This document shows, in pieces, positions 1 through 64,000 of a stretch of 64,000 nucleotides of DNA. Numbering within the stretch: position 1 is the first letter of the stretch; each line of letters opens with the position of its first letter. The stretch is from Candidatus Atribacteria bacterium (GTDB lineage: Bacteria; Atribacterota; Phoenicimicrobiia; Phoenicimicrobiales; Stramentimicrobiaceae), in NCBI GenBank assembly GCA_029553585.1, contig JAKPKS010000082.1, positions 1 through 64,000 on the forward strand. Reading direction: 5' to 3'. The translations under genes were made by a program, and so were the position numbers. Under the pieces are notes generated by a model. That model was not told the DNA's origin. It ran no database searches and saw only the letters and a program-made list of their open reading frames with translations.

Positions 1-266
1 GAGTGTCAATCAAATAAAATCAGGGAATTTGATGCGTATTTAAAACCACTATAGTCTTTTCTAACCCGTAAGGTAGGTCTACCTAAAAAAAGAAGATTTT
101 GGCAACAGAAAAAACTACCCACAAAAGTTTGACACAGACAAATCAGATTTTGAAATTGTTAATCGATTTTTTTTGTGTTAAAATAGTTTGCGGCATAATT
201 CTTGCAGCTCATAGTTTTTAATAAGAGGTTTTTGGTTCATAATTTATTGTTTTTAGTTTCATTTTT

Positions 267-294
267 ACGTAAGACGTAAGATGCATTACGAATT
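267..294. repeat. 7-bp ACGNNNN array, copy 1
   Basis: Four consecutive heptamers read ACGTAAG, ACGTAAG, ATGCATT, ACGAATT. The same heptad grammar recurs at 487-514, 689-723, 19091-19111, 38419-38486 and 38728-38760, always between genes. I know of no function for it. Confidence 0.6.
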
Positions 295-328
295 TAACGC
301 TATACTTTTTTATACTTATTTAAAGGTT

Positions 329-480
329 GTGGGTATAAGTGAATGTGATCGCCACGTCGCTGCGCTCCTCGCGATGACCAGGAAGAGAGACAATTCTTCT
401 CTTTGTCACTGCGAAACCTGCTGAAAGCGGGTTGTGGCAGTCTCATACCCTATAGCCTGCATCTTTTCTTTGATTTTTTA
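329..480. repeat. REP-like dispersed repeat, copy A
   Basis: About 150 bp repeated at 539-690 with a constant 210-bp offset, no gaps and roughly nine in ten bases identical by eye. It contains a GCCACGTCGCTGCGCTCCTCGC core followed by an inverted relative (TCACTGCGA ... GTGGCAGTCTC), so the element is an imperfect palindrome. Diverged copies lie at 18961-19020, 38484-38539 and 48784-48835. Palindromic elements with this core are common in environmental bacterial genomes. No open reading frame here looks real. Confidence 0.7.
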
Positions 481-486
481 TGCAAA

Positions 487-514
487 ACGTAAGACGTAAA
501 ACGCATGACTAATT
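487..514. repeat. 7-bp ACGNNNN array, copy 2
   Basis: Heptamers ACGTAAG, ACGTAAA, ACGCATG, ACTAATT sit directly after REP-like copy A, just as copy 3 follows copy B. The array and the palindrome therefore seem to belong to one composite unit. Confidence 0.6.
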
Positions 515-538
515 TAACATATATCTCTTTAAAAGAGT

Positions 539-690
539 GTGGGTAAAAATGGGTGTGATTACCACGTAGCCGTGCTCCTCGCGATGACCATGAAGAGAGA
601 CAATTCTCCTCTTTGTCACTGCGAAACCTGCTGAAAGCGGGTTGTGGCAGTCTCATACTCTATAGTCCGCATCTTATCTTGATTTTTTAC
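539..690. repeat. REP-like dispersed repeat, copy B
   Basis: Tandem copy of 329-480 with the same GTGGGTA start, the same inverted halves and the same CTATAG..GCATCTT end. The rest of 1-724 holds only A/T-rich spacer. The minus-strand reading frame across this copy is a repeat artefact. Confidence 0.7.
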
Positions 691-723
691 GTAAAACGTA
701 AGACGCATGACGCATTACGAATA
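689..723. repeat. 7-bp ACGNNNN array, copy 3
   Basis: Five heptamers (ACGTAAA, ACGTAAG, ACGCATG, ACGCATT, ACGAATA) end two bases before the tRNA-Arg gene. Confidence 0.6.
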
Positions 724-724
724 C

Positions 725-800
725 GCGCCCGTAGCTCAATGGATAGAGCAGGGGCTTCCTAAGCCCCGTGTTGGAAGTTCGACTCTTCTCGGGCGCTCCA
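725..800 (+). tRNA. tRNA-Arg (anticodon CCT)
   Basis: Cloverleaf by eye: acceptor GCGCCCG/CGGGCGC, D-stem GCTC/GAGC, anticodon stem GGGGC/GCCCC with loop TTCCTAA, and T-stem GGAAG/CTTCT with one G-T pair. CCA is encoded. The anticodon CCT reads AGG. The gene lies 67 bp upstream of argS, the synthetase that would charge it. Confidence 0.95.
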
Positions 801-867
801 TTATTATTAAGTTTAATAAATAATAGATTTAATCAATTATTAAAAAATATCTTCTGGGAGAAAATAA

Positions 868-2556
868 TTGCTGGATAAAGCTAACGATGAAAATGTAAAA
901 CAAATCATCACTGAATCAGTGGTGCAATACCTGAAAAATAATAAAATTAAGTTATCGTCCATTCCTACTATTGTTTTAACTACACCTAAAAATCCTACTC
1001 ATGGCCATCTATCTACTAATATTGCCTTACAGCTGTCAGGTATGATACCAGAACCTGCCCGTAAAATTGCCCAGTTTATAGTTCAGGAAGCAGAGTCGCG
1101 CCATGGGGAATTGTTTGATAAAATTGAAATAGCCGGACCAGGCTTTATAAATTTTTATTTTAAGCATGACCTGTTCTATGATTTATTGCATGAAATTATG
1201 AACGAAAAAGACAGGTTTGGTTATTCCAGTATAGGAAAGGGTGAAAAAGTACTGGTTGAATATGTCAGTGTAAATCCCACCGGCCCACTGCATATAGGTC
1301 ATGGAAAATGTGCCGCAGTTGGTGATGCATTATCCAGAGTTTTACGGGCTGCCGGTTATCAGGTTTCCACTGAATATTATATTAATGACCATGGCAAACA
1401 GATGGATATGCTTGGTGAGTCTGTTTTGCTACGTTACAGACAATTACTGGGTGAGGATATCATATTCCCTGAAAAAGGATACCAGGGTGACTATATTGTT
1501 ACCATAGCAAAAGAACTCCTGGATAAATATCAGGAGCAGTTTAAGGGCAAAGATGATCTGGTAACTATCCGTTTTTTTAAAAAATATGCTAAAGAGAGGA
1601 TTTTAGCAGATATCAAAGAAGATTTGATCGCCTTTGGAGTAGAATTTGATAATTGGTTTAGTGAAGAATCGCTTTACTCTGAGCATAAAATACAGCCAGT
1701 TATTGACAAATTGATTCAGAAAGGACTGGCATTTTATGAGGATGGTGCCCTATGGTTTAAGTCCACCGATTTTGGTGATGAAAAAGACCGGGTAATAACC
1801 AGGGATAATGGTGAGGAAACATATTTCGCTTCAGATATAGCATACCATGATAACAAGTATGAGAGAGGGTTCAACACTTTAATTGATATATGGGGTTCTG
1901 ACCACCATGGCTATATCAATCGGATGAAAGCAGCTATAGTAGCATTGGGTTATCCCAAAGATTCTTTTCAGGTGCTTCTGGTGCAGTTTGTTACCTTAGT
2001 GCGGGCTGGTGAAATAGTCGGCATGAGTACCCGTGAAGGACAGTTTGTTACCCTAAAGGAATTACTGAAAGAGGTAGGTCGGGATGTAGCGAGATATTTC
2101 TTTCTGATGTTTAGTCATGATAGCCATACCGAATTTGATCTGGATATTGCCAAATCGCAATCCCTGGAAAATCCCGTTTTTTATATACAGTATGCCTATG
2201 CCCGGATTTCGAGTATAATAGAAAAAGGAAAACTGCATAATATTGTTTTAGATGATAAGATGAACCAGGAAATAGATCTCACTCTGCTTGATAAGAAAGA
2301 AGAACTGGAAATAATAAAAAAATTAGCCTATTTTAAAAAGGTAGTGGAAAGGTGTGCCTTACAACGTAAGCCTTATTTAATTACCAGCTATTTGCATGAG
2401 TTAGCCAGTCTATTTCATAAATATTATACCGAATATAAAGTTCTTGGTGAAGATAAGAGATTATCAGAAGCCCGTCTTTACCTTATCTCCTCAGTCAAGA
2501 TTGTATTAGCCAATTCTCTTAACTTGTTAGGAATACAGGCTCCTGAAAAAATGTAA
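868..2556 (+). CDS. argS: arginyl-tRNA synthetase
   Basis: This cytoplasmic class I synthetase attaches arginine to tRNA-Arg. The 562-residue protein has the usual length. An N-terminal Add-1-type domain is followed by the catalytic core with NPTGPLHIGHGK (HIGH at about residues 142-145) and the ArgRS form of the second signature, MSTREG (about 386). The all-helical anticodon-binding domain at the C-terminus ends in the family-typical NLLGI..PEKM. The TTG start at 868 is chosen because CTGGGAG lies 7 bases upstream. rapZ follows after 19 bp, so the two may be co-transcribed. Confidence 0.96.
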   Translation: MLDKANDENVKQIITESVVQYLKNNKIKLSSIPTIVLTTPKNPTHGHLSTNIALQLSGMIPEPARKIAQFIVQEAESRHGELFDKIEIAGPGFINFYFKHDLFYDLLHEIMNEKDRFGYSSIGKGEKVLVEYVSVNPTGPLHIGHGKCAAVGDALSRVLRAAGYQVSTEYYINDHGKQMDMLGESVLLRYRQLLGEDIIFPEKGYQGDYIVTIAKELLDKYQEQFKGKDDLVTIRFFKKYAKERILADIKEDLIAFGVEFDNWFSEESLYSEHKIQPVIDKLIQKGLAFYEDGALWFKSTDFGDEKDRVITRDNGEETYFASDIAYHDNKYERGFNTLIDIWGSDHHGYINRMKAAIVALGYPKDSFQVLLVQFVTLVRAGEIVGMSTREGQFVTLKELLKEVGRDVARYFFLMFSHDSHTEFDLDIAKSQSLENPVFYIQYAYARISSIIEKGKLHNIVLDDKMNQEIDLTLLDKKEELEIIKKLAYFKKVVERCALQRKPYLITSYLHELASLFHKYYTEYKVLGEDKRLSEARLYLISSVKIVLANSLNLLGIQAPEKM

Positions 2557-2575
2557 TAACACCATTGAGGTTGCT

Positions 2576-3454
2576 ATGAAAAATTTACAATTTGTGATTA
2601 TCAGCGGGTTGTCTGGAGCAGGGAAAAGTGTTGCTATTAAAGTTTTTGAAGATATGAATTATTTTTGCATAGATAATATGCCGCCCCAGCTAATTCCAAA
2701 ATTTTCTGAACTGTGCCTGAAATCCCAGGAGAAACTTACTAAAATTGCCTTTGTGGTTGATATCAGAGGAGCCATATTTTTACCAGAGTTAGTACAATCC
2801 CTGCAGGAATTGAACAACATGAACATTAACCCGGAAATACTATTTTTAGAAGCCAGGGATGAGATACTGTTGCACCGTTTTGGTGAGACCAGAAGAAAGC
2901 ACCCGCTGCAAGTTTCTAATAGTATTTTAGAAAGTATTCAGGAAGAAAGAAAAAAATTAAATGAGCTGAAATCACGGGCAAGCATCATTATAGATACCTC
3001 CAACCTAACCCCCAAACAGCTAAATATTGAGATCAGAAAATATTTTCAAAAAGATATGCTTGATAAAATGCAAATCTATTTAATATCTTTTGGCTATAAA
3101 TATGGCTTACCAATTGATGTGGATCAAATATGGGATGTTCGGTTTCTTCCCAACCCCTTTTATGTCAATGGTTTAAGCGAGCTGACTGGAAATGATGAAA
3201 AAGTGAAGGACTATTTGCGGCAATTCCTGGTTACCCGGGAATCTACTAAACGATTCTTTTCCCTGATTGATTTTTTAATACCATACTATATAAAAGAGGG
3301 GAAAAATTATCTTTCTATTGCCATTGGCTGTACCGGTGGCCGCCACCGTTCAGTATTTCTGGTCAATGAATTAGACCAACACCTGAGGCAGGAGGATTAT
3401 CCTGTTTTTTTAAGGCATAGGGATATCAGAAAGGAAGAAAAAATATCTCAATAA
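2576..3454 (+). CDS. rapZ: RapZ/YvcJ-family nucleotide-binding protein
   Basis: P-loop protein of the RapZ/YvcJ family, 292 residues, standard length. The Walker A GLSGAGKS is at residues 11-18, followed by CIDNMPP at about 32. The C-terminal half carries GCTGGRHRSV, the signature of the RNA-binding domain. In E. coli RapZ is an adaptor that delivers the small RNA GlmZ to RNase E; in Gram-positives YvcJ is a GTPase of less certain role. The block rapZ-yvcK-whiA is conserved in Firmicutes and Actinobacteria and is intact here, so the YvcJ-like role is more likely. The ATG start gives the usual MKNLQFVIISGLSG opening. Confidence 0.93.
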   Translation: MKNLQFVIISGLSGAGKSVAIKVFEDMNYFCIDNMPPQLIPKFSELCLKSQEKLTKIAFVVDIRGAIFLPELVQSLQELNNMNINPEILFLEARDEILLHRFGETRRKHPLQVSNSILESIQEERKKLNELKSRASIIIDTSNLTPKQLNIEIRKYFQKDMLDKMQIYLISFGYKYGLPIDVDQIWDVRFLPNPFYVNGLSELTGNDEKVKDYLRQFLVTRESTKRFFSLIDFLIPYYIKEGKNYLSIAIGCTGGRHRSVFLVNELDQHLRQEDYPVFLRHRDIRKEEKISQ

Positions 3455-3476
3455 AATTTATAAAATATAATGCAAA

Positions 3477-4772
3477 ATGATAAAAAGAAATTATAATTTA
3501 AAATCGCTGTTAAAGTGGTTTTATCCCGGAATGAGAGTAAAACGTTTTCTGCTCATTGTCTTAGTGGGTATAGTATTTATGGCAGTGGGCCTCATTTACG
3601 TTATTGACCTCACCGGTTTTTTATGGATTAAAAACCAGATAAAAAATCTATTTATTTATTATCAAATTGCCCCTTTCTTTTCCGGTTTAATCTTAATGTT
3701 TATCGGTTCCTTATTTATAATTTTGGGAATTTCCAATATAAATCGTTCTATTTTAAAAATTATCATTCCCAAACAGGTTGATCTTTTACCTGAAATTATT
3801 TATGAACAGAGGAAATTAGAAAAAGGACCGCGCATCGTGGTGATTGGCGGAGGAACCGGGCTCTATACTTTATTAAGAGGGCTAAAACAATTTACCAGCA
3901 ATATAACTGCGGTGGTGACTGCTTTTGATAGCGGGGGTAGCTCAGGTATATTACGGGATGAATTGGGAGTTCTCCCGCCTGGTGATATCCGAAACTGCCT
4001 GGTAGCTCTCTCTACAGAGGAATTGTTGATGAAAAAACTGTTCCAGTATAGATTCAGCAATGGTAGTTTAAAGGGGCATAGTTTCGGAAACCTCTTTATT
4101 ACCGCTATGTCAGAGGTAAGCGGTGAATTCTCTAAAGCTGTGGAAAAATCGAGCGAGATACTGGCTATCAGAGGTAAGGTGCTACCCTCTTCCATAGAGG
4201 ATGTTACCCTCTGTGCCAGATTAAAGAATAAAGAACTCATCAAAGGAGAGGACAAAATTCCCCAGCACAAAAGTGAAATCGAAAGTATTTTTCTGGAGCC
4301 CTCTCCTGTTTTACCCTTGCCTGAGACGATTCAGGCCATTCAGGAGGCCGACCTCATCATACTTGGTCCAGGGAGCCTCTATACCAGTGTTATCTGTAAC
4401 CTGCTGGTTAAAGATATACCGGAGAAGATGTGTCAATCTCCGGCGCTTAAAATATATATCTGTAATGTCATGACTCAGCCCGGAGAAACAGATAATTATA
4501 CAGCGGCTATGCATGTTCGGGAAATCATTAAATATTTACCCGAAAACTGTCTCGATTATGTGGTGCTTAACAGTCAGAGATTAAGCAAAAAGGTGGCGGC
4601 AAAATACCAGCAGGAAGATGCCTTTATGGTAAAAGACGATTTGCCACCCGATTTAGACAAAAAGACTAAAATCATAAGACAGGGATTATTATCAGAATAT
4701 AATTTTGCCCGGCACCATTCGGAAAAATTGGCAAAACTTATCTTAGATATCTTTCATAAGGAGAAAAAGTAA
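3477..4772 (+). CDS. yvcK: YvcK/CofD-like gluconeogenesis factor with N-terminal membrane anchor
   Basis: The C-terminal ~310 residues match the YvcK family: VVIGGGTGLYTLLRGLK at about 120, then a DSGGSSG..LPPGDIRNCL segment and a later DLIILGPGSLYTS motif. YvcK binds UDP-sugars and is needed for growth on gluconeogenic carbon and for cell-wall synthesis in Bacillus. The first ~115 residues add two hydrophobic segments (about 23-45 and 64-86), so this version is probably membrane anchored; that extension occurs in only part of the family. It sits between rapZ and whiA, the classic context. Confidence 0.9.
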   Translation: MIKRNYNLKSLLKWFYPGMRVKRFLLIVLVGIVFMAVGLIYVIDLTGFLWIKNQIKNLFIYYQIAPFFSGLILMFIGSLFIILGISNINRSILKIIIPKQVDLLPEIIYEQRKLEKGPRIVVIGGGTGLYTLLRGLKQFTSNITAVVTAFDSGGSSGILRDELGVLPPGDIRNCLVALSTEELLMKKLFQYRFSNGSLKGHSFGNLFITAMSEVSGEFSKAVEKSSEILAIRGKVLPSSIEDVTLCARLKNKELIKGEDKIPQHKSEIESIFLEPSPVLPLPETIQAIQEADLIILGPGSLYTSVICNLLVKDIPEKMCQSPALKIYICNVMTQPGETDNYTAAMHVREIIKYLPENCLDYVVLNSQRLSKKVAAKYQQEDAFMVKDDLPPDLDKKTKIIRQGLLSEYNFARHHSEKLAKLILDIFHKEKK

Positions 4773-4778
4773 GAATAA

Positions 4779-5711
4779 TTGTATTTCTCACCTTTAGTAA
4801 AACAAGAATTAGCCCGTATTATTCCTCAGCAAAATGATGAACAAAAAAGCGAATTACTGGCTTTTATCATTATAAATGGCTCAATAAATCCCGGCAATAA
4901 CCATCTTTCCATTGTTCTTGATAATCCGGTTATGATTAAAGTTGTTTATTTTCTATTGAAGAAAACTTTTCACTATGAAGCAAAAATTGGCATAGCGAGG
5001 AAAGGCAGGAATAGAAAATTTTACGAATTGTCTATAACAGATAACCATATTACAGAGTCAATTTTAGACCAATTCAATCTAACCGGCAATATCCGGGGAA
5101 AAATAATAAGAAAAGGAAAGATCCGCAGTAAGGATAACGAGATTATTCCAGATTTTACTGAGCAGGCTTTCTTGCGAGGCGCTTTTTTGGCTGGCGGGTT
5201 TATAAATGACCCGGAGAGAATGTATCACTTGGAGATTGCCTGTCCATCTAAAGAGGTAGCCCTCATGGTAGAAAAAATTTTAAACAAGTCTTCCTTTTCT
5301 GCCAAAATAAGCTTCTGGCAGAAGGAATGGGCTGTTTATATTAAGAAGAATGAACAAATTTTCGAATTTTTACGTTTTATTGGAGTACAAAGAGCCCTAT
5401 TAAATCTACAGGACATTATAGCTCGTAAAGACCTGTTAAATACGGTTAATAGAATGGTTAATTGTGAAACTGCCAACCTCGATAAAACAATCTCTTCAGC
5501 TTCACAGCAATTAAGCCATATTGAAACATTACAAAAAACCATTGGCTTAGAAAATTTACCCCCCAGCCTGAGAGAGGTTATTAAAGTTCGTCTGGAAAAC
5601 CCCTATGCCAATATTCAGGAATTAGCCAATGCTTTAGGAGGGGGTATCACTAAATCAGGGGTTTTTCACCGCCTTAAAAAAATCAAACAATTGGCAGAAT
5701 ACCATCTATAA
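4779..5711 (+). CDS. whiA: WhiA-family DNA-binding regulator
   Basis: WhiA has an N-terminal LAGLIDADG-like fold without nuclease activity and a C-terminal helix-turn-helix. It controls sporulation septation in Streptomyces and affects division and chromosome segregation in Bacillus. Here 310 residues contain LRGAFLAGGFINDPE at about 125-140 and a C-terminal NIQELANALGGG..KSGVFHRLKKI helix-turn-helix. The TTG start at 4779 gives MYFSPLVKQEL, matching the usual MSFS..VK.EL opening. An AAGGAG site lies upstream inside the yvcK end, and the gap to yvcK is 6 bp. Confidence 0.92.
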   Translation: MYFSPLVKQELARIIPQQNDEQKSELLAFIIINGSINPGNNHLSIVLDNPVMIKVVYFLLKKTFHYEAKIGIARKGRNRKFYELSITDNHITESILDQFNLTGNIRGKIIRKGKIRSKDNEIIPDFTEQAFLRGAFLAGGFINDPERMYHLEIACPSKEVALMVEKILNKSSFSAKISFWQKEWAVYIKKNEQIFEFLRFIGVQRALLNLQDIIARKDLLNTVNRMVNCETANLDKTISSASQQLSHIETLQKTIGLENLPPSLREVIKVRLENPYANIQELANALGGGITKSGVFHRLKKIKQLAEYHL

Positions 5712-5782
5712 ACAGAATTGTTTAGTGCAAAATAAGCAAATCCACAGGGCTTGTCGATCGACTAAAAAGAATAGTCAAAAGG

Positions 5783-5791
5783 TGGTATAAT
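5783..5791 (+). promoter_or_regulatory. extended -10 promoter element upstream of rpoN
   Basis: The sequence TGGTATAAT is a perfect extended -10. No convincing -35 lies 17 bp upstream. A 10-bp perfect palindrome, GTCGATCGAC, sits at 5753-5762. Confidence 0.45.
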
Positions 5792-5836
5792 ATAATTTAT
5801 TTACCAATCCGTATTTGGAAAAAACGAGGAAATGTG

Positions 5837-7303
5837 ATGGAACAAAACCTGTTTTTGGAACAGAGACAGAGATTACAACTTTCTCCGCAGATGTACCAAT
5901 CTATAAATATATTACAGATGAATATAATTGAGTTAAACAGATGGTTGGAAAAAGAAGTACAAGAAAACCCGGTTTTAGAGATAGTGCTCAATCAAGGGGT
6001 TGTCCCGGAAGAAGATAATGACGAAAAAGCCCTGGATCACGATCATGAAGAACAGGAAGCTCGTGCCCTGTCAGATTATTTTTCCAGCCGGGAGGGGAAG
6101 TCTGGAAACAAAGATATCTCAATAACAGAATTTGGACCAGATACAAATGTACAGAATCTTGGTTATAAAAAGATATCTTTAAGTGAGCATCTCCTGCAAA
6201 ATTTTGGGGTTATGGTTAGAGATGGGCTTGATTATAAAGTTGGAGAATACCTGATAGGAAATATAAATTATAATGGTTATTTAACCATTAGCTGTGAGGA
6301 AGTGGCTCTCGATTTGAAGATACCAGTAAAAAAAGTGAAGCAAATACTGGCTCTGATTCAGAATTGTTCCCTACCCGGACTGGGAGCCAGAAACCTGAAA
6401 GAATGCCTCTTGCTACAATTAAAACACCTGGAACTACCTGAAAAAGAATTACTAAAAAAGCTAATACTATTTTACTTAGAAGAACTATCTAAAAAAGATT
6501 TTAAGGATATTAGCCATGAACTAAATCTCACTTATTCTGAAGTACAGCATTTACTGGATGTTTTAAAGAAGAATTTTGACCCTAAACCGGGGAGGGTTTT
6601 TTCCCAGGATAATGATATTAAATTATTGGTTCCCGATATTATAGTAAAAAAGATTGACAATCGATACGAGATTTTTGAAAATAGAGGTAATTCTATCGAT
6701 ATCAGAATTAATTCTTTTTATGATCAGATGCTGTTAGAATACCGAAGGATGGAGAAACTGAGAGGACAGGAAGTATTCTCTCAGGAAAAACTGCTGGAAT
6801 CTCAGAAAACAGTGGAGTACCTGCAAGGTAAAATTGGCTCTGCCCGCTGGATTTTAAGGTGTTTAGAGCAGAGAAGGGATACTATTTTTAATATAACCAG
6901 GTTTATAATCAGTTATCAGCAGGATTTTCTGGAAAAAGGAATAACTTATTTCAAGCCCTTATCCTTAGAGCAGGTCGCCGAGGAACTGGGCTTCAATAAA
7001 TCTACTGTTTCCAGGGCTATCAAGGCCAAAAAGGTTCAATTACCAAAAGGAACTTATGAATTGAAGTATTTTTTTTCCAAAGGTCTATCTCAATCCAATG
7101 ATGAGATAATTTCCAATGAAAAGATAAAGAATTTAATTAAAGGATATATTACAGAAGAAGATATTTATTACCCTTATTCAGATCAGAGATTGACTGAACT
7201 ATTAAAACAAAAGGAAAATATTGTCATAGCACGCAGAACTGTAACCAAGTATCGCAAATTAATGGATATACCTTCTGCAAAATTACGCAGAAGGTATAAA
7301 TGA
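5837..7303 (+). CDS. rpoN: RNA polymerase sigma-54 factor
   Basis: Sigma-54 directs RNA polymerase to GG-N10-GC promoters and needs an AAA+ activator; no such activator is in this window. Region I is visible at the N-terminus (QRLQLSPQM, then LQMNIIELNRWL with ENPVLE), the core-binding domain occupies the middle, and the RpoN box ARRTVTKYRKLM is near the C-terminus. The helix-turn-helix LSLEQVAEELGFNKSTVSRAI precedes it. Length about 488 is normal. ATG 5837 is preferred over the adjacent GTG 5834 because GAGGA at 5826-5830 is then 6 bases away. Confidence 0.95.
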   Translation: MEQNLFLEQRQRLQLSPQMYQSINILQMNIIELNRWLEKEVQENPVLEIVLNQGVVPEEDNDEKALDHDHEEQEARALSDYFSSREGKSGNKDISITEFGPDTNVQNLGYKKISLSEHLLQNFGVMVRDGLDYKVGEYLIGNINYNGYLTISCEEVALDLKIPVKKVKQILALIQNCSLPGLGARNLKECLLLQLKHLELPEKELLKKLILFYLEELSKKDFKDISHELNLTYSEVQHLLDVLKKNFDPKPGRVFSQDNDIKLLVPDIIVKKIDNRYEIFENRGNSIDIRINSFYDQMLLEYRRMEKLRGQEVFSQEKLLESQKTVEYLQGKIGSARWILRCLEQRRDTIFNITRFIISYQQDFLEKGITYFKPLSLEQVAEELGFNKSTVSRAIKAKKVQLPKGTYELKYFFSKGLSQSNDEIISNEKIKNLIKGYITEEDIYYPYSDQRLTELLKQKENIVIARRTVTKYRKLMDIPSAKLRRRYK

Positions 7304-7332
7304 AGAATACAAAAAACACCAACCTGAAATAA

Positions 7333-8352
<1,020 letters not shown>

Positions 8353-8364
8353 TAAATAGAAATT

Positions 8365-8417
8365 TTTAGCAGTATTATAGACTAAAATATTTTATATGAT
8401 ACTGCTAAATATTTTTT
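8365..8417 (+). terminator. rho-independent terminator after gap
   Basis: Perfect 11-bp stem TTTAGCAGTAT (8365-8375) with ATACTGCTAAA (8399-8409). The loop contains a smaller TAAAATATTTTA palindrome, and a T tract follows at 8412-8417. Confidence 0.75.
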
Positions 8418-8474
8418 CTACCTATTTACCATAACAGGATCCATATTCAGTTAGATTTTTGGAGGAGGATTTTA

Positions 8475-9236
8475 ATGCGCAAACCATTGATGGCAGGAAA
8501 TTGGAAAATGAATAAGACCCTGACCGAAAGTATTCCCTTGATAAAAGAGTTAATTAATTTAGTGGGAACTTATCAGGATACTGAGACGGTTATCTGTCCG
8601 CCATTTACTTCCTTATGGGTGGCACGGGAATTGATTCAAGATACCAATATACTTTTGGGTGCTCAGAATCTTTATTTTCAAAAGGAAGGTGCCTATACTG
8701 GAGAGATATCAGCAAGAATGCTGCAAAATATTGGCTGCAGCTATGTAATATTAGGTCATTCAGAAAGAAGGGGATATTTCCAGGAAAGTTCAGCGGAGGT
8801 TGCTCAAAAAGTGCAGGAGGCTCTTATTTTTAACCTTAAACCGATTATCTGTGTGGGAGAAAAACTAAGAGAAAGAGAAGCAGGAAAAGCACAGGATATA
8901 GTGAGAGAAGAAACAGAGGCGATCTTTACTGTTTTGAAGCCAGCAGAGGTGGACAGAGTAGTATTTGCCTATGAACCAATCTGGGCTATTGGCACTGGTA
9001 AGGCAGCAACTCCCCGGGATGCTAATGAAATGATTCAATACTTACGCAGTTTATTAGTACATAAATATGGGGAAAGAGTAGCTGAGGATACCAGGATTCT
9101 GTATGGGGGCAGTGTTAATCCGGAAAATATAAAAGCGTTGATGGCTGAATCTGATATAGATGGTGCATTGGTGGGTGGAGCCAGCCTGCAGGCGGAATCC
9201 TTTGCCAGAATAGTAAAGTTTAAGGAAAAAGAATAG
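8475..9236 (+). CDS. tpiA: triosephosphate isomerase
   Basis: Interconverts dihydroxyacetone phosphate and glyceraldehyde 3-phosphate. All landmarks are present: GNWKMNK at the N-terminus with the catalytic Lys, His95 in GHSERR, Glu167 in AYEPIWAIGTGK, and the phosphate-gripping YGGSVNPEN near the C-terminus. The 253 residues are the standard subunit size. A GGAGGAGG site is 6 bases upstream of the ATG. With gap upstream and pfkA at 55492, the window holds a good part of glycolysis. Confidence 0.97.
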   Translation: MRKPLMAGNWKMNKTLTESIPLIKELINLVGTYQDTETVICPPFTSLWVARELIQDTNILLGAQNLYFQKEGAYTGEISARMLQNIGCSYVILGHSERRGYFQESSAEVAQKVQEALIFNLKPIICVGEKLREREAGKAQDIVREETEAIFTVLKPAEVDRVVFAYEPIWAIGTGKAATPRDANEMIQYLRSLLVHKYGERVAEDTRILYGGSVNPENIKALMAESDIDGALVGGASLQAESFARIVKFKEKE

Positions 9237-9326
9237 CATTATAGAAAGAATACTCAAAACCCATTAAAAGCAAAAAGAATTTAAACAATAAAAAGACCTA
9301 TTTCAGAAATAATTATTTTAACTACC

Positions 9327-9355
9327 TTGAAGCGATAATCTAAATATGTTATTAT
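9327..9355 (+). promoter_or_regulatory. predicted sigma-70 promoter of secG
   Basis: The -35 TTGAAG (9327-9332), 17-bp spacer and -10 TATTAT (9350-9355) with an extended TG match the form seen at other promoters in this window. The -10 overlaps an 18-bp perfect palindrome (9351-9368). Confidence 0.55.
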
Positions 9356-9368
9356 GCTTAAGCATAAT
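9351..9368. promoter_or_regulatory. 18-bp palindrome over the secG promoter
   Basis: ATTATGCTTAAGCATAAT is identical to its reverse complement and covers the -10 box and likely start site. This is where a repressor dimer would bind, but no matching regulator is recognised. Confidence 0.4.
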
Positions 9369-9453
9369 AATTGATAATTATATATTCACAAATAATCAGC
9401 ATTCAGACTGATAATTAAAAACTAAAAGTAGCAGAAGAAGGAGAAAGCAAGCG

Positions 9454-9678
9454 ATGCCTATATGGCTAATGGTGATTCAGATTATTATAAGCCTATTACT
9501 TATTATTGTAGTATTATTTCAAACCAGAAAAGAAGGGGCAGGGGGTGGCATCTTTGGAGGAGGTACCTTTGCTGATCATAGGGGCAGAAAAGGAAAAGAG
9601 GTACTTTTGTTAAAATTAACCACCGCTATTGCCACTTTATTTATAGTATCTTCTGTCCTGATCAGTATTTTAAAATAG
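9454..9678 (+). CDS. secG: SecG subunit of the Sec translocase
   Basis: SecG is the small auxiliary subunit of the SecYEG channel. The 74-residue product has two hydrophobic segments (about 4-22 and 53-72) around a polar GGGIFGGGTF loop, the usual SecG layout. AAGGAGAAAG lies just upstream of the ATG. secG often follows tpiA in bacteria, as it does here, though with its own predicted promoter. Confidence 0.9.
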   Translation: MPIWLMVIQIIISLLLIIVVLFQTRKEGAGGGIFGGGTFADHRGRKGKEVLLLKLTTAIATLFIVSSVLISILK

Positions 9679-9697
9679 ATTAGTAAAAAGGGAACAA

Positions 9698-10741
9698 ATG
9701 GTATTAAATAAGAAAATGTATACTACTGACCAGGTAAGAAGCTATCAGGTTGACCCTGGTAGAAAATTTTTTTCTGCTAACCATGAAGAGATTGAAAGTG
9801 GACTTACTACCGATATTTATTTTATCAGGGCTTTAGAACTTCTTAATTTTTTAAAATTAGATACCACTGAAGTTACAGCAGAGATATTTTCCAGGGGAAG
9901 TGGAATGTTAGTTGGTGCACAGGAAGTATTTAATCTTCTTAAAGATAAAAAAATAAAGCTCTGGTCACTGCCTGAAGGAGAATCCTTCCAACCCAAAGAA
10001 ACAGTGATGAGAATTCAAGGTCCTTACCATGAATTTGGAGTATATGAAACGATTATTCTTGGTATATTAGCCAGTAGTTCAGCCTGGGCAACAGCAGCAC
10101 GGAAATGTTGTGAGGTTGCTCGGGGTAAAAAAATAATCTGTTTTGGTTCCCGGCACATTCATCCTGCAGTTGCTCCTGTTATGGAACGGGCTGCCCTAAT
10201 CGGAGGATTGGATGGAGCCAGCTGCGTTTTAGGAGCAAAATTGATGGGGCTGGAACCCCAGGGTACCATTCCCCATACTGTAATTATTATTTCCGGCGAT
10301 ACCGTGAAAGCGGCAAAGGCATACCACGAATGCTTTGCTTCCGATATTCCCCGGGTAATTTTAATAGATACCTTTAAGGATGAAGCTGAGGAATCTATCA
10401 GGGTGGCAGAAGCACTGGGAAAAGACTTGTTGGGAGTTCGCCTCGATACACCCAGTGAAAGAGGAGGAGTTTCCCCTGATCTCGTGAAAGAAGTGAGGGT
10501 GCGGCTGGACCAGGCAGGACATTCCCATGTTAAGATTTATGTTTCCGGGGGTGTGACGCCGGAAAGAATAGCCCTGTTAAGCAGAGAAGCAGTTGACGCC
10601 TTTGGAGTAGGCAGTTATATAAGTGATGCCTCTCCTATTGATATGACTCTGGATATCAAAGAAGTAAAAGGAAAACCCATTGCTAAAAGAGGACGGATTC
10701 CGGGAAAGATTGAAAATAAAAAACTTATTAGATTGATCTGA
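9698..10741 (+). CDS. pncB: nicotinate phosphoribosyltransferase
   Basis: Converts nicotinate and PRPP to nicotinate mononucleotide in NAD salvage. The 347-residue protein is the short form found in many thermophiles and archaea, not the ~400-residue E. coli type. Recognisable segments are FGSRHIHPAVAPVMERAA, then GLEPQGTIPHTVI in the middle and a C-terminal phosphate-binding VSGGVTPERI with VGSYIS. It starts 19 bp after secG and may share its transcript. The exact subfamily, and discrimination from quinolinate phosphoribosyltransferase, would need alignment; the nicotinate assignment is strongly favoured. Confidence 0.85.
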   Translation: MVLNKKMYTTDQVRSYQVDPGRKFFSANHEEIESGLTTDIYFIRALELLNFLKLDTTEVTAEIFSRGSGMLVGAQEVFNLLKDKKIKLWSLPEGESFQPKETVMRIQGPYHEFGVYETIILGILASSSAWATAARKCCEVARGKKIICFGSRHIHPAVAPVMERAALIGGLDGASCVLGAKLMGLEPQGTIPHTVIIISGDTVKAAKAYHECFASDIPRVILIDTFKDEAEESIRVAEALGKDLLGVRLDTPSERGGVSPDLVKEVRVRLDQAGHSHVKIYVSGGVTPERIALLSREAVDAFGVGSYISDASPIDMTLDIKEVKGKPIAKRGRIPGKIENKKLIRLI

Positions 10742-10853
10742 GATTAAGAAGTTAATTTTATTTAAAAAGTTCATAGATTTAAGTTTATTTATTTTCTATT
10801 TATAGAATTTTTAAAACTATTAGCTAAAAACCACTAACTATCAGCTTTTTTTT

Positions 10854-10941
10854 GCCGGGATGGCGGAATAGGTAGACGCGCCAGCTTGAGGGGCTGGTGA
10901 GCACACTGCTTGTGGGGGTTCAAATCCCCCTCCCGGCACCA
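10854..10941 (+). tRNA. tRNA-Leu (anticodon GAG)
   Basis: Class II tRNA with acceptor GCCGGGA/TCCCGGC, anticodon stem CCAGC/GCTGG with loop TTGAGGG, a long variable arm, T-arm GGGGG TTCAAAT CCCCC and encoded CCA. Anticodon GAG reads CTC and CTT. Confidence 0.95.
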
Positions 10942-11014
10942 TTATTATCCAAAGATGAATACACCATTGTTTTTAAATCTTGTTTAAAAAACTGCAGATT
11001 CTTTTCGAAAAACA

Positions 11015-11043
11015 TTGCATTACAATAGTAAATATGTTATAAT
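11015..11043 (+). promoter_or_regulatory. strong promoter of the mbh operon
   Basis: TTGCAT (11015-11020), 17-bp spacer and TATAAT (11038-11043) with an extended TG. Transcription would start near 11050, leaving a ~170-nt leader. A hairpin AAGGGGA/TCCCCTT at 11071-11088 lies in that leader without a following T tract. Confidence 0.7.
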
Positions 11044-11223
11044 TTTGCCGGTGTTTTTGTAAGGTATTTTAAGGGGAAGAATCCCCTTTATTATATTCTG
11101 GTCTTTCACAAACTTATTTAGCAAGTCAGGAATAACAAAGTACCAGTCTACTTGCAAAGTTTATCGGTTTCTCTTACCCAGTAGAGTTAATCAATAAATA
11201 CAGACCTATAGAGAGGTGATGTA

Positions 11224-11733
11224 ATGATATCGTTTTTTGTCACTTTTTTGTTCACTTTTGTTGCTTATCTATTTTTGACCGCCAGCGAAGGAGAAATCTT
11301 AACCTTATGGAGCCAATACGAGGTAATCGCTGGCATAATAATTGCACTGATTACTTCTTCTTTAGCTTCCCGGGTATTATTTCAGAAAAAAAATTATCGT
11401 CTTTTAAACCCAGTAAAATGGGTTCTTTTTTTGTATTATTTAGTCGGTACCTTTCTGCCTGCACTGGTTATAGCAAATATTGATGTTGCCTACCGGGTTC
11501 TCACCAATAAAATTAATCCCGGGATTGTAAAGATATCTCCCAATTTAAAGAGTGATGCCGCTATAACCTTACTTGCTAATTCAATTACCCTCACTCCAGG
11601 AACATTGAGTGTGGATATAGATGAGAGGAATAATGATCTTTATATTCACTGGATAAATGTCACAAATTTAAAACCTTCTATTGAAGACATATGCGGTACG
11701 TTCCCCGAATGGGCAAGGAGGATTGCAGAATGA
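11224..11733 (+). CDS. mbhA: MbhA, MrpE-like antiporter-module subunit
   Basis: First gene of a 14-gene cluster with the same order as Pyrococcus mbhA-N. The 169-residue protein is an MnhE/MrpE-family membrane subunit: two or three N-terminal hydrophobic segments, then a soluble part with [13 protein letters not shown] and LYIHWINV, both diagnostic for MrpE. In Mbh this subunit belongs to the Na+/H+ antiporter half that converts redox energy into an ion gradient. GAGAGGTGAT lies just upstream of the ATG. The stop overlaps the next gene in ATGA. Confidence 0.88.
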
Positions 11734-12005
11734 CTCACTTGATGAACTTATTTTTATTTACCGGAGTATTGATTACAGCTTTTATGATACTGCCATTGTT
11801 TCGTTTGATTTTGGGTCCTACCATACCAGATAGGGTGGTGGCTCTGGATACTATAAATACTTATATTGTGGCAGCTATGATTTTATATGGCGCGGCTTTC
11901 GAGGAGATTATCTATATCGATATAGCTATAGTGTACGCCTTATTATCATATATTGCTACTCTCTATATTGCTAAATTCATCGAGAGGAGGGCAAAGGATA
12001 AGTGA
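11730..12005 (+). CDS. mbhB: MbhB, MrpF-like antiporter-module subunit
   Basis: 91-residue three-helix membrane protein of the MrpF/MnhF family. The motif [16 protein letters not shown] is the family signature. ATG 11730 is chosen because it overlaps the mbhA stop and has AAGGAGG at 11715-11721; a longer in-frame reading from 11691 would have no reason to exist. It is part of the ion-translocating membrane arm of Mbh. Confidence 0.88.
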
Positions 12006-12364
12006 TAATTTTGACCATTGTTTTATTTGTGTTTCTATTGATTGGAGTGTTTTTCAATGGATTGGGTTCTGTTGGCCTGCTCAGATTTCCTGATGTTTAC
12101 ACCAGATTGCATGCCACCACCAAATGTACTACTTTTGGCTCCATATTTACCTCACTATCAGTCATTATTTTTAGTATTTATTTCTGGAAAACCAGCGGTA
12201 ATCCTAAATTTGGAGTGCTTACTATACACACCTTTGTAGCCCTGGTTTGTCTGATTATAACTAACCCTACTGGTTCTCATGCGATTGCCCGGGCTGCGCA
12301 CCGTAGTGGGGTTATGCCCAAACAAGCAGTGATAGATGAATTAAAGGAGGCTAACTTAAAATGA
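12002..12364 (+). CDS. mbhC: MbhC, MrpG-like antiporter-module subunit
   Basis: 120-residue MrpG/MnhG-family protein with three hydrophobic segments. It contains GLLRFPDVYTRLHA, the conserved MrpG loop, and ITNPTGSHAIARAAHRSG near the C-terminus. It starts with GTG overlapping the mbhB stop by four bases and ends overlapping mbhD, so translation of the group is probably coupled. Confidence 0.9.
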   Translation: MIILTIVLFVFLLIGVFFNGLGSVGLLRFPDVYTRLHATTKCTTFGSIFTSLSVIIFSIYFWKTSGNPKFGVLTIHTFVALVCLIITNPTGSHAIARAAHRSGVMPKQAVIDELKEANLK

Positions 12365-12603
12365 GTCCATTAATTAGTATTGCTCATATTGTGGTACTGG
12401 TGATTATGATTATTGCAGCTATTTTAGCTGTTACCTTACGTGATTTACTCTCGTCGATTATTGCTTTAGCTGCAGCCAGTTTACTGCTTGCCTTAGAGTA
12501 TTATCTGCTGCATGCACCGGATGTAGCAATAGCTGAAGCCGGTATAGGGGCTGCTTTGACTATGGCAATTTACATCTTTGCCCTCAGAGCGACCAGAAGG
12601 TAG
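12361..12603 (+). CDS. mbhD: MbhD, MrpA C-terminal-like (DUF4040) subunit
   Basis: An 80-residue, three-helix membrane protein resembling the DUF4040 part of MrpA, present in Mbh as the separate subunit MbhD. Diagnostic segments are DLLSSIIALAAASLLLALEYYLLHAPDVAIAEA and a C-terminal AIYIFALRATRR. The acidic and polar residues within the helices suit a proton or sodium path. It overlaps mbhC by four bases. Confidence 0.85.
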   Translation: MSPLISIAHIVVLVIMIIAAILAVTLRDLLSSIIALAAASLLLALEYYLLHAPDVAIAEAGIGAALTMAIYIFALRATRR

Positions 12604-12612
12604 GGTGAAATA

Positions 12613-12879
12613 ATGAAAAAATCAATCTTTATCATCTCTTTTGTATTTTTTGTGGCTTTTATGGTAATGGCTGCTATCGGTATGAGACCTTTTGGGGAAC
12701 CAACTGCCAGCGAGATGGATGACTATTTCATAGAAAATGCCCAGAGAGAAACAGCCGCCAACAATGTTGTCACTACAATAGTTTTCGATTACCGTGGTTT
12801 TGATACATTGGGAGAGGGAACTGTATTATTTACTGCAGTAGTGGGTGTTGTAGCCTTATTCAGGGAGGTGGCAAAATGA
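12613..12879 (+). CDS. mbhE: MbhE, MrpA-end-like subunit
   Basis: 88-residue membrane protein with one N-terminal helix, a periplasm-facing segment (FGEPTASEMDDYFI) and a C-terminal helix. NNVVTTIVFDYRGFDTLGE is the conserved stretch found at the end of fused MrpA/MrpB proteins and in stand-alone MbhE. Its position between mbhD and mbhF and four-base overlap with mbhF support the call. Confidence 0.85.
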   Translation: MKKSIFIISFVFFVAFMVMAAIGMRPFGEPTASEMDDYFIENAQRETAANNVVTTIVFDYRGFDTLGEGTVLFTAVVGVVALFREVAK

Positions 12880-13355
12880 TAGAAGAAATGTCCCGTATTG
12901 TGAGGACCATGACTACCCTTATTTTTGGTTTTATCATGGTTTACGGATTTTACGTAATTGCCCATGGACACCTCTCTCCTGGTGGTGGGTTCCAAGGTGG
13001 TGCAATAGTGGCATCCGCCTTTGCCCTTTTATTGGTTACTTATGGTACCAATCAGATCCAGAACTTTTTATCAAAGGATCTATTTTCTTTGATAGAAAGC
13101 ACCGGATTGGTTCTCTTTAATGCCTTTGGTTTTTTAGGTATAGGTGCAACTTATTTCTACAATTGTGTATCCAATTCTGGCGGTGTATTCGGGTCACCTA
13201 CTGTAATCGGCATAAATTCAGGCAATCTGAATACCGGCGGTACCATAGCCTTGATGAATATGGCAGTAGGCTTAGAGGTATTAGCTGCCTTTGGAGTGAT
13301 TATTATGACCATGTCAGCTGCTGCTGAAATTCTTAACAAGAAGGAGAAACCGTAA
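12876..13355 (+). CDS. mbhF: MbhF, MrpB-like antiporter-module subunit
   Basis: 159-residue MnhB/MrpB-domain protein with four hydrophobic segments. The family signature GHLSPGGGFQGGAIVA is at about residues 31-46. Together with MbhC, G and H it forms the Mrp-like module of the complex. Confidence 0.9.
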   Translation: MIEEMSRIVRTMTTLIFGFIMVYGFYVIAHGHLSPGGGFQGGAIVASAFALLLVTYGTNQIQNFLSKDLFSLIESTGLVLFNAFGFLGIGATYFYNCVSNSGGVFGSPTVIGINSGNLNTGGTIALMNMAVGLEVLAAFGVIIMTMSAAAEILNKKEKP

Positions 13356-13356
13356 T

Positions 13357-13704
13357 ATGATAGGAAATTTCCCCTTTGTAGCAGTAGTGATAATGCTGGG
13401 ATTAGGCATCTATTCCCTTATGTTTAAGAAAAATCTTATTAAAATTGCCATAGGTTTAACACTGATTGAAAGCGGTGCCAATTTATTTCTGATTGCTTTG
13501 GGATACCGCAAAGGTTCTGTAGCACCTATCTATACTATGGCGCCAGAGGGAGCTAAAATGGCTCTTCCTACACCTCAGGCTCTGTGCTTGACCAGCATCG
13601 TAATAGGTGTAGCTACCACTGCCCTGGTTCTCTCCATTATCATGATTATTTATAAAAAATATGGCACTTTAAATACAGATGAAATAAGGAGGCTGAGAGG
13701 ATGA
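13357..13704 (+). CDS. mbhG: MbhG, MrpC/NuoK-like subunit
   Basis: 115-residue three-helix membrane protein of the MrpC/NuoK family. It carries the glutamate in helix 2 (LTLIESGANLFLIALGY) and the following PTPQALCLTSIVIGVATTA, both typical for MrpC. It overlaps mbhH by four bases. Confidence 0.9.
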   Translation: MIGNFPFVAVVIMLGLGIYSLMFKKNLIKIAIGLTLIESGANLFLIALGYRKGSVAPIYTMAPEGAKMALPTPQALCLTSIVIGVATTALVLSIIMIIYKKYGTLNTDEIRRLRG

Positions 13705-15269
13705 GCAGCATATTGATGCATGCACCTGCTTTAATAATTGCCCTGCCATTGTTAGCAGCTTTTCTTACCCCTATCCTGAGTCGTTTTAATGGTAAGAAAA
13801 TAAGCTGGTTTGTGTCGGCTGTATTGGGAATAACCTTGTTGTTAACTCTTTATATGGCTGGACATATTCTAATCGATGGTCCGCTAATCTATGTTTTTGG
13901 CGGAACTGAGGCAGGACTAACCTTGCCATCTGGTTATAACTTTCCCATTCGTATAATTTTCCAGATTGATGCTATGGGTATATTTATGGCCTTGATAACA
14001 GCAGTGGTCTCCTTTCTTGCTGCTATCTATTCCATTACCTATATGGAAGAACACACCGGTCTGGACAAATACTATACCCTCCTACTCTTATTGGCTACCA
14101 GTATGTTTGGTATGGAAATTACCGGTGATATCTTTAACTTCTTTGTCTTTTTTGAGATTGCATCTATTTCCTCAGTGGCACTGATCAGTTTTCGCAGTAC
14201 TATCTCTGGTGAGCCGGCAGAAGCTGGATTAAAATATATGGTGGTTAGCTCCATATCCGCCCTGATGGTCCTCTTTGCCATAGGGCTATTTTATGGTCAG
14301 TATGATGCTTTGAATATAGCAGCTATTGCCAGTTTTATGCAATATACACAACTCGATAAGATAGCTTTAATACTCTTTGTTACCGTTTTAGCTATGAAAT
14401 CCGGTGCGGTACCCATGCATATGTGGACTCCTGATGCTTACTCTGAGGCGCCTGCGGCAATTACTATGGTATTGGTGGCAGCAAGTCAAGCCAGTCTGTA
14501 CGCTCTGTTCAGGATTACTTTTACTATTTATAATATTACCTTGAATACAGTTACAGTGGGCTGGATTATTATTATTTTAGGGGTACTCTCCATGTTTATC
14601 GGTGTTACCATGGCAATCATTCAGAAGGATATCAAACGTTTAATGGCTTATCACGCCATCTCCCAAACCGGTTACATGCTGTTAGGTGTTGGAGTAGGGA
14701 TGGCTGTTTTAGCCGATCCGCAAGCCCTGGAAAGTTTCGGCATAAGCGCTATGGAAGGCGGAATCTTCCATATTATGAATCACGCCATGTATAAGGGTCT
14801 TTTGTTTTTAACTGCAGGTGCACTATTTTACAGGACCGGTACCAGGGATTTAAGCAAAATGGGTGGTTTAGCTAATAAGATGAATTATACTACTATATTT
14901 TTCATAATAGGGGCTGCTGCAATTGCCGGTATTCCACCCTTTAATGGTTTTGCTTCCAAGTTAATTATCTATGAGTCGGTTTTTCAATTTAATCCACTAT
15001 TGTCCATTATTGCCATGTTAGTCAGTATTTTAACACTGGCTTCTTTTGTGAAAGTGTTTCATAGCGCGTTTTTAGGGCCTCAGCTGGAAGAATATAAGAC
15101 AGTACAGGAAGTTCCTAAGAGTATGGTTCTTGCTATGGGTGTCCTGGCGGTTATCATTGTATTTTTCGGATTATTTCCTGACATCATTGTCAAAAACCTT
15201 GTGCATCCGGCTGTAATGGCTTTGATTAATCAATCTCGCTATACCTCAACAATACTGGGAGGGATGTAA
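13701..15269 (+). CDS. mbhH: MbhH, MrpD-like ion-translocating subunit
   Basis: 522-residue polytopic protein of the NuoL/M/N-MrpD family with about 14 hydrophobic segments. Conserved elements include FFEIASISSVALISFR, the MWTPDAYSEAP loop (usually MHxWLPxAH/Y) and the KDIKRLMAYHAISQTGYM lysine-containing helix. In Mbh this is the antiporter-like subunit whose proton movement is coupled to sodium export. The downstream hydrogenase subunits show that it is MbhH rather than a free Mrp antiporter. Confidence 0.92.
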   Translation: MSSILMHAPALIIALPLLAAFLTPILSRFNGKKISWFVSAVLGITLLLTLYMAGHILIDGPLIYVFGGTEAGLTLPSGYNFPIRIIFQIDAMGIFMALITAVVSFLAAIYSITYMEEHTGLDKYYTLLLLLATSMFGMEITGDIFNFFVFFEIASISSVALISFRSTISGEPAEAGLKYMVVSSISALMVLFAIGLFYGQYDALNIAAIASFMQYTQLDKIALILFVTVLAMKSGAVPMHMWTPDAYSEAPAAITMVLVAASQASLYALFRITFTIYNITLNTVTVGWIIIILGVLSMFIGVTMAIIQKDIKRLMAYHAISQTGYMLLGVGVGMAVLADPQALESFGISAMEGGIFHIMNHAMYKGLLFLTAGALFYRTGTRDLSKMGGLANKMNYTTIFFIIGAAAIAGIPPFNGFASKLIIYESVFQFNPLLSIIAMLVSILTLASFVKVFHSAFLGPQLEEYKTVQEVPKSMVLAMGVLAVIIVFFGLFPDIIVKNLVHPAVMALINQSRYTSTILGGM

Positions 15270-15270
15270 T

Positions 15271-15612
15271 ATGAATATAGGTTTATTGGAAACAGGAAGT
15301 GGCTACTGGAATGCGCTGGTCTGGATAATTGCTGTTCTGGTAATCGGGACAGGTGTTTTGTTCTTACGAAATAAAGGTGAGGATAAATACAAGAAAGATA
15401 CCAATCAGACTAAACCCTTTCTATCCGGTAACCCGGAAATAAGTAAAGAAGACTCCCATGTTGGAGCAAGTCATATTTATTGGGGCTTTACTGAAGCTTT
15501 AAAGAATTATTATGAACCTCTGGTCAAGATGCATACCGGTAGTATTAATGATTACAGTAGCTGGATTATTTTAGTTATGGCAATTATTTTTATTATAGTT
15601 GGGGTGAGTTAA
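15271..15612 (+). CDS. mbhI: MbhI, hydrogenase membrane linker subunit
   Basis: 113-residue protein with one N-terminal and one C-terminal hydrophobic helix around a polar middle (SHIYWGFTEALKNYYEPL). Length, topology and position between mbhH and mbhJ match MbhI, which bridges the antiporter and hydrogenase halves. Sequence conservation in this subunit is low, so the call rests on context as much as on motifs. Confidence 0.75.
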   Translation: MNIGLLETGSGYWNALVWIIAVLVIGTGVLFLRNKGEDKYKKDTNQTKPFLSGNPEISKEDSHVGASHIYWGFTEALKNYYEPLVKMHTGSINDYSSWIILVMAIIFIIVGVS

Positions 15613-15616
15613 CGTA

Positions 15617-16087
15617 ATGAAATTAGATAAATATTTTGATCGTTCTTTATGGGTGTTTCACTTAAATACAGGTTCATGTAACGGATGCGATATCGAAATA
15701 GTAGCCTTATTAACACCCAGATATGATGTAGAAAGATTTGGAATAAAATTAGTGGGTACTCCCAAGCATGCTGACGTCTTATTGGTAACTGGCCCGGTAA
15801 ACCGGAAAATGTTGCCCAGATTGAAACTGATCTATGAACAGACTCCTGATCCTAAAGCGGTCATCGTGGTGGGAACCTGTGGAACCAGTGGGGGAGTGTT
15901 CTATGATTCCTATAATGTAGTTGGACCGGTTGACAAACATATTCCGGTTGATGTTTATGTCCCCGGCTGCCCGATAAGACCAGAGGCTATCATCAATGGA
16001 GTCTTAAAAGCCTGGTTAAAATTAGAGAGATTGAGAGGTTTCTCCGGGGCAGAAATTGAAAAGAAAATAGCAGAGGTTAATGCTTAA
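15617..16087 (+). CDS. mbhJ: MbhJ, [NiFe]-hydrogenase small subunit
   Basis: 156-residue NuoB-like small subunit. GSCNGCDIE (Cys21, Cys24), VGTCGTSGG and VPGCPIRPE supply the four cysteines of the proximal [4Fe-4S] cluster next to the NiFe site. The very short size, with no additional ferredoxin domain, is typical of group 4 energy-converting hydrogenases and complex I. Confidence 0.92.
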   Translation: MKLDKYFDRSLWVFHLNTGSCNGCDIEIVALLTPRYDVERFGIKLVGTPKHADVLLVTGPVNRKMLPRLKLIYEQTPDPKAVIVVGTCGTSGGVFYDSYNVVGPVDKHIPVDVYVPGCPIRPEAIINGVLKAWLKLERLRGFSGAEIEKKIAEVNA

Positions 16088-16112
16088 AAAATGAGAAAGT
16101 TCAGGTGATAAT

Positions 16113-16628
16113 ATGAAATATTTTAATCCCGAAGAGTTATTATCATTCTTAAAAGAAAATTTACCGGAAACTATCTTAGATAGTAATATTCTAACCAGAA
16201 AGGCAGGTGTTAAGCAGGAAGAATTTCATCAAATCTGGTTAGAAGTAAAAAAAGAAAGATTCAGGGATACGGTAAAAATGTTGATGAGTTTACAATTTCC
16301 CCATATTGCAATTATTGCCGGCAATGATACCGGGGAGAGTGTTGATTTAACATATCTTTTTTCCATTTTCTATGGAGAAAAATTTAAAGAAATTTCACTA
16401 AACATCAAGGTTAGTTTAGATAGGGAAAAGCCTTCGATTGAAAGTATAACCGATCTAATCCCCGGAGCCCAGACCACTGAAAGAGAAATCAAAGAGATGT
16501 TTGGAGTAGAGTTTGTAGGACTTCCGGAAATGCGCAATATCTTTTTACCGGAAGATTTTCCCAAAAATATTTTTCCCTTTCGCAAAGATCAAAAGGGTTT
16601 GGACGAACTTGTTCAAAAGGAAAGTTGA
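16113..16628 (+). CDS. mbhK: MbhK, NuoC-like hydrogenase subunit
   Basis: 171-residue soluble protein of the 30-kDa (NuoC) family. The signature TEREIKEMFGVEFVGLPE..RNIFLPEDFP is in the last third. It packs against the large subunit MbhL, which follows after 11 bp. Confidence 0.88.
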   Translation: MKYFNPEELLSFLKENLPETILDSNILTRKAGVKQEEFHQIWLEVKKERFRDTVKMLMSLQFPHIAIIAGNDTGESVDLTYLFSIFYGEKFKEISLNIKVSLDREKPSIESITDLIPGAQTTEREIKEMFGVEFVGLPEMRNIFLPEDFPKNIFPFRKDQKGLDELVQKES

Positions 16629-16639
16629 GGTGAATACAT

Positions 16640-17863
16640 TTGAGTAAGACTACTTACAAGATACCCATTGGACCCATTCATCCTTCATTGGAAGAACCAA
16701 TGACTTTTAATTTCGAGATCGCCGGTGAAAGAATTCAATCGGTAGACCTATTGCCTGGTGATAATCATCGTGGTATCGAATTTATGGGAAGAAATAGAAA
16801 TATTGTGCAAATTATATATTTAGCTGAAAGAATATGCGGTATCTGCTCTGCTTCCCATCCTTTTGCTTTTTGCCGTGCTGTTGAAAATGCAGCCGGGATA
16901 GAGGTACCTCCTCGGGCAGAATATATCAGGGTTATTATTGCTGAATTGGAAAGAATCCATTCACATATCCTGTGGGCAGGGGTGGCTGCTCTTGAGTTAG
17001 GATTCTCTTCCTTATTATACCTTTCCTGGAAGGTGCGAGAAGAGGTCCTTGATCTCTTAGAATTACTTACCGGTAATCGTATTAACTATGGCATATTTAT
17101 GATTGGTGGAGTAAGGAGAGATATCACTGAAGAACATATTCCCCGTATCAGAAAAACGCTGGAATACTATAAAGATGCTTACCAAACCCTGGAAGATGTA
17201 TTTTTAAAAGACCCCAGTATTGCACTGAGAACTAAAGGGGTTGGTATTTTGACTTATGAACATGCCCTTAAGTTAGCCAGTGTTGGACCTACTGCCAGAG
17301 CTTCCGGGGTTAAAAAAGATGTCAGGCAGGATCAGCCCTATTCGGCTTATGCTGATCTGGATATTAAGGCGATTACCCCTGATGTATTTTCTGGTGAAGT
17401 TAATGGTGATGTTTATGACCGTATCATTGTACGGGTACTCGAGGTTTTTCAATCAGTCCAGATTATAGAACAATGTATCAATAACTTACCAGAAGGAGAT
17501 ATAGTATCAGAACCAAAACTTGCCAAATTGCTGGGCACTTTAAAAAAAGCAAAAGGTGAAGGTGTGGGCAGACACGAAGCCCCACGTGGTGAAGTTATTC
17601 ATTATGTAAAATTAAATGAATCAGAAAATCCGGAGGTGTGGAAGGCGAGAGCCCCAACCTATAATAATTTAATGCCCTGGATGCCAATGCTGGAAAATCA
17701 GGAGGTGGCGGATATCCCCATCGTCATTGCTTCTATTGACCCCTGCATTGGTTGTATGGATAGAGTTACACTGGTTGATTCCCAGACCAATAAAAAAGAG
17801 GTGTTAACCAGAGAAGAACTGATCAAGTTAAGTGTCGCTAAGACCAGGAGGATATTAAAATGA
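16640..17863 (+). CDS. mbhL: MbhL, [NiFe]-hydrogenase large subunit (group 4d-type)
   Basis: 407-residue catalytic subunit that evolves H2 using electrons probably supplied by ferredoxin. Both nickel-binding pairs are intact: RICGIC (Cys66, Cys69) and DPCIGCMDR (Cys369, Cys372). This argues for a true hydrogenase rather than the related NiFe-free Mbs sulfane reductase or complex I NuoD. A 32-residue tail follows the last motif, so any processing by the M52 protease at 19908 cannot be judged from sequence alone. The TTG start is preceded by TTGAGGTG, and the end overlaps mbhM by four bases. Confidence 0.94.
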   Translation: MSKTTYKIPIGPIHPSLEEPMTFNFEIAGERIQSVDLLPGDNHRGIEFMGRNRNIVQIIYLAERICGICSASHPFAFCRAVENAAGIEVPPRAEYIRVIIAELERIHSHILWAGVAALELGFSSLLYLSWKVREEVLDLLELLTGNRINYGIFMIGGVRRDITEEHIPRIRKTLEYYKDAYQTLEDVFLKDPSIALRTKGVGILTYEHALKLASVGPTARASGVKKDVRQDQPYSAYADLDIKAITPDVFSGEVNGDVYDRIIVRVLEVFQSVQIIEQCINNLPEGDIVSEPKLAKLLGTLKKAKGEGVGRHEAPRGEVIHYVKLNESENPEVWKARAPTYNNLMPWMPMLENQEVADIPIVIASIDPCIGCMDRVTLVDSQTNKKEVLTREELIKLSVAKTRRILK

Positions 17864-18870
17864 GTGGGAGCAGTATCTTAATTTTTATTCTTAAAATTTT
17901 TGGTACCTTGCTAATTGCTGTTCTGGGAATAATAATAGGCTTATTCTATAAAGGTGTTGACCGTAAATTAGCAGCTATGATGCAATCCCGGGTCGGGCCC
18001 CCAGTCAGGCAGCCTTTTTTGGATTTCTTTAAACTCATGATAAAGGAGAATATTGTTCCTGAAAACGCCGTTCCCTGGATCTTTAATGGGGCGCCAGTTC
18101 TGGCTTTAGTCTCTAACATTACTATTTTGCTTTATCTTCCCTTTGGTCCTATACCGGCACTTTTTGGGAATTCCGGTGATCTGATATTAATTGTTTATCT
18201 GTTGGCTATACCAGCTATCGCTCTAGTCACCGGAGGATTTTCCTCAGGTTCAACTTATGCCAGTATTGGAGCACAAAGAGAGATGGTATTGTTAATGAGT
18301 TATGAGTTGCCCCTGGTTACCTCCATAATCGTTTTAGGCTGGCGTTTGAACATTGCATTTCCGGGATTGAAGGTATTCTCTCTGGCTGCTCTGAGTGCTA
18401 ATCCTATCTGGGGATTAGTGGGACCATTAGGTTTCCTGGGAGTCCTGTTGTTACTTTTTACTCTGGTGCTGGTAACTCCGGCTGAGTTGTCAATTGTACC
18501 TTTCGACATACCAGAGGCAGAAACAGAGTTAGCCGGGGGTGTCTTAGTGGAGTATTCCGGCCGGAATTTAGCCTTATTCGAACTGGCAAATGCAGTTAAG
18601 ATGCTGGTGATGGGTTCTCTAACTATAGCACTTTTTTTCCCGTATAATATAGCACATTTACTTTCTTTAAGTGGTTTTTTAGCTTATATTATTGACCTCT
18701 TATTCTTTTTTGTAAAATTATTTATCGTGATATTTTTTGAAGCAACCTTTATTAGAGTTGCTGTAGCACGTTTAAAAATTAATCAGGCTTCGGCAGCTTA
18801 TTTATTCTTTTTATCGACAATTGGCCTTACCGGCTTGTTATTAATAGCAATCGACCGCTTAATGATTTAA
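17860..18870 (+). CDS. mbhM: MbhM, NuoH-like membrane subunit
   Basis: 336-residue polytopic NuoH-family protein with about eight hydrophobic segments. Family markers are MQSRVGPP near residue 45, AQREMVLLMSYELPL, and PFDIPEAETELAGG..EYSG in the loop facing the catalytic subunits. It anchors the hydrogenase half to the membrane. Unlike the tightly overlapping genes upstream, it is separated from mbhN by 460 bp of repeats. Confidence 0.93.
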   Translation: MSGSSILIFILKIFGTLLIAVLGIIIGLFYKGVDRKLAAMMQSRVGPPVRQPFLDFFKLMIKENIVPENAVPWIFNGAPVLALVSNITILLYLPFGPIPALFGNSGDLILIVYLLAIPAIALVTGGFSSGSTYASIGAQREMVLLMSYELPLVTSIIVLGWRLNIAFPGLKVFSLAALSANPIWGLVGPLGFLGVLLLLFTLVLVTPAELSIVPFDIPEAETELAGGVLVEYSGRNLALFELANAVKMLVMGSLTIALFFPYNIAHLLSLSGFLAYIIDLLFFFVKLFIVIFFEATFIRVAVARLKINQASAAYLFFLSTIGLTGLLLIAIDRLMI

Positions 18871-19330
18871 ATCAAATTTAGGTAATATCATGCTTTGTAG
18901 CTTGAGATAATTTTGTTAAAAACTAAAGTAATAAAATAAAAGCTCTTTAGAATAAATGCATGCGATTGCCACGGCACCCAGTATTTTAGCTTAAGGACTG
19001 TTTCGTAATGATCAGGAAAAGAAAATATTTTCTTACAAGTTTGTATTTAACAATATGCAGGTATATGCTATGCAGGTATACCTCTTTTTAACGCACGACG
19101 CATTACGAAATAGGGGTTTTAAGGGGATACTTCCCCTGACTATAACTTAGCTTTAACCAGGGTTTCTCTTTTTTGAATTATATTATTATTAGCTTAATGC
19201 ATTATTTGTTAATTATTATTATGTTTATACGGTATACTATATACGTTATACGTTATACTATTTGCTTGAAGGTTTTGAAGGGGATACTTCCCCTGTCGAA
19301 ATGTAATTTTAATGAAAGAGGTGATTCAGA
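18871..19330. repeat. repeat-filled gap between mbhM and mbhN
   Basis: No convincing gene is present. The gap holds a diverged REP-like copy (18961-19020), a short ACGNNNN array (19091-19111), a palindromic tract rich in TATACGTTATAC (19226-19260) and two copies of a hairpin, AGGGGATACTTCCCCT, at 19122-19137 and 19279-19294. The hairpin resembles the one in the mbh leader at 11071-11088. It looks like repeat insertion inside an operon. Confidence 0.65.
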
Positions 19331-19738
19331 ATGCCGACACCAATGGTGTTTGAGTTAATCAAGCAGCTTTTACATAAACCTGCCACTAATTGTTTTCCGG
19401 TAAAGTACCATCCAGGAAAAACAACAGTTACCGAGTTGATAAAGAAAGTTCAGGATGGTGAAGCCCAGATTAATTCACCTGTAGAGATACCGGAAAAATT
19501 CAGAGGGAAGATATCCTATGATAGAGAAAATTGCATTGGATGCCGTTTATGTATTCGGGTCTGCCCCTCCCGGGCGATTGAATTCCTTCCCGAAGATAAA
19601 AAGATAAAAATTAGAATTGACCGCTGCATCTTTTGTTCACAATGTAATGATATTTGCCCGGTCAATGTACTCAAAATGTCTGAGGATTTCCTATTGGCTA
19701 ATGAAGATCGTTTTGCCCAGGAATTGATTGTCCAGTAA
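19331..19738 (+). CDS. mbhN: MbhN, NuoI-like 2x[4Fe-4S] ferredoxin subunit
   Basis: 135-residue iron-sulfur subunit with two cluster motifs, CIGCRLCIRVCP (from about residue 69) and CIFCSQCNDICP (from about 99). It relays electrons, presumably from ferredoxin, to MbhJ. ATG 19331 is preceded by AGAGGTGAT. It completes the A-to-N set despite the gap before it, and a clear terminator follows. Confidence 0.92.
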   Translation: MPTPMVFELIKQLLHKPATNCFPVKYHPGKTTVTELIKKVQDGEAQINSPVEIPEKFRGKISYDRENCIGCRLCIRVCPSRAIEFLPEDKKIKIRIDRCIFCSQCNDICPVNVLKMSEDFLLANEDRFAQELIVQ

Positions 19739-19787
19739 GAAAACTTAGTAACAAAAATGTGTTATTATTTTAATGGTGAGTGCAGAT

Positions 19788-19845
19788 AAGATGAATACTA
19801 TGAGACTGATTTTTTAGAACAGTGTCCTAGTATTCATCTTTTTTA
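19788..19845 (+). terminator. rho-independent terminator of the mbh operon
   Basis: Perfect 13-bp stem AAGATGAATACTA (19788-19800) with TAGTATTCATCTT (19828-19840), followed directly by a T tract. Confidence 0.85.
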
Positions 19846-19907
19846 TTGTAAAAACATACCTTTTTGCTATCCAGGGTACAGAGAGAAGGTTCAAGATAGA
19901 TCAGAAA

Positions 19908-20354
19908 TCAGATCAGGAGGGGAATAGTGTTTAGTTTATCTTCTTGTAGCAGGTTGATAAACAGATGACATGCCTTTAAGATCGGCTCACTTAATCCCTC
20001 CCCTATTTTAGTAGAAAGTGGTTGTATGCCAATTAGTATGATTTTCTGGCAATAGGGAGTTAGATATCCTATCAAATAGGATATAGACAGGTAATGAGTG
20101 GAAAGCTGTAGAGATACAATCTTTTCGGGTGGGATAACCCTGATACTGCCTGCTTCAAGTTCCATTTCCACAGTATCAACAATAACCAGGAGCTCGGGAT
20201 GAATTTTTTTTATAACTGAAGTAAAATTTTCAGGGGCAGATTTGCCGTCTATTACAGTCCAGTTGTTTGCCTTGAAATGCTGAGCAATGTAAGAGCCTGC
20301 TCCATCATCGGATCGTAAAGGATTACCTATTCCCATAAGCAAATTTTTTACCAT
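19908..20354 (-). CDS. hydrogenase maturation protease (M52 family)
   Basis: Peptidase of the HycI/HyaD family, which trims the C-terminus of [NiFe]-hydrogenase large subunits after metal insertion. About 148 residues begin MVKNLLMGIGNPLRSDDG, the family signature with a metal-binding acid; further acids are in VIVDTVEMELEAGS and a conserved STHYLS histidine follows. The start at 20354 is preferred over 20402 because family members begin a few residues before GIGNP. It converges on the mbh operon, so MbhL is the likely substrate. Confidence 0.85.
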   Translation of the reverse strand: MVKNLLMGIGNPLRSDDGAGSYIAQHFKANNWTVIDGKSAPENFTSVIKKIHPELLVIVDTVEMELEAGSIRVIPPEKIVSLQLSTHYLSISYLIGYLTPYCQKIILIGIQPLSTKIGEGLSEPILKACHLFINLLQEDKLNTIPLLI

Positions 20355-20476
20355 GGTACATACTCTCTTTAATATATTATAAAAAGTTGCAGTAAAGTTC
20401 AAAGGATTGTAATATTATAATATAATACAAAGTTATAGCAATCAATTAATTATCCTTTAAAAGGAGGGTAAAGCTC

Positions 20477-21109
20477 TTGAGAAGAACCAGACGTATTTAT
20501 AAAAGGCAAACCAGGAGTAATCTGGAAACTCTCATTATTTTGATTGGAGCGATTATAATCTTATCTGTTGCTTTTTATATGGCCCGGGAAAAAAGTTTTT
20601 TGCCACCAAAAGAATTTAAAGTAGAAGAGGAAGCAGAAGTTAAGGAAGAGGTAGCCAAAGTGAGTGAGGATGAGCAAAAAGCAATTGGTGAAATAATTAT
20701 CCAGAGTGAAAAGATTGCTGAATCTGTAACAATGGCACCACAAAAACCGGTTGAAGAAGGGAATTCTGCCCCGGTAATAGTGCAAACACCTTCCAGAGAA
20801 AGTGAGATACCAGCTAAGCCCGCGGTAACTGTTCCTGCCCAGCCAAAACCGGAAACACCAGCTCCACCTGCTGAAATCAAACCTGCAACAGGGGCAGCCT
20901 ATACTGTACAGGTAGGATTTTTTTCTATTGAGAGTAATGCCAGAAATTTGGCTAAAGAGATAGAGAATCGGGGATTTCAGACTTTTGTTATAAAGCAGAA
21001 TAATTACTTTAAAGTACAGGTAGGCCAATATCCTTTGCGGGAACAGGCAGAGAAGGCCTTGCAGCAATTAAAGAATATGGGTTATGAGACCTGGCTTACC
21101 CAAAAATAG
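20477..21109 (+). CDS. SPOR-domain membrane protein
   Basis: 210-residue protein: a basic N-terminus, one membrane helix (about 17-36), a Glu/Pro/Ala-rich linker and a C-terminal SPOR domain (YTVQVGFFSIESNARNLA ... YFKVQVGQYPLREQAEKAL). SPOR domains bind denuded glycan strands of peptidoglycan at division septa, so a role in cell-wall remodelling outside the inner membrane is likely. The specific partner is unknown. TTG 20477 has AAGGAGGGT upstream. rex follows about 60 bp later. Confidence 0.85.
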   Translation: MRRTRRIYKRQTRSNLETLIILIGAIIILSVAFYMAREKSFLPPKEFKVEEEAEVKEEVAKVSEDEQKAIGEIIIQSEKIAESVTMAPQKPVEEGNSAPVIVQTPSRESEIPAKPAVTVPAQPKPETPAPPAEIKPATGAAYTVQVGFFSIESNARNLAKEIENRGFQTFVIKQNNYFKVQVGQYPLREQAEKALQQLKNMGYETWLTQK

Positions 21110-21170
21110 GAAGAGTATTATACTAATACCTTCTCCAAGATGTTATATTTTTTAGAAAGGGTTATGACTT

Positions 21171-21809
21171 ATCAAGATTAGAAAAAAGCGTATTCCACAG
21201 GCGACTATTGATCGACTGCCAATTTACCACAGAACCTTAGAATCTTTGCTTGAAACAAGGGATAGAAATAAACTATCTACCATATCATCTTCTAAGCTGT
21301 CAGAGATAACCGGTATCAATTCCTATCAGATTAGAAAAGATTTTTCATATTTTGGTGAATTCGGGAAAAGAGGCATCGGTTATCCAGTTTCCGAATTAGC
21401 TAAAAAATTAAAAAAAATAATGAAATCAAATAAAAAATGGGATATTGCTCTGGCAGGTGCCGGTAATATAGGAACTGCTTTTCTTCGCTACAAAGGTTTT
21501 TCCAAAAGAGGCTTTACTATTAGATTAGTTTTTGATAATGATATTTTAAAAATTGGTACTGAAATAGATAATATTAAAATACTGCCCATTCAAGAAATGG
21601 AAGAACACTTAAAAAAACAGAAAATAAAAATTGGTATTATCGCAGTTCCTGCTCAATCGGCTCAGGAAGTGGCTGATAAGATGATTGCCGGTGGAGTGCG
21701 GTCTATATTAAATTTTGCTCCGGTCAGTATCAGGCATTCACAGGGGGTATCAATTAAACACATTGATATTGCGATTGAGCTGGAAAAGTTGGTTTATTAT
21801 TTGTTTTAG
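21171..21809 (+). CDS. rex: redox-sensing transcriptional repressor Rex
   Basis: Rex represses fermentation and hydrogenase genes and lets go when NADH/NAD+ rises. Visible are the winged helix (SKLSEITGINSYQIRKDFSYFGEFGKRG), the Rossmann motif ALAGAGNIG and the C-terminal dimer helix. The first standard start in frame is TTG 21246, but coding similarity continues upstream through RIPQATIDRLPIYHRTLE, the conserved Rex opening, to a stop at 21165. The best placed initiator is ATC 21171, nine bases after AAAGGG (21156-21161), giving 212 residues, the usual size. A one-base insertion after ATG 21164 would be the alternative. An 18-bp Rex operator lies 114 bp downstream of the gene. Confidence 0.9.
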   Translation: MKIRKKRIPQATIDRLPIYHRTLESLLETRDRNKLSTISSSKLSEITGINSYQIRKDFSYFGEFGKRGIGYPVSELAKKLKKIMKSNKKWDIALAGAGNIGTAFLRYKGFSKRGFTIRLVFDNDILKIGTEIDNIKILPIQEMEEHLKKQKIKIGIIAVPAQSAQEVADKMIAGGVRSILNFAPVSIRHSQGVSIKHIDIAIELEKLVYYLF

Positions 21810-21880
21810 TTTTCTATTTAAAACTATCATTTTTTAAGTTTGTCAGATTACTATAAAATACATAAAAATTAAGAATAAAT

Positions 21881-21909
21881 TTGACATATCTAATGAGCAA
21901 TGTTAAAAT
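21881..21909 (+). promoter_or_regulatory. promoter of the formate dehydrogenase operon
   Basis: Consensus -35 TTGACA (21881-21886), 17-bp spacer and -10 TAAAAT (21904-21909) with an extended TG. Transcription should begin near 21916, seven bases before the Rex operator. Confidence 0.8.
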
Positions 21910-21922
21910 ATTTTGGTATGTT

Positions 21923-21940
21923 TTGTGATATTTTTCACAA
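21923..21940. promoter_or_regulatory. Rex operator
   Basis: TTGTGATATTTTTCACAA is an inverted repeat TTGTGA-N6-TCACAA, the classic Rex binding site. It lies just after the predicted start site, so bound Rex would block initiation or early elongation. It is close to the rex gene itself. Confidence 0.85.
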
Positions 21941-22028
21941 ATTTATTTTGAGGGAAAAGATTTCATTTACTAGTATTTAGTACCATATTTTTTTACTGTT
22001 AAAACTTTATTTTAAAAGAGAGTTTATT

Positions 22029-22376
22029 ATGAAAATCAAAGATATTGTCAATATATTGGATGCTGAAGTATTGAGCGGGGAAGATTTGCTGGATCGGGAA
22101 ATTGAAGAGTTTGCCGCCAGTGATCTGTTAAGTGATGTCCTTGCTTTATCCAAAGATAATTTCTTGCTACTAACCGGATTGACCACACAACAGGTAGTCA
22201 GAACTGCTGAGATTGCCGGAGGAGTGGGGGTAATTTTTGTGAGAGGTAAGGCTCCTGAGCAGGAAGCAATCGGATTGGCTCATTCGCATCATATTCCACT
22301 TTTAATGACCTCGAAAACAATGTTTGATGCCTGTAAAGCAATTGTTGAAGAAATTATTAAACAGAAGGAAAAATGA
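22029..22376 (+). CDS. DRTGG-domain protein
   Basis: First gene of the Rex-controlled operon. The 115-residue soluble protein resembles the DRTGG domain, with ASDLLSDVLA at about residue 36 and LLLTGLTTQQVVRTAEIAG in the middle. DRTGG domains occur with CBS domains and in HprK-like and phosphotransacetylase-like proteins, and are thought to sense a ligand; the ligand is unknown. In Thermotoga and clostridia similar proteins precede HydABC-type genes. It overlaps the next gene by four bases. Confidence 0.75.
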   Translation: MKIKDIVNILDAEVLSGEDLLDREIEEFAASDLLSDVLALSKDNFLLLTGLTTQQVVRTAEIAGGVGVIFVRGKAPEQEAIGLAHSHHIPLLMTSKTMFDACKAIVEEIIKQKEK

Positions 22377-23302
22377 CTGTTTTACATTCCAGAGAAAAAT
22401 TAACCTTAGCCAATGAGTTAATTTATGAATTAAAAGTAAAAGATGCCATGACCAGAGAGGTAATTTTTTTCGATAAAAATGCTACCTTTCGTGAAGTTCA
22501 AATGGCTTTAAAAGAAAATAGAATTTCGGGTGTACCAATTTTAGATGAACAGAAAAATATTATTGGTATTGTTAGTATTGATAATGTAATTACTGCTCTG
22601 GATAAAGGCTATGTGAATGAAAAAGTAGAAAACTACATGGCTAAAGAGGTTATAACTATCCCTCAAAATTATTCTCTGGTTTCAGCTATTAAAAAATTTG
22701 AAAAATATCAGTTTGGACGATTACCGGTAACTGATAAAGCCCATTCCTGCAAAATGGTAGGTATTCTGACTATGGGTGATATCTTAAATCGATTGCTGGT
22801 TAGTATACAGACCATTGCCGAGAAAGTTGAAAAAGATGAAGATAAAAATTCCCAGTTGTCAGATGAATTAGTCAGAAAAGTACAACAAAGACCATTACGT
22901 TTTGAAGTAAAAAAAGCTGATTTTGATAATGCGGGCAGGGTAGCCAGTATTATCAGAAATTATTTACAAAAATTAAATATTGATAAAAAATTACTGAGAA
23001 GAGTAGCAATTGTATGCTATGAAGCAGAGATGAATATCAGCATACATTCTTTAGGGGGGTATATATCGATAGAGGTTGAGCAAAACGGTATTACCATAAC
23101 TGCTGTTGATTATGGGCCAGGGATCCCGGATATTGAAGAGGCAATGAAACCCGGGTTCACAACTGCTTCTGAACAGATAAGGGCTTTAGGGTTTGGTGCC
23201 GGTATGGGCTTACCCAATATAAAAAAATGTGCTGATCGCTTAGAATTGGAGTCTTCTATGGAAACAGGTACCATTTTAAAAGCAGTAGTCTATTTAAGTT
23301 AG
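22373..23302 (+). CDS. CBS-pair protein with anti-sigma-type ATPase domain
   Basis: 309 residues with two parts. Residues ~24-145 form two CBS motifs (DAMTREVIFFDKNATFREV and NYMAKEVITIPQNYSLVSA), which usually bind adenine nucleotides. Residues ~180-305 form a GHKL/SpoIIAB-like ATPase with an N-box (EAEMNISIHS), G1 (DYGPGIPD) and G2 (GFGAGMGLPNI). It could be a Ser/Thr kinase or anti-sigma-like switch reading the energy charge. No histidine phospho-acceptor domain is seen. The target is unknown; the neighbours suggest the formate dehydrogenase complex or its transcription. Confidence 0.8.
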   Translation: MTVLHSREKLTLANELIYELKVKDAMTREVIFFDKNATFREVQMALKENRISGVPILDEQKNIIGIVSIDNVITALDKGYVNEKVENYMAKEVITIPQNYSLVSAIKKFEKYQFGRLPVTDKAHSCKMVGILTMGDILNRLLVSIQTIAEKVEKDEDKNSQLSDELVRKVQQRPLRFEVKKADFDNAGRVASIIRNYLQKLNIDKKLLRRVAIVCYEAEMNISIHSLGGYISIEVEQNGITITAVDYGPGIPDIEEAMKPGFTTASEQIRALGFGAGMGLPNIKKCADRLELESSMETGTILKAVVYLS

Positions 23303-23311
23303 GAGGTTAAA

Positions 23312-23656
23312 ATGAAGTTAAGTCAGATTATAGAAGAATGTAAACTGAAGAAAATAGTTTTCTGTTCTGATGATGAAATTAAGAATGGTTATTGTGGTGA
23401 TTTAATGTCTGATGTTATCGCGCACGCTAAGACCGATAGCGTCTGGGTTACGGTCCAGGCTCATAAAAATAGCATTGCGGTAGCCTTAATTAAAGAGATA
23501 CGGGCAATTATTTTCACTAATAATGTTGCCATAAGCCAGGAATTAATTGATAAAGCTAAAGAAGAAGATATTAATCTGTTCAGCACTGAAAATAATTCTT
23601 TCCAATTATGCGGATTATTATATAAATTATTGGAGGGCAGTAACCATCAGGATTGA
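23312..23656 (+). CDS. small DRTGG-like protein
   Basis: A 114-residue soluble protein resembling the first gene of the operon in length and in the motif GDLMSDVIAHAK, but lacking its TG-rich stretch. It probably shares the DRTGG-like fold. An AGGAGG site precedes the ATG. The 3' end contains the ribosome-binding site of the next gene. Function unknown. Confidence 0.65.
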   Translation: MKLSQIIEECKLKKIVFCSDDEIKNGYCGDLMSDVIAHAKTDSVWVTVQAHKNSIAVALIKEIRAIIFTNNVAISQELIDKAKEEDINLFSTENNSFQLCGLLYKLLEGSNHQD

Positions 23657-24389
23657 TTTGCATATCCATTCTGCTCTTTCGGCTTGCGGCGAAGACATTA
23701 TGTCCCCGCAAAGAATATTAAAAAGGGCAGAACAAAGTGGATTGAACTTAATTGCTATTACTGACCATAATGCAATTGCCCATTCCATTTTGATTAATGA
23801 ACTAAAAAAAGCTAACTCAGTGAATGTTATTTTAGGAGTAGAGTTGACAACCAGGGAAGAAGTGCATTTATTGGGTTATTTCCCGGATGAATTGAGCCTG
23901 AAAGAGATGGGGGAAAAAATAGATGAATATCTGCCGAAATTAGAAAATAGACCATCTTTCTTTGGTTACCAGTTAATCTATAATGAGCAGGAAGAAGTAA
24001 ACGAGATTGATTACCGGCTAAGGCAGAATGCATTACAGGCAAGTATGGAGGAATTGGTTAATTTCATACACTATCTGGGTGGTATAGCAGTGCCGGCCCA
24101 TATTCACAGAGATTATTGCAGTATAAAAAGCCAGATAGGGTTTTTAGATCCAAATAGTGATTTTGATGCAGTAGAAATATCACGATTTGAGTGGATAAAA
24201 AAGCAATATAAAATAGGTGATTTACTGGAAGGATTTCCGGTAGTAAGTGGCTCAGATAGCCATTTTTTGGAAGATATTGGCACTTTTTACTGGGAAGTGG
24301 ATGATGAGAGAAAAATAATGGATTTTGATTCATTGAAAAATTTTTTAAAGGAAATCAGGATTGAAAGACATAGCAGACCATCTTTTTGA
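23646..24389 (+). CDS. PHP-domain phosphoesterase
   Basis: Metal-dependent phosphoesterase-like protein of the PHP superfamily: RIDLHIHSALSACGED at the N-terminus (the HxH metal ligands), ITDHNAI, later VPAHIHRD and SGSDSH. About 247 residues. No standard start fits: ATC 23646 is eight bases after GGAGGG (23632-23637) and yields the expected M-RIDLHIHS opening. TTG 23658 lies just after the upstream stop and would remove the first strand. PHP genes of this kind recur in HydABC-type operons; the substrate is unknown. Confidence 0.8.
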   Translation: MRIDLHIHSALSACGEDIMSPQRILKRAEQSGLNLIAITDHNAIAHSILINELKKANSVNVILGVELTTREEVHLLGYFPDELSLKEMGEKIDEYLPKLENRPSFFGYQLIYNEQEEVNEIDYRLRQNALQASMEELVNFIHYLGGIAVPAHIHRDYCSIKSQIGFLDPNSDFDAVEISRFEWIKKQYKIGDLLEGFPVVSGSDSHFLEDIGTFYWEVDDERKIMDFDSLKNFLKEIRIERHSRPSF

Positions 24390-24897
24390 TATCTTTGAAA
24401 ATTCAGTCAATGCTGGGGCAAGTGAAGTTATAGTAAGAATTGCTAATACTGAAAATCATTTTTTTTGCAGCATCACCGACAATGGAACAGGAATTAGCGG
24501 ACCTGAAGTACTGGATCCCTTTGTAACTTCCCGGAAAACCAGAAGGGTGGGATTGGGACTTCCTTTATTAAAAAAGGCAGCAGAGGATACCGGGGGATAC
24601 CTAAAGATAAAAAAAAGAGAAGAGATGAGGGGTACTACATTACAATTCGAAATGGACACCTCTCATATTGATGCTAAACCCTTTGGTGATTTAGCACAGA
24701 CATTTGCAGATATCTTTTTTGCCTGGCCGGAAATGGTTTTTAAATTATATATATCAACAAGAGGCAGCGAAGAGCTGGTTTTAGATTTTCAAAGATTACG
24801 GCAGGAAGCAGAAGAGGGGTTAGTCGATCTGCTAAAACTGAGAAAGCATATTTATGAGGTTGCCAGGGAAGAACTAAAAAAAATAGATATCGGATAA
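24361..24897 (+). CDS. GHKL ATPase-domain protein
   Basis: 178-residue protein with a Bergerat ATP-binding fold: N-box LFDIFENSVNAGAS, G1 DNGTGISG and G2 RKTRRVGLGLPLLKKAAED. It lacks any sensor or histidine-acceptor domain. It starts with TTG 24361 inside the end of the PHP gene, with AAGGA upstream. As the second such ATPase in the cassette it may work with the CBS-ATPase protein. Function unproven. Confidence 0.75.
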   Translation: MKDIADHLFDIFENSVNAGASEVIVRIANTENHFFCSITDNGTGISGPEVLDPFVTSRKTRRVGLGLPLLKKAAEDTGGYLKIKKREEMRGTTLQFEMDTSHIDAKPFGDLAQTFADIFFAWPEMVFKLYISTRGSEELVLDFQRLRQEAEEGLVDLLKLRKHIYEVAREELKKIDIG

Positions 24898-24954
24898 CAT
24901 TTTTAAGGGTATAAAAAATATTTTAATATAATTTACTGTTCAAGAGGAGGAACT

Positions 24955-25323
24955 ATGAAAAATCTGGAAGAGCTAAGGATGATGAGAGAGAAGGTAAAGA
25001 GGGACTTAGCACTTAGAACAGGACAGCATCGTATTAAGATTGTTGTAGGAATGGGTAGTTGTGGAATAGCAGCTGGTGCCAGGGATACTATGAATGAATT
25101 GCTGGATTTGATTGAAAAAAACCATAGGACTGATATTATGGTCACTGCCTCAGGCTGTTTTGGTTTTTGTGCCCAGGAACCTATGATACATGTGTATGTA
25201 GATGACCAGAGGCCGGTAACCTATCGTAATGTTGATATTGATGCAGCAAGATTAATTTTTAATGAGCATATTTTAAACAATAGAGTAGTAGAACAATATC
25301 TTTTTTCAAAGGGGAAGAAATAA
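24955..25323 (+). CDS. [2Fe-2S] thioredoxin-like ferredoxin
   Basis: 122-residue protein of the NuoE/NuoF-N-terminal type. Conserved cysteines lie in GMGSCGIAAGA and TASGCFGFCAQEP, enough for part or all of a [2Fe-2S] site. It resembles the N-terminal ~95 residues of the NuoF-type protein downstream. Such a small protein regularly accompanies HydABC-type complexes. It overlaps the next gene by one base. Confidence 0.8.
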   Translation: MKNLEELRMMREKVKRDLALRTGQHRIKIVVGMGSCGIAAGARDTMNELLDLIEKNHRTDIMVTASGCFGFCAQEPMIHVYVDDQRPVTYRNVDIDAARLIFNEHILNNRVVEQYLFSKGKK

Positions 25324-25820
25324 TGAGTGAAACAACTGTCTTAAAAAATGATGAAATAGCTTTAGAAGAAAAATACCAGGAATTGAGAGATTATATCCAT
25401 GAAAATAAGGAGAAAAAGGGTTACTTAATTCCTGTTCTCTATAAAGCACAATCTCTATTTGGTTACCTGCCCGCAGAGGTTCAAAACTTTGTAGCTGAAG
25501 AAATGAATGTTTCTCCCAGTGAAGTTTTTGGAGTAATCACTTTTTATTCCTATTTTAAAACACAGCCAGTGGGGCGCCATACCATTACCATCTGTATGGG
25601 AACCGCCTGCTATGTCAGAGGTGCCAAAAAGATTTTAGAGGCATTGGAAGATAAATTGGGCATAAAGATAGGAGAAACAACAGAAGATTTGAGGTTTACT
25701 TTGGGAGAACAACGTTGTTTTGGGTCATGCGGTATGGCTCCGGTTATTATGATTGACCAGGATGTACATGGTCGTTTGACTGCCAGTAAATTAGATGCAA
25801 TATTAGAAAAATATAAATAG
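25323..25820 (+). CDS. NuoE-like subunit (HydC/gamma type)
   Basis: 165-residue 24-kDa-type subunit with a helical N-terminus (GYLIPVLYKAQSLFGYLP, FGVITFYSYF) and a thioredoxin-fold [2Fe-2S] domain with CMGTACYVRG and CFGSCGMAP supplying four cysteines. It pairs with the FMN subunit NuoF/HydB to pass electrons from NAD(P)H. It would serve the formate dehydrogenase encoded downstream. Confidence 0.9.
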   Translation: MSETTVLKNDEIALEEKYQELRDYIHENKEKKGYLIPVLYKAQSLFGYLPAEVQNFVAEEMNVSPSEVFGVITFYSYFKTQPVGRHTITICMGTACYVRGAKKILEALEDKLGIKIGETTEDLRFTLGEQRCFGSCGMAPVIMIDQDVHGRLTASKLDAILEKYK

Positions 25821-25841
25821 TTTCAGAAGGAGTAGTTAATT

Positions 25842-28800
25842 ATGAATAATATAAGAATCCAGCTTCTTCTATGCCATGGTACTTCCTGTATGTCTAATGG
25901 TGCCGTCAGAGTAAGGGAAGCGTTGGAAGAGGCATTAAAAGAGGCTAATCTGGAAAAAGAAGTTGAAATTATTACTACCGGTTGTATGGGGATATGTGAA
26001 TTGGGTCCCATTATGGTAGTTTATCCTGATGGAGTTTTTTACCAGCAATTAAAACCGGAAGATGCTCGGGAAATTGTGCAGGAGCATGTTTTAAAAGGTA
26101 GAGTAGTAGAACGCCTTTTCTATAAAAAGCCTAAAACAGAAGAATTAGTAGCAATGATGGAAGACATCGACTTCTTCAAATTACAGAAAAGAATTGCCCG
26201 CAGAAACTGTGGAATCATAGATGTTGATACCATTGATGATTATATTGGTGCCGATGGCTTTATGGCTTTAGGCAAGGTCTTAACTGAGATGACTCCTCAA
26301 CAGGTAATTGATGAAATTAAAAAATCAGGATTAAGAGGCAGGGGTGGTGCAGGTTTTCCCACTGGATTGAAATGGGAATTTGCTGCTAAAGCTCCTGGTA
26401 CACAAAAATACATTTTATGTAATGCCGATGAGGGCGACCCTGGTGCCTTTATGGATCGCAGTATGCTGGAAGGCGACTCCTATAGTGTTTTGGAGGCTAT
26501 GATGATTGGTGGTTATGCTATAGGAGCCAATCAGGGATATATTTATGTACGAGCTGAGTACCCCTTAGCTATCGAAAGGTTGAATATTGCCATCAGAGAG
26601 ATGAAGAAACATAATCTATTGGGGGAAAATATCTTTGGAACCGGCTTTAATTTTGATGTAGAAATCAGAATGGGGGCAGGTGCCTTTGTCTGTGGTGAGG
26701 AGACTGCCTTGATGCACTCCATTGAAGGGAAAAGAGGAGAGCCCAGACCAAGACCACCCTTCCCTGCTAATCAGGGGTTATTCCAGGTACCTACTGTGCT
26801 AAACAATGTGGAAACATTAGCCAATATTCCCTATATAATTCTTTATGGAGCTGAAAATTTTGCCTCAGTTGGAACCGAAAAGAGCAAAGGAACCAAGGTA
26901 TTTGCCTTAGCTGGCAATATCAATAATACCGGTTTAATCGAAGTCCCTATAGGTATAACCTTAGGTGAAATTGTCTATAATATCGGGGGAGGAATTCCAG
27001 GAAATAAGAAATTTAAGGCGGTTCAGATTGGTGGACCATCCGGAGGCTGTATACCAGCACAGCATCTCAATGCTGTAGTTGATTATGAGTCACTAAAGGC
27101 ACTTGGTGCTATTATGGGTTCAGGCGGGTTGATCGTAATGGATGAAGATACCTGTATGGTTGATATTGCCCGTTATTTCATGGAGTTTATTCAGGATGAA
27201 TCCTGTGGCAAATGTACCCCTTGCCGAGAAGGGACCAGGGTAATGCTTGAGATATTGACCAGGATTTGTGAGGGCAAGGGCAAAATGGAAGATCTGGATA
27301 CCTTAGAAGAGTTATCTCATAGAATTGGAGATACAGCCCTTTGCGGGTTAGGACAAACAGCTCCTAATCCGGTTTTATCTACCTTAAAATACTTTAGACA
27401 TGAGTATATTGAACATATCAGAGACAAGAAATGCAGAGCAGGAGTTTGTGCCGAATTAGTATATGCTCCCTGTACCAATTCCTGCCCGGCTTCAGTAAAT
27501 GCCCCGGCTTATATAGCATACACTAAAGAAGGGCAATATGAGAGAGCAATGCAGGCTCATTTAAGAACAAATCCTTTCCCGGCGGTATGTGGTAGAGTTT
27601 GCCCTGCTTTCTGTGAATCCCGCTGCCGGAGAAAAGATATTGATAGCGCCATTAACATCCGGGCTGTCAAGAGATTTATGGCTGATCAGAATATTAATTA
27701 TTTAGATTGCTATCCTGATAAACATGTTAAAAATGGTAAAAGAGTTGCCATCATAGGTGGAGGTCCATCCGGACTATCCAATGCCTATTTTCTAACTATG
27801 TTAGGGTATGAAACAACAGTATTTGAAGCACAACCCAAGGCAGGGGGAATGCTGACTTATGCCATTCCTTCCTATCGTTTACCTAAAAATATTGTGGAGA
27901 AAGAGATTCAAGCCCTGGTAGATTATGGAGTTAAGATACAAACCAATGCCAGAATTGGAAAGGATATAACCTTAGATCAGCTCAGAGACGAAGGTTATCA
28001 GGCTTTCTATATCTCTGCTGGAGCATGGGATTCTATTATGCCGGAGATGGATAATCTGGATGACCCCAGAATTTACAGTGGATTAGAATTCCTGTCTAAA
28101 TTTAACAGAGAAGAACCACTGGATATTGGTAAGGAGGTAATAGTGGTAGGTGGCGGTAATTCCGCTATAGATGCAGCCAGAACTGCCAAAAGGCTTGGCG
28201 CCAATGTTACTATTGTCTACCGTAGAACCAGAGAAGAAATGCCCGCTGATGAAGCTGAAATTAATGAAGCGGAGAGAGAAGGTATTAAAATATCTCTCCT
28301 GCAAAATATAAAATCAGTAAAACCTCATAAAGATTTCCTGGAAGTTGAATTAATCAATATGAGATTGGGAGATTATGATACCTCAGGACGACGCAGACCT
28401 GTGGAAATCAAAGACTCCAATTTCACTAAAAATATTGATTGCCTAATCCTGTCAATCGGTCAAAAACCAGCTATTACAGATTTATTAGGTAATGAGGAGA
28501 TTCAGCTTAATCGTGACCAGACCATTCCAACCGAAAAGGGAAAAACTAGAATAAAAGACGTTTTTGCCGGTGGTGATGTGGCATTAGGCCCTGCTACCGT
28601 AGTTGAAGCAATAGGGGAGGCGCAGGATGCAGCGGAGGCTATTGATTTTTATCTAACTGGTAAGAAAAGAGCTTATCCCTGGAGAATAAAGGATCCTATC
28701 TATGTTGATTTTGATCCAGAAGCAGACCCGGTAGACTATCAACGTTCACATGAATTCCTGCTCCCGGTTCAGGAAAGAGGAATTTACAATGAAGTGGAAA

Positions 28801-28871
28801 AGACCTGGGATAAAGAGACCACCTGTCGTGAAGGCAGCAGGTGCCTGCGCTGTGAATACCGAGAGGACTAA
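25842..28871 (+). CDS. NuoF-GltD fusion, NAD(P)H-flavin-iron-sulfur subunit
   Basis: 1009 residues, two enzymes in one chain. Residues 1-95: [2Fe-2S] thioredoxin-like domain (Cys10, 16, 48, 52). About 130-520: NuoF/HydB core with FMN/NADH loop GLRGRGGAGFPTG (164-176), GGPSGGC, and CGKCTPC (455-461) for a [4Fe-4S] cluster. About 530-620: cysteine-rich GltD-type iron-sulfur region. About 633-940: GltD/NfnB-like flavoprotein with IIGGGPSG (637-644) and VVGGGNSAIDAARTAKRLGA for a second nucleotide. A final CLRC tail follows. Similar fusions are known in Stn-type transhydrogenases of acetogens. The second module suggests NADPH as an additional partner (inference). Confidence 0.9.
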   Translation: MNNIRIQLLLCHGTSCMSNGAVRVREALEEALKEANLEKEVEIITTGCMGICELGPIMVVYPDGVFYQQLKPEDAREIVQEHVLKGRVVERLFYKKPKTEELVAMMEDIDFFKLQKRIARRNCGIIDVDTIDDYIGADGFMALGKVLTEMTPQQVIDEIKKSGLRGRGGAGFPTGLKWEFAAKAPGTQKYILCNADEGDPGAFMDRSMLEGDSYSVLEAMMIGGYAIGANQGYIYVRAEYPLAIERLNIAIREMKKHNLLGENIFGTGFNFDVEIRMGAGAFVCGEETALMHSIEGKRGEPRPRPPFPANQGLFQVPTVLNNVETLANIPYIILYGAENFASVGTEKSKGTKVFALAGNINNTGLIEVPIGITLGEIVYNIGGGIPGNKKFKAVQIGGPSGGCIPAQHLNAVVDYESLKALGAIMGSGGLIVMDEDTCMVDIARYFMEFIQDESCGKCTPCREGTRVMLEILTRICEGKGKMEDLDTLEELSHRIGDTALCGLGQTAPNPVLSTLKYFRHEYIEHIRDKKCRAGVCAELVYAPCTNSCPASVNAPAYIAYTKEGQYERAMQAHLRTNPFPAVCGRVCPAFCESRCRRKDIDSAINIRAVKRFMADQNINYLDCYPDKHVKNGKRVAIIGGGPSGLSNAYFLTMLGYETTVFEAQPKAGGMLTYAIPSYRLPKNIVEKEIQALVDYGVKIQTNARIGKDITLDQLRDEGYQAFYISAGAWDSIMPEMDNLDDPRIYSGLEFLSKFNREEPLDIGKEVIVVGGGNSAIDAARTAKRLGANVTIVYRRTREEMPADEAEINEAEREGIKISLLQNIKSVKPHKDFLEVELINMRLGDYDTSGRRRPVEIKDSNFTKNIDCLILSIGQKPAITDLLGNEEIQLNRDQTIPTEKGKTRIKDVFAGGDVALGPATVVEAIGEAQDAAEAIDFYLTGKKRAYPWRIKDPIYVDFDPEADPVDYQRSHEFLLPVQERGIYNEVEKTWDKETTCREGSRCLRCEYRED

Positions 28872-28899
28872 TATCGAGAGAAAGGATTGAAAAGATAAA

Positions 28900-31671
28900 A
28901 TGAAAGATACAGCTATTAAAGAAGAAATAAAAACCATACCCCTGGTACAGGTTACTATAGATGGCCAAAAAATAATGGTAGAGCCCGGTACAACCATCCT
29001 TGATGCAGCAGAGAAAGCCGGTATAAAAATTCCTACTCTTTGTGCTATGGCAGAAATCAATCATTATCCGGGAGCTTGTCGCATGTGTGTGGTAGAGGTG
29101 GAAGGGATGCCAACCTTAGTTGCCTCCTGTGTTTACCCGGTTAGAGAAGGAATGATAATACATACCCATAACGAAAGGGTAATCAAGGCCCGTAAAGTGG
29201 TACTGGATTTGCTTTTAACTACTCACCCCTTAGATTGCATGACCTGTGAGAAAAACGGAGAATGTGATTTGCAAAACTTAGCCTATGAGTTGGGAATTAA
29301 AGAAACCAGTTACGGGAGGGTGGAGAGAAGCCTTCCGCTTGATGAAAGTAACCCCTTTATCTTGAGGGATTTGAATAAATGTATTCTCTGCCGGAGATGT
29401 GTGGAGATATGTAATGAAATTCAACAATCTCGGGCAATTGGTTTTGGATTCAGAGGAAAAAAGACGGAGGTAATTGCCGGGTTAGGCCATAAATTGGGAC
29501 ATGAAACAAAAATAGCAGCCAGTTCGGCAGAAAACCCTGATTATTCCAATTGTGTTTCTTGTGGTCAGTGTGTGGCAGTATGCCCGGTAGGGGCCTTAAC
29601 TGACAAGGCGGCACAAGGCAAGGGAAGAGTCTGGGAATTTGAAAAAGTACATACTACCTGTAATTATTGCGGTGTCGGCTGTGGGTTTGATTTAAATATT
29701 AAAGACGGTAAGGTAGTTAAGGTTACTTCTAATCCCAATAGTATAGTCAATGGTATAAACCTCTGTGTAAAAGGGCGTTTTGGTAATGATTATATACACA
29801 GAGAAGACCGCCTGACTACACCTTTAATCAGAAAGAACGGGAAATTAGAACCTGCTTCCTGGGAGGAGGCGCTTCAGTTAATCAGTGAAAAATTTAGTGA
29901 GATTAAAAAAGAAAGTGGTGGTGATAGCTTAGCTGTTCTATCTTCAGCCAAATGTACCAATGAGGAGAACTTTCTGCTCATGAAATTTGGCCGGGCGGTT
30001 TTAGGTACCAGTAATGTAGACCACTGTGCCCGCCTCTGCCATTCTGCCACTGTTGCTGGTTTAGCACAATCTTTCGGCAGTGGAGCCATGACCAATTCTA
30101 TTAGCGAGTTAGCCAATGCCTCAGTTATCTACTTAACCGGTTCCAATACCACTGAAAACCATCCGATTATTGGCTTAGAGATAAAGAAAGCGGTAACTAA
30201 AAATGGAGCAAAATTGATTGTAGCTGACCCCAGAGAGATAGAATTGGTAAAATATGCTACCCTCTGGTTAAGGCATAGGCCCGGTACGGATGTTGCCCTG
30301 TTTAATGGCCTGATGAATGTTATCATTACTGAGGGTTTGGAAGATAAGAAATTTATCGAAGAAAGAACTGAAGATTATGAAAAAATGAAGGAAGTTGTGC
30401 TGAAGTACACACCTGAGATTGTAGAGAAGATTACCGGAGTTCCTGCCGAAGATATCAGAAAAGCAGCCAGAATATATGCCGCCGGTCCCAATACCGCTCT
30501 AATTTACTCTATGGGAATTACTCAGCATACCAGCGGGGTGGACAATGTCCTGTCTACTGCTAACATAGCTATGTTAACCGGAAATGTAGGGAAGGAAAGC
30601 TCAGGGGTTAACCCCTTGAGGGGTCAGAGCAATGTACAGGGAGCCTGTGACATGGGTGCCTTGCCAAACGTATTCTCTGGCTATCAAGCCGTTACAGATC
30701 CGGTTGCACAGGAAAAATTTTCTAAAGCCTGGGGAGTTGAGCTTCCCAATAAGGTGGGACTAACCGTAGTGGAAATACTCAATGCAGCCTATGATGGTAA
30801 AATCAGAGGGCTATTTATTATGGCTGAAAACCCGGCTATGTCAGACCCCGATTTAAATCATGCCCGCGAAGCCTTAAAGAGAGTAGAATTCCTGGTAGTT
30901 TCCGATATATTTATGACTGAGACGGCTGAGGTTGCTGATGTGGTACTACCGGGAGTAAGTTTTGCAGAGAAGGACGGAACAATTACCAATACCGAAAGAA
31001 GGGTACAGAGATTCCATAAGGCAATCGAGCCTGTTGGGGATTCAAAGCCAGATTGGCAGATAATCTGTGAAATAGCCCAGAGCATGGGATATAATATGAG
31101 CTATGAAAGCCCGGCTGAAATTATGGAAGAGATTGCCCGGCTGACTCCCAGCTATGGCGGGATGCTCTACTATAGGCTGGAAAAAGGTGGCTTGCAATGG
31201 CCCTGTCCAGATGTAAACCACCCTGGTACCAAATTCCTGCATAAGGATAAATTTACCAGAGGGAAAGGAAAATTCTTCGGAATCGAATTCAGAGAAGCTG
31301 CAGAACTTCCCGATGAAGAATATCCCTTCATCTTTACTACTGGAAGGGTATTGTACCATTTCCATACCGGTACAGTTACCCGTAAATCCAGAGGTTTAAA
31401 CGAAGTGTATAAAGAAGCATTGGTAGAGATTAATCCTGATGATGCCCGGGAATTAGGTATAGAAAATGATGAAATAATTGAAATTGCTTCCCGCAGAGGA
31501 ACAATTCAGGCAAAGACCAAAGTTACCGAAAAATCGGACCGGGGTGTGATTTTCATGAGCTTCCATTTCCATGAAGCTGCTGCCAACCTTTTGACCAACG
31601 CTGCCCTTGACCCGGTTTCCAAGATACCAGAATATAAAGTATGTGCTGTTAAAGTTAAGAAGATATCCTAA
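28900..31671 (+). CDS. fdhA: NuoG-type formate dehydrogenase catalytic subunit
   Basis: 923 residues. N-terminal [2Fe-2S] domain (Cys48, 60, 63, 77), then HPLDCMTCEKNGEC and two 4Fe-4S motifs (CILCRRCVEIC from 161; CVSCGQCVAVC from 218). The Mo/W-bis-PGD oxidoreductase begins with CNYCGVGC (254-261). The active-site segment HCARLCHSATVAG carries cysteine at position 380, where many formate dehydrogenases have selenocysteine, followed by the conserved histidine. There is no [FeFe]-hydrogenase H-cluster motif. The adjacent formate channel, fdhD and mobA support formate as substrate. It likely forms a complex with the NuoE and NuoF proteins. Confidence 0.9.
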   Translation: MKDTAIKEEIKTIPLVQVTIDGQKIMVEPGTTILDAAEKAGIKIPTLCAMAEINHYPGACRMCVVEVEGMPTLVASCVYPVREGMIIHTHNERVIKARKVVLDLLLTTHPLDCMTCEKNGECDLQNLAYELGIKETSYGRVERSLPLDESNPFILRDLNKCILCRRCVEICNEIQQSRAIGFGFRGKKTEVIAGLGHKLGHETKIAASSAENPDYSNCVSCGQCVAVCPVGALTDKAAQGKGRVWEFEKVHTTCNYCGVGCGFDLNIKDGKVVKVTSNPNSIVNGINLCVKGRFGNDYIHREDRLTTPLIRKNGKLEPASWEEALQLISEKFSEIKKESGGDSLAVLSSAKCTNEENFLLMKFGRAVLGTSNVDHCARLCHSATVAGLAQSFGSGAMTNSISELANASVIYLTGSNTTENHPIIGLEIKKAVTKNGAKLIVADPREIELVKYATLWLRHRPGTDVALFNGLMNVIITEGLEDKKFIEERTEDYEKMKEVVLKYTPEIVEKITGVPAEDIRKAARIYAAGPNTALIYSMGITQHTSGVDNVLSTANIAMLTGNVGKESSGVNPLRGQSNVQGACDMGALPNVFSGYQAVTDPVAQEKFSKAWGVELPNKVGLTVVEILNAAYDGKIRGLFIMAENPAMSDPDLNHAREALKRVEFLVVSDIFMTETAEVADVVLPGVSFAEKDGTITNTERRVQRFHKAIEPVGDSKPDWQIICEIAQSMGYNMSYESPAEIMEEIARLTPSYGGMLYYRLEKGGLQWPCPDVNHPGTKFLHKDKFTRGKGKFFGIEFREAAELPDEEYPFIFTTGRVLYHFHTGTVTRKSRGLNEVYKEALVEINPDDARELGIENDEIIEIASRRGTIQAKTKVTEKSDRGVIFMSFHFHEAAANLLTNAALDPVSKIPEYKVCAVKVKKIS

Positions 31672-31704
31672 AAATTAAAATTATTAAAAAGGGAGGATGC
31701 TAAA

Positions 31705-32580
31705 TTGAGTCCGGAAGAAAAAGAAAAAATTCAATTGGTACAGGATGTGGCAACACCCTGTAATGCGCCGGCAGCTATTGCCAATGCTTTTTGCTCTATC
31801 GGAAAGGCCAAAGCCGGTTTATCGTTAGTAAAAATGATTATTCTAGGAATTTTAGCTGGCGCTTATATCAGCTTTGGGGCACAGCTGGCTACTATGGTTA
31901 CCTATGATTCAGTTAAATTCGTGGGTGATGGAATTACCAAAATACTATTTGGTAGCGTTTTTTCGGTAGGTCTTATGATGGTAGTTATTGCTGGAGCAGA
32001 ATTATTTACTGGTAATAATTTAATAGTAGTAGGTACCTTAAATAAGGATGTGACGGTAGAAAGATTATTATACAGTTGGTTCTGGGTCTATGTGGCAAAC
32101 TTTATTGGCTCTCTCCTGGTAGTTTGGCTTATGTATAGTGCCCAGCTCTGGAAGACTGGCAATTTTGCGGTAGGGGCAAAGGCGTTAGCCATAGCTAACG
32201 GCAAAGTCGGTTTAACCTGGGGTGCGGCAATTGCCAGAGGAATTCTCTGTAACTGGCTGGTATGCTTAGCAGTGTGGATGGCTGTAGCAGCTAAAGATAT
32301 AATTGGAAAAATCTTTGCAATCTATTTCCCCATTATGGCTTTTGTGGCAAGTGGTTTCGAACACAGTATTGCCAATATGTATTTTGTACCAATGGGTATC
32401 TTGTTAAAAAATAATGCCTCAGTAGTTTCAGCAGCTGGTTTAGCCGATCAGCTGGGCAAGCTGAATTGGGGTAGTTTTATATTTAATAATCTACTCCCGG
32501 TCACTATTGGCAATATAATAGGTGGAGCCTTCTTTGTAGCTACGCTATACTGGTATGTTTATTTAAGAGAGAATAAGTAA
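31705..32580 (+). CDS. focA: formate/nitrite-family channel
   Basis: 291-residue FNT-family membrane protein with six hydrophobic segments. Family motifs are ILAGAYISFGAQLA in helix 1, AGAELFTGNN after helix 2, GILCNWLVCLAVWMA and GFEHSIANMYFVP. The TTG start follows GGGAGG. It is the last gene of the Rex-controlled operon, directly after the formate dehydrogenase, so formate import or export is far likelier than nitrite. A terminator follows. Confidence 0.9.
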   Translation: MSPEEKEKIQLVQDVATPCNAPAAIANAFCSIGKAKAGLSLVKMIILGILAGAYISFGAQLATMVTYDSVKFVGDGITKILFGSVFSVGLMMVVIAGAELFTGNNLIVVGTLNKDVTVERLLYSWFWVYVANFIGSLLVVWLMYSAQLWKTGNFAVGAKALAIANGKVGLTWGAAIARGILCNWLVCLAVWMAVAAKDIIGKIFAIYFPIMAFVASGFEHSIANMYFVPMGILLKNNASVVSAAGLADQLGKLNWGSFIFNNLLPVTIGNIIGGAFFVATLYWYVYLRENK

Positions 32581-32606
32581 TTTATTTAAGTAAAATAGAG
32601 AAAATC

Positions 32607-32649
32607 AGAGGGGTTATACTAGTGAGAATAGGTATAACCTCTCTTTTTA
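32607..32649 (+). terminator. rho-independent terminator after focA
   Basis: A 13-bp stem AGAGGGGTTATAC (32607-32619) with GTATAACCTCTCT (32632-32644) has one G-T pair, and a T tract follows. Confidence 0.85.
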
Positions 32650-32712
32650 CATATTGAGAAATTACCTGCTGATTTATATTTTTTTATTATTGGCTATACT
32701 GGTGACAATTAA

Positions 32713-33354
32713 ATGACTAATCGGGAAAAATATGCTTCCATCTCTGTAATCGTGCTGGCAGGCGGAAGAAGCAGCAGAATAGGTTTAAATCAGGATAAAG
32801 GTTTTCTGCCTTTTATGGGTAGTAGTCTTATGGAAAAGGTTATTTCAAATATCCTATCTGTTACAGGAATTACTGAAGAAGATATTATTATTGTAGGGCC
32901 TAAAGGCCGGTTTCCACAATACAAGGTCACGGTTGAGGATTTCTACCCGCAAAAAGGACCACTGGGAGGCATCTTCTCTGGTTTACAATATTCTAAAACC
33001 TTCTACAACCTGGTTATCGGATACGATATGCCCTTTGTGGAAGCCGGGTTAGTGGAATATATGATAAAAAATAGGGAAGGCTATGATATCATTATTCCGA
33101 CACATAGTAAGGGACTGCTGGAGCCATTATGTGCCATTTATAGTAAAAACTGTCTAAAGGTAATTAAAGAGAATTTGGGAAAAGGTATCCTGGCAGTCAG
33201 GGCTATCCTTCCTTTTTTAAAAACACTCAAAATAACCGAATCTGAAATCAGGAGATTTGACCCGGAATTATGTTCTTTTTTTAATATTAATTTTCAAAAT
33301 GATTTTTTAAAGGCAAAAAAAATGGCTAAGAACCGGAGAAGAAAAGAATGCTAA
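32713..33354 (+). CDS. mobA: molybdenum cofactor guanylyltransferase
   Basis: Attaches GMP to molybdopterin to make the guanine-dinucleotide cofactor used by formate dehydrogenases. The 213-residue protein opens with VIVLAGGRSSRIGLNQDKGFLPF (LAGG..SRxGxDK-type nucleotide loop) and has YDMPFVEAGLVEYM at the metal-binding position. It follows the focA terminator and overlaps fdhD by seven bases, matching a role in maturing the FdhA upstream. Confidence 0.88.
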   Translation: MTNREKYASISVIVLAGGRSSRIGLNQDKGFLPFMGSSLMEKVISNILSVTGITEEDIIIVGPKGRFPQYKVTVEDFYPQKGPLGGIFSGLQYSKTFYNLVIGYDMPFVEAGLVEYMIKNREGYDIIIPTHSKGLLEPLCAIYSKNCLKVIKENLGKGILAVRAILPFLKTLKITESEIRRFDPELCSFFNINFQNDFLKAKKMAKNRRRKEC

Positions 33355-34109
33355 AAGATAAAAAAGGGGTTGAGCAGGAATTAATTCAGATTAACCATGG
33401 TGAGCAAAAAAAAGTTATAGACTTAGTAGCAAAAGAGATAGCTGTAGGTATCTTTGTCAATCAGAAAAAGATTGTTAACTTAAATTCCAGCCCAGGTAAT
33501 TTAAAATATTTAGCGACAGGGTTTTTATATAGTATAGGATTACTGAAAGATAAAAGGGATATTATTTCCCTTAAAACTATCGGAAAGGCGGTTTATTTGC
33601 AGATTAATAATCCCGAATCTGCCGCCGGTATCTTAGACCTCACCGGCCAGTTCAGGCCAATAACACCAGTGTATAGAAAATGTAATACCAAAAATAAAAC
33701 TCTAAAACTTGATACAAGCACCATATACTCGCTCCTGGTTCTTATGCAGGAAAAGGCAGAGTTTTTTAAGATAAGCGGCGGAGTACATAGTTGTGGCTTG
33801 GCAAACCATGCCGGTCGCCTACTGCTGTTTTGTGAAGATATCAGCCGATATAATACAATAGACAGGATCTTAGGTGAGGCTATCTTAAAGGATATCGATA
33901 CTAAAAATAAGGTAATGTTGACCTCCTGCCGTATTACTGCCGGTATTATGCATAAAATTATCAAAGGAAATGTTCCTATAGTGATTTCCAGGTCCGCCGT
34001 TACCGATTGTGCAATCCAGCTGGCTGAAAGGTATGGGGTTACCCTTATTGGATTTGCCCGGGGAGAGAGAATGAATATTTATACCCATCCCGAACGAATC
34101 ACCGGGTAG
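33348..34109 (+). CDS. fdhD: formate dehydrogenase accessory sulfurtransferase
   Basis: FdhD transfers sulfur from a cysteine desulfurase to the molybdenum cofactor, which activates formate dehydrogenase. 253 residues show the family core SGGVHSCGLA, CEDISRYNTIDRILG, TSCRITAGIM and the C-terminal GFARGERMNIYTHPERI. The conserved catalytic loop appears here with a single cysteine (HSC), whereas E. coli has a CxxC. Overlap with mobA indicates co-expression. Confidence 0.92.
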   Translation: MLKDKKGVEQELIQINHGEQKKVIDLVAKEIAVGIFVNQKKIVNLNSSPGNLKYLATGFLYSIGLLKDKRDIISLKTIGKAVYLQINNPESAAGILDLTGQFRPITPVYRKCNTKNKTLKLDTSTIYSLLVLMQEKAEFFKISGGVHSCGLANHAGRLLLFCEDISRYNTIDRILGEAILKDIDTKNKVMLTSCRITAGIMHKIIKGNVPIVISRSAVTDCAIQLAERYGVTLIGFARGERMNIYTHPERITG

Positions 34110-34172
34110 CTCAGTTCTGATACCTGTTTTTTGATGCAAGAACAATTTACTCAAGAAGCGAAGGTTTTATAA

Positions 34173-34601
34173 ATGGACGATTTAGTATTGGCTATTGATC
34201 CAGGCAGAAAAAAATGTGGAATTGCGCTGGTTGATTCCCGGTTAATATATTTAGAAGGCAAAGTTATAGATAATGAAGAGCTGGTGGATGGTATTAAAGG
34301 TTATCTCATTAAATATCAGGTTAAAAAGATGGTGATAGGTGGTGGTACAAATTCAGAGAATATCAGGGCTATTATCAAAGAAAATTTTCTGGAGATACCT
34401 ATTACAGTAATTGCTGAAGAAGATACCACAATGGAAGCCAGACGATATTTTTTTAATTACAATCCGCCGACGGGCTGGTTAAGGTTTTTGCCCGGTTCTC
34501 TGCGTATTCCGCCTCGACCCTATGATGACTTTGCAGCCTATGTCATTGCCCGTAGATTTTTTACAGATAAAGGTTCTGGCCGAAAAAATGATTGCCAATA
34601 A
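34173..34601 (+). CDS. YqgF/RuvX-like RNase H-fold protein
   Basis: A 142-residue protein beginning VLAIDPGRKKCGIALVD, the first strand and metal-binding Asp of the RuvC/YqgF fold. Further acidic positions lie in IAEEDTTMEARRYFF and RPYDDFAAYVIARRFF. Canonical YqgF (RuvX) processes 16S rRNA or acts in transcription antitermination, but this version is diverged and carries a GWLRFLPGSLRIPPRP insert. It lies between fdhD and hypF. Function uncertain. Confidence 0.7.
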   Translation: MDDLVLAIDPGRKKCGIALVDSRLIYLEGKVIDNEELVDGIKGYLIKYQVKKMVIGGGTNSENIRAIIKENFLEIPITVIAEEDTTMEARRYFFNYNPPTGWLRFLPGSLRIPPRPYDDFAAYVIARRFFTDKGSGRKNDCQ

Positions 34602-34672
34602 TTTTATTTTTAACCAGAACTAAAAAATATTAATTAAAAACCGATTATACTCGAATTTATTGCGGAGAAATA

Positions 34673-36973
34673 ATGTTAGTACGAAAAAAAATTACTTTAT
34701 ATGGTATTGTGCAGGGAGTAGGATTCCGTCCCTTCATTCATAGATTGGTCAAAAAATATAAGCTCAATGGGTGGATTTGTAATTCCAACCAGGGAGTGGA
34801 GATGGAAGTAGAGGGGGAGAAATCTGCTTACCAGGATTTTTTAAAAGATTTAAAGAATCATCCCCCTTCGTTGGCCCTTATTGTTGATATCAAAATAAAG
34901 AATCTTCCCATTGCGGGGTATTCTGAATTTTTCATAAAAGAGAGTAATTCTCAATATCAGCACCCCATTATTCTTATACCCCCCGATATTTCCATTTGTG
35001 AGGATTGCTTGCGGGAGCTCAATAATCCTTTAGATCGTCGTTATCACTATCCTTTTATCAATTGTACCAATTGCGGTCCACGTTTTACTATTATTAAAGA
35101 TATGCCTTATGATCGGAAGCAGACTACTATGCAGGAATTTCCCATGTGTACAGACTGTGCCCGGGAATTCCATGACCTTGAAAACCGCCGTTATCATGCA
35201 GAGCCCAATGCCTGCCCTGTTTGCGGCCCGCAAGTCTCTCTTTATATTAAAAATAAAAAAATTGACACACCAGAGCCAATCCCGGAAGTTCGAGAAAGGC
35301 TACAAAAAGGGGAGATAGGGATTATTAAGGGGTTGGGAGGTTTTCACTTAGCCTGTGATGCTCGAAATGAGGAGGCTGTTTTAAGGGTAAGAGCAATTAA
35401 AAAAAGGGACAAAAAGCCTTTTGCCTTAATGGCTGAAAATATTTCCACCATAAAAAATTATTGTTTTGTATCAGCATTAGCGTCGAGATATTTAGAAAGC
35501 AGAGAAAAACCCATCCTTCTTTTAAAAAAGAAAAGGATTTGTAGATTATCACCCGACATAGCCCCAGGCAATGCCTATTTAGGTTTTATGCTTCCCTATA
35601 CTCCTTTACACTTTTTATTGATGCAGAAAAGTGGTCTCATTCTGGTTATGACCAGTGCCAATTTTAGTGAAGAGCCCATAATTATAGAAGATAAAAAGGC
35701 TTTTCAGGAATTTGGCCAAAAGGTGGACTTTATGTTTCTCCATAACCGACAGATTTACAATCGGTGTGATGATTCTGTTTTGAAAATGACGCCACATCAA
35801 CCTATCTATATCAGGAGATCAAGGGGTTATGCCCCTTATCCGGTGATACTATCCAGGAAAACCAAATCAATACTTGCTCTCGGTGCTGAAGAAAAAAATA
35901 CATTCTGTCTTATGCGTGACAGGTATGCCTTCCCCAGTCAGCACTTAGGAGACTTAAAAAATAAAGAAAACTTCACTGCCTACCAGGAAGCTATCCAGCG
36001 ACTCTCTAAAGTATTACAATTTGAGCCTGAGGCCATAGCCTGCGACCTGCATCCTGATTATCTTTCCACTCATTATGCTGAGCAATTAGCCCGGCAAAAA
36101 AGGGTACCACTGGTAAAGGTTCAGCATCACCATGCCCATATCGTGAGTTGTATGGTTGAAAATCACATAACTGAAAAGGTGATAGGGGTAGCCTTTGATG
36201 GCACCGGTTTCGGTTCAGATGGCACAATTTGGGGAGGGGAATTTTTGGTTGTTTCACCGAAGGATTTCCAGAGGGCTGGCTACTTAAAATATATGGCACT
36301 TCCTGGTGGAGAGCAGGCTATCATAGAGCCCTGGAGAATGGCTTATAGTTACCTTTATTCTTTTTTTGGCCCTGACCTTGATTCGATTCCATTACTATTC
36401 AGAAAAAGGAAGAAAATAAAGGATTTTTTACTTTTAAAACAAATGATTGATAAAAAGATCAATTCACCCCCAACCTCCAGCTGTGGCAGACTGTTTGATG
36501 CAGTGGCCTCCTTAATTGGCTTGAAAGATGAGGTGGATTTTGAAGGACAAGCAGCTATAGAGCTGGAATCGATCTGCCGCCCTCAATATAAAGATAATTA
36601 TAACTATCATCTCGATAAAGAGGCTGGTTGCTGGGTAGTCAATAGCAGAGAGATGTTTCAGGAGATAATTAAAGACCTGGAAAGCAATACTCCCTTATCT
36701 AAAATTGCCACTCAATTTCATAACACCATTGCTGATTTTATTCTTTCCATATGTGTTAAAATAAGAGAAGATTCTGCTATCAATGGTGTTGCATTAAGTG
36801 GGGGAGTATTTCAGAATAGTGTTCTTTTAACTGAAACTATAAAAAAACTAAAAAAGAGCAGATTTAAGGTTTTGATACATAAAAAACTCCCGCCCAATGA
36901 TGCCTGCATCTCATTAGGGCAGGCAATAGTTGCCGATACACAGATAAAATCAGGAATCAGGATAGTAAGCTGA
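34673..36973 (+). CDS. hypF: carbamoyltransferase HypF
   Basis: HypF makes the carbamoyl group that becomes cyanide on the hydrogenase iron, transferring it to HypE. All parts are visible in 766 residues: acylphosphatase domain (GIVQGVGFRPFIHRL, 11-25), two Cys4 zinc fingers (CEDC..CTNCG and CTDC..CPVCG), a YrdC-like domain (IIKGLGGFHLACDA) and a Kae1-like C-terminus with HHHAHIVSCM, AFDGTGFGSDG and ALSGGVFQN. Its target is the Mbh hydrogenase in this window or another [NiFe] enzyme. Confidence 0.96.
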   Translation: MLVRKKITLYGIVQGVGFRPFIHRLVKKYKLNGWICNSNQGVEMEVEGEKSAYQDFLKDLKNHPPSLALIVDIKIKNLPIAGYSEFFIKESNSQYQHPIILIPPDISICEDCLRELNNPLDRRYHYPFINCTNCGPRFTIIKDMPYDRKQTTMQEFPMCTDCAREFHDLENRRYHAEPNACPVCGPQVSLYIKNKKIDTPEPIPEVRERLQKGEIGIIKGLGGFHLACDARNEEAVLRVRAIKKRDKKPFALMAENISTIKNYCFVSALASRYLESREKPILLLKKKRICRLSPDIAPGNAYLGFMLPYTPLHFLLMQKSGLILVMTSANFSEEPIIIEDKKAFQEFGQKVDFMFLHNRQIYNRCDDSVLKMTPHQPIYIRRSRGYAPYPVILSRKTKSILALGAEEKNTFCLMRDRYAFPSQHLGDLKNKENFTAYQEAIQRLSKVLQFEPEAIACDLHPDYLSTHYAEQLARQKRVPLVKVQHHHAHIVSCMVENHITEKVIGVAFDGTGFGSDGTIWGGEFLVVSPKDFQRAGYLKYMALPGGEQAIIEPWRMAYSYLYSFFGPDLDSIPLLFRKRKKIKDFLLLKQMIDKKINSPPTSSCGRLFDAVASLIGLKDEVDFEGQAAIELESICRPQYKDNYNYHLDKEAGCWVVNSREMFQEIIKDLESNTPLSKIATQFHNTIADFILSICVKIREDSAINGVALSGGVFQNSVLLTETIKKLKKSRFKVLIHKKLPPNDACISLGQAIVADTQIKSGIRIVS

Positions 36974-37023
36974 TTTTGTAGTATATTTGTACAATTATAA
37001 AAATTATAATAGGGGTATTCGAA

Positions 37024-37239
37024 ATGTGTCTGGCTATTCCTGGTAAGATAATAAAAAAAATCAACCCTGCAGAAGCAGAGGTTTTAATAGGAAAGATAAA
37101 GAAAATAATCAGTATTGACCTTTTACCCGAAATAAAAGAGGGGGATTATGTCCTGGTGCATGCCGGATTTGCCATTACTAAGGTTAATTTTCGGGAGGCA
37201 AAGGAAATAATCGAAGCCTGGGAGGAAGTTCAGCCTTGA
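37024..37239 (+). CDS. hypC: hydrogenase assembly chaperone HypC
   Basis: 71-residue HypC/HybG-family chaperone that carries the Fe(CN)2CO unit with HypD and delivers it to the hydrogenase large subunit. The essential Cys2 is present in MCLAIPGK, and GDYVLVHAGFAI is the second family motif. It overlaps hypD by four bases. Confidence 0.95.
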   Translation: MCLAIPGKIIKKINPAEAEVLIGKIKKIISIDLLPEIKEGDYVLVHAGFAITKVNFREAKEIIEAWEEVQP

Positions 37240-38318
37240 AATATGATGACGAATACCGGGATAAAAAGCTCAGCCAATCAATAATAAACAGAATCAAGGG
37301 TCTAACCGAAGAAGAGATTAATCTAATGGAAGTCTGCGGTACCCATACAGTGTCTATTTTTCGCTCTGGCATAAAAAGCCTTTTACCAAAAAATATTCAT
37401 TTAATTTCTGGTCCTGGTTGTCCGGTATGTGTGACTCCTGTTTCAGAGATTGACCACATCATAGCACTTGCCAGAATGGAAAATACTATCATAGTTACCT
37501 TCGGGGATATGATTAATGTTCCCGGTAGCTCCTCCAGTCTTAAAAAAGAAAGAGCCAGTGGAGCCGATGTTAGAATTATATATTCCCCCAGACAGGCACT
37601 GGAGATTGCCCAGCAATTCCCAGAAAAGAAAGTCATCCTGATTGGGATTGGTTTTGAAACCACTACCCCATTATTAGCTAGTGTAATGCTGGAGGCGAAA
37701 GAGAAAGCTATTACCAATTTTTTTCTTTTAAGTTTAGGCAAGCTGATGCCACCCATTATCAGATCACTTTTAGGGAGCCACGAGGTAAGAATAGATGGAA
37801 TGCTCTGTCCTGGACATGTCAGTGCCATTATTGGCGTAAAACCCTATCAATTTATTCCAGATTGCTACAAAATTGGTTGTGTAATAGCGGGATTTGAACC
37901 GGTAGATATTCTCCTGGCTATCTATCATCTTCTCCTGCAGAAGATTAAGGAAAACCCCCAGGTGGAGAATAAGTACAGCAGAGCGGTGAGGGAAGAAGGT
38001 AACCCGGTAGCCCTTAATCTGCTGCAACAGGTTTTTATTCCTGTGGAGAGCGAGTGGAGGGGCATAGGTAAGATAGAAGGAAGCGGATTAGCCCTGAGAC
38101 CGGAATATTCAGCCTGGGATGCTAACAATTTCACGCTTAAGTTGGAAATTTCCAGGGAGAACAAGCAATGTCTATGCGGAGAGGTCTTGCGAGGTATAGC
38201 CATCCCCCCGGATTGCCCTCTTTTTCAAACAGTTTGCACGCCGGAAAATCCGGTAGGCGCCTGTATGGTTTCCAGTGAAGGAACCTGTGCAGCATATTAT
38301 AAATATAATACCGTATAA
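37236..38318 (+). CDS. hypD: hydrogenase maturation protein HypD
   Basis: HypD is the [4Fe-4S] scaffold on which the Fe(CN)2CO ligand set is built. 360 residues include MEVCGTHT (Cys34), GPGCPVCVTP (Cys62, Cys65), a GFETTTP motif and four C-terminal cluster cysteines among CLCGEVLRG, CPLF, CTPE and CMVSSEGTCAAYY. The TTG start lies within the hypC stop. A 508-bp repeat region separates it from hypE. Confidence 0.95.
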   Translation: MKYDDEYRDKKLSQSIINRIKGLTEEEINLMEVCGTHTVSIFRSGIKSLLPKNIHLISGPGCPVCVTPVSEIDHIIALARMENTIIVTFGDMINVPGSSSSLKKERASGADVRIIYSPRQALEIAQQFPEKKVILIGIGFETTTPLLASVMLEAKEKAITNFFLLSLGKLMPPIIRSLLGSHEVRIDGMLCPGHVSAIIGVKPYQFIPDCYKIGCVIAGFEPVDILLAIYHLLLQKIKENPQVENKYSRAVREEGNPVALNLLQQVFIPVESEWRGIGKIEGSGLALRPEYSAWDANNFTLKLEISRENKQCLCGEVLRGIAIPPDCPLFQTVCTPENPVGACMVSSEGTCAAYYKYNTV

Positions 38319-38826
38319 CGTATACTGTATATCGTATAACGTCAATAATAGTTAAAACAGGACATAGGTTACACTTTTGCTTGCCATCGCCATATCTTTC
38401 TTTTTCTTTATGTATTAGACGCATGACGTACAACGTAAGACGCATGACGAATAACGCACAACGTAAAACGCATGACTTACGACGAGATTGTCACTGCGAG
38501 GAGCGCAGCGACGTGGCAGTCTCATACTCTGCAGCCCGAATTCTTTAACGTTATACCTCCTTAGGGGCTGTCTCCAACGACCAAGTAAAGTTTTTAGATT
38601 TTAGTCTAAAGTTTTTAGCTAAATACAGCAGGTTACTTTTGTTTTTAATATAAATATCGGATAGATATTTTTAATTTAGACCACTATGTATTTTAACGGT
38701 ATACTGATATATGAGAATTCTTTTCCGACGCATGACGAACAACGCACAACGCAAAACGAGCTTAGCTTTAAAGTATTGTTGAGAAATGAAAATTATAGTT
38801 AAAATTTAGAAGGATAGTAAATGTAA
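38319..38826. repeat. repeat-filled gap between hypD and hypE
   Basis: No gene is supported. Contents in order: a palindromic CGTATAACGTATACTG tract right after hypD; a ten-unit 7-bp array (38419-38486); a REP-like element (38484-38539) with the core TGCGAGGAGCGCAGCGACG; A/T-rich spacer; and a second 7-bp array (38728-38760). AGAAGGA at 38808-38814 is the hypE ribosome-binding site. Confidence 0.7.
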
Positions 38827-39837
38827 ATGAAAAATGGAATAATAACTTTAGATTATGGCAGTGGAGGAAAATTAACCAATCAGCTGATCAGTTCCCTCTT
38901 TTTAAAATACTTCAACAACCCGATTTTAAATCAGCTGCATGATGGGGCGACTTTGCCCCCCAATAATCAAAGAATAGCCTTTTCTACCGATTCTTACACA
39001 GTGAGCCCCATGTTCTTTAAAGGAGGAAATATCGGACACCTGGCTATACATGGTACCATCAATGATTTAGCTATGTGTGGAGCCACTCCCCGTTATTTCA
39101 GCGTCTCTTTTCTGATTGAAGAGGGCACCTCTTTAGAAACACTGGAGAAGATTACCTCGAGCATGGCAGAGGCTGCACAACAAACGGGTATCGAAATTGT
39201 TACCGGGGATACCAAAGTGGTCAACAAGGGGGATATTGATGGTATCTTTATTAATACTACCGGCATAGGTTATATAGCTGATGATGTTCATATTCACCCT
39301 GCCAGCGCACAGCCCAATGATGTTATTATCATTAATGGTCCCATTGGAAACCATGGCATCAGTATATTAGCCTCCCGGGAAAATTTAGAGCTGGAGGAGA
39401 ATGTTTTCAGTGATACTGCCCCGCTTGCTGAACTGGTCCAGGAGATGCTCTCGGTTACTAAAGAGATACATATCTTGAGAGACCCTACCCGTGGGGGGTT
39501 GGCTACTGCTTTGAATGAAATTGCTCAATCTTCTCAGGTAGAGATAGAGATTGTGGAGGAGATGATTCCTATTGATGAACTGGTTCAGGATACCTGTAAA
39601 ATTTTAGGTTATGACCCACTCTATTTAGCCAATGAAGGGAAATTGATTGCCTTTCTCCCCGCACAATTTGCCGGAAAGGTGTTACAGAAGATGAGAGCCA
39701 ACAAGTATGGAAAACAGTCGGCTATTATTGGTAAGGTAATTTCTGGTGGAAGGGCGGAGGTTTCCCTGAAAACAGATATTGGTGGTAAAAGAATAGTTGG
39801 AATGCTCAGTGGAGAACAGCTTCCCAGAATTTGTTAA
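38827..39837 (+). CDS. hypE: hydrogenase maturation protein HypE
   Basis: HypE dehydrates a C-terminal thiocarboxamide to thiocyanate, the source of the cyanide ligands. 336 residues begin with LDYGSGGKLTNQLI, contain FSTDSYTVSPMFFKGG and GDTKVV, and finish in LPRIC, with the modified cysteine last. The Shine-Dalgarno (38808-38814) is 12 bases before ATG 38827 but only 6 before an ATG-TAA pair at 38821-38826. hypA and hypB are not in the window. Confidence 0.95.
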   Translation: MKNGIITLDYGSGGKLTNQLISSLFLKYFNNPILNQLHDGATLPPNNQRIAFSTDSYTVSPMFFKGGNIGHLAIHGTINDLAMCGATPRYFSVSFLIEEGTSLETLEKITSSMAEAAQQTGIEIVTGDTKVVNKGDIDGIFINTTGIGYIADDVHIHPASAQPNDVIIINGPIGNHGISILASRENLELEENVFSDTAPLAELVQEMLSVTKEIHILRDPTRGGLATALNEIAQSSQVEIEIVEEMIPIDELVQDTCKILGYDPLYLANEGKLIAFLPAQFAGKVLQKMRANKYGKQSAIIGKVISGGRAEVSLKTDIGGKRIVGMLSGEQLPRIC

Positions 39838-39892
39838 ATTATTATAATATGAGATGAGAAAAACTAATCAGGGGGAAAGGAGTTGAACCATA

Positions 39893-40417
39893 ATGAATAA
39901 AAAAAAGGAGAGCTATCCGGTACAGTTGGCCCGTGAAAGTATAACCCACTATCTAACCTGCAAAAAAAAGCTGGCTCTGCCAGATGACTTACCGCAGGAA
40001 CTGGTTAAAAGTCGAGCCGGAGTCTTTGTCTCTTTACATAAAGGAGAAAGGTTAAGGGGATGTATTGGCACCCCTCTTGCTACCAGGAGTAATATAGCTC
40101 TGGAGATTATTGAAAATGCCATCTCTGCAGCTATTCATGATCCCCGTTTTTCTCCGGTGACTTTAGAAGAAGTAGAAAAATTAACCATATCGGTAGACAT
40201 TCTTACCACACCGGAAGAGGTAAAAGATACCAGTCGGCTAAACCCAAAGAAATATGGAGTTATCGTTAGTAGCGGATACAGGAGAGGTCTTTTATTACCC
40301 GATCTGGAAGGGGTAGACACAGTAGCTCAGCAGCTCGACATCGCCAGACAAAAGGCGGGTATCTCACCCGGTGAAACTTTTCAGATAGAAAAATTTGAAG
40401 TAAAAAGATATTACTAA
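39893..40417 (+). CDS. AMMECR1-domain protein (AmrA-like)
   Basis: 174-residue AMMECR1-family protein with the six-residue signature LRGCIGT at about residue 54 and DPRFSPV later. In prokaryotes it usually belongs to the AmmeMemoRadiSam set, together with a Memo-like protein and a radical SAM enzyme, whose joint function is not established. Neither partner is next to it here; it sits between hypE and mreB. An AAAGGAG site precedes it. Confidence 0.88.
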   Translation: MNKKKESYPVQLARESITHYLTCKKKLALPDDLPQELVKSRAGVFVSLHKGERLRGCIGTPLATRSNIALEIIENAISAAIHDPRFSPVTLEEVEKLTISVDILTTPEEVKDTSRLNPKKYGVIVSSGYRRGLLLPDLEGVDTVAQQLDIARQKAGISPGETFQIEKFEVKRYY

Positions 40418-40533
40418 ATCTTGATTTTTAATAGTCGAATAACCAGTAAATAATTAGTGACCAGTATAGGTTATAATCTTAAAATTGTTATTATCTACTA
40501 TGATGAGAATTTTTTTTTAAATTATCAAAAACA

Positions 40534-40542
40534 TGTTATTAT
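40534..40542 (+). promoter_or_regulatory. possible extended -10 upstream of mreB
   Basis: TGTTATTAT has the extended -10 form found at other starts in this window. No good -35 is present. Confidence 0.3.
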
Positions 40543-40615
40543 TGTTTTAAGTTAGCCTGATTTATCATTATTGATCAATGGCTACCTTAAGAAAATCTTT
40601 TTAATGGTGAAAGAA

Positions 40616-41716
40616 ATGACAGAACGGAGAACCCCGGGTGAATTTTTCAATATAAGAGAAGCCTTGAGTAAAGTTAACCTTCCTTCGCTCCTTACTATTT
40701 CCCGTAATATTGGTATTGACCTTGGCACCAGTAATACATTAATCTATGTCAGGGGAAAAGGAATTATTCTGGAAGAACCCTCTGTAGTTGCCTATAAAAA
40801 AACCAGTAACCGCATATTAACAGTCGGGCATGAAGCAAAAGCAATGATTGGCAGATCCCCAAAAGGTGTATACACTATTTGTCCTTTACAGCATGGGGTA
40901 ATTGCTAATTTTGAAGCAACTGCTGAAATGTTGCGCTATTTCCTTAAAAAAGTGTTTACACGGTATCAATTTATAAAACCCTCTATCACAATCTGTGTTC
41001 CTTCTGGTGTCACTGAAGTGGAAAAAAGAGCAGTTTCTGAAGTTGCCTATGAATGTGGTTCCCGAAAAGTTTTTTTGATAGAAGAACCGATTGCTGCAGC
41101 TATTGGCGCAGGATTACCGGTTTTTGAACCTATGGGCAATTTTGTTATTGATATCGGGGGTGGAACATCTGAGGTTGCCGTTATTTCTCTGGGAGGAATT
41201 GTAGTGAATATGATTACCAAGGTTGCCGGTGATTATATGAATCAGCAGGTAGTCAAATATATTAAAGAAACCCATGGTCTTTATATTGGAGATTTAACTG
41301 CTGAGGATTTAAAAATAGCCCTTTCTAAAAAAGAAAACCAGAATGGGAATGAAGAGGCCCATTTTGAAGTTAGAGGGCGGGACCGTATCAGTGGATTACC
41401 AATTATTTTAAAATTAAGTAAAAACCAATTAAAAGAAGCCCTTCGTGGTTCAGTTGAAGTTATAGCAAATACTGTGAAGATGGCTTTAGAGAAAACACCC
41501 CCCGAGTTGGTATCTGATATTATCAATAAAGGACTGATCATGACCGGGGGCGGTTCATTGTTGGCTGATTTAGACCAGATCCTGCAGGAACAGATACAGA
41601 TACCTGTCTTTATATCCAAAGAACCGCTATATTGTGTGGTGAAAGGAACTGGAGAAGCCCTGGAACATCTTGATCGGTATAGCCGGGTTCTGATGAAAAC
41701 TTCTAGGAACAGATGA
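40616..41716 (+). CDS. mreB: rod-shape determining protein MreB
   Basis: Actin-like filament protein that guides cell-wall elongation. Conserved phosphate and nucleotide motifs: IGIDLGTSNTLIYV, GVIANFEAT, IEEPIAAAIGAGLP, FVIDIGGGTSEVAVI and IMTGGGSLLADLD. Compared with typical MreB (about 340 residues) there is an N-terminal extension of about 30 residues (MTERRTPGEFF...). In-frame starts also exist at 40604 and 40571; ATG 40616 is preferred because GGTGA lies 5 bases before it. mreC follows, mreD does not. Confidence 0.93.
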   Translation: MTERRTPGEFFNIREALSKVNLPSLLTISRNIGIDLGTSNTLIYVRGKGIILEEPSVVAYKKTSNRILTVGHEAKAMIGRSPKGVYTICPLQHGVIANFEATAEMLRYFLKKVFTRYQFIKPSITICVPSGVTEVEKRAVSEVAYECGSRKVFLIEEPIAAAIGAGLPVFEPMGNFVIDIGGGTSEVAVISLGGIVVNMITKVAGDYMNQQVVKYIKETHGLYIGDLTAEDLKIALSKKENQNGNEEAHFEVRGRDRISGLPIILKLSKNQLKEALRGSVEVIANTVKMALEKTPPELVSDIINKGLIMTGGGSLLADLDQILQEQIQIPVFISKEPLYCVVKGTGEALEHLDRYSRVLMKTSRNR

Positions 41717-41796
41717 TAACCAATAGAAGGCAACTATCGGAACTTATTTTTATTAATGCCATATTTGCTTCATTCAGTTAAAAGGGGATTAGAATA

Positions 41797-42642
41797 TTGT
41801 TTTTTTGGAAGAAGTTTTCTAAAGAAAAAAGAGCATTTACTTTATTTCTATGCCTCTCCCTGTTATCGGCTTTAATCATGACTGTCGATTATCACGGCAG
41901 GGGGATTTTTGGAGTATTAAAGGGTTTAGGTTTTTTAATTTTGAAGCCGGTTAATCAAACTGTTCAGAATACTTCCCATTTTTTTTCCAACTATTTTCAA
42001 ATATTTAAAGAAACTGAGGGAATACAACAGCAAAACACCCAATTACAGTTAGAAAATCGGGAGCTTAGCCGGGAGAATGCTATTCTAAAAGAAAAACTTG
42101 CCTCTTATGAACAGATTGATAAGATGATTCGATTTAAAGAGTATTATAATTATGAGATGCTTTCTGCTCAGGTAATTGGCCGGGAACCCAGCAACTGGTT
42201 CCATAGTGTAATTATTGATCTGGGGAGTAAAGATGGAGTGGAAGTAGATATGGGGGTTGCTACCCACAAAGGCTTGGTAGGCAAGATTATTGAGGTAGAA
42301 CAACATACTTCAGAAGCTCTCTTATTGATAGATCAGGGTTGCTCTATCGGTGCCTTAGTGCAAAGAACCAGGGAAGTTGGGGTTATTAAAGGGGGAACAG
42401 AAAACGTCTACTCATACCTTGACTATATTGAACACGATGCAGATGTCCAGATCAATGATATAGTTGTTACCTCGGGTATGGGTAGCTCAGTTCCGAAAGG
42501 GATAATTATTGGTCGGGTAGTAGCTATTAGAAAAGAAAAGCATGAACTTTTTCAAAAAATTTTAATTAAACCAGAAGTTGATTTCAGTAAATTGGAAGAG
42601 GTCTTTGTGGTGAAGCAGTCGGGGATAAAAAGTAATGGGTAA
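41797..42642 (+). CDS. mreC: rod-shape determining protein MreC
   Basis: 281-residue bitopic protein: short cytoplasmic N-terminus, one membrane helix (about 14-34), a coiled coil (about 65-105, QQQNTQLQLENRELSREN) and a beta-rich domain outside the membrane (VIGREPSNWFHSVIIDLGSKDGV). It links MreB to peptidoglycan synthases. TTG 41797 has AAGGGG nine bases upstream. It overlaps the M16 peptidase gene by eight bases. Confidence 0.92.
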   Translation: MFFWKKFSKEKRAFTLFLCLSLLSALIMTVDYHGRGIFGVLKGLGFLILKPVNQTVQNTSHFFSNYFQIFKETEGIQQQNTQLQLENRELSRENAILKEKLASYEQIDKMIRFKEYYNYEMLSAQVIGREPSNWFHSVIIDLGSKDGVEVDMGVATHKGLVGKIIEVEQHTSEALLLIDQGCSIGALVQRTREVGVIKGGTENVYSYLDYIEHDADVQINDIVVTSGMGSSVPKGIIIGRVVAIRKEKHELFQKILIKPEVDFSKLEEVFVVKQSGIKSNG

Positions 42643-43939
42643 AGATTTTTTTACAGTGGATAAGGTTGAATCAATAAAGTTGGGTAATAATCTTAAGGTG
42701 TTCACCTCTCAGATGCCGCATATGCAATCTGTCTCTATTGTTATAGGAATCAAAGCAGGTTCTATCTATGAAACAAAACAGGAGCAGGGTATCTCCCATT
42801 TTATCGAACACATGCTCTTTAAGGGTACTGAAAATAAGAAAGATACTTTAGCAATATCACAGGCGATAGAACAGTTAGGTGGGGAGATAAATGCCTCCAC
42901 TTCTGAGGAATGCACCTTTCTCTACAGTAAGGTACTGCATAACAATTTTGAGGCTGCTTTTGAAGTATGCACCGATATTCTAAATAATTCACTTTTCAGA
43001 AAAGAGGATATTGGCCAGGAAAAAAATGTGGTTCTGGAAGAAATTAACAAATACCAGGATATTCCAGAAGATTGGATCACCTTTTTAATAAACAGATTAA
43101 TGTGGAAAGATTCAGTACTGGGGCAAAATGTTTTAGGGGAGAAAAGAACAGTGCAAAGTTTTACCCGGCAGTCCATAACAAAATATTTTCAGGAAAGATA
43201 TCAACCAGGAAATATGATAATCAGCATCACTGGTAATATCTCTCCTGAGGTAATCCCTAATGTCCTTAATAGATTTCCTATACTGCACAGGAACAATATA
43301 CCAAAAATATTACCACCCCTTAAACACGCCGAAAATGCTGAACCTGAATTGAAGCTTGTTACAAAAAAGGTAAACCAGGCACACCTCTGTTTTGGCTTTG
43401 AGGGCATTTCCCGTCTTCATCCCGATAAATTTGTTCTGGATCTACTGAATATAATTTTAGGGGGAGGTCTGGGCTCTCGCTTGTTTCAGCAAGTAAGGGT
43501 TAAAGAAGGTCTTGCTTATGATATACACTCTTATCTTCAATATTTTAACGAAGCAGGTTCTTTCAATATCTATGCAGGCGTAGTTGCCGATAAATTGATA
43601 CATAGTGTAGAAAAGATATTGCAGGAATTAAGAAAGATTAAGGAGATCGGGGTAACTGGTACTGAATTAAAGATAGCTAAAGAGATATACAAAGGAAGTG
43701 TATTGATGGGATTGGAAAATACTATGAGTTATGCTTTTCGGTTGGGTAGTTATGCTCTCCTGTATGATAAAGAGTATAACTTTCAGGAGATTATTGGCCG
43801 GGTTGAAAAAGTACAGGCTGAAGATGTAAGCAGGGTTGCTAATAATATCTTTCAAACCCCTAAAATAAAGCTGGCAGTCTTTTCTCCCGATGATCTAAAG
43901 ATAAAAAAGTCTAAATTGCTTCCTATCCTGGCAATTTAA
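42635..43939 (+). CDS. M16-family zinc peptidase
   Basis: 434-residue processing-peptidase-like protein. The inverted zinc motif HFIEH (His55, Glu58, His59) and a downstream glutamate region identify the active N-terminal M16 domain, followed by the second, inactive half with GGGLGSRLFQQVRVKEGLAY. No signal peptide is visible, so it is probably cytoplasmic. Substrate unknown. Overlap with mreC indicates co-transcription, which is not its most common context. Confidence 0.9.
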   Translation: MGKDFFTVDKVESIKLGNNLKVFTSQMPHMQSVSIVIGIKAGSIYETKQEQGISHFIEHMLFKGTENKKDTLAISQAIEQLGGEINASTSEECTFLYSKVLHNNFEAAFEVCTDILNNSLFRKEDIGQEKNVVLEEINKYQDIPEDWITFLINRLMWKDSVLGQNVLGEKRTVQSFTRQSITKYFQERYQPGNMIISITGNISPEVIPNVLNRFPILHRNNIPKILPPLKHAENAEPELKLVTKKVNQAHLCFGFEGISRLHPDKFVLDLLNIILGGGLGSRLFQQVRVKEGLAYDIHSYLQYFNEAGSFNIYAGVVADKLIHSVEKILQELRKIKEIGVTGTELKIAKEIYKGSVLMGLENTMSYAFRLGSYALLYDKEYNFQEIIGRVEKVQAEDVSRVANNIFQTPKIKLAVFSPDDLKIKKSKLLPILAI

Positions 43940-43960
43940 AGAGAGGAAAAGTAAAAGTAA

Positions 43961-44149
43961 ATGCCCCTGGATTTAAGAGTAGGAGATATAATTAAATTAA
44001 AAAAGAAGCACCCCTGTGGAGGGTATCACTGGGAGATTAGCAGGACAGGGATAGATATTGGTTTGAGATGCCTTTGCTGTGGAAGAAAAGTTTTAGTACC
44101 CAGAATAAAGGTGGAAAGAAATATAAAGCTTATCATTAAAAGAGATTAA
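43961..44149 (+). CDS. DUF951-family small protein
   Basis: A 62-residue protein with the DUF951 layout: LRVGDIIKLKKKHPCGGYHWEI and then CLCCGRKV..PR. Three cysteines could bind a metal. Its function is unknown. In many genomes it lies near rpsF, as here. Confidence 0.85.
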   Translation: MPLDLRVGDIIKLKKKHPCGGYHWEISRTGIDIGLRCLCCGRKVLVPRIKVERNIKLIIKRD

Positions 44150-44203
44150 GAAGTTTTTGGTTGATAGTTTTAGATTTTAAAAAAGTTTGTTCTCAAATTT
44201 ATC

Positions 44204-44232
44204 TTGCTATATAAAAAACACGATGTTATAAT
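44204..44232 (+). promoter_or_regulatory. promoter of the rpsF operon
   Basis: TTGCTA (44204-44209), 17-bp spacer and TATAAT (44227-44232) with an extended TG. A ~65-nt leader follows with a possible hairpin CCTATCTC/GAGTAGG. I could not match the S6/S18 leader motif with confidence. Confidence 0.7.
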
Positions 44233-44304
44233 TATAAAGCATTTTTCCTTGCTCCTATCTCTGATTATGAGTAGGGGCCATTATGTCCAGAAGGAGGTGA
44301 CCAA

Positions 44305-44640
44305 ATGCGTAACTACGAATTGATGATTCTATTTGATCCCAATCTGCAGGAAGAAGATAAGAAGACTTTACTGGAAAAAATCCGCGAGACCATCACTGCT
44401 AATCAAGGAAAAGTAACCAAAATAGATCAATGGGGAAAAAGAAAATTAGCTTACCAGATAAAAAAATTCCAGGAAGCTTTTTACGTAATCATTGATTTTA
44501 ACCTTGAACCAGTAAATATTGCCAATCTGGAAAACAGTATCAAATTTGAAGAAAAAATAATCAGATATCTTCTAATTCTTGGCTCAGAAAAAGTTTCTGT
44601 TCCTCGGGAACAAGCAAAAAAAGAAAAAGAAGAAGAATAA
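44305..44640 (+). CDS. rpsF: 30S ribosomal protein bS6
   Basis: bS6 binds 16S rRNA with bS18 in the platform of the 30S subunit. 111 residues begin with MRNYELMILFDPNL and contain WGKRKLAYQIKKFQEAFYVI, the family core. The C-terminus is charged (Lys/Glu). AAGGAGGTGA precedes the ATG. The usual following gene, ssb, is missing. Confidence 0.96.
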   Translation: MRNYELMILFDPNLQEEDKKTLLEKIRETITANQGKVTKIDQWGKRKLAYQIKKFQEAFYVIIDFNLEPVNIANLENSIKFEEKIIRYLLILGSEKVSVPREQAKKEKEEE

Positions 44641-44736
44641 TTAGTAATTGGTTGGTTCTAATGATGTTGTTTCTATAAAACCTAACAATGAATTCTATTT
44701 ATTTTACAGATATTGAAGACGGAAAGGAATTAGTGA

Positions 44737-44973
44737 ATGATTAGGAGAAGTAATTATAGGGGATTACGTGTAAGAAGAAAAATATGCTACTTTTGTGCCG
44801 AAAAAAAAGAAGCAAATTATAAAGATGTAGAACTTTTAAATCGTTTTATAAGCGATCAGGGTAAGATTCTGCCACGTCGTATAACCGGAAGTTGTGCCAA
44901 GCACCAGAGATCTTTAGCTGCAGCCATAAAAAGAGCAAGAGAGGCTGCCCTGCTTCCCTTTGTTAGCCAATAA
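44737..44973 (+). CDS. rpsR: 30S ribosomal protein bS18
   Basis: 78-residue bS18 with the core IDYKD-like [29 protein letters not shown] (about 18-21) and CAKH later form a zinc-ribbon-type site (the C+ variant of S18). It starts 96 bp after rpsF, too close for an ssb gene between them. Confidence 0.95.
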
Positions 44974-45197
44974 ACTTTCGTTATGCGCCGTACCGATGCA
45001 TATATAGTTTATAATATAACGTGTACTGTTAAATAAAATAAAAAAATATAAAGCAAATTATCAATAGAAATTTGTTGTATTATTGAGGTTTTCCAAAAAC
45101 AATAAGCTATGAACTAAAAACCTTTAATACTAATATATAAAAACCTTTAACTAAAAACTTTAACAGTAAAGGAGTAAGAAAAGGGGTTGTTAATTAA

Positions 45198-46172
45198 TTG
45201 AAAGAACGTATGCCGACGAAATCAATTGTAGAAGGTGCCTTTCTTTCAGCGATTACAGCATTATTATTTTTAGCCAGTCTTTATATTCCTTTATTGGGGA
45301 CCTTAATTAGTTTTTTATGTCCTTTACCCATAATAATTTTGTGTTTACGGCATGATATAAAAACAGCATTGCTCGCCCTTTTCATTTCTTTCCTGCTGGT
45401 TACTTTATTAGCCGGACCCTTTCAGGGTCTAATTGCCGTTTTTGGATTTGGAATACTGGGAATAGCTATAGGAATAGCTATAAAGGAAAAATTAAGCGTG
45501 TGGGAAATACTGCTGATTGGCAGTATCTCTTCTTTTGCCTCCAAGATAATATTAATGTTACTTGGCTTATGGCTGATGGGTATTAATCCATTAATGTTGG
45601 GAGTGGAGCAGATTGACCAGAGTATCCAGCAAAGTCTATCTTTTTATCAAAATATGGGTTTTGACCCGGCACAATTGGAAATTGTGAAAAATTCCCTGTT
45701 ACAGTCTCTGGAATTGATAAGAGTAGCCTTTCCGGCTATGCTGGTTCTTGCTTCTGTATTTGATACTATAATTAATTACTGGGTAGCAGGGAAAATACTG
45801 AAGAGGTTTGGATATATTCTGGCACCTTTCACACCATTTCAGCAATGGAGGGTGGGACATTCCTTTTTTTGGAGTTATATGGCGGGAATTTTTATACTTA
45901 TCATCAATTCACGATTTAACAATCCTGCCTTGCAAAGAATTGGCGTCAATATTCAATTACTGTTCTCCATAATTTTTTTAGTTACGGGTTTAGCTTTAGT
46001 GGCTTATATTATACAATATTATAAAATTAAATCTTTCTTTTTCTGGGTAATCTGCGTGCTTGTCTTTATGCAGCCCTTTCTCTCTTTAGTGGTTACCTGG
46101 ATGGGAATACTGGATATCTGGCTCGATTTTAGAAGATTGGTCACTTTTGGCCCGGGTAAAAAAACGGATTAA
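45198..46172 (+). CDS. YybS-like (DUF2232) membrane protein
   Basis: 324-residue polytopic protein with about eight hydrophobic segments and the opening TKSIVEGAFLSAITALLFL, typical of the YybS/DUF2232 family. Members commonly lie between rpsR and rplI, as here. Function unknown; some resemblance to substrate-binding components of ECF transporters. TTG 45198 is the most upstream start with a purine-rich AAGGGG before it. Confidence 0.75.
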   Translation: MKERMPTKSIVEGAFLSAITALLFLASLYIPLLGTLISFLCPLPIIILCLRHDIKTALLALFISFLLVTLLAGPFQGLIAVFGFGILGIAIGIAIKEKLSVWEILLIGSISSFASKIILMLLGLWLMGINPLMLGVEQIDQSIQQSLSFYQNMGFDPAQLEIVKNSLLQSLELIRVAFPAMLVLASVFDTIINYWVAGKILKRFGYILAPFTPFQQWRVGHSFFWSYMAGIFILIINSRFNNPALQRIGVNIQLLFSIIFLVTGLALVAYIIQYYKIKSFFFWVICVLVFMQPFLSLVVTWMGILDIWLDFRRLVTFGPGKKTD

Positions 46173-46237
46173 ATAGTTTAAAAGAAAAAGAAAAGTTCAG
46201 GGAAGTGTTTTAGCCCAAAACATAGGAGGGTACAGTC

Positions 46238-46774
46238 ATGAAGGTAATTTTGAAAGAAAATGTCGAAACATTAGGATATACTGGTGATGTAATTGAGGTC
46301 AACAGAGGATATGCCCGTAATTATTTATTCCCCCGGGGGTTAGCTCTGGAATACACCAGTGGTAATTTAAAATCAATAGAACATCTTAAGAAAAAAGAAT
46401 GGGAAAAACGAAACCGGGAAGCACTGGAAGCTAAGGAATTAGCAGAGAGAATCAACCATCTGGAGCTGCTCTTTACCGTAAAATCAGGAAAAGATGGGAA
46501 ATTATTTGGTTCGGTAACCAATAAAGATATTGCCCAATCATTGGCTGATAATTATCAGATAGAAATTGACCGAAAGAAAATTGAACCCAATGAACCCCTT
46601 AAAAAAATTGGCAATTATCAGTTAAGCCTGCGCCTGTATACAGATGTGGAAGCTGAGTTAAAGGTTAGAATAATTCCGGAAGAGGAGACTAAAAAAGAAG
46701 GTATTCACGCAGAAGATAAAAAAGAGGAAAACAAAGCCGAAGAGGAAAACAAAGCTATAGAAGAAAATAAATAA
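46238..46774 (+). CDS. rplI: 50S ribosomal protein bL9 with acidic tail
   Basis: bL9 stabilises the base of the L1 stalk. Residues 1-148 are standard: MKVILKENVETLGYTGDVIEV, GYARNYLFPRGLA and the long connecting helix, then GKLFGSVTNKDIA. The last ~30 residues are a Lys/Glu/Asn tail with near-repeats of EENKA, longer than the usual ~150-residue family. An AGGAGGG site precedes the ATG. Confidence 0.95.
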   Translation: MKVILKENVETLGYTGDVIEVNRGYARNYLFPRGLALEYTSGNLKSIEHLKKKEWEKRNREALEAKELAERINHLELLFTVKSGKDGKLFGSVTNKDIAQSLADNYQIEIDRKKIEPNEPLKKIGNYQLSLRLYTDVEAELKVRIIPEEETKKEGIHAEDKKEENKAEEENKAIEENK

Positions 46775-46803
46775 TAATAATATTCTCAATACAGGAATGA
46801 AAA

Positions 46804-48165
46804 ATGGGAGAAAATTTGATGGAAATAACCAGAAGTGCTCCCCAGAATATAAGTGCAGAACAGGCAACGCTGGGCTCTATTCTTTTAGAAAAGGATTCTA
46901 TCCTAAATTGCATTGAAATACTGAAACCTGACGACTTTTATAAAACCGCTCATCAGAATATTTTTCAATGCTCTCTGGATTTATTTGAGAAAAACCAGGC
47001 TGTAGATTTAGTAACCCTGACTGAAGAGCTAAAAAAGAGAAAACAGCTGGATGAGGTAGGGGGAGCTTCCTACCTGGCAACTTTAATGGGTAGCGTTCCC
47101 ACTGCTGCCAATGTAATTTATTATGCCAGGATTGTGGAAGAAAAGGCTATTTTGAGAAAGTTAATTAATCATGCTACCCAGATTGTTTCTATGGGTTATG
47201 AAGAACAGGAAGAAGCCAGAGTATTGCTCGATAAGGCTGAAAATCTAATTTTTGAAGTATCCCAACAAAAAATTAAAGATTTTTTCTCTCCTATTAAGGA
47301 CCTTTTGACAGAGACCTTTGAAAAGATTGAAGATTTATACCACAGTGGAAATTTTATTACCGGAGTACCCACCGGTTTTATTAAATTGGATGAACTGACT
47401 ACGGGTTTACAGCCCTCGGAGCTGATAATTGTAGCAGGCAGACCATCAATGGGAAAAACTGCTTTTTGTATGAATATTGCTCAATATGCCGCTATGCAGC
47501 ATAAAATACCAGTAGCTATTTTCAGTCTGGAAATGTCTAAATCTCAGATAGTTCAGAGAATGCTCTGCTCTGAGGCTCGTATTGATACCCATGCCTTGCG
47601 CCGGGGGATAATGCCAGAGGATGACTGGCCAAAATTATCTTTGGCAGCTGGTAGACTATCTGCAGCACCTATTTTTATTGATGATACAGCAGGCATTTCA
47701 CCACTGGAAATTAAGGCAAAGGCTCGCCGATTAAAAGCAAAGCATGATTTAGGGCTGATACTGATCGATTATCTGCAATTAATTCAGACCGGGCAGAGAG
47801 TGGAAAACCGTCAGCAGGAAATATCACAAATTTCTCGTTCCTTAAAAGGATTGGCACGGGAATTAAATATTCCGGTAGTAGCTGTATCCCAGCTATCCCG
47901 AGCAGTAGAGCTACGGACTAATCAGCGACCTCGCCTTTCTGATTTAAGAGAGAGCGGGGCTTTGGAACAGGATGCCGATGTAGTACTTATTCTCTATAGA
48001 GAAGAATACTATAAACCAAAAAGCAGTAAAAAAGGTATTGCTGAGATAAATCTGGGCAAACAAAGAAATGGTCCTACCGGAACCTTCGAATTAACTTTTC
48101 TAAAGGAATATACGCGTTTTGAGAATTTAGCTCGGGTCACAGAAGATATGGAAGAATACGAATAA
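46804..48165 (+). CDS. dnaB: replicative DNA helicase DnaB
   Basis: Hexameric helicase that unwinds the replication fork. N-terminal domain PQNISAEQATLGSIL; Walker A GRPSMGKT at about 213-220; Walker B LILIDYLQLI; the arginine/DnaB signature LKGLARELNIPVVAVSQLSR; and SDLRESGALEQDADVV. Length 453 is normal and no intein is present. ATG 46819 (GGGAG seven bases upstream) is an alternative start. The order rpsF-rpsR-rplI-dnaB is conserved across bacteria. Confidence 0.96.
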   Translation: MGENLMEITRSAPQNISAEQATLGSILLEKDSILNCIEILKPDDFYKTAHQNIFQCSLDLFEKNQAVDLVTLTEELKKRKQLDEVGGASYLATLMGSVPTAANVIYYARIVEEKAILRKLINHATQIVSMGYEEQEEARVLLDKAENLIFEVSQQKIKDFFSPIKDLLTETFEKIEDLYHSGNFITGVPTGFIKLDELTTGLQPSELIIVAGRPSMGKTAFCMNIAQYAAMQHKIPVAIFSLEMSKSQIVQRMLCSEARIDTHALRRGIMPEDDWPKLSLAAGRLSAAPIFIDDTAGISPLEIKAKARRLKAKHDLGLILIDYLQLIQTGQRVENRQQEISQISRSLKGLARELNIPVVAVSQLSRAVELRTNQRPRLSDLRESGALEQDADVVLILYREEYYKPKSSKKGIAEINLGKQRNGPTGTFELTFLKEYTRFENLARVTEDMEEYE

Positions 48166-48448
48166 GAAGTGGCAAAAAACATTTTTTACCACTATTTACC
48201 TGAAATTTCGTTGACACTTTTTTTAAAACATAGTAACATTGTAAAGCAATCCAAAAGGAATAGTGACAGAGAAACTATTTCTTCTAAGTTTATTAATCAA
48301 AGTATTTTTACTTAATAATGTAGGGAAAGTGTTTTTTTCTGGTTATTGAAAATATGTAAAAACCGTTGTTTATTTCTCATATGCTTACTGGATGTTATGA
48401 TATATCAGAATGATTTTGATGGTATATGAGCGAATAGTTATAGTATGC
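48166..48448. other. spacer after dnaB with hairpin and possible promoter
   Basis: A hairpin AGTGG-AAAAAA/TTTTTT-CCACT spans 48168-48193 with one mismatch. TTGACA (48211-48216), 17 bp and TAACAT (48234-48239) form a possible promoter. I see no reading frame in the remaining bases, so it may feed the tRNA genes. Confidence 0.35.
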
Positions 48449-48521
48449 GGGCCGTTAGCTCAGTTGGTAGAGCATCTGACTCTTAATCAGAGGGTCGCAG
48501 GTTCGAAACCTGCACGGCCTA
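48449..48521 (+). tRNA. tRNA-Lys (anticodon CTT)
   Basis: Acceptor GGGCCGT/ACGGCCT (first pair G-T), D-stem GCTC/GAGC, anticodon stem TCTGA/TCAGA with loop CTCTTAA, T-arm GCAGG TTCGAAA CCTGC. CCA is not encoded. Confidence 0.94.
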
Positions 48522-48531
48522 CTGTAAATAT

Positions 48532-48606
48532 TGCCTCCATCGTCTAGGGGTTCAGGACACCGCCCTTTCACGGCGGCGGCAGGGGTTCGAATCCCCTTGG
48601 AGGCAC
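48532..48606 (+). tRNA. tRNA-Glu (anticodon TTC)
   Basis: Acceptor TGCCTCC/GGAGGCA, anticodon stem CCGCC/GGCGG with loop CTTTCAC, T-arm AGGGG TTCGAAT CCCCT. It lies 10 bp after tRNA-Lys, so the two probably share a transcript. CCA is not encoded. Confidence 0.94.
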
Positions 48607-48783
48607 CTCAATTTTTAAATAACAGAAGTTCTATTAAAGTACTTTTGGGGAATAAAAGAATGCGTTTAACATAACATGTTTCGCATGTTTGTAAATGAAA
48701 AATAAGTATTTGGCTAATAGTTTTTAGTTCAAATCTGAGTGGACAGAAAGTTTTGTACATTACCAAGAATGCTTATTTTCTTT

Positions 48784-48835
48784 TAGTCACTGCGAACATT
48801 ACATTAGCAGTGTGTGGCAGTCACATTCATTTGTG
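48784..48835. repeat. diverged REP-like element
   Basis: TCACTGCGAACATTACATT then GTGTGGCAGTCACATTCATTTG matches the right half of the repeat at 329-480. It is followed at 48838 by AAGAGGTTTTTGGTTCATAG, also found at 222. Otherwise the 293 bp between tRNA-Glu and tRNA-Val hold nothing recognisable. Confidence 0.5.
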
Positions 48836-48899
48836 CTAAGAGGTTTTTGGTTCATAGTTTTTGTTTTTAGCGATGTAAAATATTTAAGTATACGATTAA

Positions 48900-48975
48900 G
48901 GGCGGATAGCTCAGTCGGCAGAGCACCTGCTTCACATGTAGGGGGTCACAGGTTCAAGTCCTGTTCCGCCTACCA
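48900..48975 (+). tRNA. tRNA-Val (anticodon CAC)
   Basis: Acceptor GGGCGGA/TCCGCCT (first pair G-T), D-stem GCTC/GAGC, anticodon stem CCTGC/GTAGG with loop TTCACAT, T-arm ACAGG TTCAAGT CCTGT and encoded CCA. Confidence 0.94.
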
Positions 48976-49241
48976 TTATTTTTAATGGTAGATATTCATT
49001 ATAATTAATTCCACCTATATTTTACCCCTGCGATTTCTCTACCATCTTGTTAGTATAACCATTCTTTAAATATCCGAATAAAGTAAAATTAACACTTATA
49101 TGGCTTTAAACAGTAAAAATATAGTAGAAAAAAAGATAGTGTGGTAATATTAATTCAGATATTACAGGGGCAAATAAAAGTTTATCCTGATAGTTTTGTA
49201 ATATTTGTAATATTAAAAGATTTAAAACATAAAAAGTATTG

Positions 49242-49317
49242 GCCGGCGTAGCTCAATTGGCAGAGCAACGGAATCGTAATCCGTAGGTTGTCTGTTCAAC
49301 TCAGATCGCCGGCTCCA
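49242..49317 (+). tRNA. tRNA-Thr (anticodon CGT)
   Basis: Acceptor GCCGGCG/CGCCGGC, D-stem GCTC/GAGC, anticodon stem ACGGA/TCCGT with loop ATCGTAA, and encoded CCA. The 266 bp before it hold A/T-rich spacer with no feature I can name. Confidence 0.93.
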
Positions 49318-49452
49318 TTATTTTAGTTGGAACAGATGCCCACACCTTTAAAATAAAATCGATATGAATTTCTGGTATAATTCTCTTTGTCCTATAGCAT
49401 CCTATGACATCTATATTGATAAAATTTGAAGAAAGGGAAGGTATAAATATTA

Positions 49453-50358
49453 ATGCCAGTTTTTCTACCAGCCCATACTCTTTCTTTAAAAAAAATAAAA
49501 GAATATATGGATAGTTATAACTTTAAACCCAAAAAAAAGTTAGGACAGAATTTTTTAACAGATAATAATATCATTGCTATTATGGTCCAGGCCCTCAATC
49601 TGGATAAAGAAGAAGCGGTCTTTGAAATTGGTACCGGCTTCGGGAGCCTTACCATAGCTCTAATTCCTTATGTGCGGCATATTTTTTCGGTGGAAAATGA
49701 TACACGTTTTAAACCTATACTGAATGAGATTCTCGCACCTTATGGTGATTCTGTTACTGTTCTATATCAGGATATCCTTACTTTTGATTTAGCCTATTTT
49801 CTACAGCAAAAAAAACAGGAAGGCTATCATATCGAAAAATTGGTGGGAAATCTGCCTTATTCCATCTCCCTCCCCTTATTGAGAAAAATTATGGATTTGC
49901 ATGGCAATATCAAAACTGCAGTATTAATGGTGCAGAAAGAGGTAGCCGAACGAATGCTGGCTAAGCCAGGCAGTAAGAATTATGGGCTTCTATCTGTACT
50001 ATCTAGTTATTATGCCCAAATTGAAAAGATACACCTGGTAAAACCAAATGTTTTCTTTCCTAAACCAATAGTCGACTCTCTGATTTTAAAGATACAGTTT
50101 TTGTCCGAACCAAGTATTGAAGTGGCAGATGAGGCACTCTTTTTTAAGGTAATGGGAGCTATTTTTCAATATAGACGAAAAAGGATTGACAATGCCCTGC
50201 TCTTGTATTTTGGAGAGAGTCTCTCTAAAGAAAGTCTTGCTGATATCTTTCTAATGACCGGAATAGATCCAGGCGAGAGGGGAGATAACTTGCCTCTGAC
50301 AGAATTATCCCACCTGACTGCTGCTTTAAAAGGTTTGCTCCCCGAAACACCTTCTTAA
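49453..50358 (+). CDS. rsmA: 16S rRNA dimethyladenosine transferase RsmA (KsgA)
   Basis: Dimethylates two adjacent adenines near the 3' end of 16S rRNA during 30S maturation. 301 residues: FKPKKKLGQNFLTD opens the enzyme, then the SAM site FEIGTGFGSLT and the catalytic NLPYSI (NxPY type), and FFPKPIVDS. An N-terminal extension of about 20 residues precedes the usual start; an internal ATG at 49507 would also work. It begins the rsmA-spoVG-glmU-prs block familiar from Firmicutes. Confidence 0.94.
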   Translation: MPVFLPAHTLSLKKIKEYMDSYNFKPKKKLGQNFLTDNNIIAIMVQALNLDKEEAVFEIGTGFGSLTIALIPYVRHIFSVENDTRFKPILNEILAPYGDSVTVLYQDILTFDLAYFLQQKKQEGYHIEKLVGNLPYSISLPLLRKIMDLHGNIKTAVLMVQKEVAERMLAKPGSKNYGLLSVLSSYYAQIEKIHLVKPNVFFPKPIVDSLILKIQFLSEPSIEVADEALFFKVMGAIFQYRRKRIDNALLLYFGESLSKESLADIFLMTGIDPGERGDNLPLTELSHLTAALKGLLPETPS

Positions 50359-50465
50359 TTTTCAATCTTAATAGAAACGCTGACTGCTTTCTTTTCTGCT
50401 TTAAAAAAACTGCTGCTCTTTTACTATTTAATCTTAGCTCCTTTAGTTAAAAAATAAAAAGATTT

Positions 50466-50495
50466 TTGACAAATAACTATTTTACATGATAAAAT
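50466..50495 (+). promoter_or_regulatory. promoter in the rsmA-spoVG gap
   Basis: Consensus TTGACA (50466-50471), 18-bp spacer and TAAAAT (50490-50495) with an extended TG. Transcription would start near 50502. Confidence 0.7.
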
Positions 50496-50501
50496 TTGAC
50501 A

Positions 50502-50660
50502 AGCTCTGAAAAAGGAATGACTTTAAGAATTGGATAAGTGTATGATGATGCCAGGTGAAATAACTGCAACATTAAGAGTAAAGAAGTTTTCAAACTGGTT
50601 AATGTTAATATAGGGTTATAATCAGCACAGCAATTAATATTTTGCTGTGTTTATTTTTTT
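50502..50660 (+). ncRNA. candidate small RNA or leader transcript
   Basis: The ~160 bases between a strong promoter and a clear terminator hold no convincing gene. The longest frame is 23 codons, starting MMMPGEITATL at about 50544, without a good ribosome-binding site. The unit could be a trans-acting small RNA or a terminated leader of spoVG. The rest of the 524-bp gap (50661-50882) holds only the spoVG leader. No known RNA family was recognised. Confidence 0.45.
50626..50660 (+). terminator. rho-independent terminator upstream of spoVG
   Basis: Perfect 8-bp stem CACAGCAA/TTGCTGTG (50626-50633 and 50642-50649), loop of eight, then TTTATTTTTTT. Confidence 0.85.
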
Positions 50661-50882
50661 AGCAGAACCGGAATATTAATTATATACTAAAATGCGAATA
50701 TAATAGGAGGTAAATGAAAATATGTAGCAGTGGGAGTTGATTATCTTTTTGGAATTTGGCAAATAAGAAAGGTTCTATGTAGTTAGGTGTTGATCATTAT
50801 CTTAGTGTAGAGAGTAAAATACTTTTATTGTGCTTAACTGAAAAAACTTAAAAATTAAAAAACAAAAAGGCGGTGTAAGCAA

Positions 50883-51233
50883 GTGCAAGTTACTGATGTT
50901 AGAATTAGAAGAATACAGACTGATGGAAAGCTGAGAGCATATGTATCCATTACTTTTGATGATTCCTTTGTAGTCCATGACTTAAGAATTATTGATGGCA
51001 GAAAGGGCATGTTTGTAGCGATGCCCAGTAAACTTTTGCCTAATGGTAATCATAAGGATATTGCTCACCCAATCAATACAGAAGTTCGAGAACAGATCCA
51101 GAATGCTGTATTAAAGGAATATGAAGCAACGGAACATGAAGAACAGACAGCCGGTGAACCGATAGATATTGATGATGTAGAACAAAGTAGTGCTGAGTTT
51201 TCAGATGATTCTGAACCTGAATCAGCTGAATAA
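50883..51233 (+). CDS. spoVG: SpoVG-family regulator
   Basis: SpoVG is a small site-specific DNA- and RNA-binding protein, first known from Bacillus sporulation but widespread in non-sporulating bacteria. 116 residues: [24 protein letters not shown] and the [22 protein letters not shown] motif, both highly conserved, then an acidic tail. The GTG start has GGCGGTG upstream. It sits beside glmU and prs as in Bacillus. Confidence 0.94.
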
Positions 51234-51306
51234 TAACAAATTATACGTAATTTACTCGAAATATCTACTGCTTTCTTATAATAGACAGCTAAATTCAAAT
51301 TAACCT

Positions 51307-51336
51307 GGTCAGGAGATAAATATTGTTCTCCTGACC
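51307..51336. other. 10-bp perfect hairpin between spoVG and tRNA-Gln
   Basis: GGTCAGGAGA pairs with TCTCCTGACC around a 10-base loop. No T tract follows on either strand, so it is not a standard terminator. TCTCCTGAC also occurs in the hairpin at 62045-62071. Confidence 0.45.
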
Positions 51337-51373
51337 GAAACAGGTAAAAAAGATAAAGTAATATCCAATTGGA

Positions 51374-51447
51374 TGGGGTGTAGCCAAGCGGTAAGGCAAG
51401 GGACTTTGGCTCCCTCACCGAAGGTTCGAATCCTTCCACCCCAGCCA
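51374..51447 (+). tRNA. tRNA-Gln (anticodon TTG)
   Basis: Acceptor TGGGGTG/CACCCCA, anticodon stem AGGGA/TCCCT with loop CTTTGGC, T-arm GAAGG TTCGAAT CCTTC and encoded CCA. It lies 117 bp before glmU. Confidence 0.95.
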
Positions 51448-51564
51448 GATAGTGTTATTTTTTTGTTTTTTATTTATCCCAATTTCTTTAATAGAACTAT
51501 TTTACCTCAATTTTTTAATATCTTTTCTTAATTATCTTTAAACATTTTTGAACAGGGTAAGGTT

Positions 51565-52965
51565 ATGAAAACCATTGTATCTGTTATACTGGCAGCTGGT
51601 CAGGGAAAAAGAATGAAGTCCACACTTCCCAAAGTTCTACACCCGGTAGCCGGGAAACCTATGATTTTTTACTCCCTGGCATTGGCTAAATCTCTGGGAA
51701 TAAACAAAAGAATTATCGTTCTTGGTCATCAGCTGGAAAATATTAAAGAAACAGTGGACAGTATTGATCAAGAAGTACATCTTGTTCCACAGAAAAATCA
51801 ATTAGGCACTGCTCAGGCGATGCAAGAGGTAGTACCATATTTAACAGATTTTTCTGGCACTATTTTAATCTTATCTGCCGATGTGCCCCTTTTGAGCGCT
51901 ACTACTGTTAAAAGAATTATTGATTATCACCAAAAAGAAAGAGTAGCGGGAACTATATTGACTGCTAAATTGGCAAATCCGGCAGGTTATGGGCGTATTA
52001 TACGAGATGGAGTTGGAAAGATAGCAGAGATTGTAGAACAGGCTGATCTTACAGAAGAACAGCAGAATATTGATGAGATTAATAGTGGGATTTATTGTTT
52101 CCATAGCAAGGAATTATTTCAGGCCTTGGCTTTAGTTAAAAAGAATAATCGTCAAAAAGAATACTATTTGACAGATGTCATTAAAATACTGCTGAAGAAG
52201 GGCTATACGATAGGCAGTATTACTATCGATGACCCGACCGAAATAATCGGTATAAATGACCAGAAAACCCTCTCACAGGTTTCTCAAATAATATATGAAA
52301 GAAATGCATTACGGCATATGGAGGAGGGTGTTACCATTGTTTCTCCAGGTAACAGTTTCATCGAAGAGCAGGTAGAGATAGGCAAAGGTACTATTATATA
52401 TCCCTTTACAGTGATTACCTCGGGCAGCCGGATAGGGCAGGGCTGTCGTATTGGCCCTTATGCCCATATTGTAGAGAGTAACATTGGCAATGAAACTGTC
52501 ATCTTTTCCTCCCAGGTGGAGAAAAGCCGTATCGGTAATAACACTGTCATAGGGCCTTTCGCCCACCTCAGACCTGATAATATCATCGGTGATAAAGTAA
52601 AGATTGGCAACTATGTTGAGGTTAAGAAAACAATTATTGGCCAGGGTACCAAAGTGGGGCATCTCGCTTATTTAGGAGATGCAATTCTAGGTAAAAAGGT
52701 TAATATTGGCGCAGGCACCATAACCTGTAATTTTGATGGAATCAGAAAGAACCAGACTACTGTAGAGGACGGTGCCTTTATTGGCACTAACAATTCTCTG
52801 GTAGCACCGGTAGTCATTGGAAAAGATGCCTATACTGCCGCTGGTTCTACTATTACAGAAAATGTCCCTGCGGGTAGCTTAGGGATTGCCAGAGCCAGAC
52901 AGCAAAACATTATTGACTGGGTGGCAAAGAAGAAAAAGCAGCATGAAGAAGTAGATAAAAAATGA
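51565..52965 (+). CDS. glmU: bifunctional UDP-GlcNAc pyrophosphorylase/GlcN-1-P acetyltransferase
   Basis: Makes UDP-N-acetylglucosamine for peptidoglycan and outer-membrane sugars. Residues ~1-230 are the uridylyltransferase (LAAGQGKRMKSTLPKVLHPVAGKPM). Residues ~250-455 are the left-handed beta-helix acetyltransferase with hexapeptide repeats (IGPFAHLRP, VEVKKTIIG, LGDAILGKKVNIGAGTI). The 466-residue length is typical. prs starts 20 bp later. Confidence 0.96.
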   Translation: MKTIVSVILAAGQGKRMKSTLPKVLHPVAGKPMIFYSLALAKSLGINKRIIVLGHQLENIKETVDSIDQEVHLVPQKNQLGTAQAMQEVVPYLTDFSGTILILSADVPLLSATTVKRIIDYHQKERVAGTILTAKLANPAGYGRIIRDGVGKIAEIVEQADLTEEQQNIDEINSGIYCFHSKELFQALALVKKNNRQKEYYLTDVIKILLKKGYTIGSITIDDPTEIIGINDQKTLSQVSQIIYERNALRHMEEGVTIVSPGNSFIEEQVEIGKGTIIYPFTVITSGSRIGQGCRIGPYAHIVESNIGNETVIFSSQVEKSRIGNNTVIGPFAHLRPDNIIGDKVKIGNYVEVKKTIIGQGTKVGHLAYLGDAILGKKVNIGAGTITCNFDGIRKNQTTVEDGAFIGTNNSLVAPVVIGKDAYTAAGSTITENVPAGSLGIARARQQNIIDWVAKKKKQHEEVDKK

Positions 52966-52985
52966 AGAGATAAGGAGGCAATATT

Positions 52986-53948
52986 GTGATTGCATGTGAT
53001 AACAAAGAACTAAGGATATTTTCTGGAAATGCTAACCAGTCATTGGCAGAAGAAATTGTTGGCCATTTGGGGACACAACTCGGAAAGGCTGAAGTGTCAA
53101 AGTTTCCAGATGGAGAATTACATGTAGAAATAGGTGAAAATGTCAGAGGGCAAGATGTCTTTGTCATTCAGCCCACCTGCCATCCGGTTAATGACCATCT
53201 CATGGAATTGCTGGTTATGATTGACGCATTGCACCGGGCTTCTGCGGGAAGGATTACCGCAGTGATACCATATTATAGCTATGCTCGTCAGGATAGGAAA
53301 ACACGTCCCAGAGAACCTATTACCGCAAAACTGATAGCTAATCTATTGGTGGAGGCTGGAGCCAATCGTATTTTAACTATGGATTTACATGCTGGGCAGA
53401 TACAGGGCTTTTTTGATATCCCGGTAGATCACTTAGAAGCAGCCCCTATTTTAGCAGACTATTTTAAAATAAAAGATTTTGACAGAGCGGTAGTTGTTTC
53501 TCCTGATGTGGGAGGAACTGCCCGGGCTCGTAATTTTTCTGGTTATTTAAACAAACCGATTGCCATTATTGATAAATATAGAGCATCTTATTCCAATGTG
53601 GAGATAATGCATATTGTAGGAGATGTTAAAGATAAGACGGCGATAATAGTTGATGATATGATAGATACAGCCGGTTCTATCGTCAAGGGCAGCCAGGCCA
53701 TAAAAAATGCCGGAGCTAAAGAAATATATGTTTGTGCTACCCATCCGGTTTTTGCCGGTCCGGCTAAGGAACGTATGGAAAAGTACTGGCAGGAAAAATT
53801 GTTTTTGGAGATAGTAGTGACCAATACCATTCCAGTCCCAGCTGAAAAACAATTACCCTGTGTAAAAATATTATCAGTCTCAGGATTATTTGCTGAGGCA
53901 ATCAAACGTATTCATTTTAATCAGTCTGTGAGCGCACTATTCAGATAA
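52986..53948 (+). CDS. prs: ribose-phosphate pyrophosphokinase
   Basis: Makes PRPP for nucleotides, histidine and NAD synthesis, including the pncB product here. 320 residues contain FPDGELHVEIGENVRG, the flexible loop YARQDRKTRPREPI, the DLHAGQIQGFFDIPVDHL motif and the PRPP-binding VDDMIDTAGSI. The GTG start follows AAGGAGG. Confidence 0.96.
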   Translation: MIACDNKELRIFSGNANQSLAEEIVGHLGTQLGKAEVSKFPDGELHVEIGENVRGQDVFVIQPTCHPVNDHLMELLVMIDALHRASAGRITAVIPYYSYARQDRKTRPREPITAKLIANLLVEAGANRILTMDLHAGQIQGFFDIPVDHLEAAPILADYFKIKDFDRAVVVSPDVGGTARARNFSGYLNKPIAIIDKYRASYSNVEIMHIVGDVKDKTAIIVDDMIDTAGSIVKGSQAIKNAGAKEIYVCATHPVFAGPAKERMEKYWQEKLFLEIVVTNTIPVPAEKQLPCVKILSVSGLFAEAIKRIHFNQSVSALFR

Positions 53949-53994
53949 TAGTTTAGAAGTATTGAAATAATAATGAGATTTTTAAAGATAATTA

Positions 53995-54003
53995 TGTTAT
54001 AAT
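53995..54003 (+). promoter_or_regulatory. possible extended -10 upstream of rplY
   Basis: TGTTATAAT is identical to the extended -10 at the mbh and rpsF promoters. No good -35 was found. Confidence 0.35.
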
Positions 54004-54075
54004 ATATTGTTATATTTTTTTAAATAATCTAAATAGTCATTTAAGAAAAGTGATGATGCGGAGGAAAACAGTTTT

Positions 54076-54765
54076 ATGAAACGGATTCAATTACAGGCAG
54101 AAATCAGAGAAAAGTCTGGTAAAGAGGAGAGCAGAAAACTTAGAAAAACAGGGTATGTTCCGGGCGTGCTCTATTCTCCACGCGATAAGAACAATATTTT
54201 ATTGAAAATTCCGGAAAAAGAAATTTTTCGTTTTTTATCAGATAAAAAACATTCACATGGTATCATTGATTTGGAGATAAAGGCTGATGAGGCTAAGAAA
54301 TTAACCCGCTTGGCAGTAATTAAGGATTTCCAATACGATTCTTTGCAGAAAAAAATCAATCATTTTGATTTCTATGGTGTGGCTTTGAAAGAGAAGGTGA
54401 CCCTGGTAATTCCCATTGTGCTGGAAGGTGAGCCTAAGGGAGTTAAGGATGGCGGGATACTGGATATATCTTTAAGAGAAGTAGAAGTAGAATGTCTACC
54501 CACCGATGCACCTGAAGCAATCGTCATAGATATAAGCGAGATGGGTTTTAATGATGTTAAAACGTTAGAAGATGTGGTTTTACCTAAAGAAGTTAAACTA
54601 TTAACTGATATTAGTCGAGTAATAGCCTCAGTAGTTGCCCCGACCAGGGAAGAGGAAGCCGTACCGGAAGAAGAGGCGGAAGAAGCTGCAGTGGCTGCTC
54701 CAGAAGCTGCTGATAAGGCCAAAGATAAAGAAGACAAAGCAACTGAACATAAAGCAAAAGAATAA
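54076..54765 (+). CDS. rplY: 50S ribosomal protein bL25 (Ctc type)
   Basis: Long, CTC-type bL25 that binds 5S rRNA. It shows REKSGKEESRKLRKTGYVPGVLYS at the N-terminus, HFDFYGV in the middle and a TL5-like C-terminal domain (GVKDGGILDISLREVEVECLPTDAPEAI), ending in an acidic Glu/Ala/Lys tail from about residue 195. 229 residues. Position between prs and pth matches Bacillus ctc. Confidence 0.94.
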   Translation: MKRIQLQAEIREKSGKEESRKLRKTGYVPGVLYSPRDKNNILLKIPEKEIFRFLSDKKHSHGIIDLEIKADEAKKLTRLAVIKDFQYDSLQKKINHFDFYGVALKEKVTLVIPIVLEGEPKGVKDGGILDISLREVEVECLPTDAPEAIVIDISEMGFNDVKTLEDVVLPKEVKLLTDISRVIASVVAPTREEEAVPEEEAEEAAVAAPEAADKAKDKEDKATEHKAKE

Positions 54766-54823
54766 ATAAAATTTCTTAACATTGTAAATAAATCAAAATA
54801 AATTCAGCCAAGGCTGTGATATT

Positions 54824-55411
54824 GTGAATATAATAGTGGGTTTGGGTAATCCTGGAGCCAAATATAAATATTCCAGACATAATATCGGGTTTCAAGTGGT
54901 AGACAAATTTGCTCTTCAGGTTTTCGGCAATAATCTGAAATGGAAAAAAAAGTTCCAAGCCCACATTCTGCAAGGCAAGTTTCAAGGACAGGACCTCATT
55001 CTGATTAAACCGCAGACTTTTATGAATCTGAGCGGCAGTTCAGTGAGAGATATTATGGCTTATTTCCACATTGCTCCAGAACAACTATTGGTTATCTATG
55101 ATGATTTTCATCTTCCCTTAGGAAAGATAAGAATCAGAAAGCGGGGAAGCTCGGGTGGGCATAATGGGATAGAGTCTATCATAAATACCCTTAGAACAGA
55201 AGTATTTCCCCGTTTGCGCATCGGAATCAGAAATACTCAATTCTTGCCTGATTTAGATTATGCTGATTTTGTTTTAGCTAATTTCTTACCAGATGAGCTA
55301 AAACTGATGGAACAGACTGCAGGAAAAGCAGTGCAGGCTATTGAGGATATTATCTCATATGGTTATGAGTTTGCTATGCGGGAATATAATGGCTTAGATT
55401 TAACTGATTAG
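54824..55411 (+). CDS. pth: peptidyl-tRNA hydrolase
   Basis: Releases peptides from prematurely dropped peptidyl-tRNA. 195 residues: VGLGNPGAKYKYSRHNIGF with catalytic His19, LIKPQTFMNLSG, VIYDDFHLPLGKIRIRKRGSSGGHNGI. The GTG start at 54824 produces MNIIVGLGNPG, the family opening. Confidence 0.95.
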   Translation: MNIIVGLGNPGAKYKYSRHNIGFQVVDKFALQVFGNNLKWKKKFQAHILQGKFQGQDLILIKPQTFMNLSGSSVRDIMAYFHIAPEQLLVIYDDFHLPLGKIRIRKRGSSGGHNGIESIINTLRTEVFPRLRIGIRNTQFLPDLDYADFVLANFLPDELKLMEQTAGKAVQAIEDIISYGYEFAMREYNGLDLTD

Positions 55412-55491
55412 ACTTTCACTCAGTTAAAATCCGCCTTATTTTACTTTCAGTTACAGAAAACAGTTAACAAAAGTAGTACAGGGAGGCAAGA

Positions 55492-56457
55492 ATGATTAAA
55501 AAAATCGGAGTATTGACCAGTGGAGGAGATTCTCCCGGAATGAATGCCTCCATCCGGGCAGTAGTTCGTTACGGGATACACCATGGATTGTCAGTTTCAG
55601 GAATACAAAGCGGTTATTCCGGTCTCCTGGAAAACAAAGTCACCCACTTGGATTTAAAGAGTGTGGGAGGAATTATGCAACGTGGTGGAACTATGCTGAT
55701 GACCTCCCGCAGTGAGGAATTCAAAACTATTTCGGGTATCAGTAAGTCTGCCGGTATCATAAGAGATAATGGTATCGATGCGCTGGTGGTGATTGGAGGC
55801 GATGGCTCAATGGCTGGTGCTCTCCACCTCTACCGGCAGGAGGGAATCCCGGTAGCGGGTATTCCGGCCAGTATCGATAATGATCTTTATGGTACAGATA
55901 TGTCTATCGGTGTAGATACAGCCTTGAATACTGTTATTTCTGCCATTGATAAGATAAAAGATACTGCCTCCTCCCTGCGACGGGCATTTATTGTAGAAGT
56001 GATGGGAAGAGAGTCGGGATATTTAGCTTTAATGGGTGGAATTGCCGGTGGAGCAGAAGCGGTAATTGTTCCGGAATTTCCGGCTGATCTGGCTGATATC
56101 AGCGCTAAACTGAAAAGAGGTTACGAAAGAGGAAAAACGCATGGACTGGTGGTTGTAGCTGAAGGGGCAGGTAATCCCTATGAGATTGGTAAATATCTGG
56201 AAAATAAAATTGGTTTTGAAATGAGGGTAACAGTGCTGGGTTATGTGCAAAGAGGTGGGTTCCCCTCAGCCTTTGACCGTATTTTGGGGAGCCGATTAGG
56301 CTCGGCTGCAGTAGAACAATTACTGCAAAGTCAGTTTCACCATATGGCAGGCTTAAATGGCAATAAAGCCGTTGCCGTTCCTTTAGAAGATGTCTTAGCT
56401 CAGAAGAGGATACTCAGTGAATCACTATATCAATTGGCTGCTATATTAGCTCGCTAA
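55492..56457 (+). CDS. pfkA: 6-phosphofructokinase
   Basis: Phosphorylates fructose 6-phosphate, the committed step of glycolysis. 321 residues: TSGGDSPGMNASIRAVVRYG, VVIGGDGSMAGA, PASIDNDLYGTDMSIGVDTALN, EVMGRESGYLAL and LGYVQRGGFPSAFDR. The GGDGS form points to ATP rather than pyrophosphate as donor. It lies between pth and mfd, an insertion relative to the Bacillus order. A hairpin follows. Confidence 0.93.
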   Translation: MIKKIGVLTSGGDSPGMNASIRAVVRYGIHHGLSVSGIQSGYSGLLENKVTHLDLKSVGGIMQRGGTMLMTSRSEEFKTISGISKSAGIIRDNGIDALVVIGGDGSMAGALHLYRQEGIPVAGIPASIDNDLYGTDMSIGVDTALNTVISAIDKIKDTASSLRRAFIVEVMGRESGYLALMGGIAGGAEAVIVPEFPADLADISAKLKRGYERGKTHGLVVVAEGAGNPYEIGKYLENKIGFEMRVTVLGYVQRGGFPSAFDRILGSRLGSAAVEQLLQSQFHHMAGLNGNKAVAVPLEDVLAQKRILSESLYQLAAILAR

Positions 56458-56557
56458 TTCCTGTCCCAGATGATGAATTCTATGCTATCTATAGAGAGGA
56501 GGGCACAATTTGTCCTTCCTGTTCTCGGTAATTTACCATATAATCATTAAATTAATT

Positions 56558-56592
56558 AAGGGCTTTGATAGTAAGCAGTCAAAGCCCTTTCT
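56558..56592 (+). terminator. hairpin terminator between pfkA and mfd
   Basis: Perfect 11-bp stem AAGGGCTTTGA (56558-56568) with TCAAAGCCCTT (56579-56589), followed by a short TTTCT tract. Its position argues against starting mfd at TTG 56565. Confidence 0.65.
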
Positions 56593-56609
56593 GCTCAGAG
56601 TGTCATAAG

Positions 56610-59600
56610 ATGAAATTAAATAAATTTTGGAATCAGTATCCAGACTATAATAAATTTATACAGGATTTTCAAAGCGGGCTTAAAAAACCTCTCAATATTA
56701 TTGGTTTAGATGGTAGTGCCCTTTCTTTTTTTATCTCCTCCCTAATTTTAAAAAGGGAATCCAAACGAGTATTCCTGTTGTTAACTAATAGCTTGGAAGA
56801 TGCTCAGCGCTGTTATCAGGATTTGATGAGCTTTACCGGCTGGCCGGAAAATAATCATATACTTATTTATCCAGCTATAGAGGTTCTGCCCTATGAGGAC
56901 CTTCCCTATGATACACATATTGTAAAACAGAGAATCAGGGTTTTATCTGCCTTGTTGCACTACCGGCAGGCTGACCGCGCCGGTAAAAATGATTCCCTTT
57001 ATCCCTCTGTTATTATCAGCACCTATCGGGCTGTTTTGCCAAAAATAATACAGTATAACAAATTTCTGAAACAGCACCTGAAATTACAGCGTGACGGATT
57101 TTTAAATATAGAATTTTTCCTCACTTATCTTCTGGATCAGGGTTATCAGTCCTCTGAAATGGTTGAAGCGACAGGACAATTCAGTCAGCGCGGGGGGATT
57201 ATTGATGTATTTTCTTATACCGAAGAAAACCCCTTAAGGATAGAGTTAGATGGGGAAAAGATTGCCTCTTTACGTTTTTTCGATCTGGAATCCCAACGTT
57301 CCATTAAAAAAATTGAGGAAATCGAGCTGATTCCACAAATAGAGCTCAATACTGAATCTATGGAAAAAGAGGAAGAAACCGGTTCTTTTTTCGGCTATTT
57401 ACTGGATGAGACCGATATTTTTGTTACTCAATTTCCGGAGATGGAAAAGAATATTCAGGATTGGGAAAAAGAAATAAAGAAATCATATTTACTTAAAAAA
57501 GAAGAGAAAGGTGAACTGTTACCGCCGGATTACTATTACCTGAGCTGGCTTGAACTGAAGAAATTGCTTGCTCAGAAAGAGCGATTGGTGACCATAGAAT
57601 CCTGGCTGACCCCAGATTCTCTGTCCTCAGCGCAAATAAGAGATAAAGATATAGATAGCCATTATGCTTATCAATTAGAAATAAATCCTGCTGAACAATA
57701 CTTAGGAAATATAGACCTGTTTCTGAAAGCACTCCGTAAAAGTTCCCGGGAAAAACAGAATATACTGATTTTAGCCAATAATAAGGTCAGGGCTTTACGC
57801 CTGGCAGAGATATTTGATGATCGTGGTTTTAGCAATTTTCGTATGAGTGCTTTGCCGGAGGTTGAACTGGAGCCAGGTCAGGTCTGTTTGAGCTACGGAC
57901 AGATGAGTAATGGTTTTTCCATTCCAGTACTAAATTTAGCTGTTATTACTGAACAGGAAATCTTTGGCCGGCAGAGGGAAAAAAGTTATCAGCCGAAAAG
58001 GTCTCAGGGTAAATCATTTTTCCAGTTAGATGAATTAAAACCGGGTGATTATGTAGTACATGTTAACCATGGTATTGGCCGTTATGAAGGGATTCGTCCC
58101 CGTATTACCGATGGTGTCCGCAGAGATTATCTTCTGATTCAATATGCTGCTGATGATGAGCTCTATGTGCCGGTAGAACAACTGTCTTCTATCCATAAAT
58201 ATATTGGTGTGGGCGGAGGTATTCCTAAACTGCACCGTTTAGGAGGAAATCTCTGGAGGATAACCAAAAGAAGAGTAAAGGAATCTATTCAGAAGGTAGC
58301 CCTGGAGTTATTTGAATTATATAGCCGGAGAAAGAATGTTCAAGGTTTTTCTTTTTCTGGTGATACGGTATGGCAGCAGGAATTGGAGATGACCTTTCCT
58401 TTTCAGGAGACACCGGATCAGGAGAAGGCCTTTCAGGAGGTCAAAAGTGATATGGAATCAGCCCACCCGATGGAACGCCTCATCTGTGGAGATGTGGGTT
58501 ATGGCAAAACTGAGATAGCCATACGGGCTGCCTTTAAAGCAGTAATGGATAACAAACAGGTAGCAGTACTGGCACCTACTACCATTTTAGTTCAGCAGCA
58601 CTGGGAAAATTTTTCAGAGAGAATGAAGGGCTTTCCAGTAAGAATCGAGATGCTCTCCCGGTTCAGATCTAAAAAAGAACAGCAGGAGATTATTGCTGAT
58701 TTAAAAAAAGGAAATATTGACATTATTATTGGTACACATCGTCTGGTACAGCCAGATGTAACCTTTAAAGATTTGGGCTTGCTGGTGGTTGATGAAGAAC
58801 AGCGATTTGGGGTTATCCATAAAGAGAGGATAAAAAATATAAAAGAACAGGTAGATTCGCTGACTCTTACCGCGACCCCCATTCCCAGGACTCTCTACTT
58901 ATCATTAACCGGCATCAGAGAGATGAGTGTCATAAATACTCCGCCAGAATTACGTTTGCCTATCATGACCTTCTTTAAGACTGAAACAGACGAGGTTATC
59001 AGAGAGGCTATCCGGAGGGAGCTGGAAAGGGGTGGTCAAGTCTATTATGTGCACAACCGGGTGGAAGATATCGACTCTGTTGCTGAAAAGGTAAGACGTC
59101 TGGTACCAGAGGCTAAAGTAATCACTGCCCATGGTCAGATGCCGGAGGAACAGCTGGAAAATATAATGATTGATTTCATCAACCGGGAAAGTGATGTCTT
59201 AGTCTGTACTACCATTATTGAAATAGGCTTAGATATACCAAATGTTAATACTATCATCATCGACCAGGCACATCAGTTTGGATTGTCTCAGCTCTATCAG
59301 CTCAGGGGACGGGTTGGGCGCAGTAACAGGAGGGCCTATGCCTATCTGCTCTATCCTTCTAAAAAGATACTGACCGATAATGCCCGTAAACGTCTGGAGG
59401 CTATCCGGGAATTCAGTGATTTAGGCTCAGGTTTCCGATTGGCTATGCGTGACCTGGAAATAAGAGGGGCAGGTAATCTTTTGGGCAAAGAACAGCATGG
59501 GTTTGTAACCGAGGTTGGCTTCAATTATTATTGTCAGTTACTGGGAGAGAGTATCGGCGAACTTCTTCATCCTGAGTCAGCTGAAAACAGTTTAAGGGAA

Positions 59601-60089
59601 CCGGAGCCAGAAATTGAAGCCAGGCTGGAAAGTTTAATTCCGGAGTATTATATCAGAAGTCCTGAGGTAAGGATTAGTTACTATCAAAAATTAGGGCAGT
59701 TAAAGAATGAGGTAGAACTTAACGATATTGAACAGGAACTTCGAGATATTTATGGTCCCTATCCAGCAGAGGTAGAGAATCTGTTGCATATTATTGCCCT
59801 GAAACTAATATTAAAGAACCAGGGAGTCACTAATATCAGGATAACACCACGGTCTCTCCTGCTAAAATTTCCGGTGGGAGTACCTTTGGAGCGTAAAATT
59901 AAGAAAGCTTTAAATAATAGTCTTGAAAAGAATATAAGCTGCCGCCAAAAAGGGCACCATTGTGAGTTAAAATTGACCGTCCAAAGGATCGGCAATTCTC
60001 TCCCCGAAAACCATATTCTCAAGCAAAGCTTTTCTTTTTTAAAAAATATTCTAAATAGGCAGGTTCAGGTATCTGCCAGCCAGATGTAA
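56610..60089 (+). CDS. mfd: transcription-repair coupling factor Mfd
   Basis: Removes stalled RNA polymerase and recruits the excision repair machinery. About 1159 residues: UvrB-like N-terminal part (FSQRGGIIDVFSY), polymerase-interacting domain (LKPGDYVVHVNHGIGRYEG), then a RecG-type translocase with Walker A GDVGYGKTEIAIR, VDEEQRFGV, TATPIPRTL and LRGRVGRSNR, and the C-terminal TRCF domain. ATG 56610 is preferred over TTG 56565, which lies inside a terminator hairpin. Confidence 0.95.
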   Translation: MKLNKFWNQYPDYNKFIQDFQSGLKKPLNIIGLDGSALSFFISSLILKRESKRVFLLLTNSLEDAQRCYQDLMSFTGWPENNHILIYPAIEVLPYEDLPYDTHIVKQRIRVLSALLHYRQADRAGKNDSLYPSVIISTYRAVLPKIIQYNKFLKQHLKLQRDGFLNIEFFLTYLLDQGYQSSEMVEATGQFSQRGGIIDVFSYTEENPLRIELDGEKIASLRFFDLESQRSIKKIEEIELIPQIELNTESMEKEEETGSFFGYLLDETDIFVTQFPEMEKNIQDWEKEIKKSYLLKKEEKGELLPPDYYYLSWLELKKLLAQKERLVTIESWLTPDSLSSAQIRDKDIDSHYAYQLEINPAEQYLGNIDLFLKALRKSSREKQNILILANNKVRALRLAEIFDDRGFSNFRMSALPEVELEPGQVCLSYGQMSNGFSIPVLNLAVITEQEIFGRQREKSYQPKRSQGKSFFQLDELKPGDYVVHVNHGIGRYEGIRPRITDGVRRDYLLIQYAADDELYVPVEQLSSIHKYIGVGGGIPKLHRLGGNLWRITKRRVKESIQKVALELFELYSRRKNVQGFSFSGDTVWQQELEMTFPFQETPDQEKAFQEVKSDMESAHPMERLICGDVGYGKTEIAIRAAFKAVMDNKQVAVLAPTTILVQQHWENFSERMKGFPVRIEMLSRFRSKKEQQEIIADLKKGNIDIIIGTHRLVQPDVTFKDLGLLVVDEEQRFGVIHKERIKNIKEQVDSLTLTATPIPRTLYLSLTGIREMSVINTPPELRLPIMTFFKTETDEVIREAIRRELERGGQVYYVHNRVEDIDSVAEKVRRLVPEAKVITAHGQMPEEQLENIMIDFINRESDVLVCTTIIEIGLDIPNVNTIIIDQAHQFGLSQLYQLRGRVGRSNRRAYAYLLYPSKKILTDNARKRLEAIREFSDLGSGFRLAMRDLEIRGAGNLLGKEQHGFVTEVGFNYYCQLLGESIGELLHPESAENSLREPEPEIEARLESLIPEYYIRSPEVRISYYQKLGQLKNEVELNDIEQELRDIYGPYPAEVENLLHIIALKLILKNQGVTNIRITPRSLLLKFPVGVPLERKIKKALNNSLEKNISCRQKGHHCELKLTVQRIGNSLPENHILKQSFSFLKNILNRQVQVSASQM

Positions 60090-60299
60090 ATGGTATAATA
60101 ATAGCATCACAGTCTCCCCAATCCTGAATTAAGAATATTTTATAAAATCTTTAGAATTAATTTATATGTTATTAAAACTTTGTTAATATAATAAAAATAC
60201 AGGAAAAGATAATCTTGTCTCTTAAACTTAAAGGGGAATATTTTTTATTAATAAAAGAGAAATTGAAGCAACTGGTAACAGGAAGGAGAGAATTATTTA

Positions 60300-60695
60300 A
60301 TGTATCAAAAAGAACAGGATTTGTTTGCTGATTTAATCTCCATCGTAACACGGCTGAGAGGTCCGGAAGGCTGTCTCTGGGATAGGAAACAGACTCTATC
60401 TACCATGGCTGCCAATATAGTAGAGGAAGCTCAGGAAGTACAAGAGGCGGCAGAGAAGTGCGATCATAATAATTTATGCGAGGAATTGGGAGATGTACTA
60501 ATGGATATCTTAATAACGATAGAGATAGCCCGGGAGAAGGGACTTTTTGATTATCAACTGGTGTTACAGGAAGCTAAGGCAAAATTTATTCGTCGACATC
60601 CCCATGTCTTTGGTGATACGCAGGTCAATAGTGCTGAGGAGGCACTCTCGGTCTGGCAGAAAATGAAACAGCTGGAAAGAGAAGACCGGAAATAA
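60300..60695 (+). CDS. mazG: MazG-family nucleotide pyrophosphohydrolase
   Basis: 131-residue all-alpha hydrolase that cleaves NTPs to NMP and pyrophosphate. It contains LRGPEGCLWDRKQTLSTM, the metal-binding NIVEEAQEVQEA and EELGDVLMD, then RRHPHVFGD. Only one MazG domain is present, about half the length of E. coli MazG. The mfd-mazG proximity recalls Bacillus, where yabN follows mfd a few genes later. Confidence 0.92.
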   Translation: MYQKEQDLFADLISIVTRLRGPEGCLWDRKQTLSTMAANIVEEAQEVQEAAEKCDHNNLCEELGDVLMDILITIEIAREKGLFDYQLVLQEAKAKFIRRHPHVFGDTQVNSAEEALSVWQKMKQLEREDRK

Positions 60696-60720
60696 ATCTA
60701 AAACAAAGGGAGGATTATTT

Positions 60721-62043
60721 ATGAAAATGAAAATAGATTGGGATAGGAGAGACACTATTTTAAATACCAAGTGGTTTTTCTTTTTTTTATTTTTAATAAT
60801 ATCTCTTTTTTTAATCTTTCCAAAAGTAGTTTATCCAGCCGAAAGTCTGAGTTTGAATATTGATGACTGTATAGGAATAGCCCTCCAAAATAATTTAGGA
60901 TACCAGATTGCGCAAAATAAAGTTGAAGTAAAAAAAGAGCAGACACAGGAAGCTAAGGGGGCTGAAAAAATACAAGCCAAATTCCAGGGTGGTTATATCA
61001 GAATGAATGAAGCCCCCGATTTGGATAAAATTAATGAGGGCGATTACAGCTACTTATACTCTTCCGGTACCGGTGTCCCTTTAATTTCCTTTAATGTTTC
61101 AAAGGTATTGTATAGCGGGGGAAAGCTGAAAAATCTGATTGAACTGGCTAAAGCCGAGCAGACTATTGCTCTTAGTGAATTAGAGACCAGCAAGCAGGAG
61201 CTTGTTTATAAGGTGACTGAAGCTTATTACCGGGTATTGCAGGCTGAGGGATTAAAGAGAGTTAGCGAACAGGCTTTAACCCAGATTAAGGCGCATCTGG
61301 AAACCTCTCAATCACTACTGGCAGAAGGTATGATTGCTCCTATTGATTTAAACCGGATTAACTCACAGCTCTCTCATCTGGAACATAATCTTATCAGGGC
61401 TGAAAATAGTTATCTACTGACCGTATACAACTTAAATTCCATAATGGGAATTGAACTGGAGACTGCCATTCAGCTGCAAAACAATCTTGCCTATGAGCCC
61501 TGTGACATTACCCTGGAGGAGGCGCTGGAAACTGCCGGGAAGTACCGGCCGGAAATAGAGCAGATTAATCAGCGGAGAATAATGATGGAGGGGATGGTAG
61601 ACATAGCCAAAGGCAATAGATTGCCTCAGGTAGTAATGAATATGGAATCCGGATTAACCGGCTGGAAGGTTGCCATTGTAGGTGAAGTGTCCATCTTAGA
61701 TGGCGGGGTGAATAAATCTAAAATTAAACAGGCTGAGCTGAATTTAGCGCAGATTGAGCAAGGTGAGCAGCAGACTCTGCAATTAATAGAATTAGAGGTT
61801 CGTTCTCTCTATCTGAAAATGAAGGAAGCAGAAAAATTAGTTAAGATAACCGAACAGGGCATTAAAGACTCTGAAGAAAGTTTTCGTATTGCGCAGATAA
61901 AATATAATGAAGGGGTCTCAGCAAATATCGAGGTAATTGATGCCCAGAGCGCTTTGATTGAAGCAGAAACCAATCATCTCAATGCCCTTTATGATTTTAA
62001 TACCAGCAGAGCAGCCCTTGTTAAAGCCATGGGACTGTCATAG
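60721..62043 (+). CDS. TolC-family outer-membrane channel protein
   Basis: 440-residue outer-membrane factor with a signal peptide (hydrophobic segment about 18-38, likely cleavage after YPA) and two repeats of paired long helices with OEP-family motifs (SLNIDDCIGIALQNNLGYQIAQ; YNEGVSANIEVIDAQSALIEAE). It would form the exit duct for the adaptor and RND pump encoded next. Its presence is the main sign of an outer membrane. An AAAGGGAGG site precedes the ATG. Confidence 0.9.
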   Translation: MKMKIDWDRRDTILNTKWFFFFLFLIISLFLIFPKVVYPAESLSLNIDDCIGIALQNNLGYQIAQNKVEVKKEQTQEAKGAEKIQAKFQGGYIRMNEAPDLDKINEGDYSYLYSSGTGVPLISFNVSKVLYSGGKLKNLIELAKAEQTIALSELETSKQELVYKVTEAYYRVLQAEGLKRVSEQALTQIKAHLETSQSLLAEGMIAPIDLNRINSQLSHLEHNLIRAENSYLLTVYNLNSIMGIELETAIQLQNNLAYEPCDITLEEALETAGKYRPEIEQINQRRIMMEGMVDIAKGNRLPQVVMNMESGLTGWKVAIVGEVSILDGGVNKSKIKQAELNLAQIEQGEQQTLQLIELEVRSLYLKMKEAEKLVKITEQGIKDSEESFRIAQIKYNEGVSANIEVIDAQSALIEAETNHLNALYDFNTSRAALVKAMGLS

Positions 62044-62044
62044 C

Positions 62045-62071
62045 GTGTCAAGGGGACGGTTCTCCTGACAC
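62045..62071. repeat. REP-type hairpin between tolC-like and adaptor genes
   Basis: GTGTCA/TGACAC arms enclose GGGGA-CGGT-TCTCC with one bulged A. Hairpins with this GGGGACGGTTCT core are common in environmental genomes and are often linked to REP-associated tyrosine transposases. No such transposase is in this window. Confidence 0.6.
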
Positions 62072-62154
62072 AAAATATTTTGACAGGCTAAAATATAATC
62101 TTTGAAGAAATTAAATTGTTTTATAACGGAAAAGAGCAAGAGAGGAACTGAATA

Positions 62155-63447
62155 ATGAGAATTACCAAACGCAGGATATTTTATATCATAATCATCATAA
62201 TAGTGGGATTGCTGATAGCGCAGTCTGCTCAACGTATCTATCTGAAAAGACAGGAGGCAATCGCTGAAAAACCAACCATTCAACCGGAAAAGATTGTTCC
62301 CATACAGGTTGCTAAGGTTCAGAGAGGAGAAATTAACTCTCTTTTAACTGTGTCCGGGTTGGTGGAGCCAAAAGAAGCAGTGCGTGTATTCTCTAAAACC
62401 GTTGGTCAGGTAAAAGAAATTCTAATACAGGAAGGTGACCAGGTAAAAAAAGATGCAATCTTAATGCGTTTGGATGATGAACAGACCAGACTGCAGGTGG
62501 CACAGGCAAGAGCTAATCTGGATTCAGCGCAGGCTTCACTGGAAAGGATTAAAGCAGGAGCGAGACCACAGGAAGTTAGTCAGGTTGAGGCAGCAGTCCG
62601 CCAGGCTAAGATTAATTTGGATAGTGCAGAAGAGAATTATCTGAAGATGCAAAAATTGTTTTCTGAAGGAGCTATCTCAGAACAGCAGCATGACCAGGCT
62701 AAAAACCAGCTTGAGATCGCCCGGGCACAGTATCAGAGTGCCTCAGAAAGCTATAAGCTGATAACTGAAGGCGCCTCTGCGCAGGATATCAGAGCAGTAG
62801 AAGCCCAGGTCAGACAGGCTCAATCTGCCTTAGAGCTTGCCCAGTCCCAGCTCAATAACTCTATCATCAAAGCCCCAATCAGTGGAAGTGTTACCTCTAT
62901 TTCGGTTAAAACGGGAGAATTAGCCTCCTCTGCAATTCCATTATTGTCAATTCTGGATATCAGTGAATTATCGGTCAAAACAGGTATTTCTGAAAAGGAT
63001 ATTGGTGCTGTTCAGATAGGACAGGAGGCAGATATTTTTGTTGATGCCTTCCCCCGGGAAAAATTTTCAGGAGAAGTAGCCAGTAAAGGTGTGCTGGTAG
63101 ACCCGGTTAGTAAAACTATGGAAATAAAAATCAGGATTAAAGAGCCCCCTGTGGTAATCCCGCCGGGTGTATTTGCCAGAGCAAATATTATCACTGAACA
63201 CAACACAGATGCCTTAATAATCCCTTCCACTGCACTGACCCGCAAAGCAGATGGATTATTTGTCTTTGTACTGGAAAATGATGAACAAACGGTAAAAAGA
63301 AGGGCTATCAGCACCGGCATTACCCAGGGTAATCGGGTAGAGGTATTGGATGGCCTTACCGATAATGAAATTGTTGTAATATTGGGCAATATTTCCCTGG
63401 AAGAAGGAGACTTAGTGAGAGTTACCAATCGGGAGGTTCTGGAATGA
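62155..63447 (+). CDS. RND-type periplasmic adaptor (HlyD/MFP family)
   Basis: 430-residue membrane-fusion protein: an N-terminal membrane anchor (about 7-24), a lipoyl half-motif (VFSKTVGQVKEILIQEGDQVKKDAIL), a long alpha-hairpin with heptads (about 105-225), the second lipoyl half (NNSIIKAPISGSVTSISVKTGEL) and beta-barrel/membrane-proximal domains. It bridges the inner-membrane pump and the TolC-like channel. It overlaps the pump gene by four bases. Confidence 0.93.
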   Translation: MRITKRRIFYIIIIIIVGLLIAQSAQRIYLKRQEAIAEKPTIQPEKIVPIQVAKVQRGEINSLLTVSGLVEPKEAVRVFSKTVGQVKEILIQEGDQVKKDAILMRLDDEQTRLQVAQARANLDSAQASLERIKAGARPQEVSQVEAAVRQAKINLDSAEENYLKMQKLFSEGAISEQQHDQAKNQLEIARAQYQSASESYKLITEGASAQDIRAVEAQVRQAQSALELAQSQLNNSIIKAPISGSVTSISVKTGELASSAIPLLSILDISELSVKTGISEKDIGAVQIGQEADIFVDAFPREKFSGEVASKGVLVDPVSKTMEIKIRIKEPPVVIPPGVFARANIITEHNTDALIIPSTALTRKADGLFVFVLENDEQTVKRRAISTGITQGNRVEVLDGLTDNEIVVILGNISLEEGDLVRVTNREVLE

Positions 63448-64000
63448 ATCTACCCGGATTTTCGGTCAATCGTCCGGTCACCGTATTTATGCTCTTTATT
63501 GCCTTAGTGGTCATTGGCCTTGTTTCCTACCAGGGATTAGGGCTCGATTTGCTGCCCGACATGTCTTTTCCCATATCTGCTATAATGGTTTCTTATCCCG
63601 GAGCAGCTCCTGAGGAGATAGAAACATTAATTACCATTCCTCTGGAGGAAGCGGTAAGCACTGTTCATCGTATCGATACTCTGAATTCTATTTCCCAGGA
63701 GGGAAACAGTATACTGCTGTTATCCTTCCAATGGGGAACTAATATGGATATCGCTACCCTGGAAATCAGAGAAAAGATAGACCAGGTAAAGAGAGTATTG
63801 CCTGATGGAGCAAGTGACCCCAATGTCTTTAAATTTGACCCATCTATGATGCCCATCATGGTATTGGGGTTAAACTCAGAGCAATATTCGCTTCACGAAC
63901 TGGATAAATTTGCCCAGCAAATAGTTAAACCCCGTTTGGAAAGGGTAGAAGGTATAGCCAGTGCAGCTGTAAGCGGTGGATTAGAGCGTGAAATACTCGT
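63444..64000 (+). CDS. RND transporter permease, N-terminal part (runs off the window)
   Basis: The first 185 codons of an AcrB/MdtB/HAE1-type pump begin MNLPGFSVNRPVTVFMLF, the first membrane helix, followed by DLLPDMSFPISAIMVSYPGAAPEEIET and a porter-domain start (VEGIASAAVSGGLER). The gene continues beyond 64000. ATG 63444 overlaps the adaptor stop and has GGGAGG upstream. Substrate unknown. Confidence 0.93.
   Translation, partial: MNLPGFSVNRPVTVFMLFIALVVIGLVSYQGLGLDLLPDMSFPISAIMVSYPGAAPEEIETLITIPLEEAVSTVHRIDTLNSISQEGNSILLLSFQWGTNMDIATLEIREKIDQVKRVLPDGASDPNVFKFDPSMMPIMVLGLNSEQYSLHELDKFAQQIVKPRLERVEGIASAAVSGGLEREIL

Follow-up and report, generated by a model that had tools for sequence, protein, structure and literature searches.

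A Rex-linked formate dehydrogenase operon of an Atribacterota genome with a GltD module in the ferredoxin-domain position of its HydB-type subunit

The operon and its control signals

Checks of the genes, gaps, promoter and terminator established that the operon is real and intact. It lies in the window (the whole 64-kb stretch of DNA analyzed here) of an Atribacterota MAG (2.06 Mb in 304 contigs, 89% complete, 6.7% contamination), whose phylum was judged by the close relatives L006, L007 and L017, and all features are on the forward strand unless stated otherwise. Its first five genes form a sensory cassette that encodes a DRTGG-domain protein (22029–22376; PF07085), a protein with a CBS pair and a HATPase domain that is anti-sigma-factor-like kinase in type (22373–23302; PF00571, PF13581), a second DRTGG-domain protein (23312–23656; PF07085), a PHP-domain protein (approximately 23547–24389; PF02811, PF13263) and a second HATPase protein (24361–24897; PF02518). 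The same cassette (22029–24897) was also observed 5' of NuoF-GltD-HydA operons in Bacillota. The genes that follow encode an HndB-like small thioredoxin-fold [2Fe-2S] protein (24955–25323; NF041612), a NuoE/HydC/BfuC-type subunit with the [2Fe-2S] cluster C1 (25323–25820; PF01257, 179 bits), a NuoF-GltD fusion of 1009 residues assigned by its profile domains (25842–28871), a NuoG-N::formate dehydrogenase (FDH) of 923 residues of the Mo/W-bisPGD type (28900–31671; TIGR01591, PF00384) and a FocA-type formate channel (31705–32580; TIGR00790, 254 bits). The spacing of adjacent genes ran from overlaps up to +57 bp. The domain profiles and these small gaps bore out the gene set and order, from sensory cassette to FocA, claimed in an earlier note on this DNA. 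A search of genomes for this gene order, which that note had proposed, found it to recur (e.g., in L006, L054 and L055). As these and other genomes have the same fusion and gene order, an artifact of the MAG was ruled out as the source of the fusion.

The single promoter and single terminator that had been claimed were both confirmed. The promoter (21881–21909) is of the sigma-70 type, TTGACA-17-TAAAAT with a TG-extended -10 box, matches the consensus at 11/12 positions and was the top score of the region scanned. The intrinsic terminator (32607–32650), a hairpin with a T run, has a folding energy of -20.1 kcal/mol (z -4.9), and none of 200 shuffles was as stable. The neighboring gene 5' of the operon is rex (21168–21809; NF003995, 233 bits), for the redox-sensing (NADH/NAD+) repressor. 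The TTG at 21246 that is listed as its start probably truncates the gene, judging from the sequence: the open frame reaches back to 21168, albeit with no ATG, GTG or TTG there. Just 3' of the -10 box is a Rex operator, TTGTGATATTTTTCACAA (21923–21940), an exact TTGTGA-N6-TCACAA palindrome that was equaled in 0/1000 shuffles and is the sole match at one mismatch or fewer within the 64-kb window. An equally perfect box precedes this operon in L072, a member of the same genus, and in each of the eight relatives checked. The operon is thus Rex-linked, as the earlier note had it, by an adjacent rex gene and a perfect operator at the promoter, the two marks of a Rex regulon; binding by Rex is predicted from these.

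Genes for a MobA-like molybdenum cofactor nucleotidyltransferase and an FdhD sulfurtransferase, named by sequence similarity and associated with FDH maturation, follow the operon (32713–34109). Their position 3' of the operon is retained in relatives, and they are probably a unit separate from it. The longer stretch 32713–38315 groups maturation genes for FDH and for [NiFe]-hydrogenase (MobA, FdhD, a YqgF-like gene, HypF and HypD). Directly 5', at 11224–19738, is a cluster for Mrp antiporter-like proteins and an Mbh-type [NiFe] group-4 hydrogenase, with a maturation protease gene nearby on the opposite strand (19908–20402).

The formate dehydrogenase and the NuoF-GltD fusion

The FDH subunit scored 902 bits against TIGR01591 (cut-off 666), has Cys380-His381 at its active site and retains all five N-terminal Fe-S cluster motifs, in agreement with its earlier identification as a NuoG-type Cys-FDH. 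Several variants were seen elsewhere. Two Bacillota loci (L152 and L158), whose gene sets are duplicated, have an in-frame TGA at the active-site codon (CARL-U-H), and by sequence they are probably selenocysteine versions of the same complex; in L158, FocA adjoins FDH. In three other Bacillota loci (L128, L129 and L131) an FDH of approximately 1075–1081 residues, with a NuoE domain fused to its C-terminus, stands beside NuoF-GltD; the sequence taken for the FDH of L131 in the active-site comparison was in a wrong frame and was left out. A second FDH, linked to HdrB/HdrC-like subunits, was present in the genomes with an orphan HydA described below (L184, L185 and contigs C16/C160 of G000). The window's genus also has FTHFS and a PFL-like gene, which do not fix the direction of formate flow.

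Residues 1–540 of the fusion (25842–27461) constitute a NuoF/HydB/BfuB core with the FMN/NAD(H) site and Fe-S ligands; where it aligns with solved HydB-type chains, the identity is 52–68%. The ligands comprise C11/C16/C48/C52 for a thioredoxin-like [2Fe-2S] cluster, C455/C458/C461/C501 for a [4Fe-4S] cluster and C438/C476/H525/C531/C536 for the bifurcation-type cluster B2. With regard to the domains that define BfuB, the FMN domain (IPR011538) was matched by PF01512 at 155.5 bits and the NADH_4Fe-4S domain (IPR019575) by PF10589 at 122.5 bits; for the SLBB domain (IPR019554), PF10531 scored 26.7 bits against a cut-off of 27, and the GGPSG motif is present. The BfuC and BfuA domains were also found (PF01257 in NuoE; a chain of Fer2_4, NADH-G_4Fe-4S_3 and Fer4). 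Together, the NuoE and NuoF domain matches confirmed that the operon encodes a HydBC-type core.

The core also has the features of bifurcating enzymes. We used the signature of bifurcating beta-subunits (A/E232, M234, F367 and GGPSG; Losey 2020, PMC7311640), which the window's fusion matches with A202, M204, F340 and GGPSG from residue 397. Across the fusions, the A and M positions were conserved in 87/87, GGPSG in 86/87 and F at the FMN position in 78/87, and the B2 ligands C438, H525, C531 and C536 were present in all 87. The B2 ligands, including the histidine, are absent from non-bifurcating homologues according to Schut et al. (PMC9304861). The pattern of non-bifurcating NAD-linked FDHs (R. 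capsulatus type, with T/S and K/S/A for A and M and no GGPSG) was absent from the fusion. The signature is suggestive of bifurcation and no proof of it; together with the retained B2 ligands, it keeps bifurcation, raised as a possibility in the earlier note, a plausible prediction.

Residues 541–1009 (27462–28871) form a GltD/NfnB-like module with FAD and NADP(H) Rossmann domains (YRR at 793–795). The extra NADP(H) module reported earlier was therefore upheld, with the small correction that it makes up the C-terminal half of this NuoF chain and takes the position of HydB's C-terminal 2[4Fe-4S] domain. By comparison with solved relatives, we infer that its proximal [4Fe-4S] cluster is held by C548/C587/C591/K610 and its distal cluster by C544/C595/C1001/C1004. 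C544, C548, C587, C591, C595 and K610 were invariant in the 86 other fusions, and C1001/C1004 were present in 84 of the 86. K610 aligns exactly to K170 of StnC, where NfnB has Glu; K170 is a lysine ligand of the FAD-proximal cluster and was shown to be important in Stn (PMC10482914). In Stn, bifurcation takes place in the HydBC part, and the FAD of GltD serves as a port for NADPH that does not bifurcate.

The domain that GltD replaces, the 2[4Fe-4S] ferredoxin-like C-terminal domain of HydB and StnB, is taken as the ferredoxin site. A profile search of the tail of the window's fusion gave no ferredoxin-type Fer4 match, and the CxxCxxCxxxC ferredoxin motif was found in 0/87 fusions. The remaining BfuB domain, IPR017896 (ferredoxin-type 4Fe-4S, clusters B3/B4), is thus missing from the fusion, with GltD in its place. 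In L072, a HydB core approximately 84% identical to that of the window continues after the same KKCRAGVC junction into an ordinary 2[4Fe-4S] tail, and L053, of the same family, has an ordinary 2[4Fe-4S] tail as well. These two unfused proteins nest within the fused clade on the core tree (a quick tree, in which the detail of branches is tentative) and therefore point to a recent exchange of tails.

The AlphaFold model of the fusion had a pLDDT of 89 and a pTM of 0.85, with 60 fusions aligned. In Foldseek searches the two halves matched HydB and the GltD of StnC/NfnABC separately (TMq 0.4–0.5), and none of the best 50 solved chains listed covered both halves. For the GltD half, NfnABC and StnC supplied the closest structural relatives with their GltD parts, and classical NfnB ranked behind them.

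Distribution and partners of the fusion

The distribution survey covered Atribacterota and Bacillota. A NuoF match was found in 47 of the 50 Atribacterota genomes and the full fusion in at least 28, the window's own genome included; several further fusions in this phylum were truncated by contig ends. The junction occurred in about 70 of 399 sampled genomes of Bacillota, the phylum of Ca. Dichloromethanomonas (count from the survey table). Among the 60 Bacillota fusion loci that were read, the next gene was HydA in 45, FDH in five and not assignable in ten. FDH partners occur at several separate places on the core tree, one of them (L129) deep among HydA-linked Bacillota, although this branching is tentative. 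The earlier note had regarded the combination with GltD as undescribed. This was not the case: the fusion is a common partner of HydA in both Atribacterota and Bacillota, and one such hydrogenase, of Vallitalea, has been published (PMC6163223). The open-licence literature was found to describe neither NuoF-GltD with an FDH nor a widespread class whose ferredoxin domain has been replaced, an absence that is weak evidence.

Within Atribacterota, intermediate arrangements were identified. NuoF-GltD is combined with NuoE2, NuoF2 and FDH in L056, L058 and L059; HydA and FDH are both in one gene row with NuoF-GltD in L060; NuoF-GltD, HydA, an ECF-transporter-like gene and FDH are consecutive in L007; and the distant families (L062–L070) have HydA only. 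The NuoE2-NuoF2 pair lies between NuoF-GltD and HydA or FDH in most other Atribacterota (L056, L058–L070), and several of its copies have lost the thioredoxin-domain cysteines. The unfused NuoF2 of relatives has the non-bifurcating pattern (T/K) in 16/17 cases. One contig labelled Bacteroidales (L008) carries an Atribacterota-type operon at 83% identity and is probably mis-binned.

The earlier note had also described the FDH as standing in place of an [FeFe]-hydrogenase. This applies to the operon and does not extend to the genome, which has a HydA gene truncated at the end of another contig (C54) and lacking NuoE and NuoF genes of its own. In four relatives a full-length HydA gene is followed by the ECF-transporter-like gene, again with no NuoE or NuoF nearby, and these incomplete MAGs (G000, G048, G049, G042 and G046) show a single NuoF each beside the orphan HydA. 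An ECF-transporter-like gene after [FeFe] HydA, within or outside the operon, was observed in L178–L181 and L007 (PF12822 in the latter).

As the orphan HydA has no NuoE/NuoF partner and the operon's NuoF is the only one, the NuoE/NuoF core probably serves both the FDH, in cis, and HydA, in trans, judging from the gene content of incomplete MAGs. The operon would then encode only part of a formate/H2/NAD(P) complex with both FDH and the orphan HydA on one NuoE-NuoF-GltD core, a reading that is compatible with the others below and whose prospects we place slightly short of even. It is favored by L007, where the HydA-ECF pair that the window's genus has elsewhere, away from NuoE/NuoF, stands inside the operon between NuoF-GltD and FDH, and by L060 with HydA and FDH in one row. 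Weighing against it are the chance that HydA works alone with ferredoxin, the incompleteness of the MAGs and the lack of any Rex box close to the orphan hydA genes.

Proposed electron transfer and comparison with known systems

Our best reading, whose chances we consider evenly balanced, is that the operon encodes a Bfu-type (HydBC-core) FDH whose second carrier port is most likely for NADP(H), possibly with ferredoxin also reacting at the GltD clusters. The enzyme would be a cytoplasmic FDH on a HydBC (BfuBC) flavin core, a predicted complex of NuoE, NuoF-GltD and NuoG/FDH. Formate and CO2 would be interconverted at the Mo/W site of FDH, and electrons would pass through its Fe-S chain to the FMN of the NuoF half, the predicted site of reaction with NAD(H). 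The FMN/B2/C1 triad typical of bifurcating HydBC enzymes is intact, and the domain that would pass the second branch to ferredoxin has ceded its seat to a Stn-type GltD that carries a pair of [4Fe-4S] clusters, FAD and an NADP(H) site. NADP(H) is the most likely second carrier because the domain that hands electrons to ferredoxin is missing and GltD is in its place. The putative reaction is roughly 2 formate + NAD+ + NADP+ <=> 2 CO2 + NADH + NADPH. Expression would be set by the redox state through Rex and the sensory cassette, FocA would move formate, and the same core would probably serve the orphan HydA too.

Based on the effective potentials given by Schut et al. (NADH -280, NADPH -380, formate -420 and ferredoxin -500 mV; PMC9304861), formate oxidation to both nucleotides would be downhill. 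We estimate that the reverse direction, CO2 to formate, would require low formate concentrations of the kind found in syntrophy to be feasible. Ferredoxin could be handled separately by the Mbh-type hydrogenase encoded upstream in the window; such a role of Mbh was proposed for JS1 (PMC6776118).

More broadly, and tentatively, since we hold it to be somewhat improbable as a whole, the fusions may constitute a ferredoxin-independent HydBC (Bfu) branch, in which the swap of docking domains re-aimed the low-potential branch to NADP+, so that NAD(H) and NADP(H) are together coupled reversibly to H2 or formate. One argument against our best reading is that ferredoxin may dock on the distal cluster of GltD, by analogy with NfnB. 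The distal cluster of NfnB is taken as the ferredoxin exit, which counts for an unlikely but substantial rival, a Stn-like four-substrate enzyme in which GltD would be an extra mid-potential port on the formate chain and the core would bifurcate to NAD+ and ferredoxin, the latter docking at the distal [4Fe-4S] cluster of GltD or on another subunit. The bifurcation signature kept in full is consistent with this rival, as is the passage of electrons to the HydBC core by the same kind of GltD in Stn. However, the known ferredoxin-docking domain is absent from 87/87 fusions, and the GltD of Stn is on the NuoG subunit rather than in the ferredoxin seat.

In HydB of S. wolfei, loss of clusters B3/B4 goes with loss of bifurcation (PMC11406978), and for this reason the fusion core may not bifurcate at all. 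It could then be a formate:NAD(P)+ oxidoreductase with independent FMN-NAD(H) and GltD-NADP(H) sites, yielding NADH, NADPH and transhydrogenation with no coupling; since the potential of formate lies below those of both nucleotides, its oxidation would need none. We consider this quite improbable, as the core residues are of the bifurcating type and the T/K pattern of NuoF2 makes the contrast visible inside the same operons. The poorest prospect is the version of the earlier note, in which GltD would be an accessory to an ordinary bifurcating enzyme with formate, NAD(P)H and ferredoxin as its three partners. Known bifurcating FDHs do combine a HydBC core with FDH, but this version leaves the position of GltD unexplained, and ferredoxin is a doubtful third carrier, since the domain that GltD replaced is exactly the ferredoxin-docking one.

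In the Bfu survey, the BfuB ferredoxin domain served to define the family, and every member was assumed to use NAD(H) and ferredoxin (PMC9304861); its domain filter would probably have excluded the fusion. A large fusion branch, with the hallmarks of bifurcation kept and the ferredoxin domain replaced by an NADP(H) module, has apparently been overlooked by surveys. Near-identical cores with either tail in one genus offer a clean test of the role of the docking domain in HydBC bifurcation, and the same pairs can test whether the core splits electrons between NAD and NADP. The outcome would alter how models of Atribacterota, and of many fermenting Bacillota, link formate, H2 and NADPH.

Related enzymes have been reported previously: an electron-bifurcating FDH was inferred for Atribacterota JS1 (PMC6776118), FDH-type Bfu enzymes are scattered over the BfuB tree (PMC9304861), and Stn-like genes adjoin an FDH gene in Dehalobacteriia (PMC10327494). 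Two assignments were rejected. The "glutamate synthase-linked" group A2 of HydDB covers hydrogenases and its rule excludes NuoF, and the NADP-FDH of Moorella is not the same enzyme, its FdhB having no NuoF/FMN module as described (PMC5736913).

Among formate-linked systems, HylABC-FdhF2 of Clostridium acidurici is likewise a HydBC-type complex and bifurcates to NAD+ and ferredoxin, but it has separate HylA and FdhF2, a Sec enzyme, and a normal HylB tail in place of GltD. Hyt-FdhA of Clostridium autoethanogenum resembles the proposed system in that one NuoF-type core serves hydrogenase and FDH and is NADP-linked; it differs in its subunits (HytA-E), with NADP binding assigned to HytB and a GltD fusion not described. 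Fdh-Bfu (Type 1), for example of Carboxydothermus hydrogenoformans (PMC9304861), shares with the window's enzyme a BfuBC core whose B2 ligands are bifurcation-specific and a BfuA that carries the pterin/formate site beside an Fe-S chain; in the window, however, BfuB has GltD where the family requires the ferredoxin-type domain IPR017896. StnABC/NfnABC (Sporomusa ovata, Thermococcus sibiricus and Caldicellulosiruptor saccharolyticus) share the HydBC core and a GltD that has the lysine ligand and is followed by a CxxC, but their GltD is within the NuoG subunit, their Fdh-like domain is inactive and StnB has a ferredoxin domain. GltD on NuoF, the intact FDH active site and the missing ferredoxin domain ruled out that the window encodes Stn itself. 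The trimeric [FeFe]-hydrogenase of Vallitalea guaymasensis (PMC6163223) has the same substitution of the HydB 2[4Fe-4S] tail by GltD, with the difference that the partner of its NuoF-GltD is HydA and that of the fusion in the window is FDH.

Follow-up and report, generated by a model that had tools for sequence, protein, structure and literature searches.

Bifurcating enzymes determine how anaerobes split electrons among NADH, ferredoxin, H2 and formate. In Acetobacterium woodii, an operon of five genes encodes, among others, HydD, a small protein without a predicted cofactor, and HydE, which did not belong to the active enzyme (Poehlein et al. 2012, PMC3315566). TamHydS of Thermoanaerobacter mathranii is a putative sensory [FeFe]-hydrogenase of group D (M2e), and its signalling route was left open (Land et al. 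2020, PMC8163306). The literature was searched for a paper joining DRTGG, PHP and hydrogenase, with no useful result, and no paper was found on an electron-bifurcating enzyme together with CBS and a histidine-kinase-like ATPase.

The locus described here lies in an Atribacterota genome and was analyzed as a window, i.e. the whole stretch of 64,000 nucleotides. It carries five cassette genes (A to E) followed by a small gene (F) and an enzyme operon. Compared with the TamHydS operon, the window has no hydrogenase sensor, its ATPase carries a fused CBS pair, and the enzyme is a formate dehydrogenase. E and F are like HydE and HydD of A. woodii in kind and position, by description only, whereas the A. 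woodii operon was described without A-D (PMC3315566). The enzymes beside the cassette share the BfuB/BfuC cores of the Bfu family and vary in their third partners (Fdh, FeFe and others); the main text of the paper on that family mentions no kinase, CBS, PHP or ATPase (Schut et al. 2022, PMC9304861).

Genes and proteins of the cassette

The original prediction placed five genes at 22029–24897, and all were found on one strand in exactly that order and span (Table 1). Neighbouring genes overlap (A/B by 4 bases, C/D and D/E) or are separated by 9 bases (B/C), and the proposed translational coupling is therefore plausible.

Table 1. Features of the cassette, its upstream region and the enzyme operon (positions in the window)
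Feature	Position	Strand	Evidence
Rex, redox-sensing repressor (NADH/NAD+)	21246..21809	+	NCBIfam Rex models up to 232.9 bits, over cut-off
Predicted promoter of the cassette-enzyme operon, TTGACA-17-TAAAAT, extended -10	21881..21909	+	consensus match
Predicted Rex operator TTGTGATATTTTTCACAA, directly 3' of the -10	21923..21940	+	exact match
A, small DRTGG/PucR-like protein, 115 aa	22029..22376	+	Pfam DRTGG 3e-06
B, CBS-CBS-HATPase, SpoIIAB-like ATPase/kinase with fused sensor pair, 309 aa	22373..23302	+	CBS 2.1e-24, HATPase_c_2 1e-07, spIIAB 6e-14
C, second DRTGG protein, 114 aa	23312..23656	+	Pfam DRTGG 1e-05
D, PHP-family metallo-phosphoesterase	23646..24389	+	PHP 2.1e-08, PHP_C 2.9e-06; start uncertain
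E, free GHKL ATPase with conserved C-terminal extension (HIDxxPxGD)	24361..24897	+	HATPase_c 1.2e-11
F, small 2Fe-2S-ferredoxin-like protein, position of HydD/HndB	24955..25323	+	weak PF01257, fdxn_Clost matches
NuoE/HydC-type subunit (BfuC)	25323..25820	+	PF01257 6e-53
NuoF/HydB-type subunit with GltD-like C-terminal half (BfuB)	25842..28871	+	Complex1_51K 1.2e-45, NADH_4Fe-4S 6.6e-36, Fer4_20 2e-19
Formate dehydrogenase alpha with NuoG-like N-terminus	28900..31671	+	Fdh-alpha TIGR01591 2e-271 (NCBIfam); NuoG-like N-terminal domains
Formate/nitrite-family transporter, probable; final gene of the run	31705..32580	+	homologue adjoins FdhA in relatives; name from sequence

Both A and C clear the Pfam cut-off for DRTGG by a narrow margin: A scored 27.4 bits (cut-off 25.2), and C was barely over the cut-off, as it was for HPrK_N. 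The score of A against the PucR-like profile (30.1 bits) was under the cut-off. Residues D32, L33, S35, D36, T49 and A84 of A were invariant in 16 aligned sequences. The Ser that is invariant in both A and C could have a structural role. The AlphaFold model of C (mean pLDDT 95) matched DRTGG crystal structures, the best PDB structural matches being 2ioj (TM 0.80) and the CBS-DRTGG part of C. perfringens pyrophosphatase (TM 0.70), and the nearest folds were AF1212 and the regulatory CBS-DRTGG part of pyrophosphatase. In the family II pyrophosphatase region (PDB 3l2b, 3l31) CBS and DRTGG lie side by side, whereas in the cassette they are separate proteins around the ATPase. DVU3031 of D. vulgaris, with AAA and DRTGG domains, was rejected as unrelated.

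The GHKL domain of B has both the catalytic E and the N of the N-box, as in SpoIIAB/RsbW. E217, N221, D246 and the glycine boxes were conserved across 80 sequences, with E217 and N221 invariant. In E (AlphaFold pLDDT 88) the invariant residues were D10, N14, D40, G42, G64, G66, H102, D104, P107 and G109. E has Asp in place of the catalytic Glu found in GHKL kinases such as PDK and SpoIIAB; because of this replacement, E may not be a kinase. Both ATPases had been described as lacking a phosphoacceptor histidine, and the profile scan agreed: no histidine-kinase phosphoacceptor domain (HisKA/DHp) was detected in B or E, and no response regulator among the five proteins. The PDB sequence search returned no solved close member for A, B, C or E.

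The metal-ligand set of D is complete (HxH, DHN, E, H, H and DxH, invariant in 20 sequences). D is as similar to nucleotide phosphoesterases as to protein phosphatases. The mechanical start of its reading frame (TTG, 23547) was rejected as too early, being inside C; the PHP fold starts near 23646, without an ATG, GTG or TTG close 5' of it. The true start may be a near-cognate codon at about 23646–23652, an uncertain assignment; a near-cognate start is needed in several relatives too.

Enzyme operon and upstream region

BfuC with a 2Fe-2S fold and BfuB with NuoF domains were both found next to the cassette. The C-terminal half of this BfuB has Fer4_20 and a GltD-like part in place of an evident Fer4 pair. 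The neighbouring complex is a predicted NADH/ferredoxin/formate enzyme of the Bfu type. The five genes do precede the enzyme genes, as had been stated, but the enzyme consists of a NuoG-fused formate dehydrogenase and a NuoF with a GltD-like tail, not HydABC.

The unit begins further 5' than A, with the Rex gene, the predicted promoter and the Rex box all preceding it. The promoter match was the best of 52 in 20300–33400, with agreement at 11 of 12 positions (match to consensus alone). The sequence TTGTGATATTTTTCACAA, which overlaps the start region, is the sole exact Rex-box match in the window and in the whole 2.06 Mb genome. All CBS-type Atribacterota loci that contain this stretch likewise have an exact Rex box 5' of A, and the Rex gene adjoins A in most Atribacterota relatives. 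With the gene and an exact operator at the predicted promoter both present, the locus is a candidate member of the Rex regulon, and transcription of the cassette-enzyme operon is probably set separately by Rex.

Conservation and enzyme partners

Well-flanked relatives (42 loci from many phyla, at least 6 kb on each side) were compared. All five genes were present in 34 of them, and the order A-B-C-D-E was kept in 31 of these 34 complete loci, all on a single strand. The cassette was checked for association with many unrelated operons; instead, BfuB (the NuoF-type core) lay within 10 kb in 37 of the 42 loci, and every cassette genome tested (27/27) had the small 2Fe-2S partner or its BfuB homologue. 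The proposal that this is a sensory unit linked to such enzymes was thereby upheld. Single-sequence probes undercount Hyd, Fdh and Hdr, and numeric counts are given for BfuB, F and E only.

About 20 bacterial phyla have the cassette next to enzymes of this kind. Among 150 genomes of one clostridial phylum, B occurred in 54, E in 53 and both in 50 (Fisher p about 3e-31), and in 48 of these 50 the two genes were no more than 3.3 kb apart; F was present in all 53 genomes with E (p 3e-36). By gene content and order, A-B-C-D-E was shown to be a conserved unit beside the NuoE/F/NuoF core. In a few genomes (L108, L120), B occurs without a nearby enzyme.

The enzyme partners include [FeFe]-hydrogenase (HydA), FdhA, HdrA-like proteins and occasionally Rnf; the constant element is therefore the NADH/ferredoxin step. 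The link to HydABC-type genes that had been suggested stands for the NAD/ferredoxin core but not for hydrogenases as such, and a hydrogenase-specific cassette was dropped, since HdrA-like, Fdh and Rnf partners were found. Matches of 1,090 aa labelled 'fdhA' had been taken for long hydrogenases; this was wrong, and they are HdrA-like with a NuoG-like N-terminus.

Alternative inputs of the ATPase

A hydrogenase-like gene (X) was found beside, or fused to, an ATPase-only B in 27 of 30 loci and a CBS-type B in 1 of 92. Within one phylum, X was absent in 10/10 CBS-type genomes and present in 10/10 others, and the ATPase was fused to X in two genomes (L180, L181). X matched Fer4, Fe_hyd_lg_C and FeS, with no PAS, and had the features of group D (M2e) sensory [FeFe]-hydrogenases (PMC8163306), including two N-terminal 4Fe-4S motifs and the H-domain. 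The C-terminal Cx2Cx4Cx16C was found in 11 of 11 sequences and an SSACP/SSSCP-like P1 motif in 10 of 11; the proton-transfer Cys is lost. The comparison thus shows that ATPase B can have either input, the CBS pair or the group D sensory [FeFe]-hydrogenase depending on the lineage, and the two look interchangeable. At least three well-supported changes between the CBS and X types were seen in the B tree, where the Atribacterota CBS-type was not grouped with the X-type of the same phylum. The original prediction omits this choice of inputs, the CBS pair in one version and the group D sensory hydrogenase in the other.

In the clostridial relatives read, the slot order was A-B'-X-C-D-E. A split state was seen in all nine Atribacterota loci read: A-B'-X-C-D lay apart and without E (one member undetected in two), and E lay between NuoE and F inside the enzyme operon. 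In the window no X lies beside the ATPase and B is of the CBS type, so the locus does not class as a group D hydrogenase module. The only Fe_hyd_lg_C match of the genome is strong, lies at a contig end on another contig (G000:C54) and scores like HydA.

Proposed mechanism and alternatives

With moderate confidence, A-E is read as a signalling module devoted to redox enzymes of the NADH/ferredoxin-linked (Bfu) type. The input in this organism would be an adenine nucleotide (energy state), read by the CBS pair and probably also by the DRTGG proteins; the hydrogenase version would read H2 or redox state. The reading would set the ATPase/kinase activity of B, the phosphate of which may pass to a cassette protein (A, C) or an enzyme-side protein (E, F, NuoE/F), and D would take it off. 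That the ATP site is conserved in B and the metal site in D argues for such a module. Because E is kept within the enzyme operon even when A-D are encoded at another site, it would be the enzyme-side end and might tune the activity of the complex or its choice of partner. The A. woodii case, in which HydE was outside the active enzyme, lends no support to direct binding to the complex. Rex would act on transcription separately, via the operator at 21923–21940. The mitochondrial pyruvate and branched-chain ketoacid dehydrogenase kinases offer a possible analogy, as GHKL ATPases on a metabolic complex, with a phosphatase and metabolite control. E gave weak profile and fold matches to BCKDK, but these kinases have no close homology to the cassette, for which phosphorylation, a target protein and any change in the enzyme are inferred.

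Alternatively, D may cleave a small nucleotide (AMP-, pAp- or Ap4A-like) rather than a phosphoprotein, with CBS and DRTGG binding that nucleotide and B and E working as conformational ATPases without phosphotransfer. The best NCBIfam relatives of D, which include 3',5'-nucleoside bisphosphate phosphatase and RNase Rnm, the pyrophosphatase part among the folds near C, and the Asp of E would suit this reading. It is unlikely, however, as B retains the glycine boxes and a complete E...N box of the SpoIIAB type, which suggests real catalysis, and the cassette has no messenger synthase.

Assembly or quality control, with the two GHKL ATPases as small chaperones building the Fe-S/flavin complex and the other genes assisting, is rated as quite improbable. 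'Assembly or signalling' was proposed for HydE in the A. woodii genome paper (PMC3315566), and the position of E between NuoE and F in many genomes, together with its never occurring without F in the 53 clostridial genomes, fits assembly. The alternative inputs fit sensing instead, the partner enzymes differ widely in cofactors, and F occurs without B in seven clostridial genomes.

Very improbable is a partner switch of the SpoIIAB/RsbW type acting on a sigma factor or another transcription factor of the enzyme operon. The ATPase half of B does resemble anti-sigma F factor (1e-07 to 6e-14; PDB matches 1th8 and others) and shares the conserved E...N box, but unlike SpoIIAB/RsbW, B has a fused CBS pair or a HydS partner. 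The switch is disfavoured because no STAS partner (PF01740) was found in the seven cassette-bearing Atribacterota genomes (absent in 7/7; B. subtilis and T. maritima controls positive); moreover, the cassette has no DNA-binding domain or sigma gene, and the Rex gene and box at the promoter already explain transcriptional control. The original interpretation thus loses ground on a transcription-factor target and keeps the sensory unit tied to the enzyme class. Shared horizontal transfer or chance, without any functional link, would fit the inter-phylum exchange suggested by the B tree but is the least probable explanation, given the adjacency across about 20 phyla despite differing arrangements and enzymes and the genome-level co-occurrence even where the loci are separate.

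The signalling module may, more tentatively, represent a widespread and previously undescribed class of signal transduction, in which the inputs of a GHKL ATPase are interchangeable (a CBS pair sensing energy charge, a group D hydrogenase sensing H2) and two DRTGG proteins, a PHP phosphatase and a second ATPase on the enzyme side complete the set. Such a system would exert post-translational control over NADH/ferredoxin enzymes of the electron-bifurcating and Rnf types across about 20 phyla, and would then be the missing signalling route of sensory group D hydrogenases. If true, it would give a concrete, testable answer on the control of the electron split and on the signal output of group D 'sensory' [FeFe]-hydrogenases (questions raised in PMC8163306 and PMC11376134), as well as a new handle to steer hydrogen, formate or acetate production. 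The neighbour of TamHydS named 'AraC' in PMC8163306 may be a small DRTGG protein.

Conservation and protein features

The five-gene set (A and C, small DRTGG proteins; B, CBS-CBS-HATPase; D, PHP phosphoesterase; E, GHKL ATPase) was confirmed as real, in the gene order of the original prediction (see the table). It is a widespread, conserved unit, for which we infer a function below. The source genome (Atribacterota) was assembled to 2.06 Mb in 304 contigs. Genomes of 84,980 species were scanned with a profile of B, which gave >500 relatives. The top 80 of these were retained together with flanks of up to 10 kb per side, and unit statistics were taken from the 42 loci having at least 6 kb on each side. 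There, A was found in 38, C in 41, D in 36, and E in 38 loci, and all five genes in 34, with the order kept in 31 of these 34, all on one strand. The named organisms represented about 20 phyla (including Chloroflexota, Cloacimonadota, Planctomycetota, Spirochaetota, Verrucomicrobiota, Lentisphaerota, Acidobacteriota, and Bacillota), mostly as metagenome-assembled genomes, so single placements may be wrong.

Coordinates of the cassette and related features
Feature	Sequence	Position	Strand	Description
Antiporter- and Nuo-like genes	window	11224-19738		Mrp-antiporter-type and NuoBCDHI-like, as in membrane-bound [NiFe]-hydrogenases; upstream of cassette
Protease gene	window	19908-20402		HycI-type maturation protease; just upstream of cassette
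Gene before Rex	window	20477-21109		~170-210 aa class; looks membrane-anchored, RlpA/FtsN-like (SPOR-type) C-terminus
Cassette	window	22029-24897	plus	A DRTGG, B CBS-CBS-HATPase, C DRTGG, D PHP, E HATPase
Start region of D	window	23640-23660		PHP fold lacks ATG, GTG, TTG on its close 5' side
Gene before Rex or A	L165	7523-8041		~170-210 aa class; looks membrane-anchored
ATPase-X fusion	L180	12297-13880	minus	one reading frame
ATPase-X fusion	L181	2639-4270		one reading frame

In B, residues E217, N221, and D246 and the glycine boxes were kept in 80 sequences, and the PHP metal set of D was kept whole. C was predicted at high confidence to have a DRTGG fold, the solved structures nearest to the model being AF1212 and the CBS-DRTGG regulatory part of a pyrophosphatase. 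E combines a GHKL domain, similar in fold to histidine-kinase catalytic domains and MutL-type ATPases, with the conserved tail HIDxxPxGD, and has Asp at the position where related GHKL kinases carry Glu. A sequence search of the PDB found no solved structure closely related to A, B, C, or E.

The start region of D was also read in relatives (L037, L039-L042, L044, L045). In L040, L041, L042, L044, and L045, the choice is limited by an in-frame stop to starts of the CTG, ATT, or ATC type, preceded by a good ribosome-binding site and with the overlapping stop of C nearby; L037 has ATG at the equivalent position.

Enzyme partners

In the window, E is followed by F (a small 2Fe-2S-ferredoxin-like protein), NuoE, a 1,009-aa NuoF whose C-terminal half is GltD-like, and a formate dehydrogenase with a fused NuoG-like N-terminus. 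BfuB (NuoF type) was located within 10 kb of the cassette in 37 of the 42 well-flanked loci. As exceptions, L072 has an adjoining HdrA-like gene and L111 HdrB/C-like genes (both by inspection), and L093 (Treponema) carries B-C-D alone, with E elsewhere in the same genome (L172) beside NuoE, F, NuoF, and HydA. No link to the enzyme was seen in loci L108 and L120.

F, or BfuB with a matching N-terminus, was present in all 27 cassette genomes tested. Among 150 genomes of one clostridial phylum, B was found in 54, E in 53, and F at stand-alone level in 57; B and E occurred together in 50 (Fisher 3e-31, shared ancestry making p-values overstate independence), at most 3.3 kb apart in 48 of these, and all 53 genomes with E had F.

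The predicted association with HydABC-type genes held for the NAD/ferredoxin core, and was too narrow for the third partner, which was a hydrogenase, a formate dehydrogenase, or a 1,090-aa HdrA-like protein whose N-terminus is NuoG-like. The cassette thus tracks the core and not one substrate, the enzyme class being constant. In two related genomes (L165 and L166), the cassette and F stand directly 5' of what looks like rnfCDGEAB (RnfC-D-G-E-A-B), named from gene order, sizes, and sequence. The HdrA-like proteins (~1,090 aa, NuoG-like N-terminus; L105, L102, L092, and others) adjoin a NuoE with an HdrA-like N-terminal part; this pair is possibly an Hdr-type bifurcating complex with NuoEF.

Exchange of the sensory input

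In the majority of these clostridial genomes, B consists of its ATPase half only (~150 aa; B') and is followed by the 440-aa protein X. X has two 4Fe-4S motifs at its N-terminus and an FeS domain at its C-terminus, along with an [FeFe]-hydrogenase domain. Cx2Cx4Cx16C is present in 11 of 11 X sequences, and the proton-transfer cysteine is lost; these features are among the hallmarks of group D/M2e 'putative sensory' hydrogenases (PMC8163306). Over all loci, X was near or fused to 27 of 30 ATPase-only B and 1 of 92 CBS-type B, the single case (L166) holding both a CBS-type B and X. B therefore has alternative sensors, one of which, the group D hydrogenase-like X, is fused to the ATPase in two loci (L180, L181).

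Within Atribacterota, X was absent from 10 of 10 CBS-type genomes and present in 10 of 10 from other families; no [FeFe]-hydrogenase domain was found in the CBS-type genomes G010, G013, and G021. In the other families, A-B'-X-C-D form a locus of their own (all nine loci read, two of them with one member undetected). E keeps to the enzyme side there, lying inside the hydrogenase operon between NuoE and F. In the tree of the ATPase part (long branches, weak root), at least three changes of type were well supported and the CBS-type and X-type Atribacterota groups were not joined; sensor exchange and horizontal transfer are therefore likely.

The cassette had been noticed only in fragments and is partly known in kind; no description of the whole set or of its CBS version was found in open-licence literature. 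Land et al. reported an ATPase and an 'AraC' gene adjoining TamHydS of T. mathranii and left signal transduction open (PMC8163306). As X was mostly flanked by B' and C in the loci read (L152-L170), and an AraC regulator would be larger than C, that 'AraC' may be a misannotated small DRTGG protein. HATPase domains also occur on group C1 hydrogenases of Hydrogenedentota (PMC11406978).

Proposed function and transcription

We propose that the sensor would gate B, and that a phosphate or conformational signal would pass from B through A and C to E or the enzyme and be reset by D. The enzyme would be adjusted after translation, with Rex setting its amount. An assembly role of the cassette is a less likely alternative. 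HydE of A. woodii, which is similar to histidine-kinase ATP-binding domains, does not belong to the active enzyme and was suggested to take part in assembly or signalling (PMC3315566). A nucleotide-messenger role for D is another, also less likely, alternative. A sigma-factor switch is unlikely, since no STAS was found in the seven genomes searched.

The Rex gene stands 5' of A, and the interval between them holds a promoter match (11 of 12 positions, extended -10) and an exact Rex box, TTGTGATATTTTTCACAA, which occurs once in the whole genome; an exact match was also found 5' of A in all CBS-type Atribacterota loci covering that stretch. On this evidence, the enzyme and its cassette appear to form a single operon under Rex control. 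A gene for a ~170-210 aa protein also lies 5' of Rex or A in Clostridia and other Atribacterota families (L165, L187-L195), a possible case of conserved synteny.
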